This document shows, piece by piece, positions 1 through 64,000 of a stretch of DNA of 64,000 bases. Below the pieces are notes generated by a model. It saw only the letters and a list, made by a program, of their open reading frames with translations. It ran no database searches and was not told the DNA's origin. The number at the start of each line of letters is the position of its first letter. Position 1 is the stretch's first letter. Origin of the DNA: Gracilariopsis chorda (taxonomy: Eukaryota; Rhodophyta; Florideophyceae; Gracilariales; Gracilariaceae). The position numbers and the translations under genes were made by a program. Location of the stretch: contig NBIV01000002.1 of assembly GCA_003194525.1 (NCBI GenBank), forward strand, positions 372,001 to 436,000. Reading direction: 5' to 3'.

Positions 1-3000
1 CACTATTGTATTTAATTATTATAATTTATTATGGTAGTATACCTACTTAGGTGAGCGTGACTTTGTCGTCACGAGCACTAAGTAAAGCTAACCCGAGACT
101 CCGGTCATTCATAACTTTTCAATTTGGCCTGACGTATCCGGCTCTGGATTGGGAGGTCGTTGCGCCCTGTACTACTCCTCGCGGAGGTTCACCGCATTTG
201 GTTCGCTCAATTCAGCCGCTCGGTAAACATACAGATACTCTGTGTTATATTGTCGTTTGAAATTTATTTATCATGTGGTAGTGGTATCGCCCCTGTGGTG
301 GGTAATTTGTACGCTACATCCTGTGCATGTGCACCCTTCGTCAGGTCTGTTTCTGCTTTCCGCACGACCCACCGGCTGGTTTTTCCCCGTCCTGGGAAGG
401 CACTTTTCACCGGGTGTATTCTAAACCACAGCATCGCGTGGCACACTGGTCTCTGGTTTTACCGTCTTTCGGGCTCTGGTTTATCTTTCATTATCCACCT
501 CTGTGGTCAATCCAAAATACCTACGTAGTAAAGTCCGTATTACAGGCATACAGAGGGCTTTGTCACTGGGTCTGCCTCCACAGGGAACATGGCCCCGGAC
601 ACCATGATTGGGATACCCAAACGTCGGGTTTTGGACTACAATGACCTTGGAAGTTATTCAAACTCATTAAGAAAAGGCATTGGTGATGCTGTCCGCTTTC
701 TGGCATACAAGTAGTGCCAGTTTCAGAAGTTGATGTTTTTCTGCAGCGCTATTCTCGCCGTGGCTATCAAACGTGTGGTATGTATAGTCTTGATGGTAAT
801 GTCATATCCAAACCTCTGTCTTAAACACCGCAGTCGAGTGAGCAATTCTCTCCCTGGTGCATTCTTCTTAGTCCAATCGATGAAGAACATCAATATCGCC
901 AGCATTTAAGAGTGCCATAAGTATTCCTGCTCAACTTCTCCCTCAAAAGATCTTTCTTCTTTGTTACAGTGATTCTCGACCTCTACTGCTGGGTTCTGGA
1001 ACGTTCCTGGTACACTTACTTTTCCAAACTCCTTCAAAGTTTTTACTTCTGCCAGTTCAGAGCTTTGTGCATCCCCTCGACTGTTCAACAGCAGCAATAC
1101 ATTCTCATGAAACGAATTCGGTTCAATATAAGGTATTGTCTCATATTGCGCTGCGTCGTCTTCATTTGAAATTGAATGTCCTGCCCCTGGTATGGATGGG
1201 TTTTTTGGACTAAGAAATGTCATTCTCTTTCTTTGAAGGAGATATTGCATCTTCACAGCTATTCCAAGTGTACTCGAACGTTTTTACATCTACCTCGTTT
1301 CCGCTGCTGTTTTAGCCAAGATGCAGCGTGAACTTTGGCTGCAAACCATTTTCGTCATCTCTTGGAATTTGGTACAATATCGAGCTACATACTGTTGTTT
1401 ATGTCCTCCTTATCTCTGGAAAGGGCAGCCCCAGAAACTCGGGGTTATGGTTGGAGTCTATAGCAAATGTTCCATCCTGACCTATCGGTTAGCAGCTTTT
1501 CAGTAACAGAGACCTACCTACTTCCACGGTGACACATATTTGAGTCATCGCAGCGAAAGGGAATGATAGTGTTTGTGGTGCTTTTTACGGAATAAATGGC
1601 AGTAGTGTAGACCGTAGGAGTGTGCGTCACTCTTGGTATCGTATAGCGTATGTGGAAAGTCTAGCAAACTCTCCTTTGCCAACCTCTTTCTCCTGCCCAC
1701 GCTCTTTACTCATTTCAGTCACTGCAGTTCATTTTCGGAAGGTCCTGATTAATAGGTTGGAATCCCTTGTGTAGGGGGATTCTTCGTATCTGAATTCAAG
1801 GTCCTATCAATTATCTCTTTCAATACGGAGTTCAAAACTACCAATGAGTCCGTGAACCAAACGTTTTTCACTTTCTTCAGCACTACCACCTTCCGTACAC
1901 CCGTGTGATATTTCTGATCCGCAGTCTGACTTCTTTCCTCACCTTTTCGATAAAACTTCCTCGTCATGGTTGTTTTGTAACGGATGCATTAGAAGTACTT
2001 CCACCTTCGTGGAAGATGCTCGTCTACTAAAAACTCCGTTGACTCGACAATTCTGTTGCTGATTGTAGCGCTGAAAATGTCTCTTAATCTGGCTTTAACA
2101 CAGACCCATCTATACGTCTCGGTGACTGCGGAGTCATACCCAGAAGTAAATATGTTCTTTGGCACACATCCTGTATTTCTCGCGCTCTGTTCCACTGCCG
2201 ATGTAAAGTAAGGAAAAAAGCTGTGTACATCTCGTTGCTGTTCTTACTTCAGAGTGTCCAATATTTAATTATTGGGTTCACACCTCCAATTCGCGTCAAA
2301 TGGAGACGGGAGGCTTCGGTCCACTACTGCCTCGAAATATTTATTTGCATGGATTGAACATTTGAACTTCAAACTGTCACCATATGACAGAAAACCTTCT
2401 TCCGTTCCATCATCGTGCATTACCCTTTCCATCAACAGAAGTCTTCAGTGATATTCATCGATATCTATCAGCAGAACGACTCAAACAATTGCACAGGCAG
2501 AGTGATAGAACGTTTCTGTAAGCGATGCAGTAGGAATCTCCACCTGATAAACGGTCGGAACTATGAATTTCACATTCTTCACCATTGCAGCCATTCAACA
2601 AAGACACAAGCCTAGATCTGGATGGCAAATTACATCACTGACAGGAGGATCTAGTTCTATTGACCTTGCCCCAAGCAACACGTCGCAAAACATCTCACGC
2701 AGTTTTACATATGATATGAAACATTGCCAGTATCTTCCTCCCTTTCCCCATGGCAGATCCTAGAGTGATGGAAAGTTAACATCCGCCTTTCTCATTACCT
2801 TCTGAGGTTGAAGAATCCAGTGAAAAACTGGTGTCTCTGTTCATATCTTCATAAAACCACTGAAGTCTGTCTGCAATTTCACGCGTACGTGACTGTACAC
2901 CAGCTCTTCGTCGTCTCTCATAGTCTTTATCCTCACTTTCCGACTCCAACAAATCCAGATCTTCGATATCGTGCTCCATGGTATACATATGAACCAAAAC

Positions 3001-3300
3001 AGGCCTTTGGTTATTTCTTATTCCAAAATGCAGCGCATGGCGATGCTATAGGTGGCAGAGTATCGGATGATGTCGTCGAGACTGACAGAGTGTTGTTCGC
3101 TAGGTTTACAGCCCTTATTTATCGGCGTTCTCGTTGTTGCAGTACGTCGGTGTTCTTGTTATGCTAGTTTGGCATTCAAAAGGCAAAGAATTAAAATGAA
3201 CGAATAACGACTCTTCAAACCCAATTTTGAATGAATAAAATTTCTCAAAATAATTCCATACATAGCACAGAGCTAGTTTGCTTGGGACAAAAGACTAGCA
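1..3300. other. Eroded coding remnants, unclassified
   Basis: No intact gene is visible. The minus strand carries a run of short open stretches (about 2997-2776, 2195-1989, 1967-1749, 1256-906, 905-723) whose composition looks protein-like: an acidic start with Asp-Glu-Ser clusters, then mixed segments, the last two separated only by one stop. They could be remains of one transposon gene read right to left, but I recognise no catalytic motif in them and cannot name a family. The plus-strand open stretches look like chance. Confidence 0.3.
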
Positions 3301-3683
3301 GTATATTACACATTTCCCAGTTTCTTTGGATGTAAAACTAGCGCCAGACTCCACTAATACCTACCCTCTCAGGTGCACATGGAATCCAAATCTTACTGGT
3401 CCTGAGCGAGTGCCCCTTCAAATAGCAAAATAGAATAGATAAAATAGATAGAATAGATACATAGCGTTTACATAACCAAATAGCTTTGGATTTCTATCAC
3501 CCGTTCCCCGACCTGCTGCCTGCATTGCATGCTCTACCCCACGCCCTACGAAAAGCCGCTCTGCATCACGTGCACCACCTCATCTACGTGCGCCATAATA
3601 TTTCGCTCCCCGATATCCCACTCCGCCACCACCCTCCCTTCTCGGTTTCCAAGCATCCTGTTCTCCGTTCTCCTTCCCCCGCC

Positions 3684-4622
3684 ATGATACCCTGTTGCCA
3701 TCCCCGTTGCACTTTCTATGGCGGCACCGCGGTCTCTCTCCAGAGTCACCAACGCCAGTGCCCTCATCGACTCACCCCCGACAAACGCCCTTCCTCGTCC
3801 GCCAACGCTCCCGTCCAGTTCCCTCCAAGGACCAAGCGACGAAAATCCGTTCCAAACCTCTCCACCATTCCTCCTCCCACTCCCTCACACCGCCTCTCCG
3901 ACAACGTCCCCCTCGCCGAAGATGAACCCTGTCACATCCAACAGGCCTCTCTTTCCCTCCAAACACAACACGCAAACCACATGGCAAGTCACGCCCTCTG
4001 TTCAGTCTCTTCCTCAAACCCACCTCCCCATCACTCGTCCCGATCCCCCTCCCCTTTCCTCGACAACCCCCATCTCTAGCAACTCGTCCTCTGCATCTGA
4101 TCCATCGCTTCCTCCTTCAGCACACGCAAAGCCGACGAACTCATCTGTCTTCTCAACGACCCAGACTTCTCCAAGTCAGCCTTCCAAAAATCCATCTCCT
4201 CCGCAAAGCTGTGCCTCGCACTCCAAGAACACCTCCTCAAGGAATGCATCAGCTCCACCGGCTTCCTCCCTCTCACACTCACCGACGATCACAACTCCTT
4301 CTCCGCAACCCTCTTCCAAAAACGCGCCACAGACGTCCTGAAGCAACAACTCGCTCTCGCACACTTCAACAACACCTTCTTCCAACACGTCTCCCAATCT
4401 TTCCCTTCCTCCTCTTCCACCCCCGCCTTCGCCCATTCTATGGCCGCAGCCTGTGGAAACAAAGTCGTTCCTGCCTTCAAACAAGCCATCATGCAGTGCC
4501 ACATCAATGACATCGTCTGGCACACGCCTGAAACAACCGGTATGGAATCTTTCGTCGGTCTCGTCCAGTTACACTCCGATAAGTCCGCCACCTCACTCAA
4601 GAGCTCCTCCATCAACTCATAA
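3684..4622 (+). CDS. Small zinc-finger-like protein, one probable intron (unknown function)
   Basis: I do not recognise a family. The first in-frame ATG (3684) opens with a cysteine-histidine cluster: Cys4/Cys5, Cys9, His22, Cys26 and His28, spaced like a small zinc finger. A Pro/Ser-rich linker with a KRRK basic patch follows, then a helical domain that begins TRKADELICLL and runs to 4622. Two in-frame stops at 4077-4110 fall in a segment that ends at a pyrimidine-rich acceptor (CTTCCTCCTTCAG, ending 4120). Removing 4037-4120 (84 nt, donor GTCCCG, which is weak) keeps the frame and gives 284 residues. The open frame extends upstream of the ATG to 3486, so an upstream exon is possible. It converges on the coiled-coil gene ending at 4647. 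It could be a transposon accessory gene rather than a host gene. Confidence 0.4.
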
Positions 4623-4646
4623 CTTCTTCAAATCACCCTTCTCAAC

Positions 4647-6129
4647 TCATTCATCCTTCCTACCCGCTTCACGAATCGACTCCCATCTCTCCCTCTCAAT
4701 CTCAACGCCAACCAAGTACTTCAATAGTTCATTACTTACTCCTCGTGACGAAGGCGTGTACGAACTCATCTCAGACGCAATCTCAAACGGACATTGAGGT
4801 ACAATCTCCTTTCCTCCCACAACAAACACACTCCCCTCTTTTCCCTTCCCCAATACTTCGCATCGATTCGTCCAGTTCCTTTCCACACCCTCCGAAGTAA
4901 AACAAAGCTCCGATACCTCCAACGTCGAATAGTACAACAACCTATCATATACTACCCTGGCAAACCCATAAAAACCCTTTTGCACACCAACCACATACTT
5001 CCTACGCCCTCGCAATTTCTTTTCAACTTCAGATCCCTTTCTTTCCCCTCTTCTCACCTTCATTTCTTCCCGTAAGCTATCTATCAGCATATTCTTCTTG
5101 CTCATCTCTTCTCTCATCCTCTTCAGTTCCTCTTGTGTGAGCGTCAGCGACTTCTTTAGGCTACAGTGGTCCCCTTTGATCTGCCCGAGTTCTGCCTTCA
5201 ACATATTGACCCTCTCAACTAACGAAGATCGACACATCACACCGATGTCTTCATTCCCTGCATCTCCCCAAATATTGACAGGCAGCCGTCGCTCCTCAGC
5301 AGGCTCACTTGGCGATCGATGAACACTTCGTTTCCTCTCTCACATTCCTTCCGCAGTCCACGGCGTTCTGTTTCCTTTATCACTTCCCAAATCTTGACCC
5401 ATTTGCACCTTTCGCGCCCGTACCGGGGTCCTGGTACAGTTTCCGCTTTTAGATGCTTCCTGTATTCCATCCGTCGCTCTGACCACTTCTTCCACTTCTC
5501 GCGTTTCCTTTAAATCAGAGTGGCGTCCCACTCCTTTCTTTATTCTCTCTCTCGTCCATCTCCCCTTCACAATATGATCCTCTTCGTCCCCATCACTCTC
5601 TACCAAAAGGGACATTTACCTCTCCTCCATATTGATTTCCCCTTGGGGCCCCACCTATCTTCAGCGCAACTGCCTCTTCCATTTGTTTCCTTTCCGGCAT
5701 TTCTTCTTCTTTATGTCGGTCTTCAACCCAGGCATTTGCTTTCAACCCTCCCTGATCTGATACCTCTTCTCTTTTCCTAGCAACCGACCCTTTCTTACCA
5801 ACCTCCCCACCATCAGACCCAGGCATAGATCGCTGTCCTCAAACCGAATCTCTCCCGCGTGCTACATGCGCATGGGCATCCGCCTTCAAATTCTCACTCG
5901 TCGTGCGCTCACTCGTCGTACGCTCGGATCCGACGTTCTTTGCCCCACCTCTTCCCCCTGTCTTCGAAAAACCTTCTCCTGACCTCCTCCCCGATAATTC
6001 GCTCCTGGGAACACATGATTTCGCTTTCGTTCCACTCGTGGTTCGCTCCTGAATAGCCTTTCGCCGCGTCTTAGGCGCACTCACCGCATCACCCCTTGCC
6101 GGGCCCCGCTTCTTTCCCTTCGGCGCCAT
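4647..6129 (-). pseudogene. Charged coiled-coil protein gene, interrupted
   Basis: Read on the minus strand, the gene starts at MAPKGKKRG (6129) with a very basic region containing a doubled SERTT unit (about 5905-5930, where CTCACTCGTCGT-like DNA is repeated). It continues through Lys/Glu-rich segments (5838-5593, 5615-5340, 5470-5237) and ends in a 197-residue open segment (5240-4647) with a clear heptad coiled coil around SLTLTQEELKRMREEM. A stop and at least two frame changes separate the segments. One of them could be a short intron (GTTTGAG...GGGGAG, 42 nt, in frame), but I cannot account for all. No family recognised. Length about 490 residues if continuous. It lies between the zinc-finger-like gene and the methyltransferase-SET gene and may belong with them in one mobile unit. 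Confidence 0.4.
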
Positions 6130-6426
6130 TATTGGAATCAAATCTCTCGCGCAAGTGGCTAGTGACGCTCTGGGATGGCGCACGCCGTGTGGTGTCCGGG
6201 AAAATCTCGCTACCCAATGCGCATAAAAATCTTTGTTTTTTGTGAAATCCGGAGAATACAATCCTCCGTGGTACCAACAATGGACGTTTCTGTATTACAT
6301 CTATATCGCTTTGTATCTTATATCATTACTGGAAAGTGATGTTCTCCTAAGTTAGGACTACACATATGTTCAAATAATAAACGTCGCCCTTTAGCCAAGC
6401 TGTGGACAAAGGTTTATAACAACAAA

Positions 6427-9400
6427 CTAATCAATGACTATCGTTCCCTCCACCACATTCAAATGGGTTTGCCAGTCATAAACATCACCGTATCTGGTGA
6501 AGAGTTCCTCTCTTTGCTCTATGTCGGCTGTCGCCTCCATCTTAATAAGTTTGTAGTCCGTTATTCCCCCTGGTGTTCGTCCCACTCCCGGTGTCCATTT
6601 CATTCGCACATTAGCCTCCTTTTTCTTCACGAGGCCATACACCATGGCATCTAACTGTTTATCCCCTTCCACGTACTTTGGATCCTTGATATACCCTGCA
6701 ATACAAAAAGGGGAAGGGACCACCCATAAAATGTGGTTTGCTTGTTTTCCATGCCAATTTGTCAGCTGTTTTCGATGCGGAAGTGATTGGAACTGTTGAC
6801 CGTAGACTTCCATCTCCACCGCATACTTCAGAAGCGATACTTCGTCACACCCATGACTCCCTCCCCGTAGGTCTTGTGCACTTCTTTCCGATTCGAAAGG
6901 TCATGATAAACCAACGTCCCATACAAATAGCACACTACCTCGCCTGCAGCAATTCGACGAGTTGCCAACACTCCAACACCAGCCTTTTCGTGACGAATAG
7001 TAGACTTGCCCACTCGCAACCCATATTGCACAGCCTCCATTGCCAAGAGAGACTTCATGTTCTCCAGATTCATTCTTCCCTGCAGCTCCCTCGGCCATCC
7101 ATCCATAGCTTTCTTCCTTCCCAACTTCCCTATAATTTCATTTTGCCACAAAGTGGAGAGAAAGTCGATAACGTGTGGGGGAAGAATTTGGTACGGTCGA
7201 AATCCGTCGACAGCCCTCCATAACACGGTGTGCCTACTTCTTCCCATTGGGAATGCAGAGGAAACACAATGGGCCATCTTTCGAAGCTCCTGGCTCTTCT
7301 CAATATCCGTGTGTCCTTCCCGTATTATGGAAGCGAAGCGAACAATAGCGGCATGCCTGGCGTGTTCAAAGCAAGCTTTGTCCGGTTCACACCACACAAA
7401 CTTCCGATGCTTGGGCTGTTCCATGCACGCTATCGCTGTCGAGAACGTTCCGGCAAACATGTCGACCACGAGGTCTCCTGGCTGACTGAACCTACAACTC
7501 AGCTCTTTCAACAGTGCCCTACACTTCTCTTCCGGTGGCACCCTCTTCCTCGTATACTTCCCATCCGGGTTTTTCACAGACCACATGAGCATCTTACTAT
7601 TTGACATCGGCGGCACCTGATCCATGATTGCATGATACGCTGGGTATAGTAAAGCAACATAACTGAAGGTCTCATAGTTGAACATCCGCTGCTTTTGTGC
7701 ATAAGGAACCCTAGAACGAGCAGCATGTACAGCGTATTTTGTCGTCTGGTGCAACCGGCAACTTCTTCTCCCAACGCTACCCGTCGTATTACCTAAAGAC
7801 CGTAAGAAATGGAGGGGCTGTTCGTCGAAGACAAAGAAGTAACGCATCGTATCAGAGTCATCCATGTAGGTAACTTTCCGTAGCACATCCCGCCACAATG
7901 GTACCTGATCCCATGAGCAGAACTGTATAATATGTACATCAGGACGTAGAAGCTTTGAGGACCTCCTCGCTGACCTGCTCATGCCCTTCTCTGTCAGAAT
8001 ATCGTGTTCGCTGTTCTCTAAACGAAGCTCAGAACGAGTCCCATATGGCGGATCGGAAAGCAGGAACTGTACCCTTCGTTCAATAGATACCTCGCTTTCG
8101 CCAGACTTGTTGTCGTCAACTTCGATGAGATTTTCGAACTTGCAGTTGTGGAGACGGAAGTTGCGGGACATCTCCTCCTCACAATACTTGTAAGCTATCA
8201 CATCATCCAAAGTCGTAGGGTACGGTGGTGCACGAATCCCCGTGCCTTCGACATCATACTATAAGTTCTGCGACAAAGCTGTTGTCTGCAGTCCTTCAGT
8301 GGCCTTTGGTGCAGTACCACGTTCCACAGTACCACGTTCTGCATCCTCTACCATCTCTATCTCTTCCACGTCTTCCAACTCACCCTGATCACCACCTTCC
8401 ACACGCTCAGCACGTTCGTTCCCACCACCAGCCGTACCAATTTCTACCCGCTCCGTAATGATGTCAACGTCTTCTGCGGGCTCTGGTTTCACAGCTTGAT
8501 TTACTTTGACATTGCTTCCATGCCATGCAATGAGCTTCAGAGGCGTTATGGCCTCCTGAACCGTAGTGAAAAGAGATTCACTAAAGTTCTCAAACCGCAG
8601 AGGGAAAAGTCTCGTTCTCGTGATGATGAAACTTTTGAGGGCATCCCATTTGCTGGGAGCGGAGATGTCGAACAATTTCTCTTGTACCACGACATTAGAA
8701 AGGTCACCAAGGTATTCTTTGGCACAAAGGCGAAGCACTGTATCCACTGGGTCCGGCAGATTCCATGCCCATTTGGTAACGTTTTCTTCTACGGTGGTGA
8801 CGTTCTTCTCCTCCACAAACTGTTTGGAACAATTTTTGTGTTGGAAGCCCATGGAGCGTTGTGCGATATCGGTGAAGACTACGCTAATATAGTCGAGTCG
8901 AATGTAAGGCAAGATCATAACCTCAACGTTTAGAAACCCGAGGAATTGGGCGAAACAATCCCAAGCCCTGGTCACCAGCTGCACACCATACCCGACTCTC
9001 TGACTCTAGGTCTTGTCCGACAAACTCACTTTCGAGAACTTCTTAGCTGCCATGCCCCTTTTCCTCTTCCTACCACTTCCTTTCTTATCCACGGCATTCT
9101 GTTGCACCATAGACAACCCAATGACCGTTTCAAAGTCGGTGCAAGGATCCATGAGGAAAGCGGAACATTTCTTGGTTGCTCCCAGAACACAGGACTTGCA
9201 AAAGACAGATCGCAACACGTTACGTGGAATTCCTTTAAGCCCTTCCCTTTTACAATAAACCTTCCAAAAGTCCCTTACACTCCTGTCTTCTTCACGGTCC
9301 TTTAAGTCCACCACTCTTGCCATAAGATAGAGTTGACGTGGAGGGCCTCTGAGAGACATGTTACGCAGCTTGGAGTCTGAATACGAGATGTAATCCGGTC

Positions 9401-9578
9401 CGATGAGAGTGATAAACATTTTCTTCGCAGAGTCATGAACGTTGCGACTTTGTACCACGAACTCCACAGAGTCGGTGCGCTTCAAACTTCTCTGCTTATC
9501 CACATTTTGCGTCGTCGCTGCGTAGTCATCACGAACTGCAAGATAAGCATCAATAAGCTCTTCTCCGATTCCGTGCAT
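6427..9578 (-). CDS. Beta-class DNA amino-methyltransferase fused to a SET domain
   Basis: Predicted dual chromatin modifier. Proposed exons on the minus strand: 9578-9030, 8978-8318, 8245-6851, 6806-6427; introns of 51 nt (GTGAGT...GTGCAG), 72 nt (GTACTG...TCGAAG) and 44 nt (GTGTGA...TGGAAG). Together they remove two in-frame TAG codons and a frame change and give 994 residues. N-terminal third: unrecognised domain with KRKRG basic patch, then a Glu/Asp-rich linker. Methyltransferase: SDPPYGT (near 8045) is motif IV; GDLVVDMFAGTFSTA (near 7455) is the F-x-G AdoMet motif. IV before I is the order of beta-class N4-cytosine or N6-adenine DNA methylases. The C-terminus reads as SET: GVGVLATRRIAAGEVV (near 6970) and REELFTRYGDVYDW (near 6475), with an AxYIxx...EAN stretch between. 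The third intron is the least certain; a one-base indel is the alternative. Family assignments are by motif only. Confidence 0.65.
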
Positions 9579-9615
9579 CTTGAATGAACTCGTTTCATTT
9601 GGATTGTGTTTCTCT

Positions 9616-9925
9616 TCGTTTTGGGTCGAGGTCCGTGGTCGGAGGTGTCATGGTGCTCCATCGCGAACACGATGTAGCGCCAGGCATGAATTTTAATCAA
9701 AATTTCGCGCCCTGGCGCTCCATCGTGTTCGCGATGGAGCACCTTGACACCTCGGACCATGGTCCTCGCCCAAAAAATTATCAAATCCTTTTTGCAATGC
9801 AAGTAATTGGGAGGGGAATTGCAGAGATGCTACGTTGACGAAAATGGATGTCATGAAACGTCTTGAAAACGATATATAGTGCTTACGTCCATCTCTTTGG
9901 AACGAAGCAGGCGTGATCACGGGAG
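9616..9925. repeat. Direct repeat copy 1 (310 bp) containing a fold-back element
   Basis: This segment recurs almost unchanged at 10103-10412. The similarity covers the fold-back MITE and about 150 bp beyond it, ending at GTGATCACGGGAG in both copies. It begins about 40 bp upstream of the start codon of the methyltransferase-SET gene, so it occupies that gene's proximal promoter. Confidence 0.85.
9623..9771. mobile_element. Fold-back MITE, copy 1
   Basis: The 149-bp unit begins GGGTCGAGGTCCGTGGTC and ends with its reverse complement, GACCATGGTCCTCGCCC with a few mismatches. Arms of about 65-70 bp surround a short AT-rich centre (ATTTTAATCAAAATT). It encodes nothing. Long, nearly complete palindromes of this size are typical of non-autonomous MITEs; the parent transposase is not identified. 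Confidence 0.75.
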
Positions 9926-10102
9926 TTTCAAAAGAAAGGGGTAACACTGTTGGAGACGACCACTCCGGTGCTTTGTTTAACAAGAAAAAGTTGTTCTTCG
10001 GGTTCTATAGAGGTTTTCAATCGCCCAAACCGACGCAACAAATGCGGTTGCGAAGAATGTGCAAGTTGCTTTTGACTTGGTTGCCACGGATTATGCTTCT
10101 AT

Positions 10103-10412
10103 TCGTTTTGGGTCGAGGTCCGTGGTCCGAGGTGTCATGGTGCTCCATTGCGAACACGATGGAGCGCCAGGCATGAATTTTAATTAAAATTTCACGTCCT
10201 GGCGCTCCATCGTGTTCGCCATGGAGCACCACGACACCTCGGACCATGGTCCTCGACCAAAAATTTATCAAATTCTTTTTGCAATGCAAGTAACTGGGAG
10301 GGGAATTGCAGGGATGCTACGTTGACGACAATGAATGTCATGAAACGTCTTGAAATCGATATATAGTGCTTACGTCCATCTCTTTCGAACCAAGCATACG
10401 TGATCACGGGAG
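10103..10412. repeat. Direct repeat copy 2 (310 bp)
   Basis: Second copy of the 9616-9925 segment, offset by 487 bp and in the same orientation. About 175 bp of unrelated sequence (9926-10102) lies between the copies. Mismatches are scattered single bases. Confidence 0.85.
10110..10258. mobile_element. Fold-back MITE, copy 2
   Basis: Same 149-bp palindrome as at 9623-9771. The arms match each other over the motif GAGGTGTCATGGTGCTCCAT and its complement. The centre is ATTTTAATTAAAATT. Confidence 0.75.
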
Positions 10413-11333
10413 CATTCGACGTCAGCGGGTGCCAAGAAAACGCAAGCGCGACCTTTGAAGTACTCAGCCATAGATTCCACTGGGAATAAGATAAACGTGC
10501 CACCACGGAAACGGACTCCGAGGAAGCCTGTTTCACCAAAGAGACGTGTTATCGACACGCTGACCACGCGAGGCAATGCGAAGAGCCGGGGTGCCACCCG
10601 AACTGCCATCCACCCTGAGCCATCAATTGGGGGCAGTACGGGTCAGGTGCTTAAGGGCGATGCGGAGGTCAATCTGTTCGTACGAGTTGGGAGTAGTGAT
10701 GCAAAGGTGATGGTAGGAGAGGCGAAATTGCGCGGTGTGGGGGTTGCTGGGGGGCCGGGAACGAGACTCTGTCGTTCACTACACAACCATCCCCTGTCCT
10801 CTACGCAGAGACCTGGAGAGGATTTGGTGGTTATCTTTAAGACAAATATTTCGTCACACCGGGGAGGTGGAGGGAGACGAATGGATGGGTTCTACCGCGA
10901 TGTGAAGGAACTATTGAGGAGCACTGGGGGAGGGCTTAAGGAGCGTTTGGATGAGTGTATTGAGGAGGTTTTCGAGGAGTTGGGAGGGATGGTTCTGAGT
11001 GCGTCGGAGGAAGAAGTGCCGATGGGTGCTGTGGCTGAGTTGCGCCGGAGGGTGAGGGAGGCTGGGGTGTGGGCAGAGCAGCACGTCGATGGGGTTGTGG
11101 CGTGTGTGGAAGAGGAGCTGGGGAGGCTGTGGAAGGAGAATGAGGAGTTGCGAGGACGTATTTTGGAGTTGGAGAAGCGGCTTTTACTGGTGGACAGGGC
11201 TGTGCATCTAGTCGAGGATATGCGGAACAAGATGTATGGAGGTGGAGGGGAAGGTGGGGTGGGAGGTGCTGTCGGGAGTGGGTCTCCGGTTACTCCTGGA
11301 GGTAGAGGGGGCGTGAAAAGGAGGTTGGAGTAG
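10413..11333 (+). CDS. Hypothetical protein, basic N-terminus and C-terminal coiled coil
   Basis: No family recognised. The frame is open from about 10405 to the TAG at 11331-11333, but it has no ATG near the start; an acceptor-like GACGTCAG at about 10426 suggests an upstream exon, or translation may start at the ATG in MDGFYRDVKELL (about 10880). Visible parts: an Arg/Lys/Pro-rich region with two RKP patches (PRKRTPRKP, VSPKRR), a middle region with TGQVLKGDAEVN, a long Leu/Glu heptad coiled coil (EELGRLWKENEELRGRIL), and a Gly-rich tail ending VKRRLE. GC content rises sharply compared with the flanks. The basic-plus-coiled-coil plan resembles the interrupted gene at 4647-6129 in layout only, not in sequence. 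Confidence 0.45.
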   Translation, partial: HSTSAGAKKTQARPLKYSAIDSTGNKINVPPRKRTPRKPVSPKRRVIDTLTTRGNAKSRGATRTAIHPEPSIGGSTGQVLKGDAEVNLFVRVGSSDAKVMVGEAKLRGVGVAGGPGTRLCRSLHNHPLSSTQRPGEDLVVIFKTNISSHRGGGGRRMDGFYRDVKELLRSTGGGLKERLDECIEEVFEELGGMVLSASEEEVPMGAVAELRRRVREAGVWAEQHVDGVVACVEEELGRLWKENEELRGRILELEKRLLLVDRAVHLVEDMRNKMYGGGGEGGVGGAVGSGSPVTPGGRGGVKRRLE

Positions 11334-11609
11334 AAGGAAGAAAAAGGATTGGAGGTTAACAGTCGGTTGAAGAGGAGGCATGGAAAGAGGGAAGAGGGAG
11401 AAGAAGATTAGCAATGTTTAGGAGTGTCGTTGAGGCTGTTAGGACGACGGAATGGGTGGTATTGGAATCTGATGCGCGGTGCGTCGGGTGTGTGAAAATG
11501 GAGAGAGCTGCCCAGATGAGTTCCTGAGGATGAGTTGGAAGTCAAACTAGGGCAGTATGAAGTTTGAAATTCAAAAGACGGAAAAAAAAATGTTAGTTTT
11601 GGTTGGGTG

Positions 11610-11652
11610 CTCGAAATGGCGCTGGCCGGGCAGCGGCCAGCGCCATTTCGAG
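11610..11652. repeat. Perfect 19-bp inverted repeat (hairpin)
   Basis: CTCGAAATGGCGCTGGCCG is followed by a 5-nt loop (GGCAG) and its exact reverse complement. It lies about 280 bp downstream of the coiled-coil gene stop. The perfect GC-rich stem could be the core of a small fold-back element or a structured 3' RNA element. Confidence 0.85.
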
Positions 11653-14280
11653 ATCTGTATCTAGCTTTTAGTGGAGAATGAACTTGCTCCAAACTTGAAA
11701 CTAGCGATGCGCAGTGCAGGTGAGCCAAGGATCTGTAAGATATGGAAGTGTGAATTCCAAGAAAGAACACCGACGTACTTATGGTTAGTTCTGCCATATA
11801 CGCCTCACTTCTTTTAAGGCGTTTACAACATAAAGATTATTACCGCAAGTAGTGTTCTTTTTTTACCCGGCAGTGCAATATAATCGAGAAAGATTTGTAT
11901 AAACTGAGGATTGGTGGTGTGGATAATGTAGATACAGACTGTCAGTGTATGGTTGAGGATGGAGATGATAGACCTGTTGTTGTTGTAAGTCGCGTAAGTG
12001 CATTCACAGACCAGTATTTGTTGTACATGATCGCGCTGAAAGGCCAGTGGCAGGTGTGCATGGGTATTACGGGCTGTCTAAACCGATTTGGTTGTTGTTG
12101 ATCGGATCAAAAGGCTGGTGGCAAGTGTGTGTGGGTCCCCTAGGCTGCCTATGGCCAGTAAATGTTGTAGGTGATAAGGATGAGACGTCAATGGCAGGCG
12201 TGCATGGGTGGTGTCGGCTATACATGGGCAGTGTATATGACAAACACAGTGTCTGGTTTTGAAGATGGCGCCATTCTCTAAGATATGCACTTCAGGATCG
12301 CTATGTATTGTGCAAAGTGAAACATTGCCCAATAAGCTGTTTGTTTGCTGTGAATATTCATTTATGGAGATTTATTCGATGTATTTCTGATGGTAACGGG
12401 CTGCTATTGGCTGTTTTGGGCATTCCCAAAAACGTCGAGGTCTTGGGTGGTTCACCCGGGCCTTTTCTTTTTGCTAACAAGCTTTTATTGGCTGTTTTTG
12501 GTACATATGCCACACAAAGTGGATTCGCTAGATCTCTTATATTATTCGATAGCATTTCTTGGCCAATCAGCATTTGTTTCATTGACTTGCACTCAGGCCC
12601 GTTCAACGAGTTGACAGTGATGATGAGAGGAAACTTTGGGCATTGTTTTTTCCACTTTTCCAAGTATAAAAGCGTTCTCTCAGTCTGGAAAGAAAGTGTT
12701 CTGTCTACCCTGGATATGCCTCGTTGGAGTTCATGCTGCATAAAACATGCTCAACTGCCAATTTGAAGACGCACTCAAACTTTTGCAGGCTTCTTGCTTA
12801 CGCCTGCCACCCTCACGGAACAATCCAATGCAGTGGCTTCGTCAAGTCGCTGTTCACAGTCTGAACACCCTTTTAATATCTGCACCTGCCAGGAAGATGT
12901 TGCATGAGCCAAAATACATCTTGAGATGAGCACATTTTCACTATCACAACCTCATATAAAGCATATCTGATGCACTGTTCACCCACATGTACCGAATAAC
13001 AAAGGCGTAGTATATCTTTCTAATTTTCACTTTGCATGTTACACTGAAATGCTGTCAAAGATTGGACGCAACGATTGCCAATACAGTATCACCGGCTGTT
13101 ATGTTGTTTGTGACGCTAAGGTTAGGAGCCGGAGCTAGTTATTTGCACTTGTGTTTGACTTATGGGATAGCAGTTCTGACCGTTTATCGAGTATTTAAGG
13201 ATACATTGTGTGCTTTGAATAGGACTCTGGCCGATGTGCACTTTCTTTGGACATAATCAGAATATTTAATAAGCGGGCAAATGTTCCAACAGCTACGAAA
13301 AGTCCATTTGATGGAGTTATAGGAGTGCTAGACGGCATTGCTATTTGGATACATTAACCTTCACTATCGGAAGTTGCAGATACACGAAAGCAGAACAAAA
13401 GTAAAGTGGTTTTTGCAATTTTTATGCAAGCAGCAGTTGAAGCAAATTACAAGTTCTCGTTCATATCTACAGAGCATGCCAGCAGCACGCATGACTCCAC
13501 CGCTTTTTCTGCATCAAAGTTTTACGATTTGTTGCCAAGTTATTGTCTTCTGAGTGTTGAACAACTCCTTTTGGCAGACGTACCGAAGAACCTCTTCATA
13601 GGAAGTTGATCCCCCTTGGGTTTATGCTACCTATTATACGAGTTTTCCCTAGTAAGGATGCATTAAGGTGGCCCGTGCCCTGGGTGGAATTCCCGATGGG
13701 CTAGTTATGAATAGCTCTGTATGGGTGTAATGCGCGGTACGCGCGGGAATGTTTGGCTCCGATATCAGAGTTTTATGCAGTATTTTATTTAGTTAGTTTT
13801 AACTTTGGCCCTGACACTGAGATCTCCACGTGTATGACCCTTAGAAGATGTGCACTAATTTATTTAACCACTTAAGGACGAGTGACCTCGCGCTCGCGAG
13901 TCCATAGTAAAACCAACCAACTGGGGCTTTATCTACAAGTGCCCTCCTCGGGTTACGACTCCTCGCAGAAAGTATCAAAAAGTGATTCCATTAGTAATCC
14001 CCTTGAACGCTCAGGTTATCTGCATCACATTGCCTGTGGGGCTTCTAACTCTATTGTTATTATCGTTTGTGTTTCCTTTCGAGGACAGGTTTCCGACCCT
14101 ATATAGGGATATTTCTTCTTGTTTTCCCCTGGTTTGTTCGGGTCGGTGGCCTGCATGTGCACAAACCTCGTGCATGTTTTCTGGCTGCTTTCCCGATTTC
14201 TGATAGTGACACGGAGTACAGCGGATCCGGTAGAGAATCTTTCCCGAGATTGCAACCTCTGTAGGTTATTCCTGAATCCC
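11653..14280. other. No convincing gene; degenerate repeats
   Basis: About 2.6 kb without recognisable genes. Positions 12030-12235 show three diverged copies of a 70-80 bp unit sharing GGCAGGTGTGCATGGGT-like cores. A 127-residue minus-strand open frame (12741-12358) has an ATG but no family signal and is weak. A perfect CCCTATATAGGG palindrome lies at about 14097-14108. Other open frames look like chance. Confidence 0.4.
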
Positions 14281-14342
14281 CCTGGGAGTTAAGCCCCAAA
14301 TTTGGGTGGAACAGAGGGCTATGCTCGCCGGTCTACATCCTT

Positions 14343-14422
14343 CCAGGCCAAGGCTTCGAACACCTTGAGGTGCACTTCGCGCCACCGGGTCTGGCTCTAC
14401 AGCACGCTGAGCTACCATGGTT
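14343..14422 (-). repeat. tRNA-like sequence, possible SINE head
   Basis: On the minus strand TAGCTCAGCGTG (14414-14403) resembles a Pol III A box and GTTCGAAGCC (about 14361-14352) a B box, about 50 nt apart. A T-arm-like stem (AAGGT/GCCTT) can form. The acceptor stem does not pair properly, the D loop is stretched and no anticodon arm is convincing, so this is not a working tRNA. A tRNA-derived SINE head or a decayed tRNA fits. Confidence 0.4.
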
Positions 14423-15341
14423 GCAGATGATGGGTACTCGAATGATCTTTAAATCATGAGGCCATACGCTGGAAAAAATTTAACGGTCGAACAAGACGCG
14501 TTCAATTATTATCATTTATCTTGGTAATTTTGTGAAGAGCAGGACTTTGGTATGCTGCTTTCTCGCGTTGGCATATTTTGGTCGGCAGTGCGGTACCCCA
14601 TAGCAACGTCAACAATTATAGTTTTTATGGCAGTGAAGCTGCTAAAATCCATAATTGAGAATGCGGACTGCTCATTGTATGATATGATACCAACGCATGA
14701 ACTGAGCTGTGTACGAGGCTCTCGGGTATTTCACATCCAAGATATTTTGCACACTGAAAGGGACAAAAAGGTTGCGGAAATGGACGTGAGAAATGAGTAT
14801 CACAATAGATGCCCTCGCTGAACATCTATCTAGATTAGGATTAGCACGCCAGCGACACCATTGCAAGGTGTGAACATTATTTATTATTCGTTGAGAGGAA
14901 ACTACGAGTTATGCAACAATACTATGAGACGAATCTTCATTTTATAGTTTTGTATGAGGATGAAAGGTATTAATAGAGCGATACCAAACCGATTTCGAAT
15001 TTCTCTGCACAGAACCTCCAGTCTAACGGCTACGGACCGCCTCCGTCGCACCCTCTTTCTACCCCCCCATCCCCGCTCACATCTTTTGCTGAACAGAAGA
15101 AGTCCTGTTTGGTAGTACCTCTATCACCTCATGGAAGACATATTGAAGCCTCATTTTCTGGCATGCTATCTAATTATGTTATGCTCTTCTGTAAAGAACA
15201 ACAATCCCAATTGCACTTCTCCTGAATAGTCGAAACGTCCGTCCATCTCATATCCGTTTCTGTCTCTATGCAACACGTGATATGGCCCCATGCAAACTTG
15301 TTTCTAAGGTGGTAAGTCACGCGTGTCTTGCATTCAAATCG

Positions 15342-15415
15342 TGCTGCACTATGTTATTCAATTACGCCGTTTTGCACGTGCTGCACCATGCTACTCAATT
15401 ATGCCGTTTTGCACG
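15342..15415 (+). repeat. Two tandem 37-bp units
   Basis: The unit beginning TGCTGCACTATGTTATTC is repeated head to tail, with four mismatches, and a partial third unit (TGCTGGAACG) begins after it. Confidence 0.8.
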
Positions 15416-15577
15416 TGCTGGAACGCACCCAAACACCTGTGATACTGTCCGATTGAACGTGTCAATGCTTCTTGTTCCCGTTTCTTTTTCCATCATTCGG
15501 CCTTTGTTTCATAGCCCTTGATCACCTCCTTCCGCACACATGCTTCCCACTTAGTGACTGCGCACCCATCGCACACT

Positions 15578-16177
15578 TCACAATACGTGTTCATCGATTT
15601 GAAGATCCAGACCTGATATTAATTTGCTTGGAATACCTTTTAAATGAGAATGAAATTCTGCATGTTTCAAGAACTTTAGCCAAGCATGCGCAGCACAATG
15701 GATTTCATTTTCATCGTTCTTTTGCTCCTGGGTCTTGACGAAGCTGTACGAGTCCGATGGAGAGAGGCTGCTCGTAGCAGAATATAATTCAGTGGCTGGA
15801 GTCACCGGTTCAAGGATCAAGTTGGAGTGCTTCAGCTCTTCTGCTTTTGGTTTCCATGTCGCACGTGATGGTGATGAAGCTTCGATTACAGCTTTTATGA
15901 GCAAATTAATCGCACGTATCACCAACATTCTGTTCTTCTTCTCTTCGCTTGGAGTGCTTAATTCAGGGAAAAGCTTAAGAGCGTATGACAAGTCATCGGT
16001 CCGAAGTGATTCCCGGGGCCTTGAAGAAGATTGCCGTAGAATACTATGTAGCAGTGTCTTGGGTGTACACAGATGATCATTGATCATCAACATAGATGCC
16101 TGAGCGATGCATCTAGAAAATGCAATCGAAATCGGAGTAATAGGAAGGGTCCAGGGAAGATAGTGTTCATCGGACAT
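15578..16177 (-). CDS. Hypothetical protein, doubtful
   Basis: Open frame of about 200 residues from the first ATG (16177, MSDEHYLPW). The composition is protein-like, with a mixed helical region, a Ser-rich stretch and an acidic end, but I see no motif or family. The frame is open a further 54 nt upstream without an ATG. It sits next to the uncertain spliced gene at 16450-17182 on the same strand and could be a downstream exon group of the same locus. Confidence 0.3.
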   Translation of the reverse strand: MSDEHYLPWTLPITPISIAFSRCIAQASMLMINDHLCTPKTLLHSILRQSSSRPRESLRTDDLSYALKLFPELSTPSEEKKNRMLVIRAINLLIKAVIEASSPSRATWKPKAEELKHSNLILEPVTPATELYSATSSLSPSDSYSFVKTQEQKNDENEIHCAAHAWLKFLKHAEFHSHLKGIPSKLISGLDLQIDEHVL

Positions 16178-16449
16178 GTTTTTATTGGACAAACACTTCA
16201 ATAAATCATGTACGGGGGCTTGATCTTCCAATTAGTAGTGGTTCTGTACATGATTCATTCGGGCGGCAATTGAGCTACCAAGTCTTTAGCTCCAGCATGA
16301 GAATCCAAGATACCCACCCAGGTGAAAGCCTTCCACATCTACACCACGTAGAATGAAAGTATCAAAATATAAAGTGCCGACCCATACTCTCATTCTTGCA
16401 CAACAGTATACTCAAGCGTGCTTAAGCAGCACGCAGGCAGATGATAAAA

Positions 16450-17182
16450 TTACTCGTTAGAACCCAGGTTACTCATTAGTTTCTTCAGCATTTCTTTGAA
16501 AGTCGCTTTCTCTTCATTACTTGCCGCCTGTCGGAGCATTTCCTTCGTCTTGGAAATTGGGTTCAGAGTAGAGGAAATGGAACGTGCTTGGGCCTCGGCA
16601 GGCTCAAATTTCATTTTATCGCTCTAAGTAATCTGGGGCTCTTTTGAAACGAAATCATTACGAGGCCGCAGTGCGGTAACAAGACGGTTCGCTCTCATCA
16701 CATTAGTTCTTTGGGTTGATTTGCTTTTTTATTTTGTTGCGGGCTGGGAACTTTGGACCTCCAAAGCCATATCCAAAGTGCCACTTTCAACCGCTTCGTA
16801 CTGTTGTGCCTCTGTATTCAATACATTTTTCGTAGGTGAGTGAAGAATTGGGTGTTGTTTTATGAAAAAAGGGGTACATAATACAAATCTCCCCAGTGCA
16901 AAAAGGTGCAACAGCTTCTAGATCACCCTGACAAGACGCTTTGTAGCGATAGAGAAAAATTACGCATAGGCTTTTGAATTCGCCAAATTTTCTTCTCAAC
17001 ATACCACCATCGAACATGACATGAGGTCGTAGAGCTAGATTAATCATGCAAATATCACCCAGTGTCTCACCCTTTGCATTTGCCTCTTGTTCAAACTCCA
17101 AGTCGTTGAAAAGAAGTACGAATTCTTCTATCATTGGATCGGCTATTTTATGATCAAGCTTCTCTTGGTCATAGAACTCCAT
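16450..17182 (-). CDS. Hypothetical protein, probably spliced
   Basis: Three pieces on the minus strand look coding. The first starts with a true ATG (17182, MEFYDQEKLDHK) and runs to about 16790. The second shares a frame with the third and covers about 16850-16759 (NTEAQQYEAVESG). The third, 16626-16450, ends in a helical Lys/Glu-rich tail (KEMLKKLMSNLGSNE). Stops between pieces two and three are removed if 16758-16627 (132-135 nt; donor GTCCAA, weak; acceptor ATTACTTAG) is an intron. I could not settle the junction between pieces one and two. No family recognised; a decayed gene is the alternative. Confidence 0.33.
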
Positions 17183-17469
17183 TAAAGTTTACTGGGTTAC
17201 TGTTATTCTAGTGTCAGCAAACACATGTAGTAATTTGCTGACTTCATTTGCTTTTAAATCTGCACTTTCACCATATACAGACACGCTCATGGTCTACTGC
17301 GATTCTCTAACACTTGAGATTTTTGTCAAAATGCCCCTATTCACAGCATTTAGTGCACCACCTACCAGAACTACTAATTCGAAAATCTCTGATTTGCTGC
17401 ACGTTGTATTTTAACTTTTGTGCACCGAAGCTGATGCAACTCAATAAGATGTGGGTTATTTTTGGACGG

Positions 17470-18932
17470 GAGGAAGCGACCTTCGGCTGCGGGTGGTGCT
17501 GCATGCCGCGCTGGAGGAGTGATAAAACGCGGTGGGAAGAAAGAAGGGTACAGAAAGCAGACGCAGAAAAGCAAGTAGTTTAATTCAATGAATGAAGAAC
17601 GCAAGAAAGATGAATACGGTTGTGGAGGGTTGCAGAACTGAATGGCTTCAGGCAGCACTGGGTTTGCGATAGCCACAGGCATAGGATGAATTGTGTGAGT
17701 ATTCGCGGATGTAAGTTGCGGGTCGTGTAGGAGCAGCACATGGTCGTTCCTTCGAACGCACGACAATGCAACATACAACTGACCGGCGCAGAAGAAATTA
17801 GATTGCACATCCACAACCAAGCCATCCAAGGTCTTTCCCTGTACTTTGTGAACAGTAGCTGCAAACGAGAGACGAATGGGGAACTGCCTTCGAATCATGC
17901 GAATATCTGTGCAAGTAAACTCGAAGTCGATACGATGCAGGAGCTGCCGTTCTAGAAACTGTCCGTTTTCGTCCAATCGAGCCACCTGCATCGTAAATTG
18001 ATCGACATGCCCGACTACGAACAGCTTTCCGTTGACCACAGTGGGATGCAGCACGTTTCGAATGACCATAACTGGCTCACCGATCGATCTTCAAGTACAA
18101 GTTATGAAGCGGTACTCCAGTAGGCGCATACTGATATGCAAACTCAGGGACGATAGTACTGGCGAATTCAGACTCTGGGTTCTGTCCACGATCAAGTTGC
18201 ACTGTTGTCGCTGACGGAAGACTGAAGCGCTCAACAGGAAACAGATCTAGCGCTGCCGCATTGTTTTCGTCCACCAACTGGTTTGTGGACGCAATGAGCA
18301 TTTTCCTGAGTTCCGCATCCTCCTTGCGTCGTGTTGTGAGCAACTTCCACAGGAATAGGTAGGCGGTTTGCATGCCACCGGTAGATCTGAGTGGTAGTAG
18401 AACGTTGTTAGATATTGTGGTTCGTGCAATGGAACGTAACAGCGACGCAAATGCCGGATCATCGGCTTGGCGTACTTGTTCGGTGAGGTACAGCACTTGA
18501 ACCGAGCACAATGTCCACAGATCACTCTTCCACGGCAATTCGTTCAGAATGTTTGTGTAGACTCTTCTCACATTTCCACTTGGCTCGGCCTCCAATTACA
18601 CCTGTGGCACCACTGGAAGCAGCTGGGAGTAGTCGCCGGATAGAACGATGGTCAAGCCCCCGAACGGGGGCGGGTTTTCCATTCCAGTGTAGCAAAGATC
18701 TTTGAGCAACGCATTCAAGAGTTCAAAAGAGCTTTCGTGAGAGCATGGACGCCTCATCCAAGATCAGCAGTTGTATTTCACGTAGGAGTTCTGCACGTTG
18801 AGATTGGGGACCGTACTTTGACAAAGTGGCTGTAGTGCTGCTTGTGCTGTCTCTATCAGCTACACCCAGTCCGAGCATGCTATGTAAAGTGCGGCCACCT
18901 TCGTACAACAAAGCTGCAATGCCTGTTGTAGC
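17470..18932 (-). mobile_element. Helitron helicase tail, inverted partial copy
   Basis: Minus-strand copy of the 3' half of the Helitron helicase at 24854-26330, nearly identical in DNA. It covers the end of motif Ia, Walker B (LILDEASMLS), the middle helicase region and the conserved C-terminal RLSFAATVHKVQGKT motif of PIF1-type helicases. The homology breaks sharply at 18932, where it joins repeat A. Both copies share the same in-frame TAA after VVPQV and the same frame change after SRKLF, so the damage predates the duplication. Near 17470 the copy diverges into unrelated sequence. Confidence 0.85.
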
Positions 18933-19412
18933 AGGAGACCTGCACACGAGCGCGGCTTTGCCCAGGTCCCGGGCCAGCAACAGTGCCCACAGTAGGAAAA
19001 TGTTACGACACTGCGCTATTGGCCAAGCCTGTATGTAATGCAAAATAATGGTTAGGGTCAGCAAGCGAGATGCATTTGGCACTGCGCCAGTGCATTATAC
19101 ACGTCTGTTGCAGGCATGTTTGCAATGAAACTTTAGTATACACTGCATGGCGGAGTGCAATTTCCCACGTGTCGGAATGAACCGCGGCGTTTTGCTGCTG
19201 AGAGACTGGCACTACAACTTGATTTTATTGCAAGCCATTCAGCAGCAATTGCAAAGTCAACATGCAGCAGCAGCAGCAGACTAACTGATCCCTTTGCTGC
19301 TGCTGCTGCTGCTGAATTATTCAAATGGTAGGGTGTCATTGCCCCAAATGGGCGTTTTGCATGCCCAAACGGGGGCATGCAAAAGGAATTTGTGGCTCAA
19401 CGCCTCCCGTCA
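18933..19412 (-). repeat. Repeat A (Helitron-associated, CAG/CTG-rich)
   Basis: Read on the minus strand it begins near GACGGGAGGCGTTGAGCC (19412). It carries CAG-repeat tracts, the motif CACTGGCGCAGTGCCAAATG and TGCTGACCCTAACCA, and ends in GTGTGCAGGTC at 18933, where the helicase fragment starts. The same order of motifs occurs in repeat B in the opposite orientation. Confidence 0.65.
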
Positions 19413-19509
19413 GTCAACCACACCCCCCTCATACATGAGCAAATCATTAATAGTGGGGTGTTGAGATCTCTCCATTCTATAGATTAACAAGCGTATGAGC
19501 GCCTACATC

Positions 19510-19985
19510 TTGATTGAACGGAGGCGTTGCGCCAATAAACATGCTTGCACGCCCTCTTCAGTGCATTCATAAACCTCTTTTGTCGCAACGCCTCCCTGCC
19601 ATTCAAAAAATTCACCACCACCATCAGCAGCATTTTCACCAGCAGCAGCAGCAAAGCTCAAAGCTTATTGGCTGCTCCTGTTTGTTGACTGCCGCTGCTG
19701 CTGAGTGGTTGGCACTACAGTAAATGACTGCATTGCCAGCCACTCAGCAGTAGCTGGCTTGCACGACACGTGGCTGCCTTTTTGCACTGCGCCAGTGCAG
19801 CACAATGCACAGAGCATATATACTGCACTGGCACAGTGCCAAATGCATCTCGCGTGCTGACCCTAACCACTATTTTCACCTCCCATTTCAGGCTTGGCCA
19901 GTAGCGCAGTGTCGTAACCATTTGCTACTTTGGGCACTGTTTGCTGGCCTGGGACCTAGGCAAGGCCGAGCGCGTGTGCAGGTCG
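19510..19985 (+). repeat. Repeat B (inverted partner of repeat A)
   Basis: It begins TTGATTGAACGGAGGCGTTG, includes CAG/CTG tracts (19630-19700), then TGCCAAATGCATCTCGCGTG and CTGACCCTAACCA, and ends GCGTGTGCAGGTCGCC. It is the head-to-head counterpart of repeat A across about 100 bp. The pair forms an imperfect palindrome of about 1 kb. Confidence 0.65.
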
Positions 19986-20310
19986 CCACAAGACTAACCC
20001 GCTAAGTACCACGGATCTGGGAAAAGTCAGGTGCTTCTCTGTGGTATACTGGTCGTTTGATGGCGATGAAGAAGTATGAGGGTTTCCCGGACCTAATGCC
20101 AGCTTGCTGTGCAGGGTTCGGGGCGGCCGCCGTGTCGTACCTCTTGAGGCCGGAAAGCAAACTTCGGTGTGTGAGTAAAGGCAGACCAATCCTTACAACC
20201 GGACGTGGGTTAAACATCAAACGGCTTGAAAACCGGCTGGGCACACTCCGCCCGTCATAATCCAACAGGAGTGTGTCGAGAGTCCCTGTGCTGCGCACGA
20301 CTGCATCGGG

Positions 20311-20320
20311 TATATATAAG
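20311..20320 (+). promoter_or_regulatory. TATA box of the Helitron
   Basis: TATATATAAG lies about 180 bp upstream of the first Helitron ATG (20501) in an otherwise non-coding stretch. Confidence 0.45.
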
Positions 20321-20515
20321 CCTTGCAGCAATGTTTTTAATGGCTGCATGCGACTAGGCCCGGTCGGTGCAAAGCAACAAACTGCAACCAGTTTTTCACA
20401 CTCAACAGTTTGTTATATTGGAAATTATTCTGGAACTCTGGCAAATGTTTTACCGGTTTAAAAAAATAGAATTGTTTTTTTCTTTTTTTGGTGAATTGAA
20501 ATGACTCGAGGAGGT

Positions 20516-20897
20516 CCACGTCCAAACTTTGGTTGGGCCAGACCGAACTCTAGAGGTGCTCCAAGGAATTCTGGAGGAGCCAGAGCCAATTCTGAAGGTG
20601 CACGAGCCAATTCTAGAGGTGCACGAGCCAATTGTGGAGGTGCACGAGCCAATTGTGGAGGAGCAGGAGCCAATACTGGGGGTGCTCGAGCCAATGCTGA
20701 AGGTGCCGTGCCAGAGATAATTCTGGAGGTGCCAGAGCCAATTCTGGAGGCGCCAGACAGAATGCTGGAGGTCCTCGAGCAAACGCTGGAGGCGCTAGAG
20801 CCAATTCAGAAGGGGCCAGAGCCAATTCCGGTGGTGCAAGAGCCAATTCGGGAGGAGCCAGAGTGAAATCAGGCGGCGCAAGGCCAGGAGCTGGATG
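20516..20897 (+). repeat. 21-bp minisatellite coding (A-R-A-N-S-x-G)n
   Basis: About 17 tandem units of 21 bp on the theme GGTGCACGAGCCAATTCTGGA. In frame they code a 7-residue unit (ARANSGG/ARANCGG), a low-complexity Gly/Arg/Asn head on the Helitron protein. One length change near 20705 shifts the frame between the two halves. Confidence 0.85.
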
Positions 20898-21179
20898 AAC
20901 TCGGCGATTACCAGTTCCTCCCGCTCCAGATGACATGCCGGTAAATGAGAGCGGAGCGCACGTGCAAGGACCCATTGTTCCAGCCGTGGAAGAGGACGAA
21001 ATTACTCCTGCATCTACTTACGTTGCAGCTGCAGATAGCACAAGCGCCGCTGGAGCCAGTGGGGTCTGTTGCCATACGTCGACCAACTTCGTGCCCAATT
21101 CCTGGGTTTCTGGAGTTTGTGAAAGGATTTCCAAGTCATATTCGACCGCCTCCAATGCCTCCCCCTCTCTCACCGATGC

Positions 21180-21475
21180 CGGCAGAACAGATGCCGGTTG
21201 CGATGGAAGTAGAAGAGGATGAGATCATCCCTTCTCTTTCACAGCCACCGCTGTCATTACCGCCGTCACAGTAGCCTGCTCTGCCACAAGCTGAGCAAGA
21301 GGAAGAACAGATGCCAGTCCCGATGTAAGTGGAAGAGAATGAGATCACCCCGGCTCCCTCACACCCGCCGCCGCAGCCTGCGCTGCCACAAGCTGAACAG
21401 GAAGAACAACAGATGCCCATTGTGATGGAGGTGGAAGAGGGTGAGATCACACCGGCTCCCTCACACCAGCCGCAG
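21180..21475 (+). repeat. Three tandem ~100-bp acidic/proline coding units
   Basis: Each unit codes EQMPVxMEVEExEIxPxxSxPP followed by a Pro/Gln-rich spacer and PALPQAEQEE. Copies start near 21187, 21307 and 21408. Two units carry an in-frame stop. Confidence 0.7.
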
Positions 21476-24400
21476 CATCAGCCACAGCAACAGCTTGTTA
21501 CGACGATCATGCAGAGTGTTGGATGTCTGGATCGACGACTGTATCGCGTGTACTATGCGTAGGATACCCCGGCTGAAGAAGCTTGGAATGATCCATCCAT
21601 CCATGCAAGCGTTCCAGAGTTTGAGAGGCGTTCCATTGCGGGTCAAAGGCGATGCGGAAGATGCGGGGAGCACGCACAAACGCTCTCCTCCTGCCCGTAC
21701 CCGGACTGGAAATTGAGAGTTCATAGCTGCAAGTACTGCGTATGCGTTTCGCTTTGCAAATAGAGCAACGGAGTGTGCTGTGGAATGAAAAGAAATTCAC
21801 GGTGGGGCATCAGGTTCCGCAAAAGGCATAGAAGCGAGTTAGTTCGCAGTCTTTATAGCCTAAGAGCCTTTCACAGCTATTTGCTCAACTTTAATACGCT
21901 CTTCGCGACGACGCAAGCGTTCATGGACATGTCATATGTGACGGGAGCTGTTCACTCCTTTCTCAAATTTGAGGGCAACGCAGCTCTCGCTCTGCCCACG
22001 CAGAACCAGAACAACATGCGCTACAGCTTCTATGGGGTACCGGCTCGCCTTCCTTGGATCCGTCTCACTATGCTCGTGCCAATATGCGTGCGTTCATTCA
22101 GGACATCAACGTAAGAGACATCGTACCCAGGTTGTATGATGTGATTTAGTCCAAGCCAGACGTGGTGCGCGATTGTTACCGATCCTTGCTTAGCATGCAA
22201 CAGCCGCAACAACAACAAAATACAGAGACTGCCGTGGATATCAGCGTGCAAGCAGCAGAACAAAGAGTAGTCGTACGTGGGTACGAAGGAACCGGTGCTA
22301 CAGTCAGTACTCCTCATGCAGGTGCAGGTTCTCTCCCTGAAGATGTTCCTGTTGGGGGGCCAACCATGATGAGAACGCTCGTGGTTGATCCGACTGGCCT
22401 GTTCCGAGTGGAATCTCAGGTACCGCGCTTGGTAGAAGGAACCGTAACCAAAAAGCATGCTGCAGTGGCTAGTGCTACTGTTGCTGGAGCAGGGGAGACG
22501 GCGAATGCCCCAAACAATGCGCAAATGCGGTACCGACTTCTGAAACCGGCATCCAAACTTGCAGAGAAGGGCACTCTCCCTCTTCTCTAGCCGTACGGTG
22601 ATCAATACGAGCCGTTTGACATCGGACTGTTTCTGAATGAAAGGAACTCCACACAGCAAAGCTCAGGTCTCAGCGTCAACGAGTGGAAGCTCCGAAAGCT
22701 CAACTGGGCTCAGAACGCGAAGAGATGTCTGTACTCAGACAACATTCTCCTCAACAGTGGACCGTTGATGCAGATGTGGATGCTCCGCACGCACACAAAG
22801 ATTGAGGACATGCGACTACGTTTCCTGGAAAGAGAACAACAGGCACGTATTTTACAAGAGCAAGAGATCCAGCAGGCGCAACAGCAAACAGTTCATGTGC
22901 CACCATCACAGTTCGCACAAATGGGACGCATATTCTGCCCGATGACTCGGTCAACTCAGCAGCGTACTGGAATAACAAGCACATGGATGTACAGGCGATC
23001 GTAGCGTGGAGAGGACCGCCTTCTCTTTTCATTACAATCACCATGAACATCTGGAGAGAGGACATCCAGCGCCTTGGTATGGATACCACCAATCGGAGCG
23101 CATCTACAGCACAGATTACCCGCCCTCGACCGTTTGACCGACCGTATCTGATTGCAAGGGTGTACAAACAGTACGCAAACGACTTCATGAAGGACTTGGA
23201 GAAGAACTCGGAGCACATGGTTGGATTGAAGTGCCTGGGGTTTGCATCAAAGCTCGAGTTTCAAGAGCGCAATGTGCCTCATCACCACATGCTCGTGTGG
23301 CTCGAAGGAGGCGTGCTTGAAAACGTTGATGTGATCGGCGATCTGATTCATGCAGAACTTTCTCTTCCCGGTGAAGACAACGCGTTGCGTGGCCTCATTC
23401 GTTCCATGCACAGGCACCACCACTCCCCCTATTGCCGGAATTGCTCTGGGCGTTGCAAGTTTGGATACGACCGCAACATGATTGTGCCGGAGACCTACAT
23501 TAAAGAAGGCACTGATGGCGTGGTCTACCGCAGAGGAAGGCAACAGGACCTCAATATTGTGCCGTACAACCCAACTCTGACCAAGAAGTACTGCTCTCAT
23601 ATCAACGTAGAACGCACGCAAGGAGGGGGCGCAGTGGCTTATCTGATGAAGTACGCGTTTAAGCAGCCCAAAGCTCAGGAGGTAGTGCTCAATGTGAGTG
23701 GTGCTAATGAGACTGGCACACACAACGACGAGCAGCAAGAATAGCCGCAGGCACAGAACGACATTCATGCACACATGAGAGCGCGTGTGGTGGGCGCCGT
23801 CGACGCAGCTTGGAGAATTTTCGAGTCTCGACATGTTCGTATTGTACCAAAAGTAGAGCGACTTGCCATTCACCTGGAAGAAGAGCGAAAGTTTATGCTC
23901 AGAGGTCAAAATTAAATCCATTCCCCATCGCCACCGTGTACGTTGGAGAGATACTTTGCAAGGCCCAAAGCATATGCGAACCTCGACTACCTTTCGTACT
24001 TTGAAAAAGTTCAACTGTATCGCACGCTTCCAGCCCACTTGCTCAATGAATACGACGGAAACAGCAATCAGGTTCCCACAGGTTACTGCGATCCGCCCAT
24101 GTACGTCGTACAGCACGGAAGACGAGCATTGCGTCACAAGGATCAGAGGTGTGTCACCGTCCGACATTGAGATCTTTGCTCTGCGCTTGCTGCTCATGAA
24201 TCATGGCTCGAGCTCTTATGAAGATGCAAGGACTTTCAACGGACAGCAGTATGGAACGTATCGTGAAACTGCGATTGTAAGCGGACTGCTCGCGGACGGA
24301 TCCGAGTTTGATATTTCATTTCAAGAAGCAGTGCAGATCTACAGCACGCCCTCCGAGCTATAACGTCTGGTTGTCACACTATACCAACAAGGCGCAGACC

Positions 24401-26371
24401 CCGGAAAAATGTCCGTCGAAAACTGGGAGGCGCTATGTAGCGACGTTCATACAGGAGATGAGCAGAAACGAAAGAAAAATAGTATTGACGTGTGGTGGAA
24501 ATCTCAGACCGGCACGGAGGACGACTGCTTCGCGACCACAGCTTCCTCTCCCAAGACCTACAGCATGATCATACAGCATTGACTGAGGCAAATCGAGCTA
24601 CAACAACTCAAGATGCGCAATTGGTGCGAAATTAGTCAACTTTGCAGTCAAGGTACGCCACCTTAAAACCTCGCCAAAGACAAGTCATTGACACCGTCAT
24701 TGCCGCATTGCAACAACGAAAGGCGCTGCAGGAGCGAACAAGCACTCCTGGAAACGTGTTCTTTGTGCAAGGATCCGCAGGAACCGGAAAGACATACGTG
24801 CTCAACCTCCTTCGTGATATCGCTGAGTCGGAAGGAATGCTCGCCGAAATGACTGCTACAACAGGCATTGCAGCTTTGTTGTACGAAGGTGGCCGCACTT
24901 TACATAGCCTGCTCGGACTGGGTGTAGCTGATAGAGACAGCACAAGCAGCACTACAGCCACTTTGTCAAAGTACGGTCCCCAATCTCAACGTGCAGAACT
25001 CCTACGTGAAATACAACTGCTGATCTTGGATGAGGCGTCCATGCTCTCACGAAAGCTCTTTTGAACTCTTGAATGCGTTGCTCAAAGATCTTTGCTACAC
25101 TGGAATGGAAAACCCGCCCCCGTTCGGGGGCTTGACCATCGTTCTATCCGGCGACTACTCCCAGCTGCTTCCAGTGGTGCCACAGGTGTAATTGGAGGCC
25201 GAGCCAAGTGGAAATGTGAGACGAGTCTACACAAACATTCTGAACGAATTGCCGTGGAAGAGTGATCTGTGGACATTGTGCTCGGTTCAAGTGCTGTACC
25301 TCACCGAACAAGTACGCCAAGCCGATGATCCGGCATTTGCGTCGCTGTTACGTTCCATTGCACGAACCACAATATCTAACAACGTTCTACTACCACTCAG
25401 ATCTACCGGTGGCATGCAAACCGCCTACCTATTCCTGTGGAAGTTGCTCACAACACGACGCAAGGAGGATGCGGAACTCAGGAAAATGCTCATTGCGTCC
25501 ACAAACCAGTTGGTGGACGAAAACAATGCGGCAGCGCTAGATCTGTTTCCTGTTGAGCGCTTCAGTCTTCCGTCAGCGATAACAGTGCAACTTGATCGTG
25601 TACAGAACCCAGAGTCTGAATTCGCCAGTACTATCGTCCCTGAGTTTGCATATCAGTATGCGCCTACTGGAGTACCGCCTCATAACTTGTACTTGAAGAT
25701 CGATCGGTGAGCCAGTTATGGTCATTAGAAACGTGCTGCATCCCACTGTAGTCAACGGAAAGCTGTTCGTAGTCGTGCATGTCGATCAATTTACGATGCA
25801 AGTGGCTCGATTGGACGAAAAAGGACAGTTTCTAGAACGGCAGCTCCTGCATCGTATCGACTTCGAGTTTACTTGCACAGACATTCGCATGATTCGAAGG
25901 CAGTTCCCCATTCGTCTCTCGTTTGCATCTACCGTTCACAAAGTACCGGGGAAAGACCTTGGATGGCTTGGTTGTGGATGTGCAATCCAACTTCTTCTGC
26001 GCCAGTCAGTTGTATGTTGCATTGTCGTGCGTTCGAAGGAACGACCATGTGCTGCTCCTGCATGACCCGCAGCTTACATTCGCAAATGCGCACAAAAATC
26101 ATCCAATGTCGGTGCCCCTCACCAACCCAGTACTGCCTGAAGCCATTCAGTTCTTCATATCTCCAGAAACATCATCATATCTTTTTCGTCCTTCATTTAT
26201 TGAAGTAAAATAATTGCTTTTCTGCTTCTGCTTTCTGCACCCTTTTTTCATCCTACCACGTTTTATCACTCTTCCGCCGCGGCGCGCAGCGCTTTCACGG
26301 CTGTAGGCCGCTTCGTCTCGTCTCAAAACCCCCCGTATTATAATGATTTACACATGTATAAGGGGAGTTTT

Positions 26372-26660
26372 GTTGATTGAAGAAAGGCGTTGCGCCAAAA
26401 AATTCCCTTGCACGCACCCTCCAGCGCATGCAACCTTCGCGCCTCCCCGACAATTAAAATATTCAGTAGCAGCAGCAGCAGCAAAGCTCAGAGCTCATTG
26501 GCTGCTGCTGCATGTTGGATGTCGCTGCCGCAAAGTGGTTGGCGCTGCAGCAGTGCCAACCACACCGGTGCACAGTGGCTAGAACTGCAGTTATTTTGAC
26601 GGTGCCAGCCAATTTAAATATACTGTACTCTTCATACACAACTGCAGTGCCAACCAATCA
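26372..26660 (+). repeat. Repeat C, downstream of the Helitron helicase
   Basis: It begins TTGATTGAAGAAAGGCGTTG, resembling the starts of repeats A and B, then carries CAGCAGCAGCAGCAGCAAAG and TTGGCTGCTGC. It starts about 160 bp after the helicase stop, so this repeat family is tied to the Helitron's 3' side. Confidence 0.6.
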
Positions 26661-29268
26661 CCAACGCGCGCGCGAGTACTCAAATGCAAGTCTTTTCCAT
26701 ATTCAATCTCAGCGCCGCAGCCCTCATTGTTTTGCAGGCCTTTTGCGAGCAATAGCGAGCAGAAATTGCGTGCAGATCCCGCAACATTACCCCACTTCAG
26801 CGGCGCGCAGAGCCGTTGGCGGCCAAAGGCTGCTTTTAATTGTTGCGATCTTATCAAATAGTGCAACTATTTCTGTTCGAGCTTCTTTTGCACCATTTTT
26901 TGCGCTATAATACTTCGTTTAGGTACAAAGTTTGCTTTGTGAGCGCCAACAACTTGTAAAGACTCAAGCAGTTTTCTGCATTGGTTGTTGTCAACAAGTG
27001 CATCCATTATGATTCAAAAAGCTTGATCAGCAGTTAGGAGAGGCTCATTAAAGTCAAGGACAAAGTTTGCTTTGGATGCGAGCGGTTGTTCTGTACAGTT
27101 ACAGCGTTTGTGATCAGAAACATTCCTTACATTGTGCCCAGACTAAGAACTAACATTGCACGAGTGCAATGGCGCTTTGGAACGATTCATTAACGTAGAA
27201 TGAACTGGAAGAGCACAAACGGTTTTCTTTCTGTTGGGGAGGGTATATGCAATGAATTGGTAGTTGTTGCCCTGTCGGCGGAAGTCTGGGGAGTGCCGAC
27301 AAGATGAAGACTTTGAAATCATTCTGCAAAACGTGGATGCTTCGTATTGGGCAATACAAACTTTCTTGTTTCTGCTTATCAGTGACATCAACTCGTAGAA
27401 CGACCCTGACAGCGGGGAGAAGCTATTTATTGTACGCGAGCACGCATATGCAGTACTTACAGTACAAGAATTAGCTACCAAGAAAATGGTCGGAGCGAGC
27501 AAAGCAGAGCCTCCCAGCTCCGGCTCAGTCGCCCAGACTATCCAATGAATATCCGGCGAGGAGCATCCGCTAGGTACCAAAGATAGCCCAAACGCCCAAA
27601 GTTCCCATCGCACCGCGTGCAAAGTGCAGTACGAATCAGAGCCTGGTCCACACCGCAGTCGCACGGCTATCGGAGACACCGTTGGCGACAACCGACCTGT
27701 AATGGGCCTTCATCTCCGTGACACGTTCCAGATACGGTTCCATCCAAAACTGCATGCGTATGAATGGATGATGGTATAGGTCCACGAGAGAGAGACGCTT
27801 CACGGACCTCCGACGACTGTATGGCATTGCGCCATTGTCATGCCATCGCCGTTTGGATGCACGCAGCTCCGGCGAAGTGGAAGCTATGCGCTTAATCCCA
27901 AGTGCTCGCCATTCAAGCTGCGGGTACCAACGGTAACACATATTGTGGAGACAGAACTAGATTTCATCCAGGTGCGATTTGTACGGAGCGCCACCGTTGA
28001 CGGGCGGTTCTCCAGGGCGGCAGTCAGCATGGTCAACATCGATTCGATCAGTCCCGCTCTGACCGTGGTGTGGCTGGTTGAGAAGAAATTTCACCGAGGG
28101 CGGTTCCTCTCTCTTGGGGCCCAAGAAAGCGAAAGTGGCTCCCAGAACGAAAACACGGCATATTCACGGTCGCACTTCGCCAAAGGAGGGGCACGCACCG
28201 AAATCCGATGGGGAGGAAGCCCTTGAGGAAATGAACGAATATTTAGAACAGGAGAGCAGTTGGAGTTTGTTTCAAAGACGTACTAGCAGGGAGGGAGAGG
28301 AGGGAGCCTATTGGGGTTTTTGCTACAAACTTCAACAAAAGTGAAGAGGCATACCAAAGGAATGGTAACCCGTTACATGCTATGAGTGGCATAGGAAGCG
28401 AAGGAGATTTGAAAGCATGACGGTGGACAGGGTAAAGGTTACTCTACACTGTAGAGCCTACAGCTGAAGGCGGCCTGGGCGAGAAGAAAGACGGAGACAC
28501 GGCGCAGAGTTGTACGATCGAGAACGAGGGCGTTTAGAAACGTGACAGCTTTTTTGCGATCAAGCAAGTGCGACTGTGCGCGATGAGGAATTAAATTCAA
28601 AATTTAAACGAGAAGGGGAGTGAAATGCGGTAGACATGGGCGCCACAGTGGCGACAGATGCGAATGCATGCATGCATGGGCCAAGTTCTCTACCAATGGT
28701 ACGGCTGGTGACGTGAGGTATGCATTTATCGAGACCCAAAGCGTGCGGTCGGGAATGCGCACACAAAGCGCGACGGAAAATGGACTTTCTGAAAATGGGT
28801 CGCGTACAGAAAGCCACGTAATTTGCATCTGCCGAGATTATAACCCTAGCCCGCTGGCCCAAAAAAAAAAAGGCGCTCTTTTTGTTTTGAAAAATTGGCA
28901 GCGCGCCAAATAACACGACTCACCCCCCTTACATGTACCCCCCAAAAAAAACTGCGCCCCCCCCCCTCATCCCATCCCTGTCGTGCACCTTATGCGCGTA
29001 CTTGCTGCACCAGTTGTATCTACATACCCTTTCGCACATTTGTTAGTGCGCGCTGCCGCTCCCCCTGCCACGACCGCACTCCCCTTCTTCGCACCACTCT
29101 CACGTACACATTCGCATATCCGTCTTCCACGCGCAGCCGTCTTGCGCTCGTTCCACCTTCCCCCCAACCCCCCTCGACGCTTACGTCACGCTCGCCCCCA
29201 CTCCCAATTACTCTTCGTCGTGTGCGCCCCCCTCTCCGCGCAACTGTGCGTCTCGCTTCGCACGCACT
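26661..29268. other. Intergenic, no convincing gene
   Basis: About 2.6 kb. Overlapping open frames on both strands at 27143-28230 (for example 27941-27636 minus and 27840-28226 plus) conflict with each other and show no family signal. ACAAAGTTTGCTTTG occurs at about 26927 and 27061. A poly-A run at 28861 and pyrimidine-rich tracts with long C runs (28922-29200) precede the next gene and probably belong to its promoter and 5' UTR. Confidence 0.4.
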
Positions 29269-30516
29269 ATGGGATATCTCGGCTTCGATTTGGTGTACGA
29301 GTTGCAGGTGGAGCTTGGATGGGAGAAGGAATTCGCCGTTGCCGCTCGTAAGGAGTATATGCGTTATCTTGAACTCCGAGTAAAAGCACAAGATTTCCAT
29401 ACCTGCAAACTCACCCCAAGTCGAGTAATCGCCATCGTGTGGAGCTTGCATCGTCAGTGGACCGCCGATTACGAGAACACCTGTTCCGCCTTGGGCGGTT
29501 TCATTCATCATTACCCGCCCGTCATGCGCATGGGCTTTGCAAGTGAACGTACCTACGCCGCTACCGTAGAGCTTTACAAATCCCATTTCAATGAATCGCC
29601 CCCGGATTCGTACTGGGGAGCCCCGATTTGCGCAAAGTCCGCCTCTAGCACGGATTACCTCAGCAGTTTGCATATGCCCCCCAATGCAGACATGCCCTCA
29701 CATGCGCACGGCAGGACTCGCAGACGATCTCCCACCGCGGCCGCCGCGGTCGCCGTACGTTCGTCCGTTCCCTCCGCCGATCCAGTCATGTCCGCTGTGC
29801 AGCACCCGCAAGTACACCATCCCGAAGCAAATGCCGCTGCAATCAAGCCGGAAACAAAGCCCGTCAAGCAGAAGAAGATCACCCGCGTAAGTCGCGTCCA
29901 GCAGGGTTACGTGCTTCGACCACTGCCACCGGGCGAGAAACGAAAACGTGGTCGTCCTAGTATGTCCGAGTATATCCCCGTGTCACAGGCATCCGAATAT
30001 ATGCCTGAGATCATGGCCACAGTGCCTGCGGTGGAAGCGCAAGCTAAATCGCCCGGTTCTGGGGCTGTATCTGTGCCCGGACGCGGCTCTGCTGCTATCG
30101 TCAAGAGCCGCCGGTTACATGAGAACAACAAGAATCATGGCGCCGTACTAGAGGCGCAGGATATCAACGGCCAGACTGTTGGCGAGGCCACAGGTTCGGC
30201 CACAGCAGCTGCTGTCATGATGAAGAGACCTAGAGGGCGTCCTCGTAAGGACACCTCATGGGCAGTGGCACGCGGTCCATCCGAAGCCACTGCAGTTCCG
30301 ATCAAGCCTAAAATTGAGCTTGCCCACGCTCCAACGGATATTCATATGACTACTTCTGTTCCTGAAGCCGCTGCTATGACCACAACCATTCCGCAGAGCT
30401 CTGAACCTATGCACTCTATCCCCGTGCCGGCGGAGGGCGCTGTTCATCCTCCACAAGCTGCTGCAGAGGGTGCTGTAGGAGTTGTCGTCAAAGAAGATGA
30501 GGCGAAGTTTGCATGA
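29269..30516 (+). CDS. GRDP-like domain protein with AT-hooks
   Basis: 415 residues, intronless. The first ~120 residues match the glycine-rich-domain-protein-like (GRDP) domain: EYMRYLELRVKAQDF, then LTPSRVIAIVWSLH, then CSALGGFIHHYPP and a tyrosine-rich end YWGAP. The rest is low-complexity with two AT-hooks, KRKRGRPSM (residue ~223) and KRPRGRPRK (~318), which bind the minor groove of AT-rich DNA. That points to a nuclear DNA-binding protein; the role of the GRDP-like part is unknown. Start: the ATG at 29269 is the first in frame and follows a pyrimidine-rich leader. The Ala/Pro-rich tail ends in an acidic KEDEAKFA. Its strand neighbour begins 335 bp downstream. I am sure of the AT-hooks, moderately sure of the domain. 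Confidence 0.75.
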   Translation: MGYLGFDLVYELQVELGWEKEFAVAARKEYMRYLELRVKAQDFHTCKLTPSRVIAIVWSLHRQWTADYENTCSALGGFIHHYPPVMRMGFASERTYAATVELYKSHFNESPPDSYWGAPICAKSASSTDYLSSLHMPPNADMPSHAHGRTRRRSPTAAAAVAVRSSVPSADPVMSAVQHPQVHHPEANAAAIKPETKPVKQKKITRVSRVQQGYVLRPLPPGEKRKRGRPSMSEYIPVSQASEYMPEIMATVPAVEAQAKSPGSGAVSVPGRGSAAIVKSRRLHENNKNHGAVLEAQDINGQTVGEATGSATAAAVMMKRPRGRPRKDTSWAVARGPSEATAVPIKPKIELAHAPTDIHMTTSVPEAAAMTTTIPQSSEPMHSIPVPAEGAVHPPQAAAEGAVGVVVKEDEAKFA

Positions 30517-30850
30517 CTTTTTTTTTCTGCATAAATGATGTGCCAAATACACTTTTTGAGTCGAGTTACGCGTTTTTGTTTTGTTTTCTTCTTCGGATCT
30601 GCTCATAAGCATGCTTGGGTGGAGACAAGTAGCTTAGTGCGCTGCTACCACGAAACAACTTCGTCCATGGTGCCCAAGTGGTAGCGTTAGCGCTCCCCTT
30701 TGCAGCTGCAAATTCCATGCAAATAGAAACGCTTCCCACCTTTTGAGACCGCACAGCTTACCACCGTCTACACTCTTCACGACAGTAGCTCTCCATCAAG
30801 ACTCTCACGCATGAATTTCAACAGAGTAGCAGCACCTCTTGAACAACACA
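30517..30850. other. Intergenic spacer
   Basis: 334 bp between two plus-strand genes. It starts with a T-run just after the stop and AATAC/AAATGA-type A-rich sequence that could serve polyadenylation. A tRNA-like GTGCCCAAGTGGTAGCG at about 30671 does not extend into a tRNA. No gene seen. Confidence 0.5.
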
Positions 30851-32620
30851 ATGTCCAGCTCAATCGCAGCGCTGCAAACTCGAATCCGACAACTAGAGGC
30901 CGATAACCAAAGCCTGGCCAGCGCCGCCGAACAGGCAGCAGCGCTTGCCGAGGAGTACGCCGCCGATGCAGCTCGTTATCGTCACTCTCAAAACAACACC
31001 GAACAGCGGCTACACGATGAGATCTCCGATGCCTCTCGTCGAAAAGATCGCCGCATTCAACGACTCAACACGCTGCTGGCGGAGGAAAAAGAGCACAATC
31101 AAACGCTGCATAACCGCATCGAAGAACTGCAACAACTCTGTGAACTTTCCGCACAGATGGAATCTACGTTGCAGGCATCGGTTCGAACGCTGCAGTTTCA
31201 GCTTGAGCAAGCCGCACAACATCCCTCCCAATTTATTGCAGACGCTTCTTTTCTTCTGCGCGGCTTGCGTGCGGAGCACTTGCTCACGCCGTTGAACATT
31301 CTAGAGCAGTATTTTCCAGATGCTGAAGCGATTGTATCCGATTTCAAGGCGTATCGCATGTTCGTTCGGGCGTACTCTACGTATAATCTTTCTGTGTATC
31401 TTCAATCTCATATTCCCACTCTCCGACAGAACGCTTCCGAAGCGCACAAACGGTTCATGCAAAACTCGCTACAGGTGATTGAACGACTTTCGTGCCTTAT
31501 GCAAAATACTTTGCGTTGGTGCTTTGAGAGTGCGAATGAGCTTCCGCAGCGAGCACACAAACTGTATGAAGCGGTCACAACCTTGGAACAACGTACATCA
31601 AACGTGTTTGTGCAGCTATGTGAGATGCAGCAACAGCCTTCATTAACAAGTACGCAGGCTTATGCTACAATGAACACTGATCTTCTGGGGATGGCCATGG
31701 ATGTGGTATCAGATATCGTTCCATCATCACAACTCGTCCAAGAAATGCAGTCGCCCAATCTCTGTGACATGGTTTGTGCCGGAGGGGATGACCGTGCCCG
31801 AAGTGTTCGCGAGAAACTGCTTGCTACAACACGGGCAAATGCTAGCTCGGAAGAACTGCAAAGCAAGTTGAATGTTGCGCGCACCAAACTGCGACAACGA
31901 GAGGGTGAAGTGGAAGATTTGAAAGTCCGTCTCAATGTGTATGACGATCGTTTAGCAAGCGCCCGAGAAGATGCTAAATTGATTGAAAGCTTGAAACAAC
32001 AACTGTCCGAAGCGGAACAGCAGCTGACTCTAAGCAAACGACGGCAGATGCCCACTGAGCAGGTAGAAGATGTTGGCGATGCAAATAGTATCACACAACC
32101 ACACAACCTTCCGCATGAGTCGGATAACAATGACGGGGAAAATCAACGTGCAAAAGCAAGCCGCGGCACGGCTGGCAAGTCTGTTCTGGTAGCAACACCG
32201 CTGTCCCAGGTACACAAGGTGGAAGAAACCATACATTTACGAAGACAGCTCTTGCAAACGCAGTTATGCGAGCTTCAAGATACGTGCACCAAGAGGACAG
32301 AAGAGGATAACGCAGAATGGCAAGGTATGAAACAAATGCACGACGCTATCTCACAAGCACTCCATAACGCAAGAGTAGCAGCTGCAGATGCATCAATTGT
32401 GAAACTGGATGCAGAGACTCTAAGGGTGAAGAGTGGAGGTGTGACGATGAGTCGAAAAGCGATTCTTCAAGCGGTTGCATACACGGGGGAAGGAAATGCC
32501 GTGAAACAATGGCAGAAGGCTCGGTGCAGAATTGGAGAGCGATCCAAGATGAGGTTGAGAGTGGCTGAAGAGGAGTTGAAAGCGACAGTAAGCGCACTGC
32601 GTAGTAAACTGATGGTGTGA
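30851..32620 (+). CDS. Coiled-coil protein, family uncertain
   Basis: 589 residues, intronless; ATG at 30851 (the frame is open 12 nt further upstream but from TTG). Residues 1-115 form a coiled coil (IAALQTRIRQLEADNQSL). Residues ~130-290 are helical and globular (LRAEHLLTPLNILEQYFPD, then a Cys/Trp-containing helix pair). Residues ~325-395 form a second coiled coil (KLRQREGEVEDLKVRLNV), and a third helical block ends the protein. The coil-globule-coil plan and the LRAEHLL region recall the dynactin p150 family or other cytoskeletal and trafficking scaffolds. That comparison is weak, and red algae are reported to lack cytoplasmic dynein. No catalytic motif. Confidence 0.75.
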   Translation: MSSSIAALQTRIRQLEADNQSLASAAEQAAALAEEYAADAARYRHSQNNTEQRLHDEISDASRRKDRRIQRLNTLLAEEKEHNQTLHNRIEELQQLCELSAQMESTLQASVRTLQFQLEQAAQHPSQFIADASFLLRGLRAEHLLTPLNILEQYFPDAEAIVSDFKAYRMFVRAYSTYNLSVYLQSHIPTLRQNASEAHKRFMQNSLQVIERLSCLMQNTLRWCFESANELPQRAHKLYEAVTTLEQRTSNVFVQLCEMQQQPSLTSTQAYATMNTDLLGMAMDVVSDIVPSSQLVQEMQSPNLCDMVCAGGDDRARSVREKLLATTRANASSEELQSKLNVARTKLRQREGEVEDLKVRLNVYDDRLASAREDAKLIESLKQQLSEAEQQLTLSKRRQMPTEQVEDVGDANSITQPHNLPHESDNNDGENQRAKASRGTAGKSVLVATPLSQVHKVEETIHLRRQLLQTQLCELQDTCTKRTEEDNAEWQGMKQMHDAISQALHNARVAAADASIVKLDAETLRVKSGGVTMSRKAILQAVAYTGEGNAVKQWQKARCRIGERSKMRLRVAEEELKATVSALRSKLMV

Positions 32621-32733
32621 AACATTCTCTTCGTTGGGGGCTCGGGGCTGGGCTCGGGGGACGGGGCGGGGTAGCAGTTCGGTAAGCAATTGACAGTTGA
32701 GAGGTTTGGGGGCTTTTTATGTAGAGGGCAGTA

Positions 32734-33712
32734 TCACGGAAAGGCTTTGACCTTCTTCTTTTGGGCGTTTACGATGAAAATGACGTCCTTCGGTACCTGA
32801 ATTGATTGGCAAAATTGGAAACGGGATGAGTAACATTGACAACGATCAACTTGTAGAACATAAGGTATTAGACAGTTAACTTACACCCCATTCAGAATGA
32901 GCCAGTTGCGCAAAGTCTTGTTGCCTAGAGCCCTGTATCTCAATAACGTCTCTGTTATCCGGCGACTGTTCGAAACAAACCAAGAAAAAAAAAGCATATA
33001 AAAAAAAAAACGCGGTAAGTGCCGAGCGAAAGCGGCGTCACGTGTAACCAAAAAGAAGAGAAAAGGTGAAAGATGTCAAAAGAACGTACGATTGTGATAG
33101 AGGAGCCCGTTGCAAACTTTCGCTTCGCCGCTTTCGCAGCGTCCTTCAGTTTGATACCAAACAAATCGAGGCCGTAGACAATGGTCACTTGTTTCTTTCC
33201 CTTTCGTTGACCGAGTGCAAGCACGATATGCGCTGGAGTCTTTTTCTTTTTTCCGCCGCTCGTTTTCTGTTCAATTGGAACTGCGACTTTAGGTTGATTG
33301 TTATCCTGTTGATCGGAAGTTGTTGGAGGCAAGGATACACCCTGTTCCTCAGCTAATCTTAGCGCCTCTAATCGTGCAGCACATTCATCTGGAAAGAGGT
33401 CTGGGAAATGTTGCGGGGCGTTCTTGCGAAGCCACTCCTTGCATCTTTGGGGAGGGGGTTGTATGTTAATGGGAGGGTATTATCGAGAACGCGGCAGACT
33501 TTTTGCGGACGGGAATTGACGTACTTCTCAAAATGGGTGCGGGAGTGGTATTCGTGTAATTCGGGCGGGAAGGTGCATACCGGGCAGTAGAGGACTGAGA
33601 GCGGGTAACGGGGATCTCGTTCAGGCTTTTGTGGCAGCTCTTCCTGCGGGGAGAGCTCCGTCGCCGTCGACGGCGTGGCAACGTCCGTGGAAGAAGAAGG
33701 CTGCGCGCTCAT
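32734..33712 (-). CDS. DENR: Density-regulated protein (translation re-initiation and ribosome recycling)
   Basis: DENR pairs with MCT-1 to strip deacylated tRNA and recycle 40S subunits, and promotes re-initiation after upstream ORFs. Four exons on the minus strand: 33712-33525, 33444-33090, 32965-32885, 32796-32734 (228 residues; metazoan DENR is about 198). Introns of 80, 124 and 88 nt have GTACGT, GTACGT and GTAAGT donors and AG acceptors; the first shows a TTAAC branch site. N-terminal zinc-binding part: YPLSVLYCPVCTFPPELHEY, then HFEKCKEWLRKN across the first junction. Lys-rich linker, then the SUI1 fold: VYGLDLFGIKLKDAAKAAKR, FATGSSI, DVIEIQG and the last strand VPKDVIFIV. The splice model restores family alignment at every junction. 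It is divergent from the small membrane-protein gene, 388 bp away. Confidence 0.9.
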
Positions 33713-34100
33713 GTCGACCCGCGGATATAGCGGAGATGGAATTCTTTCCTCGTGCGTAATCTTCCGTCGCTTCGCGCATGGAGCGCCGACGCGGATTTAC
33801 TTTTGGTTGTTGAGGATGGGGACAGGTTGGGTACCTGTCGGGATGTCAGGTTTATATGACAATAACTGGCCGTAGATGGCGCACATGGCACTCTGGTAGA
33901 CTACGTGCTGCAGCGCACAATTGATCACTTGTGGTCTGTATCTAACGCATTCGCGCATCATCGACACCTAACCGCAGACCTGCCTCTACCAACGGTACCA
34001 ACATAACATTTAAAGCCAGCCGCCATCCTCATCCACCCCCCCAACAAATCAGACACCGTCAGCTTAACGAAGCAGAGACTCACTTCCATCATCCAAGAAG

Positions 34101-34505
34101 ATGCCGTACTCAGTGTCACACGCAAGCGCCTTCATATCTGGAGCCGCATTCCCCGCAGGCCGCGTCGCATCCCGCTGGACAATGTGCGAACAAAAAGCGC
34201 CGAATCAGCGCACGCCGTCTCAAACAACGGCTGCAAAACCGACACCAGCAGCCCGTCTCCCGCAAGAAGAGCAAGTATCCGCGGCGGAACGCACACGTCG
34301 TCAGCTCCAAGAGTCCGAACCTTTGGTGAAATTCCGCAAACAAACCGAATATCTTGACCGTGATACATCGTTTCGTTACACCTCCGGCGTCAAGAAGGGC
34401 TCCGTTGACATTTGGCTCATCACCGGTGTGCTCACCTTCTTGGTGCCGCTTGTTGGCTTCGCCATTGGGGTTCTCTCAGGAAACATTGACATCAACCCCA
34501 GATAA
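34101..34505 (+). CDS. Small single-span membrane protein, probably plastid-targeted
   Basis: 134 residues, one exon. The N-terminal ~35 residues are hydroxylated, Ala-rich and free of acids until CEQK, as in a plastid transit peptide. A charged middle follows (ERTRRQLQESEPLVKFRKQ). One hydrophobic span lies near the C-terminus (VDIWLITGVLTFLVPLVGFA) and is followed by a short tail GVLSGNIDINPR. The placement of one span with a conserved-looking C-terminal tail is like small thylakoid proteins. I do not recognise the exact family. The ATG at 34101 sits in an AGATGCC context after a short leader. Confidence 0.65.
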   Translation: MPYSVSHASAFISGAAFPAGRVASRWTMCEQKAPNQRTPSQTTAAKPTPAARLPQEEQVSAAERTRRQLQESEPLVKFRKQTEYLDRDTSFRYTSGVKKGSVDIWLITGVLTFLVPLVGFAIGVLSGNIDINPR

Positions 34506-34676
34506 CGGTGACGAAGTCCGCCCTTCACACATGAAACAAGTAACCACAGTATTGTAAAAAAAGATCAACGCGGCACATACACACTGCAAACTTTGCAAAG
34601 CGCCCCAGGCCCGTACTTTCCTCCCTCTCATCACCATCTTCGTCCACGACTTGCGGTCCCTCCCTCCGCCTCCAAA

Positions 34677-35054
34677 ATGCTTCCCCTCTCCCTTTTGAAA
34701 AGCGCCACAGGCTGTCCAATCCTAATCGAGCTGAAGAACGGCGAGACGTACAACGCAAAGTTACACAGCATGGATCTGTGGATGAACATGTCCCTCACCG
34801 ACGCAGTTCGTACCTCTCGCGACGGTAACGACTTTTGGCACGTTCCACAACTGTACATTCGCGGCAACACAATCAAGTATATCCGAGTACCGGAGCTGGT
34901 GCTAGGAATCGTCGAAGAGGAACGAGCGGCTAGACAGCAGAGAAGGGCCGATCGTTCAAATCGGTCGAGCGGTGGGTCCAGACGCTCTGCTGGTGGTGGG
35001 CGTAATCGACATGGTGGACGACGCGATAGACGTGATCATCCACAGTGGCAATGA
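34677..35054 (+). CDS. LSM4: U6 snRNA-associated Sm-like protein LSm4
   Basis: A subunit of the LSm2-8 ring that binds the U6 snRNA 3' end in the spliceosome and of the LSm1-7 ring in mRNA decay. 125 residues, one exon. [20 protein letters not shown] and [17 protein letters not shown] are the Sm1 motif in LSm4 form. [20 protein letters not shown] and KYIRVPEL give the Sm2 motif with the ring's RNA-facing arginine-glycine. The tail is Arg/Gly-rich with RGG-like stretches, as usual in LSm4. The frame is open upstream, but the family start is the ATG at 34677. It is 171 bp downstream of the small membrane-protein gene on the same strand. Confidence 0.96.
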
Positions 35055-35391
35055 GTTTGTTGAGCACCTTTTAAAAAAATCGTTACTAAGCTGGTGGGCA
35101 GATAAAGAGAGAGTTCTTCTTGCCTGAGTCCAAGTTTCCGACGCAGAGGGCAGAGGCACGTGAGTATTCTGGAAAGAGGTAACCCTTTAACCCTTTAACA
35201 AACTTTTCGTACATATAGTGAGTGCACGCATTTCCGCTGGAAACTGCATGCGTCTCTTTTTCACGACCATCCACCGCTTCGCACGCATCGTAAAACGAGG
35301 GGCCCGGGTTTGTAAATGTAGACGCCTCCAAATACTCTTTGTTCGACATGAACTTGGACAAAAAAGTCAAGCGACGAAGGAACGTAGAGGT

Positions 35392-35396
35392 AAAAA
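35392..35396 (-). terminator. Pol III terminator of tRNA-Thr
   Basis: A run of five T on the minus strand begins one base after the discriminator base of the tRNA. Confidence 0.8.
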
Positions 35397-35397
35397 C

Positions 35398-35470
35398 AGC
35401 CACCACCGAGATTTGAACTCGAGACCTCTTGATTACTAGTCAAGCGCTCTACCAACTGAGCTATAGCGGC
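35398..35470 (-). tRNA. tRNA-Thr (anticodon AGT)
   Basis: 73 nt, no intron. Acceptor GCCGCTA pairs with TGGTGGC (G-T and T-G wobbles tolerated), with T as discriminator. The D arm has TAGCTCAGTTGGTAGAGC (A box). The anticodon stem CTTGA/TCAAG closes the loop CTAGTAA, so positions 34-36 are AGT, read as IGU for threonine ACU/ACC/ACA. T arm GAGTTCAAATCTC (B box). CCA is not encoded, as in nuclear genes. A Pol III T-run follows. Confidence 0.95.
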
Positions 35471-35648
35471 CACACATCACGCTTCCATGCTTGCCTATCT
35501 AGGAATATGAAGGGCAAACCAATGCTGACCGTACCCAAGAAGATAACATCTCGCCCAGAACATAGCCTCTAAAGCGATACCGACCACAAGAAGAAGCTCT
35601 CAAGTGATTTACATACAAGACTAAACACCGCAGTAGCCGCAAGTCCTG

Positions 35649-38195
35649 TCATGATGTAGCGCCGCCTGTGCCGCCGCCACGCCACGCCCCAAAGCGCCGT
35701 CGTTCGATGCTCTTACGCGACCAACCGAGCTGATCGATGCTCACCCGCTCGCGCGCCTCTCGTAATGTGCTGCCAATTCTTCCCAACGCCCGTCGTCCCC
35801 GTCCACCAAGTCCCCCGCCACCTCCACCAACCCCACCGCCTCCACCAACCCCACCACCACCACTACCGACACCCCCACCGTTTATGTCCGCGCTACGTCG
35901 CCGGAATACCGCGCGAATCCCCTCTCCATTCGGACGTACCACACCTTCCACATCACTCTGTCCCGTCGCACTCGCTGTCGCACTCGCCGTCACCGTCGCC
36001 GTCGCGGCTGTCACGTTTGCACCACCGCCCCGTTCCACAGCGCCGTTCCACCCGCTATGCGATAATACCGACCGTCCCCCACCCCCAAACCCATTACGCC
36101 CGTGAGCATATCCACCATAGTCCCATCCAGAGCCCTGTACGGCCGCCGGTAGAGACCGTCTCGCCCCACTTCGAACCGCTCCGCTATGATTTCCAAGAGG
36201 CGCAATTCCAATCCCCATCCCTCCATCAACCACACCATCCGACACAGCCACCAGTCCCTCCCGAACATTGCAAAGAAAGTTCGCGTGTCCACTAGCCTCG
36301 CTACATGTCCACGCCCACCCTGCAATCATGCGTGTTTCGCGTTCCCTGCCGTTGCGATGAATCGCAGGTGAGAACTCCGCCGTAGCCGATCGATCATCAT
36401 CATCGCTAAAACTAACATGTCGCCATTCTTCCGCATTGATATTACGCAGCAAGTATCGGTCCAACGTCATCGAACTAATCTCCGAGGCATCAAATCCGCT
36501 CATTCCAGATCTCGACAGTTCCGAGTCAATGCCCAGTTGTTGCGCCCGCGTCTCAGCCAGTCTGGCCAGTCCCTTCTTGTTCTTATCCTTACTACTGACA
36601 AGTTTCGAAACATCATCAGCGTGTCCTTCTTTGCGTGCCACCCGCATCCAGTCCACCCCTCTGAAGAACGGGTGTTTCTTCACATCGTTGATAGAACTTC
36701 GTCGACTCGGCTCAAGTCGAAGTAGCCCCTCAATTAAAGACACGGCCTCCAAACTAAGTGACGACGAGTATCGAACCTGTTTCGTACGTTGAATCTCCGC
36801 CATTTCGTCCATATTCTTATTCCGAAAGTCAAACGGCGTTCGTCCACACAAGATGTGATAAATGAACACGCCCAGACACCACAAATCCAAGGCAAAACTG
36901 TACGCCCTAGATCGCAACATTTCCGGCGCCGCGTAAGCCGTGGTGCCACAAATTGTTTGTGTGAGATAGTCGCGCTCCGACTTGAGCATCTTTGCGAGTC
37001 CAAAATCGGCCAGTCGCACGTGCCCATGTCCGTCCAACACGACGTTCTCCGGCTTCAAATCGCGGTACACAATGTTGCGCTCATGCAACCATGACAGTGC
37101 GAGCACGATCTCAGCAATGATATATCGTGCATGTCGCTCGCTTAGACGACCGCGGTTGTTCTGCATGAGGGTGAACACATCGCCCCCATCGTAAAAATCG
37201 GTGGCAAAGTACAGATGAGAGTCGGTTTGGAAGGCATAGCGTAACTGAATGGTGAATGGGCAACCGGAACATGCCTCCAATACCAAACGTTCATTGACGA
37301 TGTGTTGAAAGGTGAGGTTGTTACGATAGACGCGCGATTTGTCGACAACCTTGAGCGCGAGTCGGGCATTGGTGCGATTATCACGTACGAGAAAGACTTT
37401 ACCGCTTGCGCCCTTGCCAATAGCGATGATCCAGTCAAAATCGGCCAGACGGGTGGCTGTGTACTGAACGGTGTGAGTTTGCAGAGCGACAACCCACTGC
37501 TGGGCTTCCTGTGGGGTGCCAATACGCATGACAAGGTTGTCGCAGTTACGCATGACAAGGTTATCGTCGGATCGTCTGAGCTTTAGCAAGGAGTAGTGAG
37601 CGGTGTGCTTAAGGCCTATGATACAATGAGTGGCCTGGAAGACATGTTTGATAATGTTGGTTTGGTTGAAATGGTCGACGACTGGTTCGTAGCACAGTAA
37701 CATTCCGCCGCGAAGTTCGACGCGATAGAGCATCCATTGGGATCGGAAGAGGGAGGAAAACTTGGAGATGTCGCGTTTGACTTGGAGCAAGCCGCTGGCG
37801 TGACAGGGCAGTTCGCGGACTAAAGCGAGGGCGTCTAAAGCTAGCTGACGACGTAGGGCGGCGCCGTCGGCGGGGGGCATGTTTTTGGATGCTCTTTGGG
37901 CAATTGCATTTGGAATGTAGAAGGCTCCCGGAACGGGGGACATTGAACTGCCTGTGCTCGCTGCATCGATGCTGGGAACGGAGACGGTGGGGACATGGGA
38001 GTGGGAGGACGGTGCAGTGGAATGCTGGGTTGCGTAAGAATGAATGAAGTTTGAGTTGGGGTCGGTGGGGGATAGTTGTTGATATTGTTGTTGTTGTTGC
38101 TGTTGAGAGGAATCTGAAAGCTGTTCGTTACGGGAGTCGATGCGGGAGGAAATGCTGTTTCGAATGCGGGAGGCGGTATTACGCCAATCGGGCAT
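35649..38195 (-). CDS. AGC-type Ser/Thr protein kinase with PH-like domain
   Basis: 848 residues, one exon. The ATG at 38195 (MPDWRNTASR) is the first true ATG. Order: a Ser/Gln-rich head with a glutamine run; a PH-like domain (~135-250, from FRSQWMLYRVELRGG to QEAQQWVVAL); a kinase domain (~252-512) with GKGASGKV, catalytic Lys in ALKVV, YRDLKPEN (~377), DFG (~395) and AAPE (~422). The YRD form of the HRD motif is typical of the AGC group. An AGC-like tail follows, then a long Gly-rich end with a run of GGGVG units. PH plus AGC kinase is the AKT/PKB plan, so a lipid-recruited signalling kinase is likely. The PH part contains an in-frame tandem duplication (DNLVMRNC/DNLVMRIG). The upstream 447-bp spacer holds its promoter. 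Confidence 0.9.
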   Translation of the reverse strand: MPDWRNTASRIRNSISSRIDSRNEQLSDSSQQQQQQQYQQLSPTDPNSNFIHSYATQHSTAPSSHSHVPTVSVPSIDAASTGSSMSPVPGAFYIPNAIAQRASKNMPPADGAALRRQLALDALALVRELPCHASGLLQVKRDISKFSSLFRSQWMLYRVELRGGMLLCYEPVVDHFNQTNIIKHVFQATHCIIGLKHTAHYSLLKLRRSDDNLVMRNCDNLVMRIGTPQEAQQWVVALQTHTVQYTATRLADFDWIIAIGKGASGKVFLVRDNRTNARLALKVVDKSRVYRNNLTFQHIVNERLVLEACSGCPFTIQLRYAFQTDSHLYFATDFYDGGDVFTLMQNNRGRLSERHARYIIAEIVLALSWLHERNIVYRDLKPENVVLDGHGHVRLADFGLAKMLKSERDYLTQTICGTTAYAAPEMLRSRAYSFALDLWCLGVFIYHILCGRTPFDFRNKNMDEMAEIQRTKQVRYSSSLSLEAVSLIEGLLRLEPSRRSSINDVKKHPFFRGVDWMRVARKEGHADDVSKLVSSKDKNKKGLARLAETRAQQLGIDSELSRSGMSGFDASEISSMTLDRYLLRNINAEEWRHVSFSDDDDRSATAEFSPAIHRNGRERETRMIAGWAWTCSEASGHANFLCNVREGLVAVSDGVVDGGMGIGIAPLGNHSGAVRSGARRSLPAAVQGSGWDYGGYAHGRNGFGGGGRSVLSHSGWNGAVERGGGANVTAATATVTASATASATGQSDVEGVVRPNGEGIRAVFRRRSADINGGGVGSGGGGVGGGGGVGGGGGGLGGRGRRALGRIGSTLREARERVSIDQLGWSRKSIERRRFGAWRGGGTGGATS

Positions 38196-38642
38196 GATGG
38201 GGTAGGGACGAGAAACGGGTAAGACGGCGATGGTGGGGCAGCGAGAATGACATACGCGCAGCAAGGGGGTGCTTTGTGGTTGGGAGGGGGGTAGGTGGGG
38301 GTGAGTGGGGGGTGGAGGTCTCGGTATGGACAGGGTTTAAAAAGGGGAGCAGCCGGGAGTTCGAGGGTGGCGAGAAGGGCGACGGTAGAGGAAATGTCTC
38401 GAGTGTGGTACCACTGGTACGCTTCGCGCGGTGTGCGACGTGAGAGCGCACTCAGAGGGCGGGCGCCGCAGCGACGCTCCTCTGCGCAGAACGTGTCTTT
38501 TTTACTCGTGCGCCTGTCATGGAAAGCGGGTGCTGAAATTCGAATAAAAACGGAAGCGTTTCTGTCGTTTCGGAGGCGGATGTATCGGGTCGCGGGTTAT
38601 CTACGTACCCTTGTGGATAGGTCTACATAAAGTTTTTGTTGT

Positions 38643-39578
38643 TCAAGTTCGCTTTGCGAGACGCTCTTGTTTGCGAAGCGCTCTTTTCCGAATCGAGCTG
38701 TGCAGCGTCGCCACGCGCTCCGTCTGTTGCTGCAGCGGAAGCGCTCGAACTGCCGTGCCCATCATGTAGTGCACCCAGTACGGATTTAGACGCGGGGAGG
38801 ACGCGACTTGTGAAAGCGCGTTTTCCACAAAGCGCTCCGCTGTGGGCACGGTGAAACTGCGGCGCATCTTCGCCATGGAGCCTTCTACGAAGAAGGGCGT
38901 CAGCGAATGCACGTGCACGCCGTGCGGGCGGAGCTCGCCGTTGAGACTCACTGCAAACGCATCGTTGTACGCCTTTGTTCCTGCGTAGGGCGACAGCATG
39001 GGCGCGGGCGTCACCGCTCCCCCGCCAGATGATAGACACATTATGATTCCCTTCTTGCTGGACACCATGTGCGGTAGCACCATTTTGGTCATTCGATTCG
39101 TGGAGCGAATGTTAACGAGCATCATTCGTTCAATCAACTGTTCGTCCACGTCTATGAAATCGGTAGGCATTTCAAAGCTTATGCCCACGTTGTTGATAAG
39201 AATCGTTGCTGATTTTGACATCACAACTTGCTTCAAAGTGGCCCATTGCTCTTCTTCGGCCGCGCCGAAGTCGAATCCGTGTACCACCGTTTCAACTGAA
39301 TATTTGCTTTCACATTCTTGTGCGAGCTGTTTCATCTTGTCCACGGATCGTGCTAGAAGGATGATGTTGACGCCTCGCGCCGCAAGACGACGACAAAACT
39401 CCGCGCCAATGCCGCCGGAAGCGCCCGTCACAACCGCCCATTCGCCGCCATACGACCGGAACGAAAACTTGTACACACCGTAGTGGTATATCGTTTTCAG
39501 CAGCGCCACCACGGCGTACACCACCGTCGCCGATCCCACAGCGCTCAACACCGTCATCACCAAAAGCAATCCGTCCAT
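38643..39578 (-). CDS. Very-long-chain 3-oxoacyl-CoA reductase (KCR, HSD17B12 type)
   Basis: Second step of microsomal fatty-acid elongation: NADPH-dependent reduction of 3-ketoacyl-CoA in the ER membrane. 311 residues, one exon, against 312 in human HSD17B12. N-terminal membrane segment (LLLVMTVLSAVGSATVVYAV), then the short-chain dehydrogenase fold: TGASGGIG cofactor loop, NNVG motif, catalytic Ser in CLSSGGG, and the YAGTK active-site pair. The C-terminus is Arg/Lys-rich (KRALRKQERLAKRT), fitting ER retention. The start codons of this gene and APC5 are 255 bp apart and divergent, implying a shared promoter. Confidence 0.92.
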   Translation of the reverse strand: MDGLLLVMTVLSAVGSATVVYAVVALLKTIYHYGVYKFSFRSYGGEWAVVTGASGGIGAEFCRRLAARGVNIILLARSVDKMKQLAQECESKYSVETVVHGFDFGAAEEEQWATLKQVVMSKSATILINNVGISFEMPTDFIDVDEQLIERMMLVNIRSTNRMTKMVLPHMVSSKKGIIMCLSSGGGAVTPAPMLSPYAGTKAYNDAFAVSLNGELRPHGVHVHSLTPFFVEGSMAKMRRSFTVPTAERFVENALSQVASSPRLNPYWVHYMMGTAVRALPLQQQTERVATLHSSIRKRALRKQERLAKRT

Positions 39579-39833
39579 GTCGTCACCCGCCTTCTCTCAA
39601 CGCCCGTCTCTTTCACGCCGCGCCTCCAACTTGTGCATACCGCGGAGGCACACACATGCCATCGATCAAGCACTCAGCTCTGATCGCCCAATCACCGCGC
39701 CGCGTGAACCACGTTATCCACGTTGCACACACGCAATCGTTCGCACCCTTTCGCTTTGATCCCTAGCGAAAGAAAACGCCGCCTTCGTCGCTCCGCGAAC
39801 AGCAAAAACCGCCGCCGTCGCTCCGCGTCCGTC

Positions 39834-41839
39834 ATGGAGCCGCCCGCCGCCGCGCGATTTCTCACCGCGCAGAAGCTACTACTCGCACTCGCCGCGTCGT
39901 CTCCAGCAGTCGCCAAACCACTTCCCCCCTTCTTCCCCGTCATCCACAACTTCGTCACATCCCCCCCCTCCCACGAACACTTCTTCCGTCAACTCGACGC
40001 CATAACCGTTCATCCCAACGTTTCACTACTGGCTACATACGTTCCTAACCCAACTCCTCCAGATTCAATCCCGCTATCACACCTTCTTAACGCCATTGTA
40101 AAACATGCTGTCACCTCTCCCCATGCGTTTTTTTCGCTTGTGTACCTCTTCGAACATCATACTGATCCGGACTTACTGGGCGCTTATCAACTTGATTCCG
40201 TTGTTGCACTCTTCTTACGAAAGGTTGCAGTCGCTTTTCATTCCCTGTCATTCGAATCCCTCACCCATCTTCAATCCACCCTCACCTCCGTGTACAGACC
40301 ATCACCCAACCTGCGCCTTCATGCAAAACTTCTTGCCCAGAGTCAACCGCTCCCCGATCCCGTTTTCAAACTGCTTTCAGATACCCACTATAAACCCTCC
40401 GCCCTTACAATGTTAACGCATCTTGAATCTGCACGTCGTTCCGATTTCCCTCTCGCCCTTTCCGCAACCCATCGTCATTTCGACATGCACGCTCCTAATA
40501 TCTCTCCGCATCACGCTGCACTCGCTCTCGGTATTCTTCACGCCCGTTTCTCACACAAGGCACACGCCTCTACAGCGCTGCGAGATGCGCTCCGTGCTGC
40601 GCAGGCCGCTGATGACACCCACTGTCAAAAGGTTGCCATGCAGTGGCTTGCATCTGTAGAACCGCTCGAACAAGCGCATCTTTTGCTACACCATGCCACG
40701 GATCATTTGGCTTTGACGCGACATCAGTTGCTCACTTCTTCTCCACCGTCTCCCTCTGAATTGGCGACTGCTGGCAATAGTGTCGATGCTCGATTGCTTG
40801 CTGCTGCGGCTTGGCTTACCCGTGCTTCACTGCCTACTGCGCTTTGTGTTGCGCGTGCTGCTCTTAAGAGAGCGCATCGCCTTCAGAACGATTCCTATGT
40901 ACGCGCTGTTATCGCTGTTGCGGAAATGACTGCGCTCGATGCTGATTTACCATCTGGATTGTCTATGCTCCGCAGGCATATCTTGCGATTGAAACACCGT
41001 CATACCAATTCCACCACCGCACCAGAGCTGTTTATGTTGGAGAGATCCCTCACAATGTTACGTTTCGAGCATACTGTACGCGCGATGCAACTGCCTGAAG
41101 CGTGCATCCTTCGCGATAAGATCAAAGCATTTGCACAGTGTGCGAAAACGAATGCGCTTGCGTTTAGTGCGCAAGATGCCGAGCTGGATACTATGGAAGC
41201 CGATGTGAAATGTTTCCTTCTCGCTGAAGACTCGCGAGCAGCCGCTGATCAAGCGCTTAAACTGGCAAAGAGAGCCGCGGTATATTCGCGACCAGAGCGC
41301 GTCGTCACCGGTCTTCGATTGCGAGCGGAGGCTTTTCTCAGCGCCGAGGAAGCTGGCGGGGCGCTTTCGGACGCGTTGGCAGCTGCATCGTTGGCGGAGG
41401 CTATGCATCTTGATGCGGCGCATGTGCGAAGCTCGCTCACTGTTGTTGAGACGCTTCTCAGATTGGAATCACCTGCGAAACAGGTGAATGCAACTCTAAC
41501 CCCGATTTTGCCTCGCGCTTTAGAAGGACTTGGTTCGTTGGTTCGCGCTCGTGCGTGTCAGCTTCATGCGGAATGTCTGATGAAGGCTTGTGCAGAAACG
41601 GAGAGTGTTCCGGATAAACAGGTTGTCAAACTCGTGCAACAAGCACTTGAGGGTATATGAGCAATGGCGATTTTAACGGTGTGCGTGATGGACTGTATAT
41701 CTTGGCAAGAGTGCATCACTGGCGAGGAGAGATTCCTTTGAGGAATCGAATGTCGTATCTGTTTAACCAGCACGTTGACGGATTGGGGAAGCAACAATCT
41801 TCCTGGTTTGTTACGAAATGTGACCTGGAAAATTCATAA
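39834..41839 (+). CDS. APC5: Anaphase-promoting complex subunit 5, with an apparent frameshift
   Basis: APC5 is a TPR-type scaffold subunit in the platform of the APC/C ubiquitin ligase. 608 residues read in one frame from the ATG at 39834 (the frame extends upstream without ATG). The Apc5 signature is clear: LALGILHARF, then ALRDALRAAQAADDTHC and MQWLASVE. The final TPR lies in another frame, 41657-41839: GVRDGLYILARVHHWRGEIP and LRNRMSYLFNQHV match the end of human APC5. The two frames meet at 41651-41657, where one base appears to be missing. I tested the nearby GT/AG pairs and none gives the right phase, so an intron does not explain it. Either the locus has a real frameshift or the sequence has an error. 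It converges on the RCC1-repeat gene, 95 bp away. Confidence 0.82.
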
Positions 41840-41934
41840 TCTTCTAACTATCGAGCTACTCCATCTCCCCTTCCCTACCCCGCCGGCTGTTTCACACTCT
41901 GTACATATACCTTTTTCAACGTGAGAGATCAACC

Positions 41935-43350
41935 TTAGAATGGAAGAGCGGCGCTGATGTCATTGTGTTCAAGATTCTCATTCATTCGCAAGGCCTCGAT
42001 GGTTACTCGACAATCCTTCTGCCTTTCCATGTATGTCTCTAGAAGAGCCGCGAGACGTTCGCGTGCCTCTTCTACTTGTCGTCGTGATTCATCCACTGTG
42101 TCACCTTCCTTAGTAGTGTCGATTGCAGACGCGTTTTCGAAGCGTGTGGTCGACAGCATTGCAGGCGTTGAGGATGTCTCTGGAACCTCCATCCACATAA
42201 TACAATGAAAATGAGCACATGAAAAACAAGAAACTCGCGCTGTGGTGTTGATGATCACCTTGACGGGCATATCGCTCTTTCCGTTTCCATCATTTCCCAG
42301 CTGACCGTACGTATTGTTTCCCCATGCAAACACCTCGTGATCGGCATTCATGACCATGGTAAAATTGTGTCCGCATTTGACGTCAACTACAAACTGATCA
42401 ACCAGAGCTTCAACCAGCTTCGGCCGCACCACATCACGAAAGTCTGCGTGACCGCATTGCCCATCCGACCCGCATCCCCATGTGTAAACTGCTCCTGTAT
42501 TTGTTACAGCGGCAGAGTGTCGATCGCCACTGGAGATGGCAATCACCTTCAAGCCTTGCAGACCTTCGATGAGTTTGGGTCTTAGTACGGTATCGCCCTT
42601 CTTTCCACATCCTAGCTGTCCGAATTCGTTGGAACCCCATCCGAATACGCGTCCATCCCTTGTTATAGCGAACGAGTGACGATCGCCGCAAGAAAGGAAA
42701 CAAACACTTTCATGAGATAGTTCCGGGATAGCCGTCGGGATGTCACGATCTTTGGTGTCTCCGAGACCGAGTTGACCATGTGCACCCCACCCCCAGGACC
42801 ACACCTCCCCGTCTTCCGTCAACACCAAATTGTTGTGGTACCCAGCCGTGATTGCTATCGCATTATGGCTAATGAGGCTTTCGACACATGTTGGCTGCGC
42901 ACGAATCTTCTCATCGCCGTGTCCTAAGCGCCCATTCTTTCCGCCTCCCCACGTGAACACCAAACCTGTTGTAGTTCGCGCAATGGTATGGTATCGGCCA
43001 CAATAGACTTCTGCGACGGGAAGAGAAGAGCTTGCTCCTTCTTTCGAAATTGCCGCTTCTGCTTTCTTGACGCTCGCGGGAGGTATGAGGATCACTTGGG
43101 TGGCATCGCACATGTCCACACGATCTCCCAAACCAAGCTGTCCATACTGACTGTAACCGAACACGAACAGGCGATTGTCAGCCAGAACAACTGCGGTGTG
43201 ACCACCTCCACAAGCAGCTTGCCGCACCGCAACGCCTTCGAACCCTGAAACCTTTTCTGGGACACGTGCGTCGGTGCCAACAAACGCCCGACCGAGGCGA
43301 TAGTTTTTGGCGCGGCCCCATGTCCATACTGTGCTTTCCGCGGCCGCCAT
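41935..43350 (-). CDS. RCC1-repeat (seven-bladed propeller) protein
   Basis: 471 residues, one exon. Seven RCC1 blades fill residues ~1-395, visible as repeats of the type VFTWGGGKNGRLGHGD, VWSWGWGAHGQLGLGD and VFAWGNNTYGQLGN. Such propellers act as Ran GEFs (RCC1), UV-B receptors (UVR8) or parts of HERC-type ligases. There is no clear RCC1 beta-wedge and no tryptophan cluster that I can verify as UVR8's, so the partner is not assigned. A C-terminal coiled coil (RRQVEEARERLAALLETYME) suggests oligomerisation. The ATG at 43350 shares one base with the stop of the upstream gene (TAATG). Confidence 0.88.
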   Translation of the reverse strand: MAAAESTVWTWGRAKNYRLGRAFVGTDARVPEKVSGFEGVAVRQAACGGGHTAVVLADNRLFVFGYSQYGQLGLGDRVDMCDATQVILIPPASVKKAEAAISKEGASSSLPVAEVYCGRYHTIARTTTGLVFTWGGGKNGRLGHGDEKIRAQPTCVESLISHNAIAITAGYHNNLVLTEDGEVWSWGWGAHGQLGLGDTKDRDIPTAIPELSHESVCFLSCGDRHSFAITRDGRVFGWGSNEFGQLGCGKKGDTVLRPKLIEGLQGLKVIAISSGDRHSAAVTNTGAVYTWGCGSDGQCGHADFRDVVRPKLVEALVDQFVVDVKCGHNFTMVMNADHEVFAWGNNTYGQLGNDGNGKSDMPVKVIINTTARVSCFSCAHFHCIMWMEVPETSSTPAMLSTTRFENASAIDTTKEGDTVDESRRQVEEARERLAALLETYMERQKDCRVTIEALRMNENLEHNDISAALPF

Positions 43351-44025
43351 TACACTAGACTTGTGTGGCGGAAGAGTTTGAGGTCAAATGCTTTGTAACC
43401 ATCTAACTTCGACAAGGTTTCGGAGAACTTATCGAACGCGCAGAGCTGTGTCAAGCTGTGCCCGTAGTCGAGACGGGTGTGAACGGTGATGTGGTTGGTA
43501 CCGTGGTACAAGCTCCCTGGAAGCCGGGGCGTCGTGAACTGTCAGGGATATGACAAAGGCGGACCGAGGCTCTGTGGATGCTGTGCTTGACTCGAGTCCT
43601 ACGCCTTTTCCTATTGGCTGTGCTCTAACAGAGCACCAAATTCCCGGAAAGCTTGCGCGAAATGACAGTCGGCTAGGCGCCGGCAAAAATCCGCGTATCG
43701 TTTTATTGGAAGTACACCTAGGGCTTGGATCTGTTCCATTCCAGCTCATGAACTCGAAGCCCGATGTGGCAACTTCTGACGGTTATGTGCGGCATGAAAG
43801 ACAGAGGTGTGCCGTTTCGGTACCTTTCGTACCTTGGTGCCATTGTGATTTAGGTCCAGACTCAGCAGCAACGTGGATACCGTCCGTGATCATTCTGAGG
43901 AGCCAAAGAGACTCTGGCCGTTCACCGCTCTCACTGTTACGTCTAATCTGCACGGTAATCACTGCGAGCAGCAAAAGGAAAGCCACGAATGGCAGATGAA
44001 ATCCAGGTGATAATGTTGGTCGCAT
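43350..44025 (-). CDS. Small signal-anchor protein, three exons (unknown)
   Basis: No family recognised. Proposed exons on the minus strand: 44025-43833, 43775-43603, 43538-43350, giving 184 residues. Intron 1 (57 nt) runs GTACGA...CCGTCAG, with a second possible donor 9 nt further on. Intron 2 (64 nt) runs GTAGGA...CTGACAG. Together they remove one stop and a frame change. A hydrophobic segment (LPFVAFLLLLAVITV, residues ~11-25) near the N-terminus suggests a type II membrane or secreted protein. The last exon reads well (LYHGTNHITVHTRLDYGHSL, ending LKLFRHTSLV). Its TAA overlaps the ATG of the RCC1-repeat gene by one base, so the two must either be separate overlapping transcripts or share one mRNA. 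Confidence 0.5.
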
Positions 44026-44309
44026 CTTTCCGCTTTGCTAGGAAGCATGTCGTATGAATCAGTTTTTTTAGCATATCAGGGTTTTAGGTATGATTACAAA
44101 GGCAGAGGGGTGCTACTAAGAAGTAGAGCTATTCAATGGATCGTTACGAATGCAGCCCGTGAACAACGCTTTGACACCCATGGCTATGTTGTACATGGCT
44201 ACAATTCTGAATATTCCAGATGCAAGCTACTAGCTGTTTCCGATATATCGTACAACAGGAGGCATATCACAATACACATACAACACTGAACGCTAACTTG
44301 CCACAGGCA

Positions 44310-45872
44310 CTAACAACAGCCAAAGACGCGCAAGAATCCGTCATCACCCGCAGTTACAATTACAAGTCCACTGGTCACTGATTTCGAAAAGGCAGATCTT
44401 GCGCTCAGAGCACGTTCCGGTACCATCTTCGGTGCAAACACCGCAGCTGTAACTTCGCCACTGTCCTGTGCCACAAAGCTTTCGTAAGAATTCCCTGCAT
44501 CTTTTCGTTTTTGCAAACTGGTTTCGTCCTCGTGCACGGGCTTCTTCATGGTTTGACCCACAGCTGGAGGGACTCTGTACAGTGAATAGTCCACCTCCCA
44601 AATGTACACCATTCTGGACTCCGACCCGCAAAGAACATAACGTCCTCCAGGTGCAAAGGACGCCTTGTGCCGAGATTCGCTGTTCAAATGGCCCACAAAC
44701 TTGGTGAGTACGGACTTGTCATCAAGTCTGTATAGTCGCAGCCGAGAGTCATTTGAAGATACGACAACCTTGTCACTCTTCCCATAGAATCGAAAGCCGC
44801 ATATCTTCTTTCCTTGCGCGTTTTTCGCTCTCCTGGAACGTACGTCCAGTTGTGTGGTATGCTTGAATTGCCATTCGCCCTGAATTTCATCAAACAGCCC
44901 GTAAAACTTGCAACGGCCGTGAGCTGTACCTACAAGTGCTGTGGTGCCGTCGGGAGTTATGGCACATGCTGTTATCAAGTCATCTGTCTCGGCTTTACTG
45001 AGGATCTTGCGCTCCTTGAGATGCCACATGGTTACGATACCGTTCGCCATTCCAGATATGCAGATCTGCTCGTCGGTTGGGTGGAAGGAAACGCACGTGA
45101 CGAAATCCTCATGTAAGAAACGGCGCAAGCAGGCTTTGGAATTGGGATGCCATAGTCGAATAGTCTTGTCCATACTCGCAGACAGCAAGAAATCATTCTT
45201 GCTCCAACTCAAGGCTGTTATATCAGATGTGTGACCCTTGAAGACAGCGGCCGGAGGGCCCTTTTTGATGTAGTTATAAGCAGAGTGTATGCGGGTTTGT
45301 GAGGGACCCGCAGTTGAAGGAGCGTCAATTGCGTTGAGCACAATGGTGCGGTTTTCTTGCAAGTAGCAGTCAATATCCCAGAGCTTGATTAAAGCATCCT
45401 GACCTGCTGATGCAAGATATGTGCCCAACTTGTTGAATTCGATGACTCGAATGGTGCCATGATGTGCAGCGACCCTTTGCCAGCGGTACAGATTTCCGAA
45501 ATGTCGTTCTCGATCGCGTTTCTTGTGGACGACCACTCGCACGTGATCAGTGGGCCGAAGCGTCTTGTATACGTTTTGCAGCTCATCTGAACGCGCGCGT
45601 TTCTGCACGGGGGGTCTTGGGCGACTTGAATTGGGTGGTACGGGCGGTCGTGCGGCGTTGACCACTGGCGCGGGTTGCGTTGTTACTTGTCTGACAGCTA
45701 CGGATGAAGGCGGATTGGAAGCGGGTATTGTGGGCTTCTCCACCCAATCTTGGTCGGTGACGTAGCTCTTCATGCCGGTGTCGAGGTCTTTGAGCATGAA
45801 ATGCTCCATGCGAGGCGGTTTTTGGGCGGTTGCATTGTGTACAGGGTTGGATGAGGACTTGGAGGTATCCAT
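44310..45872 (-). CDS. WDR44-like WD40-repeat protein
   Basis: 520 residues, one exon. WDR44 (Rabphilin-11) binds Rab11 and acts in endosome recycling and tubule traffic. A Pro-rich N-terminal region holds RPPVPPNSSRPRPPVQKR. WD repeats then run from ~135 to the end: HHGTIRVIEFNKLGTYLASA, then GQDALIKLWDI, KGHTSDITALSWSKNDFLLS, SMDKTIRLWH, and SSNDSRLRLYRL. The SWSKN-FLLSASMDKTIRLWH block and the HEDFVTCVSFHP block are characteristic of the WDR44 family. An acidic-basic insert lies before the last blade (KPVHEDETSLQKRKD). The Rab11-binding region of animals lies in the N-terminal part, which is not alignable by eye here. Confidence 0.88.
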   Translation of the reverse strand: MDTSKSSSNPVHNATAQKPPRMEHFMLKDLDTGMKSYVTDQDWVEKPTIPASNPPSSVAVRQVTTQPAPVVNAARPPVPPNSSRPRPPVQKRARSDELQNVYKTLRPTDHVRVVVHKKRDRERHFGNLYRWQRVAAHHGTIRVIEFNKLGTYLASAGQDALIKLWDIDCYLQENRTIVLNAIDAPSTAGPSQTRIHSAYNYIKKGPPAAVFKGHTSDITALSWSKNDFLLSASMDKTIRLWHPNSKACLRRFLHEDFVTCVSFHPTDEQICISGMANGIVTMWHLKERKILSKAETDDLITACAITPDGTTALVGTAHGRCKFYGLFDEIQGEWQFKHTTQLDVRSRRAKNAQGKKICGFRFYGKSDKVVVSSNDSRLRLYRLDDKSVLTKFVGHLNSESRHKASFAPGGRYVLCGSESRMVYIWEVDYSLYRVPPAVGQTMKKPVHEDETSLQKRKDAGNSYESFVAQDSGEVTAAVFAPKMVPERALSARSAFSKSVTSGLVIVTAGDDGFLRVFGCC

Positions 45873-46735
45873 GTTGATGAGTTAGATGAGTGGGAGGGAG
45901 AGTTAGGTGGGGGAGAGGGCGGACGGGTGGTGCAATTAGGGAGGCTGGCACCTGAAAGCTGGCATGGTAATGTGGCGCGAGTGGGGCGGCGTCAACGCAT
46001 TTCTCCCTCGTTCGAAGTTGGTAGCGCCAACCAGTTCCCGCTGTATCAGCGGAGTTTGGAAAGGATGCGTGTGCCCCGCCGTTGTGACCCGCAAACGGCA
46101 AAAAGGCATCGTTCACGTGAACGGCGCCTTCACATGCACGCCTTGTTTGGCAATGCCAAATTGGCAAGTCCGAAATTTTTGGATGCTGTCAGTACTGCTT
46201 CATTACAATTGGCAGAAAACAATTGCAATGGACGGGCATGGGCTGTTGCTTCTCCCGTGCGTCTGCGTTGTTGTTGTTGCGCCCCCCATATCCGGAGTTA
46301 GCAGCTCTGGTAGCAATTGCTACCTTCGTATTGGGAGCTCCCAATGACTTGTCATACCAACGGTGGGCATGTGTGGCATAGCCCTCAGTGGCCTTTTTGC
46401 CAAACTCGGGCGCTGCTTTGTTTCGCTTCTCTCACTCGCTGGATGCGAAAAAGTCGGCACAACCCGCGGATGCAAATCATCTTGCCCCTGTTCCCGTGAC
46501 GTAGAACGTTCTACATTCGGTAATTTTTGTCCGCCATCGAGGATCTCGCTACTATCACACTTCATCAGACAATCCCACGTCTCTAGTAGTGGGATATCGA
46601 AAGCTGGTGTTCGAAACATACAGGTTAGTGATAAGATGTAGTCATTTTTAATTAATCATGTTACTGAGTTAAAACAGTTCTCTATGTACATCGTTTTGCT
46701 CCGCGCACGTCCCTGTGCACGAAAGATAGCCACTG
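45873..46735. other. Intergenic, no gene seen
   Basis: 863 bp between the WDR44-like start and the end of the FAD-protein gene, both on the minus strand. A G-rich stretch just above 45873 is probably promoter and 5' UTR of the WDR44-like gene. Open frames on both strands overlap one another and carry no family signal. Confidence 0.5.
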
Positions 46736-49180
46736 TTACTTGTCCCGACTTTGCTTCAAATGCTCGGTGGCTATCTTCAGAGCTTCCGTGTATGCTGCAG
46801 CATCTTCAGATGGTGTCGTGTCAACAAACCGATTGAAGTACTCATCCATACTGGCCGCTTTGAATTTCGGAATGTTGCTCACCATCGCATAGTAAAATGA
46901 TGCCGCTTGCACTTCCTCCACACACCTGCTCTGTGCCATACTCGTCATGACCTCCAACCGGCCTATTCTACTCAGGCCGTCATCATAAAGCGAGCAGTAC
47001 AGTTCCCCGTTTTGTTTAGCCACCTGACGAATGCAAGTCAAGTACGCGTTGATCTCATGCGCTTCCTCAAAGTACTTTTCGAAGCGACCGACCTCCGTCG
47101 CATACTCCTCTTCAGTTGGTAGCAAGTCATCATATATTTCGTCCATAACCGACGGCGCGTCGAGCCCAGCAGCAGACAGATGTGTAAGCGCCATTCTTCT
47201 CATTGTCAGAGATGCCGCTCTTTCAACAGCTGATCCCCTGTTGTTCACATCCACTGCAAATGCTCCATACAACGTCTCCTCTCCGTTGGATGTTTTGCCG
47301 ATAACGCCCTTTCCCCCGAGACTGTGGTCTTCTATTTCAAGAGCCCGCCCCTGCATATCACTGAATCGTCTGAATTTACCAACTTTCCCACATTGCGCCA
47401 ACTTTTCGTCAAGTGGTTGAACTTGGCCACGGAGAGACTTCCTAGCAATATCCGAACATGAAGCAAATACCGGCGAGACGATGAACGCATCATATTCTTC
47501 ATCGTGAAGAACAAGCTTGTTCGCAGTGTTGCTCACATGAATCTCCGAGTATCTTGCTGGCACATGTCTAGCAATCCCAGCTTCCAATAGAACGTGCAGC
47601 ATGCTGTGTATTTCAGTCGGTGATGCGATAACCTGCGTCATGATCTTACTAAAGTTGTCAACAAGTGCCTTATTCGACTTGTGTGTGCAATATGAACGAG
47701 TGCTAATTGCTGCAACTTCAGCACGGTGGTACATCATTGAGTGCCGCTCTTTCCACGTTAGGGGGGCCATAGCGTTCATTTCTTCAATTAGCTTGTCGAG
47801 ATTCTCCTCCAGGCCAAAGCCGCTAATGCAGCTCAACGCGGCTTGACGCCATGCTCCACTTACAGTCTGTGTTGACTGAGCGAGGAAGTACTGTTTTGCC
47901 TGCATGTCGCCGTTCAGTTCAGCGAGCCCGGCCATACGTCTGCACTCCAGATGAAACTCTGTCTCCTGGAACTTTCTAGCCAAGAACTCCTTTGCTGAGC
48001 CTGAGTAGTCGTCGATGAGAACTTGTTCCGGCGTCTTGTCGGTAGCTCGGGCAACTGCAGCTTCTAGGATACTATACCAGGTCCGAAACACTTCTTGTCC
48101 ATGATCATGAAGGAAAAGTGCGTGCATGTGCTTGGTGTTTCCAAGCGCTTTACACTTCTGCCGCCACTCAGGAGTCGTAGTATGGCGTGGTGTGCAGGCC
48201 TTGCCGGTGGTTTTACTCACTAGAGTCAACGCCCCCTGGTACTTCCTTTTTGCTTCTTCTCTCACCCGATATCCGAGGAGACTTCGGTCATCCTCTTCAA
48301 AAAGATCCATAACGTTGGACAGAGCATTAATCTGGTCAAGACCTGAAAGGCTTAGGCCACCACTGATGATTTTTGCCCCTTGGAGGAGCTTACCCTTTCG
48401 ATCAAGGAGATTCCTTTTCTTGAGAAATGATGACAGGTCCTTTGCGTTCATGGACTGGCAAAAAGTGTGAGCTCTGACGTCTATGTCGTCAATTGGCCAA
48501 GAGAGGGTGGTTCCGGTGTTCAGGCGTACCAAATCTGTTTGAAAACGCGATAGATACTTGTCCTTGATGCCCCTCACCAAAACCTCAGTACAGGAGCCAC
48601 CATCAGTGAGTATTCTCTCCACCAGAGACGAGGAAAACACATCTATTTTGAAGAATGGAAGTCGCTCTTCGGCGAGCGAACGAATTTTGTCAAATGTTTC
48701 CAGTTCTTCTTCTCCTACACTGCGACGAAGTAGGAATGCACGATTGAATTCAAGTTCACCATTAGATGAACTTGACATTGGCCCAGCTGAATGTTGGAAC
48801 ATTACGGCACCACAAAGATTGTGTTTTCGAAGCTCAGCATAGTACTCATCAAGGTTTTCGTTGCCGAACTTCTTTGCATATCTTGTCTTGTAGCTTAGTA
48901 AACCCAGAAGCTGCTCGACGTCAGTACTGGATTTTGGCAGAGGTAATGGGAATACAATGTCATCTTCGGTCGGACTGTTCATTGTACCTGTATGGGCCTG
49001 TGAAAAAGCTTCTCCACCTCCGAGTGTGGATTTCTTTTCGACGATTGAGAGAGAGATGTTGTATCTTGCTCCAAGGTCGCTTAAAGCGTCAAAGTGTTCT
49101 TTATACAAGAGCTGAAAGACCATTTCAGAATTAGCTTGAATAATGCTGCGTGGGCCGCCGCCGACCAATAGTGCATGCAT
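46736..49180 (-). CDS. Large FAD/NAD(P)-binding protein (PF13454-like)
   Basis: 814 residues, one exon. The N-terminus MHALLVGGGPRSI is a dinucleotide-binding strand-loop-helix of GxGPRx type, and LGGGEAFSQAHTGTMNSP (residues ~52-70) matches the second conserved block of the FAD_NAD_binding_9 family, which is mainly bacterial. The remainder is helical and unlike any domain I know; SGGLSLSGLDQINAL and SDIARKSLRGQVQPLDE are ordered segments. No signal peptide or membrane span. The ATG at 49180 lies in a CCACCATG context, 106 bp below a TATA box. The substrate is unknown. The single-exon structure and bacterial-type fold are compatible with horizontal gain, but most neighbours are intronless too. 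Confidence 0.72.
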   Translation of the reverse strand: MHALLVGGGPRSIIQANSEMVFQLLYKEHFDALSDLGARYNISLSIVEKKSTLGGGEAFSQAHTGTMNSPTEDDIVFPLPLPKSSTDVEQLLGLLSYKTRYAKKFGNENLDEYYAELRKHNLCGAVMFQHSAGPMSSSSNGELEFNRAFLLRRSVGEEELETFDKIRSLAEERLPFFKIDVFSSSLVERILTDGGSCTEVLVRGIKDKYLSRFQTDLVRLNTGTTLSWPIDDIDVRAHTFCQSMNAKDLSSFLKKRNLLDRKGKLLQGAKIISGGLSLSGLDQINALSNVMDLFEEDDRSLLGYRVREEAKRKYQGALTLVSKTTGKACTPRHTTTPEWRQKCKALGNTKHMHALFLHDHGQEVFRTWYSILEAAVARATDKTPEQVLIDDYSGSAKEFLARKFQETEFHLECRRMAGLAELNGDMQAKQYFLAQSTQTVSGAWRQAALSCISGFGLEENLDKLIEEMNAMAPLTWKERHSMMYHRAEVAAISTRSYCTHKSNKALVDNFSKIMTQVIASPTEIHSMLHVLLEAGIARHVPARYSEIHVSNTANKLVLHDEEYDAFIVSPVFASCSDIARKSLRGQVQPLDEKLAQCGKVGKFRRFSDMQGRALEIEDHSLGGKGVIGKTSNGEETLYGAFAVDVNNRGSAVERAASLTMRRMALTHLSAAGLDAPSVMDEIYDDLLPTEEEYATEVGRFEKYFEEAHEINAYLTCIRQVAKQNGELYCSLYDDGLSRIGRLEVMTSMAQSRCVEEVQAASFYYAMVSNIPKFKAASMDEYFNRFVDTTPSEDAAAYTEALKIATEHLKQSRDK

Positions 49181-49285
49181 GGTGGTTTGATTTGATAGTT
49201 AGAGCGTTAGAAAGCAGTTCATGTAGTGGGAGAGAGGAAAGGAGACCTGTGACTGTGACAGATTGCAGCAGCTCAGGAATATCGT

Positions 49286-49293
49286 CTTATATA
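49286..49293 (-). promoter_or_regulatory. TATA box of the FAD-protein gene
   Basis: On the minus strand TATATAAG is preceded directly by CCAA and, about 15 bp further up, by CACGTG (a G-box/E-box). It lies 106-113 bp above the start codon. Confidence 0.5.
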
Positions 49294-50287
49294 TTGGACC
49301 TGAACACGTGTTGAAGATAACAATGTCATCACACTAGGTGCAAAGCGCAAGATGAGAAAGATTTCTGGTTAATGGTTAACGTTGGGCTGCATAGGACGCT
49401 AGTAATGACGAAGACGCTCATTAGATTTAACACGTACACTCTTCGGCATGGCAAGATGCGGTTGCTGATATAAAACACCGCTTTTGCCAAACCATGTGGT
49501 GGACTCCAAAAGGTACAGTTCATCGTTGCAATCTTCTACTCCTCAAAAATTCTCATGCCGCATCTTACGATGGTTGTACGTGATAAACTGTGTGTATAAT
49601 CAGTTTTGCGCAGGCAACAAGGTATTGGCATTGTTTGCTAAGCGCCAGGGATGTCAGGAATGCGATGGTTGTGCTCATGGCTAGAGTATGCCAAGATGGA
49701 CGATCACAGCATTGAATAGAGCTTCTTGTGGATAATTGGAACATTGATTCTACGAAGAAAAAATATCTGGGACAGGGTCAAGTGAGAGAGAGAAGAGCGA
49801 AGCTGTTGTACATATAGTTGCAAACAAAACTACTAAGAAACGGTGGTTACTACAGGAAAGTGTCCATTATCGCTCCAGGCATGATGGCTCGTCAGCACTT
49901 TCCTGCTACCATACTGGCTCTGCGACCACATGAACACGTGAGCTTTGAGCTGTTGGAACTTTGGATGAAGCATGAAAGAAGGCAGCGAAGTGTTAGCTCA
50001 ATGCAAAGCTGCGATTCGAGTGGAGAATGATCGTGAGGTGGTGAAATGGGAAAGGAACTGGATTAATATGCGATGCTCACCAACAGCAAACAACTACAGG
50101 TGTGCAGTGTGGACGCGGGACCCCGATTCAGGGAATGTAATTTCGCGTGACGTGTGGAGTGGCATGCATTGCAGCACTCCCTTGATGTGCCGAAACGAGA
50201 ATGCACAGTTGCTGGGGCTTCTGAGCGGGTACCAAAAAACCTTATCATACCTGTGGTACAGTACAGGGTCACGCCGCGGGACAGTTA
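49294..50287. other. Intergenic, no gene seen
   Basis: About 1 kb between the promoter of the FAD-protein gene and the pogo-like transposon. CCGCATCTT occurs in opposite orientations near 49455 and 49560. The plus-strand open frame reaching 50472 crosses into the transposon's terminal repeat, so it is not a gene. Confidence 0.5.
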
Positions 50288-50322
50288 GCCATCTACCCTT
50301 CCAGATCAGGGTAATTTGGAAC
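50288..50322 (+). repeat. Left terminal inverted repeat of the pogo-like transposon
   Basis: The 35-bp end contains CTTCCAGATCAGGGTAATTT. It matches the reverse complement of 53065-53099 with about five mismatches. TA lies immediately outside (50286-50287), as expected for a Tc1/mariner-class target site. Confidence 0.85.
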
Positions 50323-53064
50323 AAAGGGCAATTTGGAACGGGAACCAGGAGCCCTTTCCCAAATGGATCTCTTTCAAAGCTATCAGATTTAGGAAGGGTA
50401 GATACTGTTCAGATAGGCTCTGACATGTGCCCTCTTCACGTACGCTTCATTTATGTGATCTCCAACAAATGAACTTCATCTTCTCTTAGAACACCAAGCA
50501 ATACACCCTCCCAGTAGTTCTATCAATAACTGAAGTTCAAACCGATAATGGCGCCAAAACATCCGTGCCATCCCCTGCGCTCCATTCCTGTAGACACTTT
50601 GCATAACCATGTGATATCTCTGCCCTTATAACGCTCTTTTTAATGTCCCACGTAGCCAAACTATTCCCCAAAAACACGGAAACTCAATCAGTGCAAAACA
50701 ATCTTCTGAAATCAAAATACGCCGCAAACAGGAAAATAAAATGACAGAAAACAGCCAAATTGCCATCAACCTGGTACGAAACAAGAGATATATACGGCAT
50801 ATCGCTGCTTGCACTAGATTTTCATTCGAAACGGTACAAAGATTGAGCAAAGCAATCCAAAGAGCAAAAAAGGCCGGTAGTCAGTATTGCGATAGCATAC
50901 ATAACCCGTGCGTTGGACGTTAAGCGGTTCTCAACGAGCACGAGGAGCAGCTTATTGTAGAAAGATTCGCATTCGTCGCTTAGAGAGGTTTTAAGGCAAT
51001 CACTCAAACCTTGAAAACAATCGCATGCAAGATCGCAAAAGACGGACGAAAAAGATGCCCAAACAAATACCCATCCAATGACTGGGTACGTTCGTTTCGT
51101 GCAAGATACTGCTACATAACCCTGCAAAAAGCGGAGAACAAGGATGCCAAAAAAACAGCAGCAAAGCATTCGAAGCATGTAAGAAGCTTTGTTCGAGCCC
51201 TCAAAGAATGCGAAAAAGCAAATCTAGGAATACTTGAAGATGCAGACCGAATTTGTAACATGGATGAAATAACGGTGGCCGGACTGTATGGCAAGCACGT
51301 AAAAGCATTTATTACATTCTTCACACACTGTGGAGGGTACAAAATGTCGTTCACGAAACCTGGAAAGCACTGGATGGTCTGTGTAGTAGCGTGTGGCTCC
51401 GGAAAAAAAGCGTCCACGGTTTTTTATCTTTGCAGGCAAGAAGAACATGATGCGTTGGTACGAAGAATTGCCTCCGGAAAGTTTCAAAGATCCTACCAGA
51501 GCACTACACTGGCTAAAATTTGACGACTGGTTCCCTGAAACAGCTTCCGTTTGGGGTACGGAAAACGTCATGACAATGGAAACGATGGGGTACGTTATGA
51601 GTCATATTAACCTACACGCGAAGCAGAAGCCGAAACCAAACCATAAATTACTGCTGTTGCTTGATAGACACATGTTGCACAATGGGGTTGCGTTGTTAGG
51701 AAAGGCTAAAATCTTTGATATTGAATTGGTTCAAAGTCCATCAAATACCTCACACTTTTTGCAGGCTTGTGACAACTCCATCAATCACATTTTCCCAACG
51801 ACGATTCGGCAAACCCATGATTTTCTGAACACATTCTCGCTTCTAGACTTTTCTGATATAAGTATGGGAATGAAATTGGCCATTACAGGGTACAGGGGGT
51901 TGACTGGACTTGTATTACGCAGAGTATTTGTCGATATCGGGTTGTTTCCAATGAACTTCAGGTTTCTGGAGTGGGCACAAAAGAAAAATGACGACCAAAA
52001 AGCTATAAAGACGGCAAGGAGTGAGAGAATGGAGGTGCGTAGAACTTCTGTTCACTTCAGAGAAGCACAGGACATATTGGCAGAAAACATGCCACCTGAT
52101 CAAACTTGGAATTCTCTGACCACTTAATTGAAAGAGGCGAACAGAGCACAACACATAACTGAGGAGTGCACACCCACCAGAAAGACCTTATTGAAGTACA
52201 AGATCGAAGATCAATCTTCATTTGACCCATCGACTGGCGCTCCCGCGGCATATCTGATGCATAAGGATGTAATCATTGCCAGGATGAACAAAGTTAAATA
52301 GCAGAAGGATCTGACAGAGAAGAGACAACGAATGGCAATGGAACGTGCAGAAAAACGAAAAACAGTGGCAGTGGAACGAGAGAAGCGTCAAAAAGAAGCT
52401 GCCGCAAAGCGTGAACAGAAGAATAAAGATTCCCTGCTCAAGTAGCATACCAAGCGAGAACCGCTCCGGTCGAAATCCGGGTACTCTTCCGAGAAGGGTA
52501 GCAAAACAGGAGACAATTCCAGTGTCTTGTTGGTTGCGGGGTCAAAAGCGATGGAGAAAGGGTTTACGAGCTCTCATGATAATCAAGAAGAGAAGCATGC
52601 CAAAGAGGAAGATTGGACCCTTTCTGGAAAGACTTTCAGAAAAAGCATTGGACTCCTGAAGGAGGACATGAATGCGATAGCTGACGATGAACATGACAAG
52701 AAAAAAAAATGCCGCAGAAGCAGCGAGAGCGTTGTTCAAGATGACCAAAATTGATCCACATCTACTTGACTCGCACGGCATGGTCTTCGCCGACTCTGTT
52801 GGCAATCAAACGTGTCTTGACACCCCGGGATTTTCGTCATTTGTGTTGGTGGCTAGGAGAGAAGGTGATCCAAACTACCCTGGAACTCCGGATTACAAGG
52901 GCATAACGATCAAGAGCAAAAGAGTGACATAGCTCCCACAAGTTGACGGTTTGGCATCTGAGAGTCCGTGGGGTGATTTTAGGGAGCGTTTTGAACCTTC
53001 TCAGTAAAACTGCGATTAAAACGGGTGGCCATCAGTCGCGAGAGCGCGACCAATCATGAAAAGT

Positions 53065-53099
53065 GTTCCAAATTACTCTGATCTGGAACGGTAGATCGG
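53065..53099 (-). repeat. Right terminal inverted repeat of the pogo-like transposon
   Basis: The segment containing AAATTACTCTGATCTGGAAC is the inverted counterpart of 50288-50322. Confidence 0.85.
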
Positions 53100-53109
53100 T
53101 TTACCCCGT

Positions 53110-56100
53110 ATCGAAGTCGATTAGTGCCGATATCGATCAGGGCGCTTGCGCGGTGTCAGAAAGCACAGTGCAGAACCATCGGTGTCGGTGGCTGACCGGA
53201 CGAGTTATTAGCAAAACAACTCTCAGTACACGACACCCTCGCGCCTTTCCCCACTATCAGGGCTCACAGGTTATGGACACAGATTCACAGCCGAGCCCAT
53301 GTCCAACCCGCACAAATCTTCGCGCTCTTCCGGGAGAACTAAGAGAATCATTCCCGGAACTCAAAACTGACTTCCTGCACCAAGCCCACATAACAGCAAC
53401 CGAAACACATACCCCTATCGATAACACACAGAAAGCAAACATGTATCCCATAACTCCACATATACCAGAATTCAACTCAGATCAAATGGACATATTGGGA
53501 GCAAGCCTCCAGCAACAATCCATAATACACAATGCAACCAACACGTAACCCCATTGGCAACCCAGAAATACCCACTAAACCCACTCAAACCACGCTGCAC
53601 ACAAAGCGCCAACCTATCCCCAAAACCTTAATCTTCCCCAACCTATCAGACGAGATATCGTCCAAATTTACACCCGACAACTACTCTAACACGCCCTAAA
53701 ACATCCTACCAGACATAAGAACCGTCCCACAACAAACCACACACCCTTTTCTAGAAGGCAAAACTCGAACAATTATGTACACACCCGAAAAAACACTCAA
53801 TGAATACCTCGAAAAACACCAAAAACTACGCACCAGAATGGTCAATTCTAAATAACCAGGCATACAAGAAGAATCCATCACAGTTCGCTTCTATATCGAA
53901 GGCCTCTGCTCCAACCTTGAATATATCACCACTGGAGAAAATATGACCATCAATCTCCCAGCCACAATCAAAGCATTTGCTACACAAATAAAAAAAACGG
54001 ACCTATTTCGTCAAAACATGCCCCATACACCTCTCCCACTGCACAAAATCTGCAAACCCGAAAAACCCTGCAGCAGACCTTCTCGCTTCTATTGCCGAAA
54101 CTATCGCAGACGCACGCAGTACCGCCGCACATTTGCCGAACAACTCCAAACCGTCTGGTGCTCATACACCCAAAGCCCCATACACAGTAGCGACCAATGC
54201 GTCGCACAACGCCGCCTCAGGTCCAACACATCCGCAGCCCCAAACCAAGACAAGTACAAACTATACGACCCCAAAAACAACCACTTTCAACAACCTGATA
54301 ACCTCACAGGTACTACGGATTTCCAACCCTACATGGAGCTTGGCAACCCAGAAGAGACCGACAATTGTACATCCATACTTGACTGTGCAGCGTCACCAAC
54401 ACACCTCTCCACCCCCTCACATACCATGAAACCCGCAACAGGACTCCACTCACGCGTTGCCACTAACTCTTCTTTCCCCTTATCCCACACAGAACCCTCC
54501 ACATTTACGTTCCAAAATGGCATAAAATTCAAAATACCTGCAGTTGTTAACAAGAATATCAACCCCATCCTTATCTCTGTCCACTGTGTAGCTAAAACGT
54601 TTGGCCAAGTCTCTTTCGCTTCGACCAGTGCCAAAATCATCAATCGACAACACAAAAACCTCCTTCGACAAGAAGGTACATCACCATATAAAACTGGAAT
54701 GTACCTCCCCCTCTCGCCCCAAGAACACACACACCTTTCGTACGCAAAGCACGCGCTCTGCCTATCACCCCTACCCAATCGAAACCACCGTCACCAACAC
54801 GCAACTGATCTTATCCCCAATCACAACGCCCCTATCCACTCACTACTGACACACGAATCCCCAATACCACCCTCCACACCCCACCGCTCACTGAGCCCCG
54901 CATCCTAATCACCACACACACATACGCATCCACCCGCAGAGCATACCACAGCTTGCACCTCAAACTCAACCAGGGCACCATCCCAACCATAAATAACCTG
55001 TCCGAACACCAACTCCTACCAGGGATGCCAGCAGTACTCCTCGGCAAACACACCACCATCACATGCGCACCGTGCAAAGTCGGTAAAGCTACGCCCGCAC
55101 CCCACCACCCCAAAACCCACTAACAACAAGTTGGTCGACATGTGAGCAGTGACGTCTGCGGCCAACTCTCCATCACGTCCAACCATGACAACAACCAGTT
55201 CATAACTTTCCCGGGCACCTGATCCCGTTTTGCATTTATCAAGTGCATCAACTTTGGAAAGAACTTCTCCAGCTTCATCAAACATGGCATGCATCAAGTC
55301 AAAAACCACCAAGGACGCTTCCTCCAATTCTTCCTCTGTGACAATGCAAAAGAATACCTCTCATCTGACATGCACAGCTTCTACAATCAACACAGAATCA
55401 TAGTAATACCGACCGTCCACTACAAACCAAAAATGAGCTCCCTTGCGGAGAGGCTGAAGCGAACCTTACTCAACGCAGCACGAGCAGCTGTCAATTACGC
55501 TAGACTAAACCCCAAATACTGGGAAGATGCTCTACTCGATGCCGTGTGTAGTATGACCAATACTTCCGTAGAGGGACTCGGTAGCTCGCGGTGATCCGCA
55601 AACATTACCCTATACGAAGGGGTGCCACTTGCGGCGGCGAGTGTCCTATAGGTATCCCGAACAGTGGTGCGCGACGGAACATGTAATCATGGGTAAGCGG
55701 TTGGCGAGTGATGCGCTTGAAAGGGCGCGGGAAGCTGCAAATCAGGCACTAGTTTTAGAAATCCGAGTAAGGATCCAATACCAAGGACTTCGGTTCACGC
55801 CCTCCTTGTACGTCTGTATTCTCAGAAGGTCCAAGCGTCAGTGACGAAGTACTGCACGGACGGCTGCTCCTACCTACTGCTAATAATAAAATATGAAATA
55901 TTATAAGCGTGTGCGCCGTGGCAAGCTCCTACTGTGCGACAACCAAATTAGTGGTACAATCCACATATGAGAGGGATCACCCAGCGCACACATCAATAGC
56001 CCATATGGATACCATCAGTTGTCCTGAATTACCGTCCTGGTATGAATCGTCGTCAGCGACTTTGGCAAAAAGTGCGCCTCGGAACCCCGAATACTCACTC

Positions 56101-58070
56101 CTGGCGCGACACACTGTTCAAATACAACATCATGCTCCCTACCACTACAAATCAATTCCCGTACACAACACGGCATCAACAACCACCCAACCTCGCTCGA
56201 GTGCTCACTTTTGGCCATATAGAACATATACCATTCCCCACCCTAAAACCGAAAACGAAACTCGCCCCCAAAGCCCAAATCGCCCGGTACATGCACGGAG
56301 TAACGGATGCCATAATCCGCATACAACTCATCACACAACACACGTACCACACAGTACGATCCACTGACTTCCACCCATATGAGCCCACCAAAGATCATGC
56401 CTAGGACAATAATACTGCATTGAAAATCTTCCGCAACCGTCACCAAACCCCGACCACCATCACACCCAACACACCACCCCCGGCCTCTCACAAATAAGCA
56501 ACCAACTACCCGGACGTACAACAATTTTCCCAAACCCACAACCAAGAACTAGACCTCCTCCATCAAAACCAAGCCATTCAATAGATCCCAGACAGTGAAC
56601 TCCCACCGAACACCAAACCCATCCCACTCCGTATGACCTACCGATACAAACGGGACAAAAATGGCAACATCAAAGACTACGAAGCCCGTTGTCTAGTTTG
56701 TGGAGACCAAATGAAACCGCATGTCTACTTCAATCCCAACAAAACCACAACGTAAACCCGAAAAAGCGTCCATCAGGCTCATTTTTGCAATCATAGCCAT
56801 CACGAAATATATCATGGAACACATGGATATCAAGGGTGCCTACCTTCACGAACAATACAATTCTGACCACAATGTCTACATACGCCAACCCCCAGATTCA
56901 ATGGTACACTCAAGCGCAACGGCAAGGCAGGCATACTGAAAAGAAATATCTATGGTACACCACCAGTCTCCTATCTTTATTTCTCCAATCTCGCCCACTA
57001 CCGTCTAACATATGGTCTCTAACAATCTATATCAGAACCAAGTCTATTCACGAAACAAATTCCCAACGGTGTCCTCATCGTAATCGTCACCATCGATGAT
57101 TACCTAGTTGCCACACCGAACACTGAAAGTATCACCCAATTCTATGAGTACTTAAAGCAAAGTACACCATCAAACGCCTAGGGATAGCCACGGATTACAT
57201 CAATTGGAACGTCACACTCACACGATGCGAAACCATCAACCCCTCACAACCATACACAATCCACACCCTTCTCCACAAGGCGAACTTTATCTACTGTATT
57301 AACAAAGACAACCCATTCATATGCACTAACGACAAAGATGCCCAGCCACTCCCACCAACCCAAGTGAAAGTACACCAAACAATACTCAGACATCTGCGCT
57401 ATATATCAGACAGCACCAGACCTGACATTAAGTTCGCCACCAACCGGCTCGCAGCCGACATGCACAACCCGACCACCGCCCACTGGGCACAACTCAAACA
57501 CCTCCTACACTACCTCGCTCACACCTCACACCTCAGCATAACCTACTCCCCGCACCCTACAGCCACACTAACCACAAACTCAGACTCAGACTATGCCAAC
57601 GCCCCTGACAGACGTTCCTACTCTAGAAAAATGCACCTAATCAACAACTGTCCAATCTACTGGACTGCAGCCAAGCACAAGACCATAGCACTCAGTACAT
57701 GCGAAGCGGAATATATCGACGCCACAAAAGCAACGTAGGAAAAAATTTGGCTTCGCGAAATCCTGAAACACCTACACCACTAACAAGCACTCCCAACCCC
57801 ACAGTGCATTGAAAATCAGGCAGCCATCAAAGTGGCACTGAACATAGTACCAACTAAGCGTCGCAAATTCATGGATGTCCGACACCACTACCTGGACTAT
57901 CACCAAAACATGAAAGCCACCGACATCAAACATGTACCATCAACCAACATGAAAGCAAACATGCTAATGAAGACTTTCAAAAGACCTGCTTTCCTCACAG
58001 CTCTTCACAGCGGCACGCATATGCGATATACTCGAAATACAACTCAGCGTAGAACCACCGCGTGAGGAAT
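53110..58070 (+). mobile_element. Copia (Ty1-like) LTR retrotransposon fossil 1
   Basis: Broken fossil with very many disruptions. Parts in Copia order: gag-like region (~53.7-54.0 kb), protease-like region (~54.35-54.6 kb), integrase (~55.1-56.4 kb), reverse transcriptase (~56.6-57.1 kb), RNase H (~57.4-58.0 kb). Integrase before reverse transcriptase is the Copia arrangement. No LTR pair was found, and about 400 bp of unrelated sequence sits inside the integrase part. It appears old. Confidence 0.8.
55575..55980. other. Unrelated insert inside Copia fossil 1
   Basis: The integrase similarity stops near 55575 and resumes near 56000. The DNA between has a different base composition (more GC, Ala/Arg codons in one frame, then an AT-rich end) and no similarity to Copia proteins. 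It could be a small non-autonomous element; I did not find terminal repeats. Confidence 0.4.
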
Positions 58071-58074
58071 ACTT

Positions 58075-61000
58075 ACAAGGATGGGGTCCGAACGGAGTGA
58101 ACGCTAAACCAGTGAAATGTTCATGGACGTTGACCATAAACGACGAATACTCCAAACCGTTATCCTTGACGTTCGGCCTCACCGACGGAGACAACCCACT
58201 AATCATCGGACTCGACATCAAGCAGTATGCAGACACCATTAACAGGGGGAAACACAAGAAGATAATAATCGAACGACAGGAAGATAAAGGCTCTCGTACA
58301 CTCCCGATATACATTGATACAAGCGGATCCTACAAACGACTGAGACTCCTTATCGTCCCGCAACCAGAGACGATTAGAATTTCCAAGAAGTTGCTCACCA
58401 CCTCCAATCCAAGCCACGCAAGAGCTATGAAAACACTCGCAAAACGAATACACAGATACACACCCGCCCCGGCAGACCAGGTAAAAGGCATATGCAATGA
58501 TGCCGGAATCCTAGACGACACACTCAAACAAGCCATAGATGCAGTATCCAATACATGCGATATCTGGGCCCAGTCCGAACAGCCAACGGTATCAAGAAAA
58601 ATATCACTGACACATGTCAACGAGCACTTCAACCAGGAGATACAAGTCGACTTCTTTTTCATAGACATCAACGGCGAGAAACGAACCATACTTCACATCA
58701 CAGATACAGGCACAGGGTACTCAGAAACCGCCATCGTGACAGATAGGTCAGCAACAACTATCTTGAAAGAGATGAAGTCTATATGGATATGCAGACACGG
58801 CTGTCCACTGAGAATATCAGCAGACGACGAATATAATTCGCCAGCCTTAAGAGCGTTCTGTATCAGCCCCAACATATACTACCGTGCAAGACCAGCAAGA
58901 AGACACAACAAGCTGGGAAGAGTGGAGCGGAAGAATCAAACGGTGAAGAGAATCATTGAGAAAATCAACAAGGAAAGATCACGGGACAATCACCACACTA
59001 TACTCACAAGAGCAACATTTCTATCCAATATCTTCTCGGGCTCGACGATTTTCAGCTCATTCCAGTTAGTAAAAGGCTACAGTCCTTCGTTGCAGGGAAT
59101 ACCAACCAAAGTCGCATCAGAAGAAATCCTTGACGCACACAAGGAGAAAGTAGCAACACGAGCGCTACAAAGGCTGTTGAAGACACACTCACCCATTAAT
59201 ACCAGCTCTCATGTACTACCCCAAGGGAGGAGAGTATATGTTTTCATCAGACCATCAAGAAGGGGAGGTTATTGGACAGAAGCAGAAGTTATCAACCCCA
59301 GAGAACACTATGTCCTTACAAGAAGGACAAGACAAGGCAGACCGATGAAGACTGCATAAGAAGACATACATCTCATGCCAGAGAACCCGTTAGCAGCTGA
59401 ACTCATGCAAGGCACACTCTAAAATGCCCTTGGATATGAGCATAATTCATCGGAAGAAGGGGGAAGAGAAGAGAATACATCAACAGACATGCTTCCCACG
59501 AATAACCACATGATTTCCTCGCGAAGAACCAACGAAGAAGCCGAACGGAAAGACATTGGGATACACGCAACGAACAGAGCAGAGAAGGATGACACCCCAG
59601 CTGAGAAAGAACTGAAGTCTGACAAGCAAAGAGTTTTGAATGACATATTCAATCACATCGGAAGTAAAAAGGTCAACAGGAGAGAGCTTGCGTTCGCACC
59701 GACATGGGTTTTAGACGAGGCATACGAAAATGAACACAATACCAATTGGGCAGACGCATACATACCCATTCCGGAACACGAAGTCGGACGGGACGCAGAC
59801 ATCATAACATCACACGTTGTCTACAAAGTCAAAACAGATGAAGATGGGGAACGAACAATGAAGGCCAGGATAGTTCCACACGGGAACAGGGACAAGGAAA
59901 AAGAGGACATCAGGAAAGACTCCGCCACAGTACAACTGGATATCATTAGGCTCCTCATCTCGATCACAACATTCCTAGGCTTCAGACTCGCAGGGATCGA
60001 TATCAAAGGTGCATACCTTCAGAGCGGTCCAATAAGAAGATCCGCATTTGTTCGCCCACCCCGAGAATGGAACGGAATGCGCGGTGTGTTGTGGAAGCTA
60101 ACGAAACTTCCATACGGTATAGTGGAGGCAGGAAGGCAGTGAATGAAGACCGTAGAAGGGTGGATGCTCACATACGGAGGCCTAGAACGCATATTAGGCA
60201 TTGGGCAACTATATGTCAAACGAGAAAAGGCAAAGGTCATATTGCTAGTCGCAAAGCTCACTGACGACTTTCTCATGGCCGGGAACGTGAAGGAAATGAA
60301 GCATTTCATCACAACAATAGGAAAGAGGTTTGTCATTGGGAAGGCAATGGTGGATCAGAAGATCCTATTCAGCAGATGCGAAATTCAACAGAACATGAAT
60401 GGGTCGATAACTATGTCCATGCATAGATACATGAAAAGGCTGATACTTATACAATTCGATCGAGCAAAGCGTAAATAAGTACTATCCAAGGTGAAGGAAA
60501 CCGAAAAAAGTTATTCAGATCTCTAGCGGGGACCTTATTGTATCTGAGTAATGCAGTACTGCCACAAGCATCTTTCATCGTGTCGCTTATGCAACAACGA
60601 ATATCCAGACTCGCGGTTCAGGACATCATCGACGCAAATACATCAGTTACCGAATTTCTCGGAATGAACCCCGTCTTGCGATTCATGAAGCCTACACAAA
60701 CACAAGATACTGCTATCGTAACATTCTCAGACGCTGTACATGCAGAAAAAGAAAGAAGCTACAGACAGTCAGGGATACTACAAGGAAAGAAGATTATGAC
60801 ACCGGACAGAACCCTATTCCACACTTTCGACTGGTCCGGCCATAAAAAGAAGAGAATTTCGTATTTAGCGTATGGTGCAGAAGTTCTTGCGTGTTATTTT
60901 GCTTATGAAAGGAGCTTCTACTTGAAAAAAAGGGATGAGATCGATTTTCGGCAACTGTTTGATAACTCATGAAGTAATCATAGATTCTAAGGCATTATGG

Positions 61001-61587
61001 GACACCATAACTACACTCCACGAAGGAAACAAATATAGACTGAGACCGACCGTACAACGTATCCGCAATAGCTTCGAATCCGGAGAGCTGGACAGGTTCA
61101 TGTGGATCCAAGGACAGCGTAATCTAGCCAATGGTCTAACAAAACAAAACTAAGACATCCAGAGACATATCGATCGTCTTTGTTACAATATGATGTGGAA
61201 AGACGATCACGAGCCGGAGAAGGAAGTTAACAACAGAAGCTGGATATAGTAAAGCTAGAGTTGAACAGTAATCCGGTCAACTAAGGGGAGTGTGGTCAGA
61301 TTCGTACGTGTCAAATTAAGATGAACGATTGTAATTGAACACACGTGCGCGACCTTACCAAACGTAGTATCCTTAGATAGCTGACAAAGGTGAAAGGCCA
61401 GAACATAGAGGTATACGGAGAAGGAACGTGCACGTGCAAGTGTTATAAGAACGGCGAAGATGCTGAGAGTAAACAAAGGAGAGGGCCGAGGAAGAGAGGG
61501 GGCGGACTCCGGGCAATTGTGCTTAATACTGTGCTCACATTGTATTTGACAATACTTGTAATTGACATGGAATCTACACAACCCACA
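58075..61587 (+). mobile_element. Copia-type LTR retrotransposon fossil 2, with candidate 3' LTR
   Basis: Broken fossil with several disruptions, better kept than fossil 1 and of a clearly different Copia lineage. Parts: a protease-to-integrase region (58097-59359), reverse transcriptase (~59.5-60.5 kb), RNase H (~60.5-61.15 kb), a polypurine tract (AAGGGGAG, 61283-61290) and a candidate 3' LTR. The gag end and 5' LTR are missing; the left edge abuts the RNase H end of fossil 1. Probably younger than fossil 1. Confidence 0.82.
61291..61587 (+). repeat. Candidate 3' LTR of Copia fossil 2
   Basis: It starts TGTGGTCAGATTCG directly after the polypurine tract and may end in ACCCACA, which mirrors TGTGG at the start. 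Length about 297 bp. No matching 5' copy lies in the window, so the right end is a guess. Confidence 0.5.
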
Positions 61588-63698
61588 GTACATGTAATTG
61601 TATCTCATACTATTGGGGGGTTACTGTCTAGTAGAAATACCAGTTGCTGTACAGTGTTCTCTTCACAAGGATTTTCTCACTTTGCAGATGGGGTGCACAA
61701 AGGAAGTCTCAAGATGCAGACATCTTTGCAGCTTACAGTGCATATGCGAGCCTTCACAACCGGTCAAACCAATTCTTCTACTGTACTTTTCTAAGGTTAT
61801 CCTAGGATTATGTAATGCTTGTCGCGACCTGCTCAAAGAGTAGAGTTGAAAGCACACAATCGCGTTGGCATATGCGGTCAACAATTTTCTCCTGGCTTCA
61901 TGTCGCGACGGTCACACTCTTCAAATAGAAGCGCAGCCTTCTATCCTAGTACGTCTGCACATCAATCATGGACGCGACATGGATTGTTGGAATGGTGCTG
62001 TACTAAGCACATCTTTATGCACTGTACCAGGAGAAGGCTACCTTTTTGGCACAGAAAATCCCTGGTTTCCGTCATAAACATCTCCCAGTCGATTTGCGAC
62101 GCCTCGCAGCATACTTATTCATAGCTATAGATTCAACTTTTTCCAAGGCAATTGGCTAAGCCCTTCTGCACTTTTTTACACGCAAGCATAGCACTGTTCT
62201 CCGACATCATGTCATACAAAGTTCGTTTGTAAAACACGGTAGATTCGATATAGTCTTATGCATTGTTTAGTACTGATTCCGCTCAAGCAGCAGAGAGACG
62301 ATAAAGGTTTTCTCCTGACTAGCCTTACCTTTAATGCATGCAACAACAGCGGTACAAGAACACTATTGGAACAGCCAAGAATAAAGCGTGGGAGTCGTGG
62401 CGAAGAATCCTAAATGACATTGCAATAAGAACTGTGGCATGTCAATAAACAGACAGTGTACATGGCCGACGTAAGTTAACGACTTGGATTAACAACAAAC
62501 CTTTGTAGATATGCTGGACGGCTTTACGACTTTGCCGTGTCTCATACACGAAGCGTTCCAGATCGTCATTCAGCTCTTTTCTTTCTGAAGATTGTACAAA
62601 TTGGTGTTCGAATGCCAGTAACTGAAAAAGTGACGAACGCACAGTTTTCTCTAGTGAAGGTCTCGGAATTACAGAGTGGAATCTTGGACGTAGTTTTATT
62701 CACTGCTCCCATGCGGCATGAGACAGCAGCGTATTAAAGCTCAGTATGTTGTTTATTCATGTGTCCTGCAGAAGAGAGAGAGAAACTGCCCGTATGTGAA
62801 TTTGGCAAAATTCAAGGAGTTCATTAGTAACAAGTAGGGAGGTCTTGGGGTAGCTTGCTGTATAGGTTGTACGTTTTCGCTCTCTCATATATAACGCTTT
62901 GATTCTGTGGCGCTTTATTGTTAGAGCAGTTGTGTTCTTAGGAGCTTCCTGCTTTTGTTCTCTTTGGTTGCTCGAAACGTCAGAAGTATCTTATATACCG
63001 TGAAAGCCATTGTTTCGCATGGTATACTGTTTTTGAAAACCAGTGTGTATAATAAAGCCAAATCATAATTGTTTCAGTAAGTGTTGAGGTTGTCACTCGA
63101 TTGTTATGCTTATTGTACAGACTGGGAATTTTCTTGTGCTAAATGGGAAGAATGAAGGGAGAAGAAAGAATTTACTGCGTCATACTTGAAGCTGTCTATC
63201 TCTGGACATCAACTCGACAGTCGCCTGTCTACAAAAGCAGCATTTGGTATTCTTATAATCCTTTTTCTCATGAGGCGCAGAAACTGCTTCAATAAGCGGC
63301 CACGAGCAGCGGAGGAGAGCCACAGTTCTGGAGGCCGAGAGAAGAAAAGGAAATGCAAGAAATGAACATAAATGTGTACAACGTGTACAGAACGCGCAAT
63401 GACAATTTGGCGCGAAAACAGAAGACAAAGTGAACGTCATGGTGCAGTGCTCCGCGCAACCGAAACTGCTCGCCATTCCGCCCGTCAAGGGCAAGACAAA
63501 CTCCGCACAATCGGTCAGGTGCTGCGCCCCCGTCTTTCGCCCGCCACCAAAAGTCACAACCTTTCTGCGTTATCTCGTCGCACTCATCAAATCCCTCCAG
63601 CCCTTCCTCACTTCCCCTGCCCCTGCCCTTCCTTCCTCCGCTCCACCGTCTCTTGTCTTCAGTTTGTGCTCGCCGCACAGACACCGCTTCATGCCCGT
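61588..63698. other. Intergenic, no gene seen
   Basis: About 2.1 kb. Open frames here are short, overlap on both strands and show no family signal. AT-rich sequence with TATATAAC (about 62889) and AATAAAG (about 63051) lies in the middle; AATAAA there could be a polyadenylation signal of an unseen transcript. Confidence 0.45.
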
Positions 63699-64000
63699 AT
63701 GTCTTGTTCTTCACGGCTTGTGGATGTTAGCAGTTCGAAAAGTCGCTCACAAATTTGTTCCAAACCTTCTGTCAATGGTGCTGCTTCTGTCAGCGGTGGT
63801 GACGGCACTCCTGTCGTCTCGCAGCCGCCTGCAAATTGTGCAGCTTTGGCTAAAACGCGGGTGAAAATGCAGCCCTCTGTAGCTTCTGCAAAATCCGTCT
63901 CGAACCCGAGTTCGCGTTCAATGGGTTCGCATCCGATCAAATCTACCGGCAATGCAGCCTCAATGCAGACAGCTCTGCAAACGACTCCGCCGTCTTCATC
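63699..64000 (+). CDS. Start of a Ser-rich protein gene, cut by the window edge
   Basis: An ATG at 63699 opens a frame that stays open to the last base (100 codons). It codes MSCSSRLVDVSSSKSRSQ and continues as a Ser/Ala/Pro/Gln low-complexity N-terminus (VVSQPPANCAALAKTRVKMQ). The upstream pyrimidine-rich sequence resembles the leaders of genes in the 29-49 kb island. Other frames here end within the window. No domain is reached, so function is unknown. Confidence 0.5.
   Translation, partial: MSCSSRLVDVSSSKSRSQICSKPSVNGAASVSGGDGTPVVSQPPANCAALAKTRVKMQPSVASAKSVSNPSSRSMGSHPIKSTGNAASMQTALQTTPPSS

Follow-up and report, generated by a model that had tools for sequence, protein, structure and literature searches.

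Can one polypeptide carry both a DNA methylase of bacterial type and a SET domain, the module that marks histones in other proteins? The question is raised by a minus-strand locus in the window (the whole stretch of 64,000 nucleotides of Gracilariopsis chorda DNA analysed here), for which the initial annotation had raised the prospect of a protein that could mark DNA and histones alike. Bacterial-type amino-methylation of DNA is contested as a eukaryotic epigenetic mark, and a gene that fused both writers would make the link between DNA and histones directly testable with one protein. We find that the pairing is real: methylase and SET occur in one eukaryotic coding unit, and as far as could be checked the combination is a new one. 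The copy described here is probably no longer functional. The locus is best explained, we think with slightly better than even confidence, as a decaying copy of a eukaryotic methylase–SET fusion gene, and it suggests that at least one eukaryote has had such a fusion.

Genes for a protein kinase, RCC1, WD40, APC5 and a short-chain dehydrogenase show the window to be eukaryotic. The span 6427-9578, which like all features of the locus is read on the minus strand, consists of four open pieces rather than a single coding frame. The first (9006-9578, 190 amino acids) begins with an ATG at 9578, has coding-like codon usage when taken as a whole, and ends in TAG. The second (8259-9005, 248 amino acids) lies in the methylase frame, carries an acidic stretch ahead of the methylase, and also ends in TAG. 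The third (6828-8258), an open stretch of 476 codons, stop included, has the methylase and the first third of SET in the same frame; for the methylase by itself, a Met at 8171 would be a possible start. The fourth (6427-6831) holds the second part of SET in a different frame, and again ends in TAG. Between the ATG at 9578 and 6828, then, the methylase frame is interrupted by TAG at 9006-9008 and at 8259-8261, and with the frame change near 6830 this makes three breaks. The motifs of the locus had all been assigned to the same minus-strand frame. This is correct for DPPYGT (8037-8054), DMFAGT (7446-7463) and GVGVLATRRIAAGEVV (6933-6980), which share the 476-codon stretch, and incorrect for REELFTRYGDVYDW (6472-6513, containing REELFTRYG), which lies in the other frame. 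None of 1000 first-order Markov sequences, simulated with matching length and composition, reached 476 codons; the longest open stretch among them had 210. Upstream of the methylase, coding-like sequence continues in its frame back to the ATG at 9578. No Pfam, PHROGs or NCBIfam domain was found in 9006-9578 or in 8259-9005, and both may be part of a different gene. An HNH nuclease chain weakly resembles 8259-9005 (E 0.005 and 0.004) through a single segment of 89 residues, a match that we dismiss as chance.

The methylase half is recognized by hmmscan as an N6_N4_Mtase domain (PF01555) at 7365-8072, corresponding to residues 63-298 of the 6828-8258 piece and to profile positions 1-217 of 221; the match (E 2.8e-9, 37.7 bits) is above the curated cut-off of 26.7. 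Catalytic motif IV (DPPYGT) precedes the AdoMet motif I (DMFAGT), and the permuted, beta-class order that had been read from these motifs is thereby borne out. In motif I, Phe replaces the second Gly of F-x-G-x-G, such that FAGTF aligns with FMGSG of DpnA (DMFAGTF versus DPFMGSG); F-x-G-x-G is typical of motif I, not strictly defining, and the PF01555 domain as a whole is still recognized. Among PHROGs, DNA-methyltransferase families are matched, the best being phrog_67 at 2e-11, and among solved structures phmmer finds the adenine methylases DpnA and CcrMI (E 1e-4 to 5e-4) by way of the region from motif X to motif I. The domain resembles DpnA, CcrMI and phrog_67 in DPPY, in motif order and, by sequence, in this same region; it differs from DpnA in having FAGTF where the latter has F-x-G-x-G. 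We know of no bacterial or phage adenine methylase with a SET domain or an N-terminal extension. Because motif IV reads DPPY, adenine-N6 is a likelier target than cytosine-N4, by a rule quoted in PMC8885841 that is a weak guide. Single-sequence AlphaFold prediction of the 476-aa stretch gave a mean pLDDT of 34.7, too low to be of use.

The SET half (PF00856) is divided by the frame change near 6830. When its two parts are joined, which requires joining two frames, they match the full profile (positions 1-105 of 105) at 28.5 bits, against a cut-off of 22.4 (E 2.2e-6), and treating the junction as an intron instead of a frame change leaves the score the same. The domain so defined occupies 6487-6980, its end being computed from the joined match. 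By itself, the first part scores 13.2 bits (E 0.13), below the cut-off, and the second has no match in Pfam and none among SET proteins of known structure. First parts joined to shuffled second parts (n = 8) scored 16.1-20.1 bits; none of the eight reached the cut-off, and none extended past profile position 60. Most of the score therefore comes from the first part, with only about 8-12 bits added by the second. The best matches of the joined sequence among solved structures, KMT2C (E 0.07) and SETD8 (E 0.38), are weak and involve its first part only. A SET domain in the C-terminal part, and its union with the methylase in one coding unit, had both been proposed from motifs; the joined profile match upholds the first, and this match, the shuffle control and the PF01555 match together uphold the second. 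Like the SET lysine methyltransferases KMT2C and SETD8, the domain matches PF00856 at full length, starts with G-x-G (GVG) and ends with Tyr-Gly; REELFTRYG sits at the end of the joined match and its Tyr is, by eye, the catalytic one. Unlike these enzymes, to which its similarity is weak, it is fused to a DNA methylase, and in an alignment made by eye it appears to read Lys-Asp (GYIKDP) in place of the conserved Asn-His of the pseudoknot motif. The Asn-His motif appears to be lost, and the SET half may have lost cofactor binding.

Codon usage was scored with values derived from six ORFs of the window; that at 46736-49180 lacks any Pfam match. The methylase frame scores highest of the three minus-strand frames, with host-like codon use, over 9578-9030, 8978-8384, 8383-8262, 8258-7000 and 6999-6852 (51 nt between the first two of these pieces, a candidate intron, were scored apart), and the other frame scores highest over 6831-6697 and 6694-6430. 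The strength of the signal varies. It is weak over 8258-7000, at 0.004 per codon where the six training ORFs give 0.076-0.130, and over 6831-6697, at 0.015, and it peaks at 0.31 and 0.28 per codon in the 120-nt segments 8460-8341 and 8400-8281, just ahead of the second TAG. Of the 45 overlapping 120-nt segments that fall entirely within 9600-6841, 16 have their best score in another minus-strand frame, among them the two over the first TAG. There, the methylase frame scores 0.04-0.07 and another frame 0.07-0.13; the methylase-frame signal is not raised, and so the codon score at this point cannot separate exon from intron.

An alternative to decay is an intact, expressed host gene, its three breaks due to short introns or to errors of assembly and its protein an active, two-headed writer. 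At each of the three breaks a GT..AG intron could reopen the frame: there are 81 candidates over the frame change, 28 over the first TAG and 36 over the second. Among the 28 is a 51-nt in-frame intron (8979-9029) with a GTGAGT donor that would remove the first TAG, and across which the methylase-frame codon signal is, as described above, unraised. Among the 81 is a 155-nt intron (6696-6850) with a pyrimidine-rich TTTGTATTGCAG acceptor, which keeps the Pfam SET match at 28.5 bits and takes in the weakly scoring stretch 6831-6697. DPPY, the GVG start of SET and its terminal Tyr are all retained, too. Because candidates are plentiful at each break, however, a drawn intron is weak evidence. The 155-nt intron would reopen the frame yet remove part of the SET region, and we judge it less likely. 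In SET domains the YxG strand and the Asn-His motif are generally 50-80 residues apart; excision would leave about 30 and, judging by SET structures, would probably take out the middle of the fold. At the second TAG, the in-frame codon signal peaks where most of the candidate introns would fall, and both the Asn-His of SET (by eye) and the second Gly of methylase motif I seem to be lost. Against the reading as a decaying fusion gene stand the weak codon score over 8258-7000, the 16 segments in which another minus-strand frame scores higher, and the ease with which reopening introns can be drawn at all three breaks. We judge decay to be roughly twice as likely as splicing, the difference being small at the first break. 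Assembly error at the breaks is possible. The intact gene we regard, in sum, as unlikely but a serious contender, and a working protein from this locus that marks both DNA and histones is not supported, given two TAGs, a frame change and a seemingly lost Asn-His. Reassignment of TAG was also considered as a cause of the interruptions and was rejected: TAG ends one of the eight other ORFs examined, that with WD40 repeats, and it therefore works as a stop in this window.

If the locus is a decaying fusion gene, its ancestor would have been one protein of about 1,050 residues, comprising an N-terminal region of about 440 residues with the acidic stretch at its end, then a permuted amino-methyltransferase of the kind found in bacterial restriction–modification, and finally a C-terminal SET domain. 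The N-terminal region or the methylase would bring the protein to DNA, the methylase half would add methyl groups to bases, and the SET half would methylate a lysine of histones or of another protein nearby. A mark on DNA and a mark on protein would thus both be placed by a single chain.

Other fusions of SET are known, and in SETMAR its partner is a transposase. SETMAR and a diatom protein of SET and JmjC are both mentioned in PMC3145265. The present locus is like both in joining SET to an unrelated enzyme in one chain, and unlike them in that their partner is not a DNA methylase. The closest published case that we found is N4CMT of bdelloid rotifers, a PF01555 methylase with a chromodomain, stated in PMC8885841 to have no eukaryotic homologs. 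Both are permuted, bacterial-type PF01555 amino-methyltransferases that occur in a eukaryote together with a eukaryotic chromatin domain. By description they differ in that N4CMT has SPPY and a chromodomain where the present locus has DPPY and SET (PMC8885841); a Pfam search of all four pieces, at E up to 1, turned up no chromodomain. In bdelloids, according to the same text, the histone writers, of SETDB1 type, are separate proteins, and the DNA and histone layers are linked in that way (PMC8885841). The Marchantia enzymes MpDN4MT1a and MpDN4MT1b, said in PMC8566409 to put N4-methylcytosine on nuclear DNA, are by that description alike in being eukaryotic and of a base-methylating type. A PF01555–SET fusion was not found in the literature as it was available to us, which included parts of PMC1282579, PMC8566409, PMC12344493 and PMC3145265, and an earlier description may exist.

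No relative was found in the viral, prokaryotic, phage and plasmid collections as searched here, and none that shows the ancestral layout intact. Viral contigs scanned with peptides from all four pieces yielded none; such scans depend on short exact matches, and more distant relatives would escape them. Pattern scans of the same contigs matched 38, 11 and 1 loci, and in a tblastn comparison of the four pieces with these loci a single match fell under E 0.1: what we take to be a phage ParB–methylase-like protein aligned with the methylase over 56 residues at E 7e-4. Of the 12 stretches of bacterial and archaeal genomes matched by the methylase–SET piece, again in a scan for exact short matches, none was a relative, and the back-translated pattern D-x-FAGTF-x-TA-x-x-C had no exact match in the genomes of 84,980 bacterial and archaeal species (one genome each). 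With tblastn at E up to 0.01, the methylase matched 12 of 50,697 phage records and 10 of 72,556 plasmid records, all partially (12-24% and 14% of the query, respectively); the joined SET found nothing below E 2 among plasmids and phages. Intact relatives in the same genome or lineage might yet be single-chain writers of a DNA base mark (N6A or N4C) and of chromatin lysine methylation; a eukaryote would then have captured a bacterial methylase independently and tied it to chromatin by fusion to the histone-marking enzyme itself. We put this forward as a long shot.

A further possibility, compatible with a decayed gene and concerned rather with whose gene it was, is that the methylase–SET unit was cargo of a mobile element, carried for the element's benefit to mark its own DNA or chromatin, and present here as a dead copy. 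The same window contains transposon remains (51393-60142, plus strand), with RVT_2 of Copia type (E 1.7e-11), a DDE_1 endonuclease fragment (22.7 bits, cut-off 22) and an rve integrase below cut-off. Nearer by, a 300-nt repeat occurs in two 93% identical copies 487 nt apart (9601-9900 and 10088-10387), the first of which starts 22 nt upstream of the ATG. Each copy contains a palindrome, with 66-nt arms that are 89-92% complementary and a 26-nt spacer, and looks like a hairpin element or MITE that was duplicated with its flank. Against this origin, 2500-13000 contains no convincing terminal repeats (of at least 18 nt, from an 11-nt seed). The sole inverted pair that brackets the gene at these settings (4402-4427 and 11099-11124) is 26 nt long, 81% complementary and pyrimidine/purine-rich, and looks like chance. 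Neither the four pieces nor the neighbouring ORFs 4647-5240 and 10455-11333 contain a transposase or reverse transcriptase, and the window has no second copy of the gene. We consider ownership by an element possible but less likely than not.

That the SET match is instead a chance resemblance within a C-terminal extension of the methylase is very improbable: the sub-threshold first part, the silent second part, the weak, first-part-only matches to solved proteins and the scores still reached by shuffled decoys all lean that way, but the joined match spans the entire profile and no shuffle attained either its end or the cut-off.

Elsewhere in the window, two 1.1-kb inverted repeats (17834-18934 and 24853-25953), 99% complementary and 5.9 kb apart, are extended by a further pair at 17498-17839 and 25949-26290. 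Pfam, searched at E up to 1, recognizes nothing in three ORFs inside them or in one that overlaps the left arm, and the whole is possibly an element with long terminal inverted repeats. Between the arms, at 20483-20922, an array of 21-nt tandem repeats in two blocks possibly codes for a 7-residue repeat.
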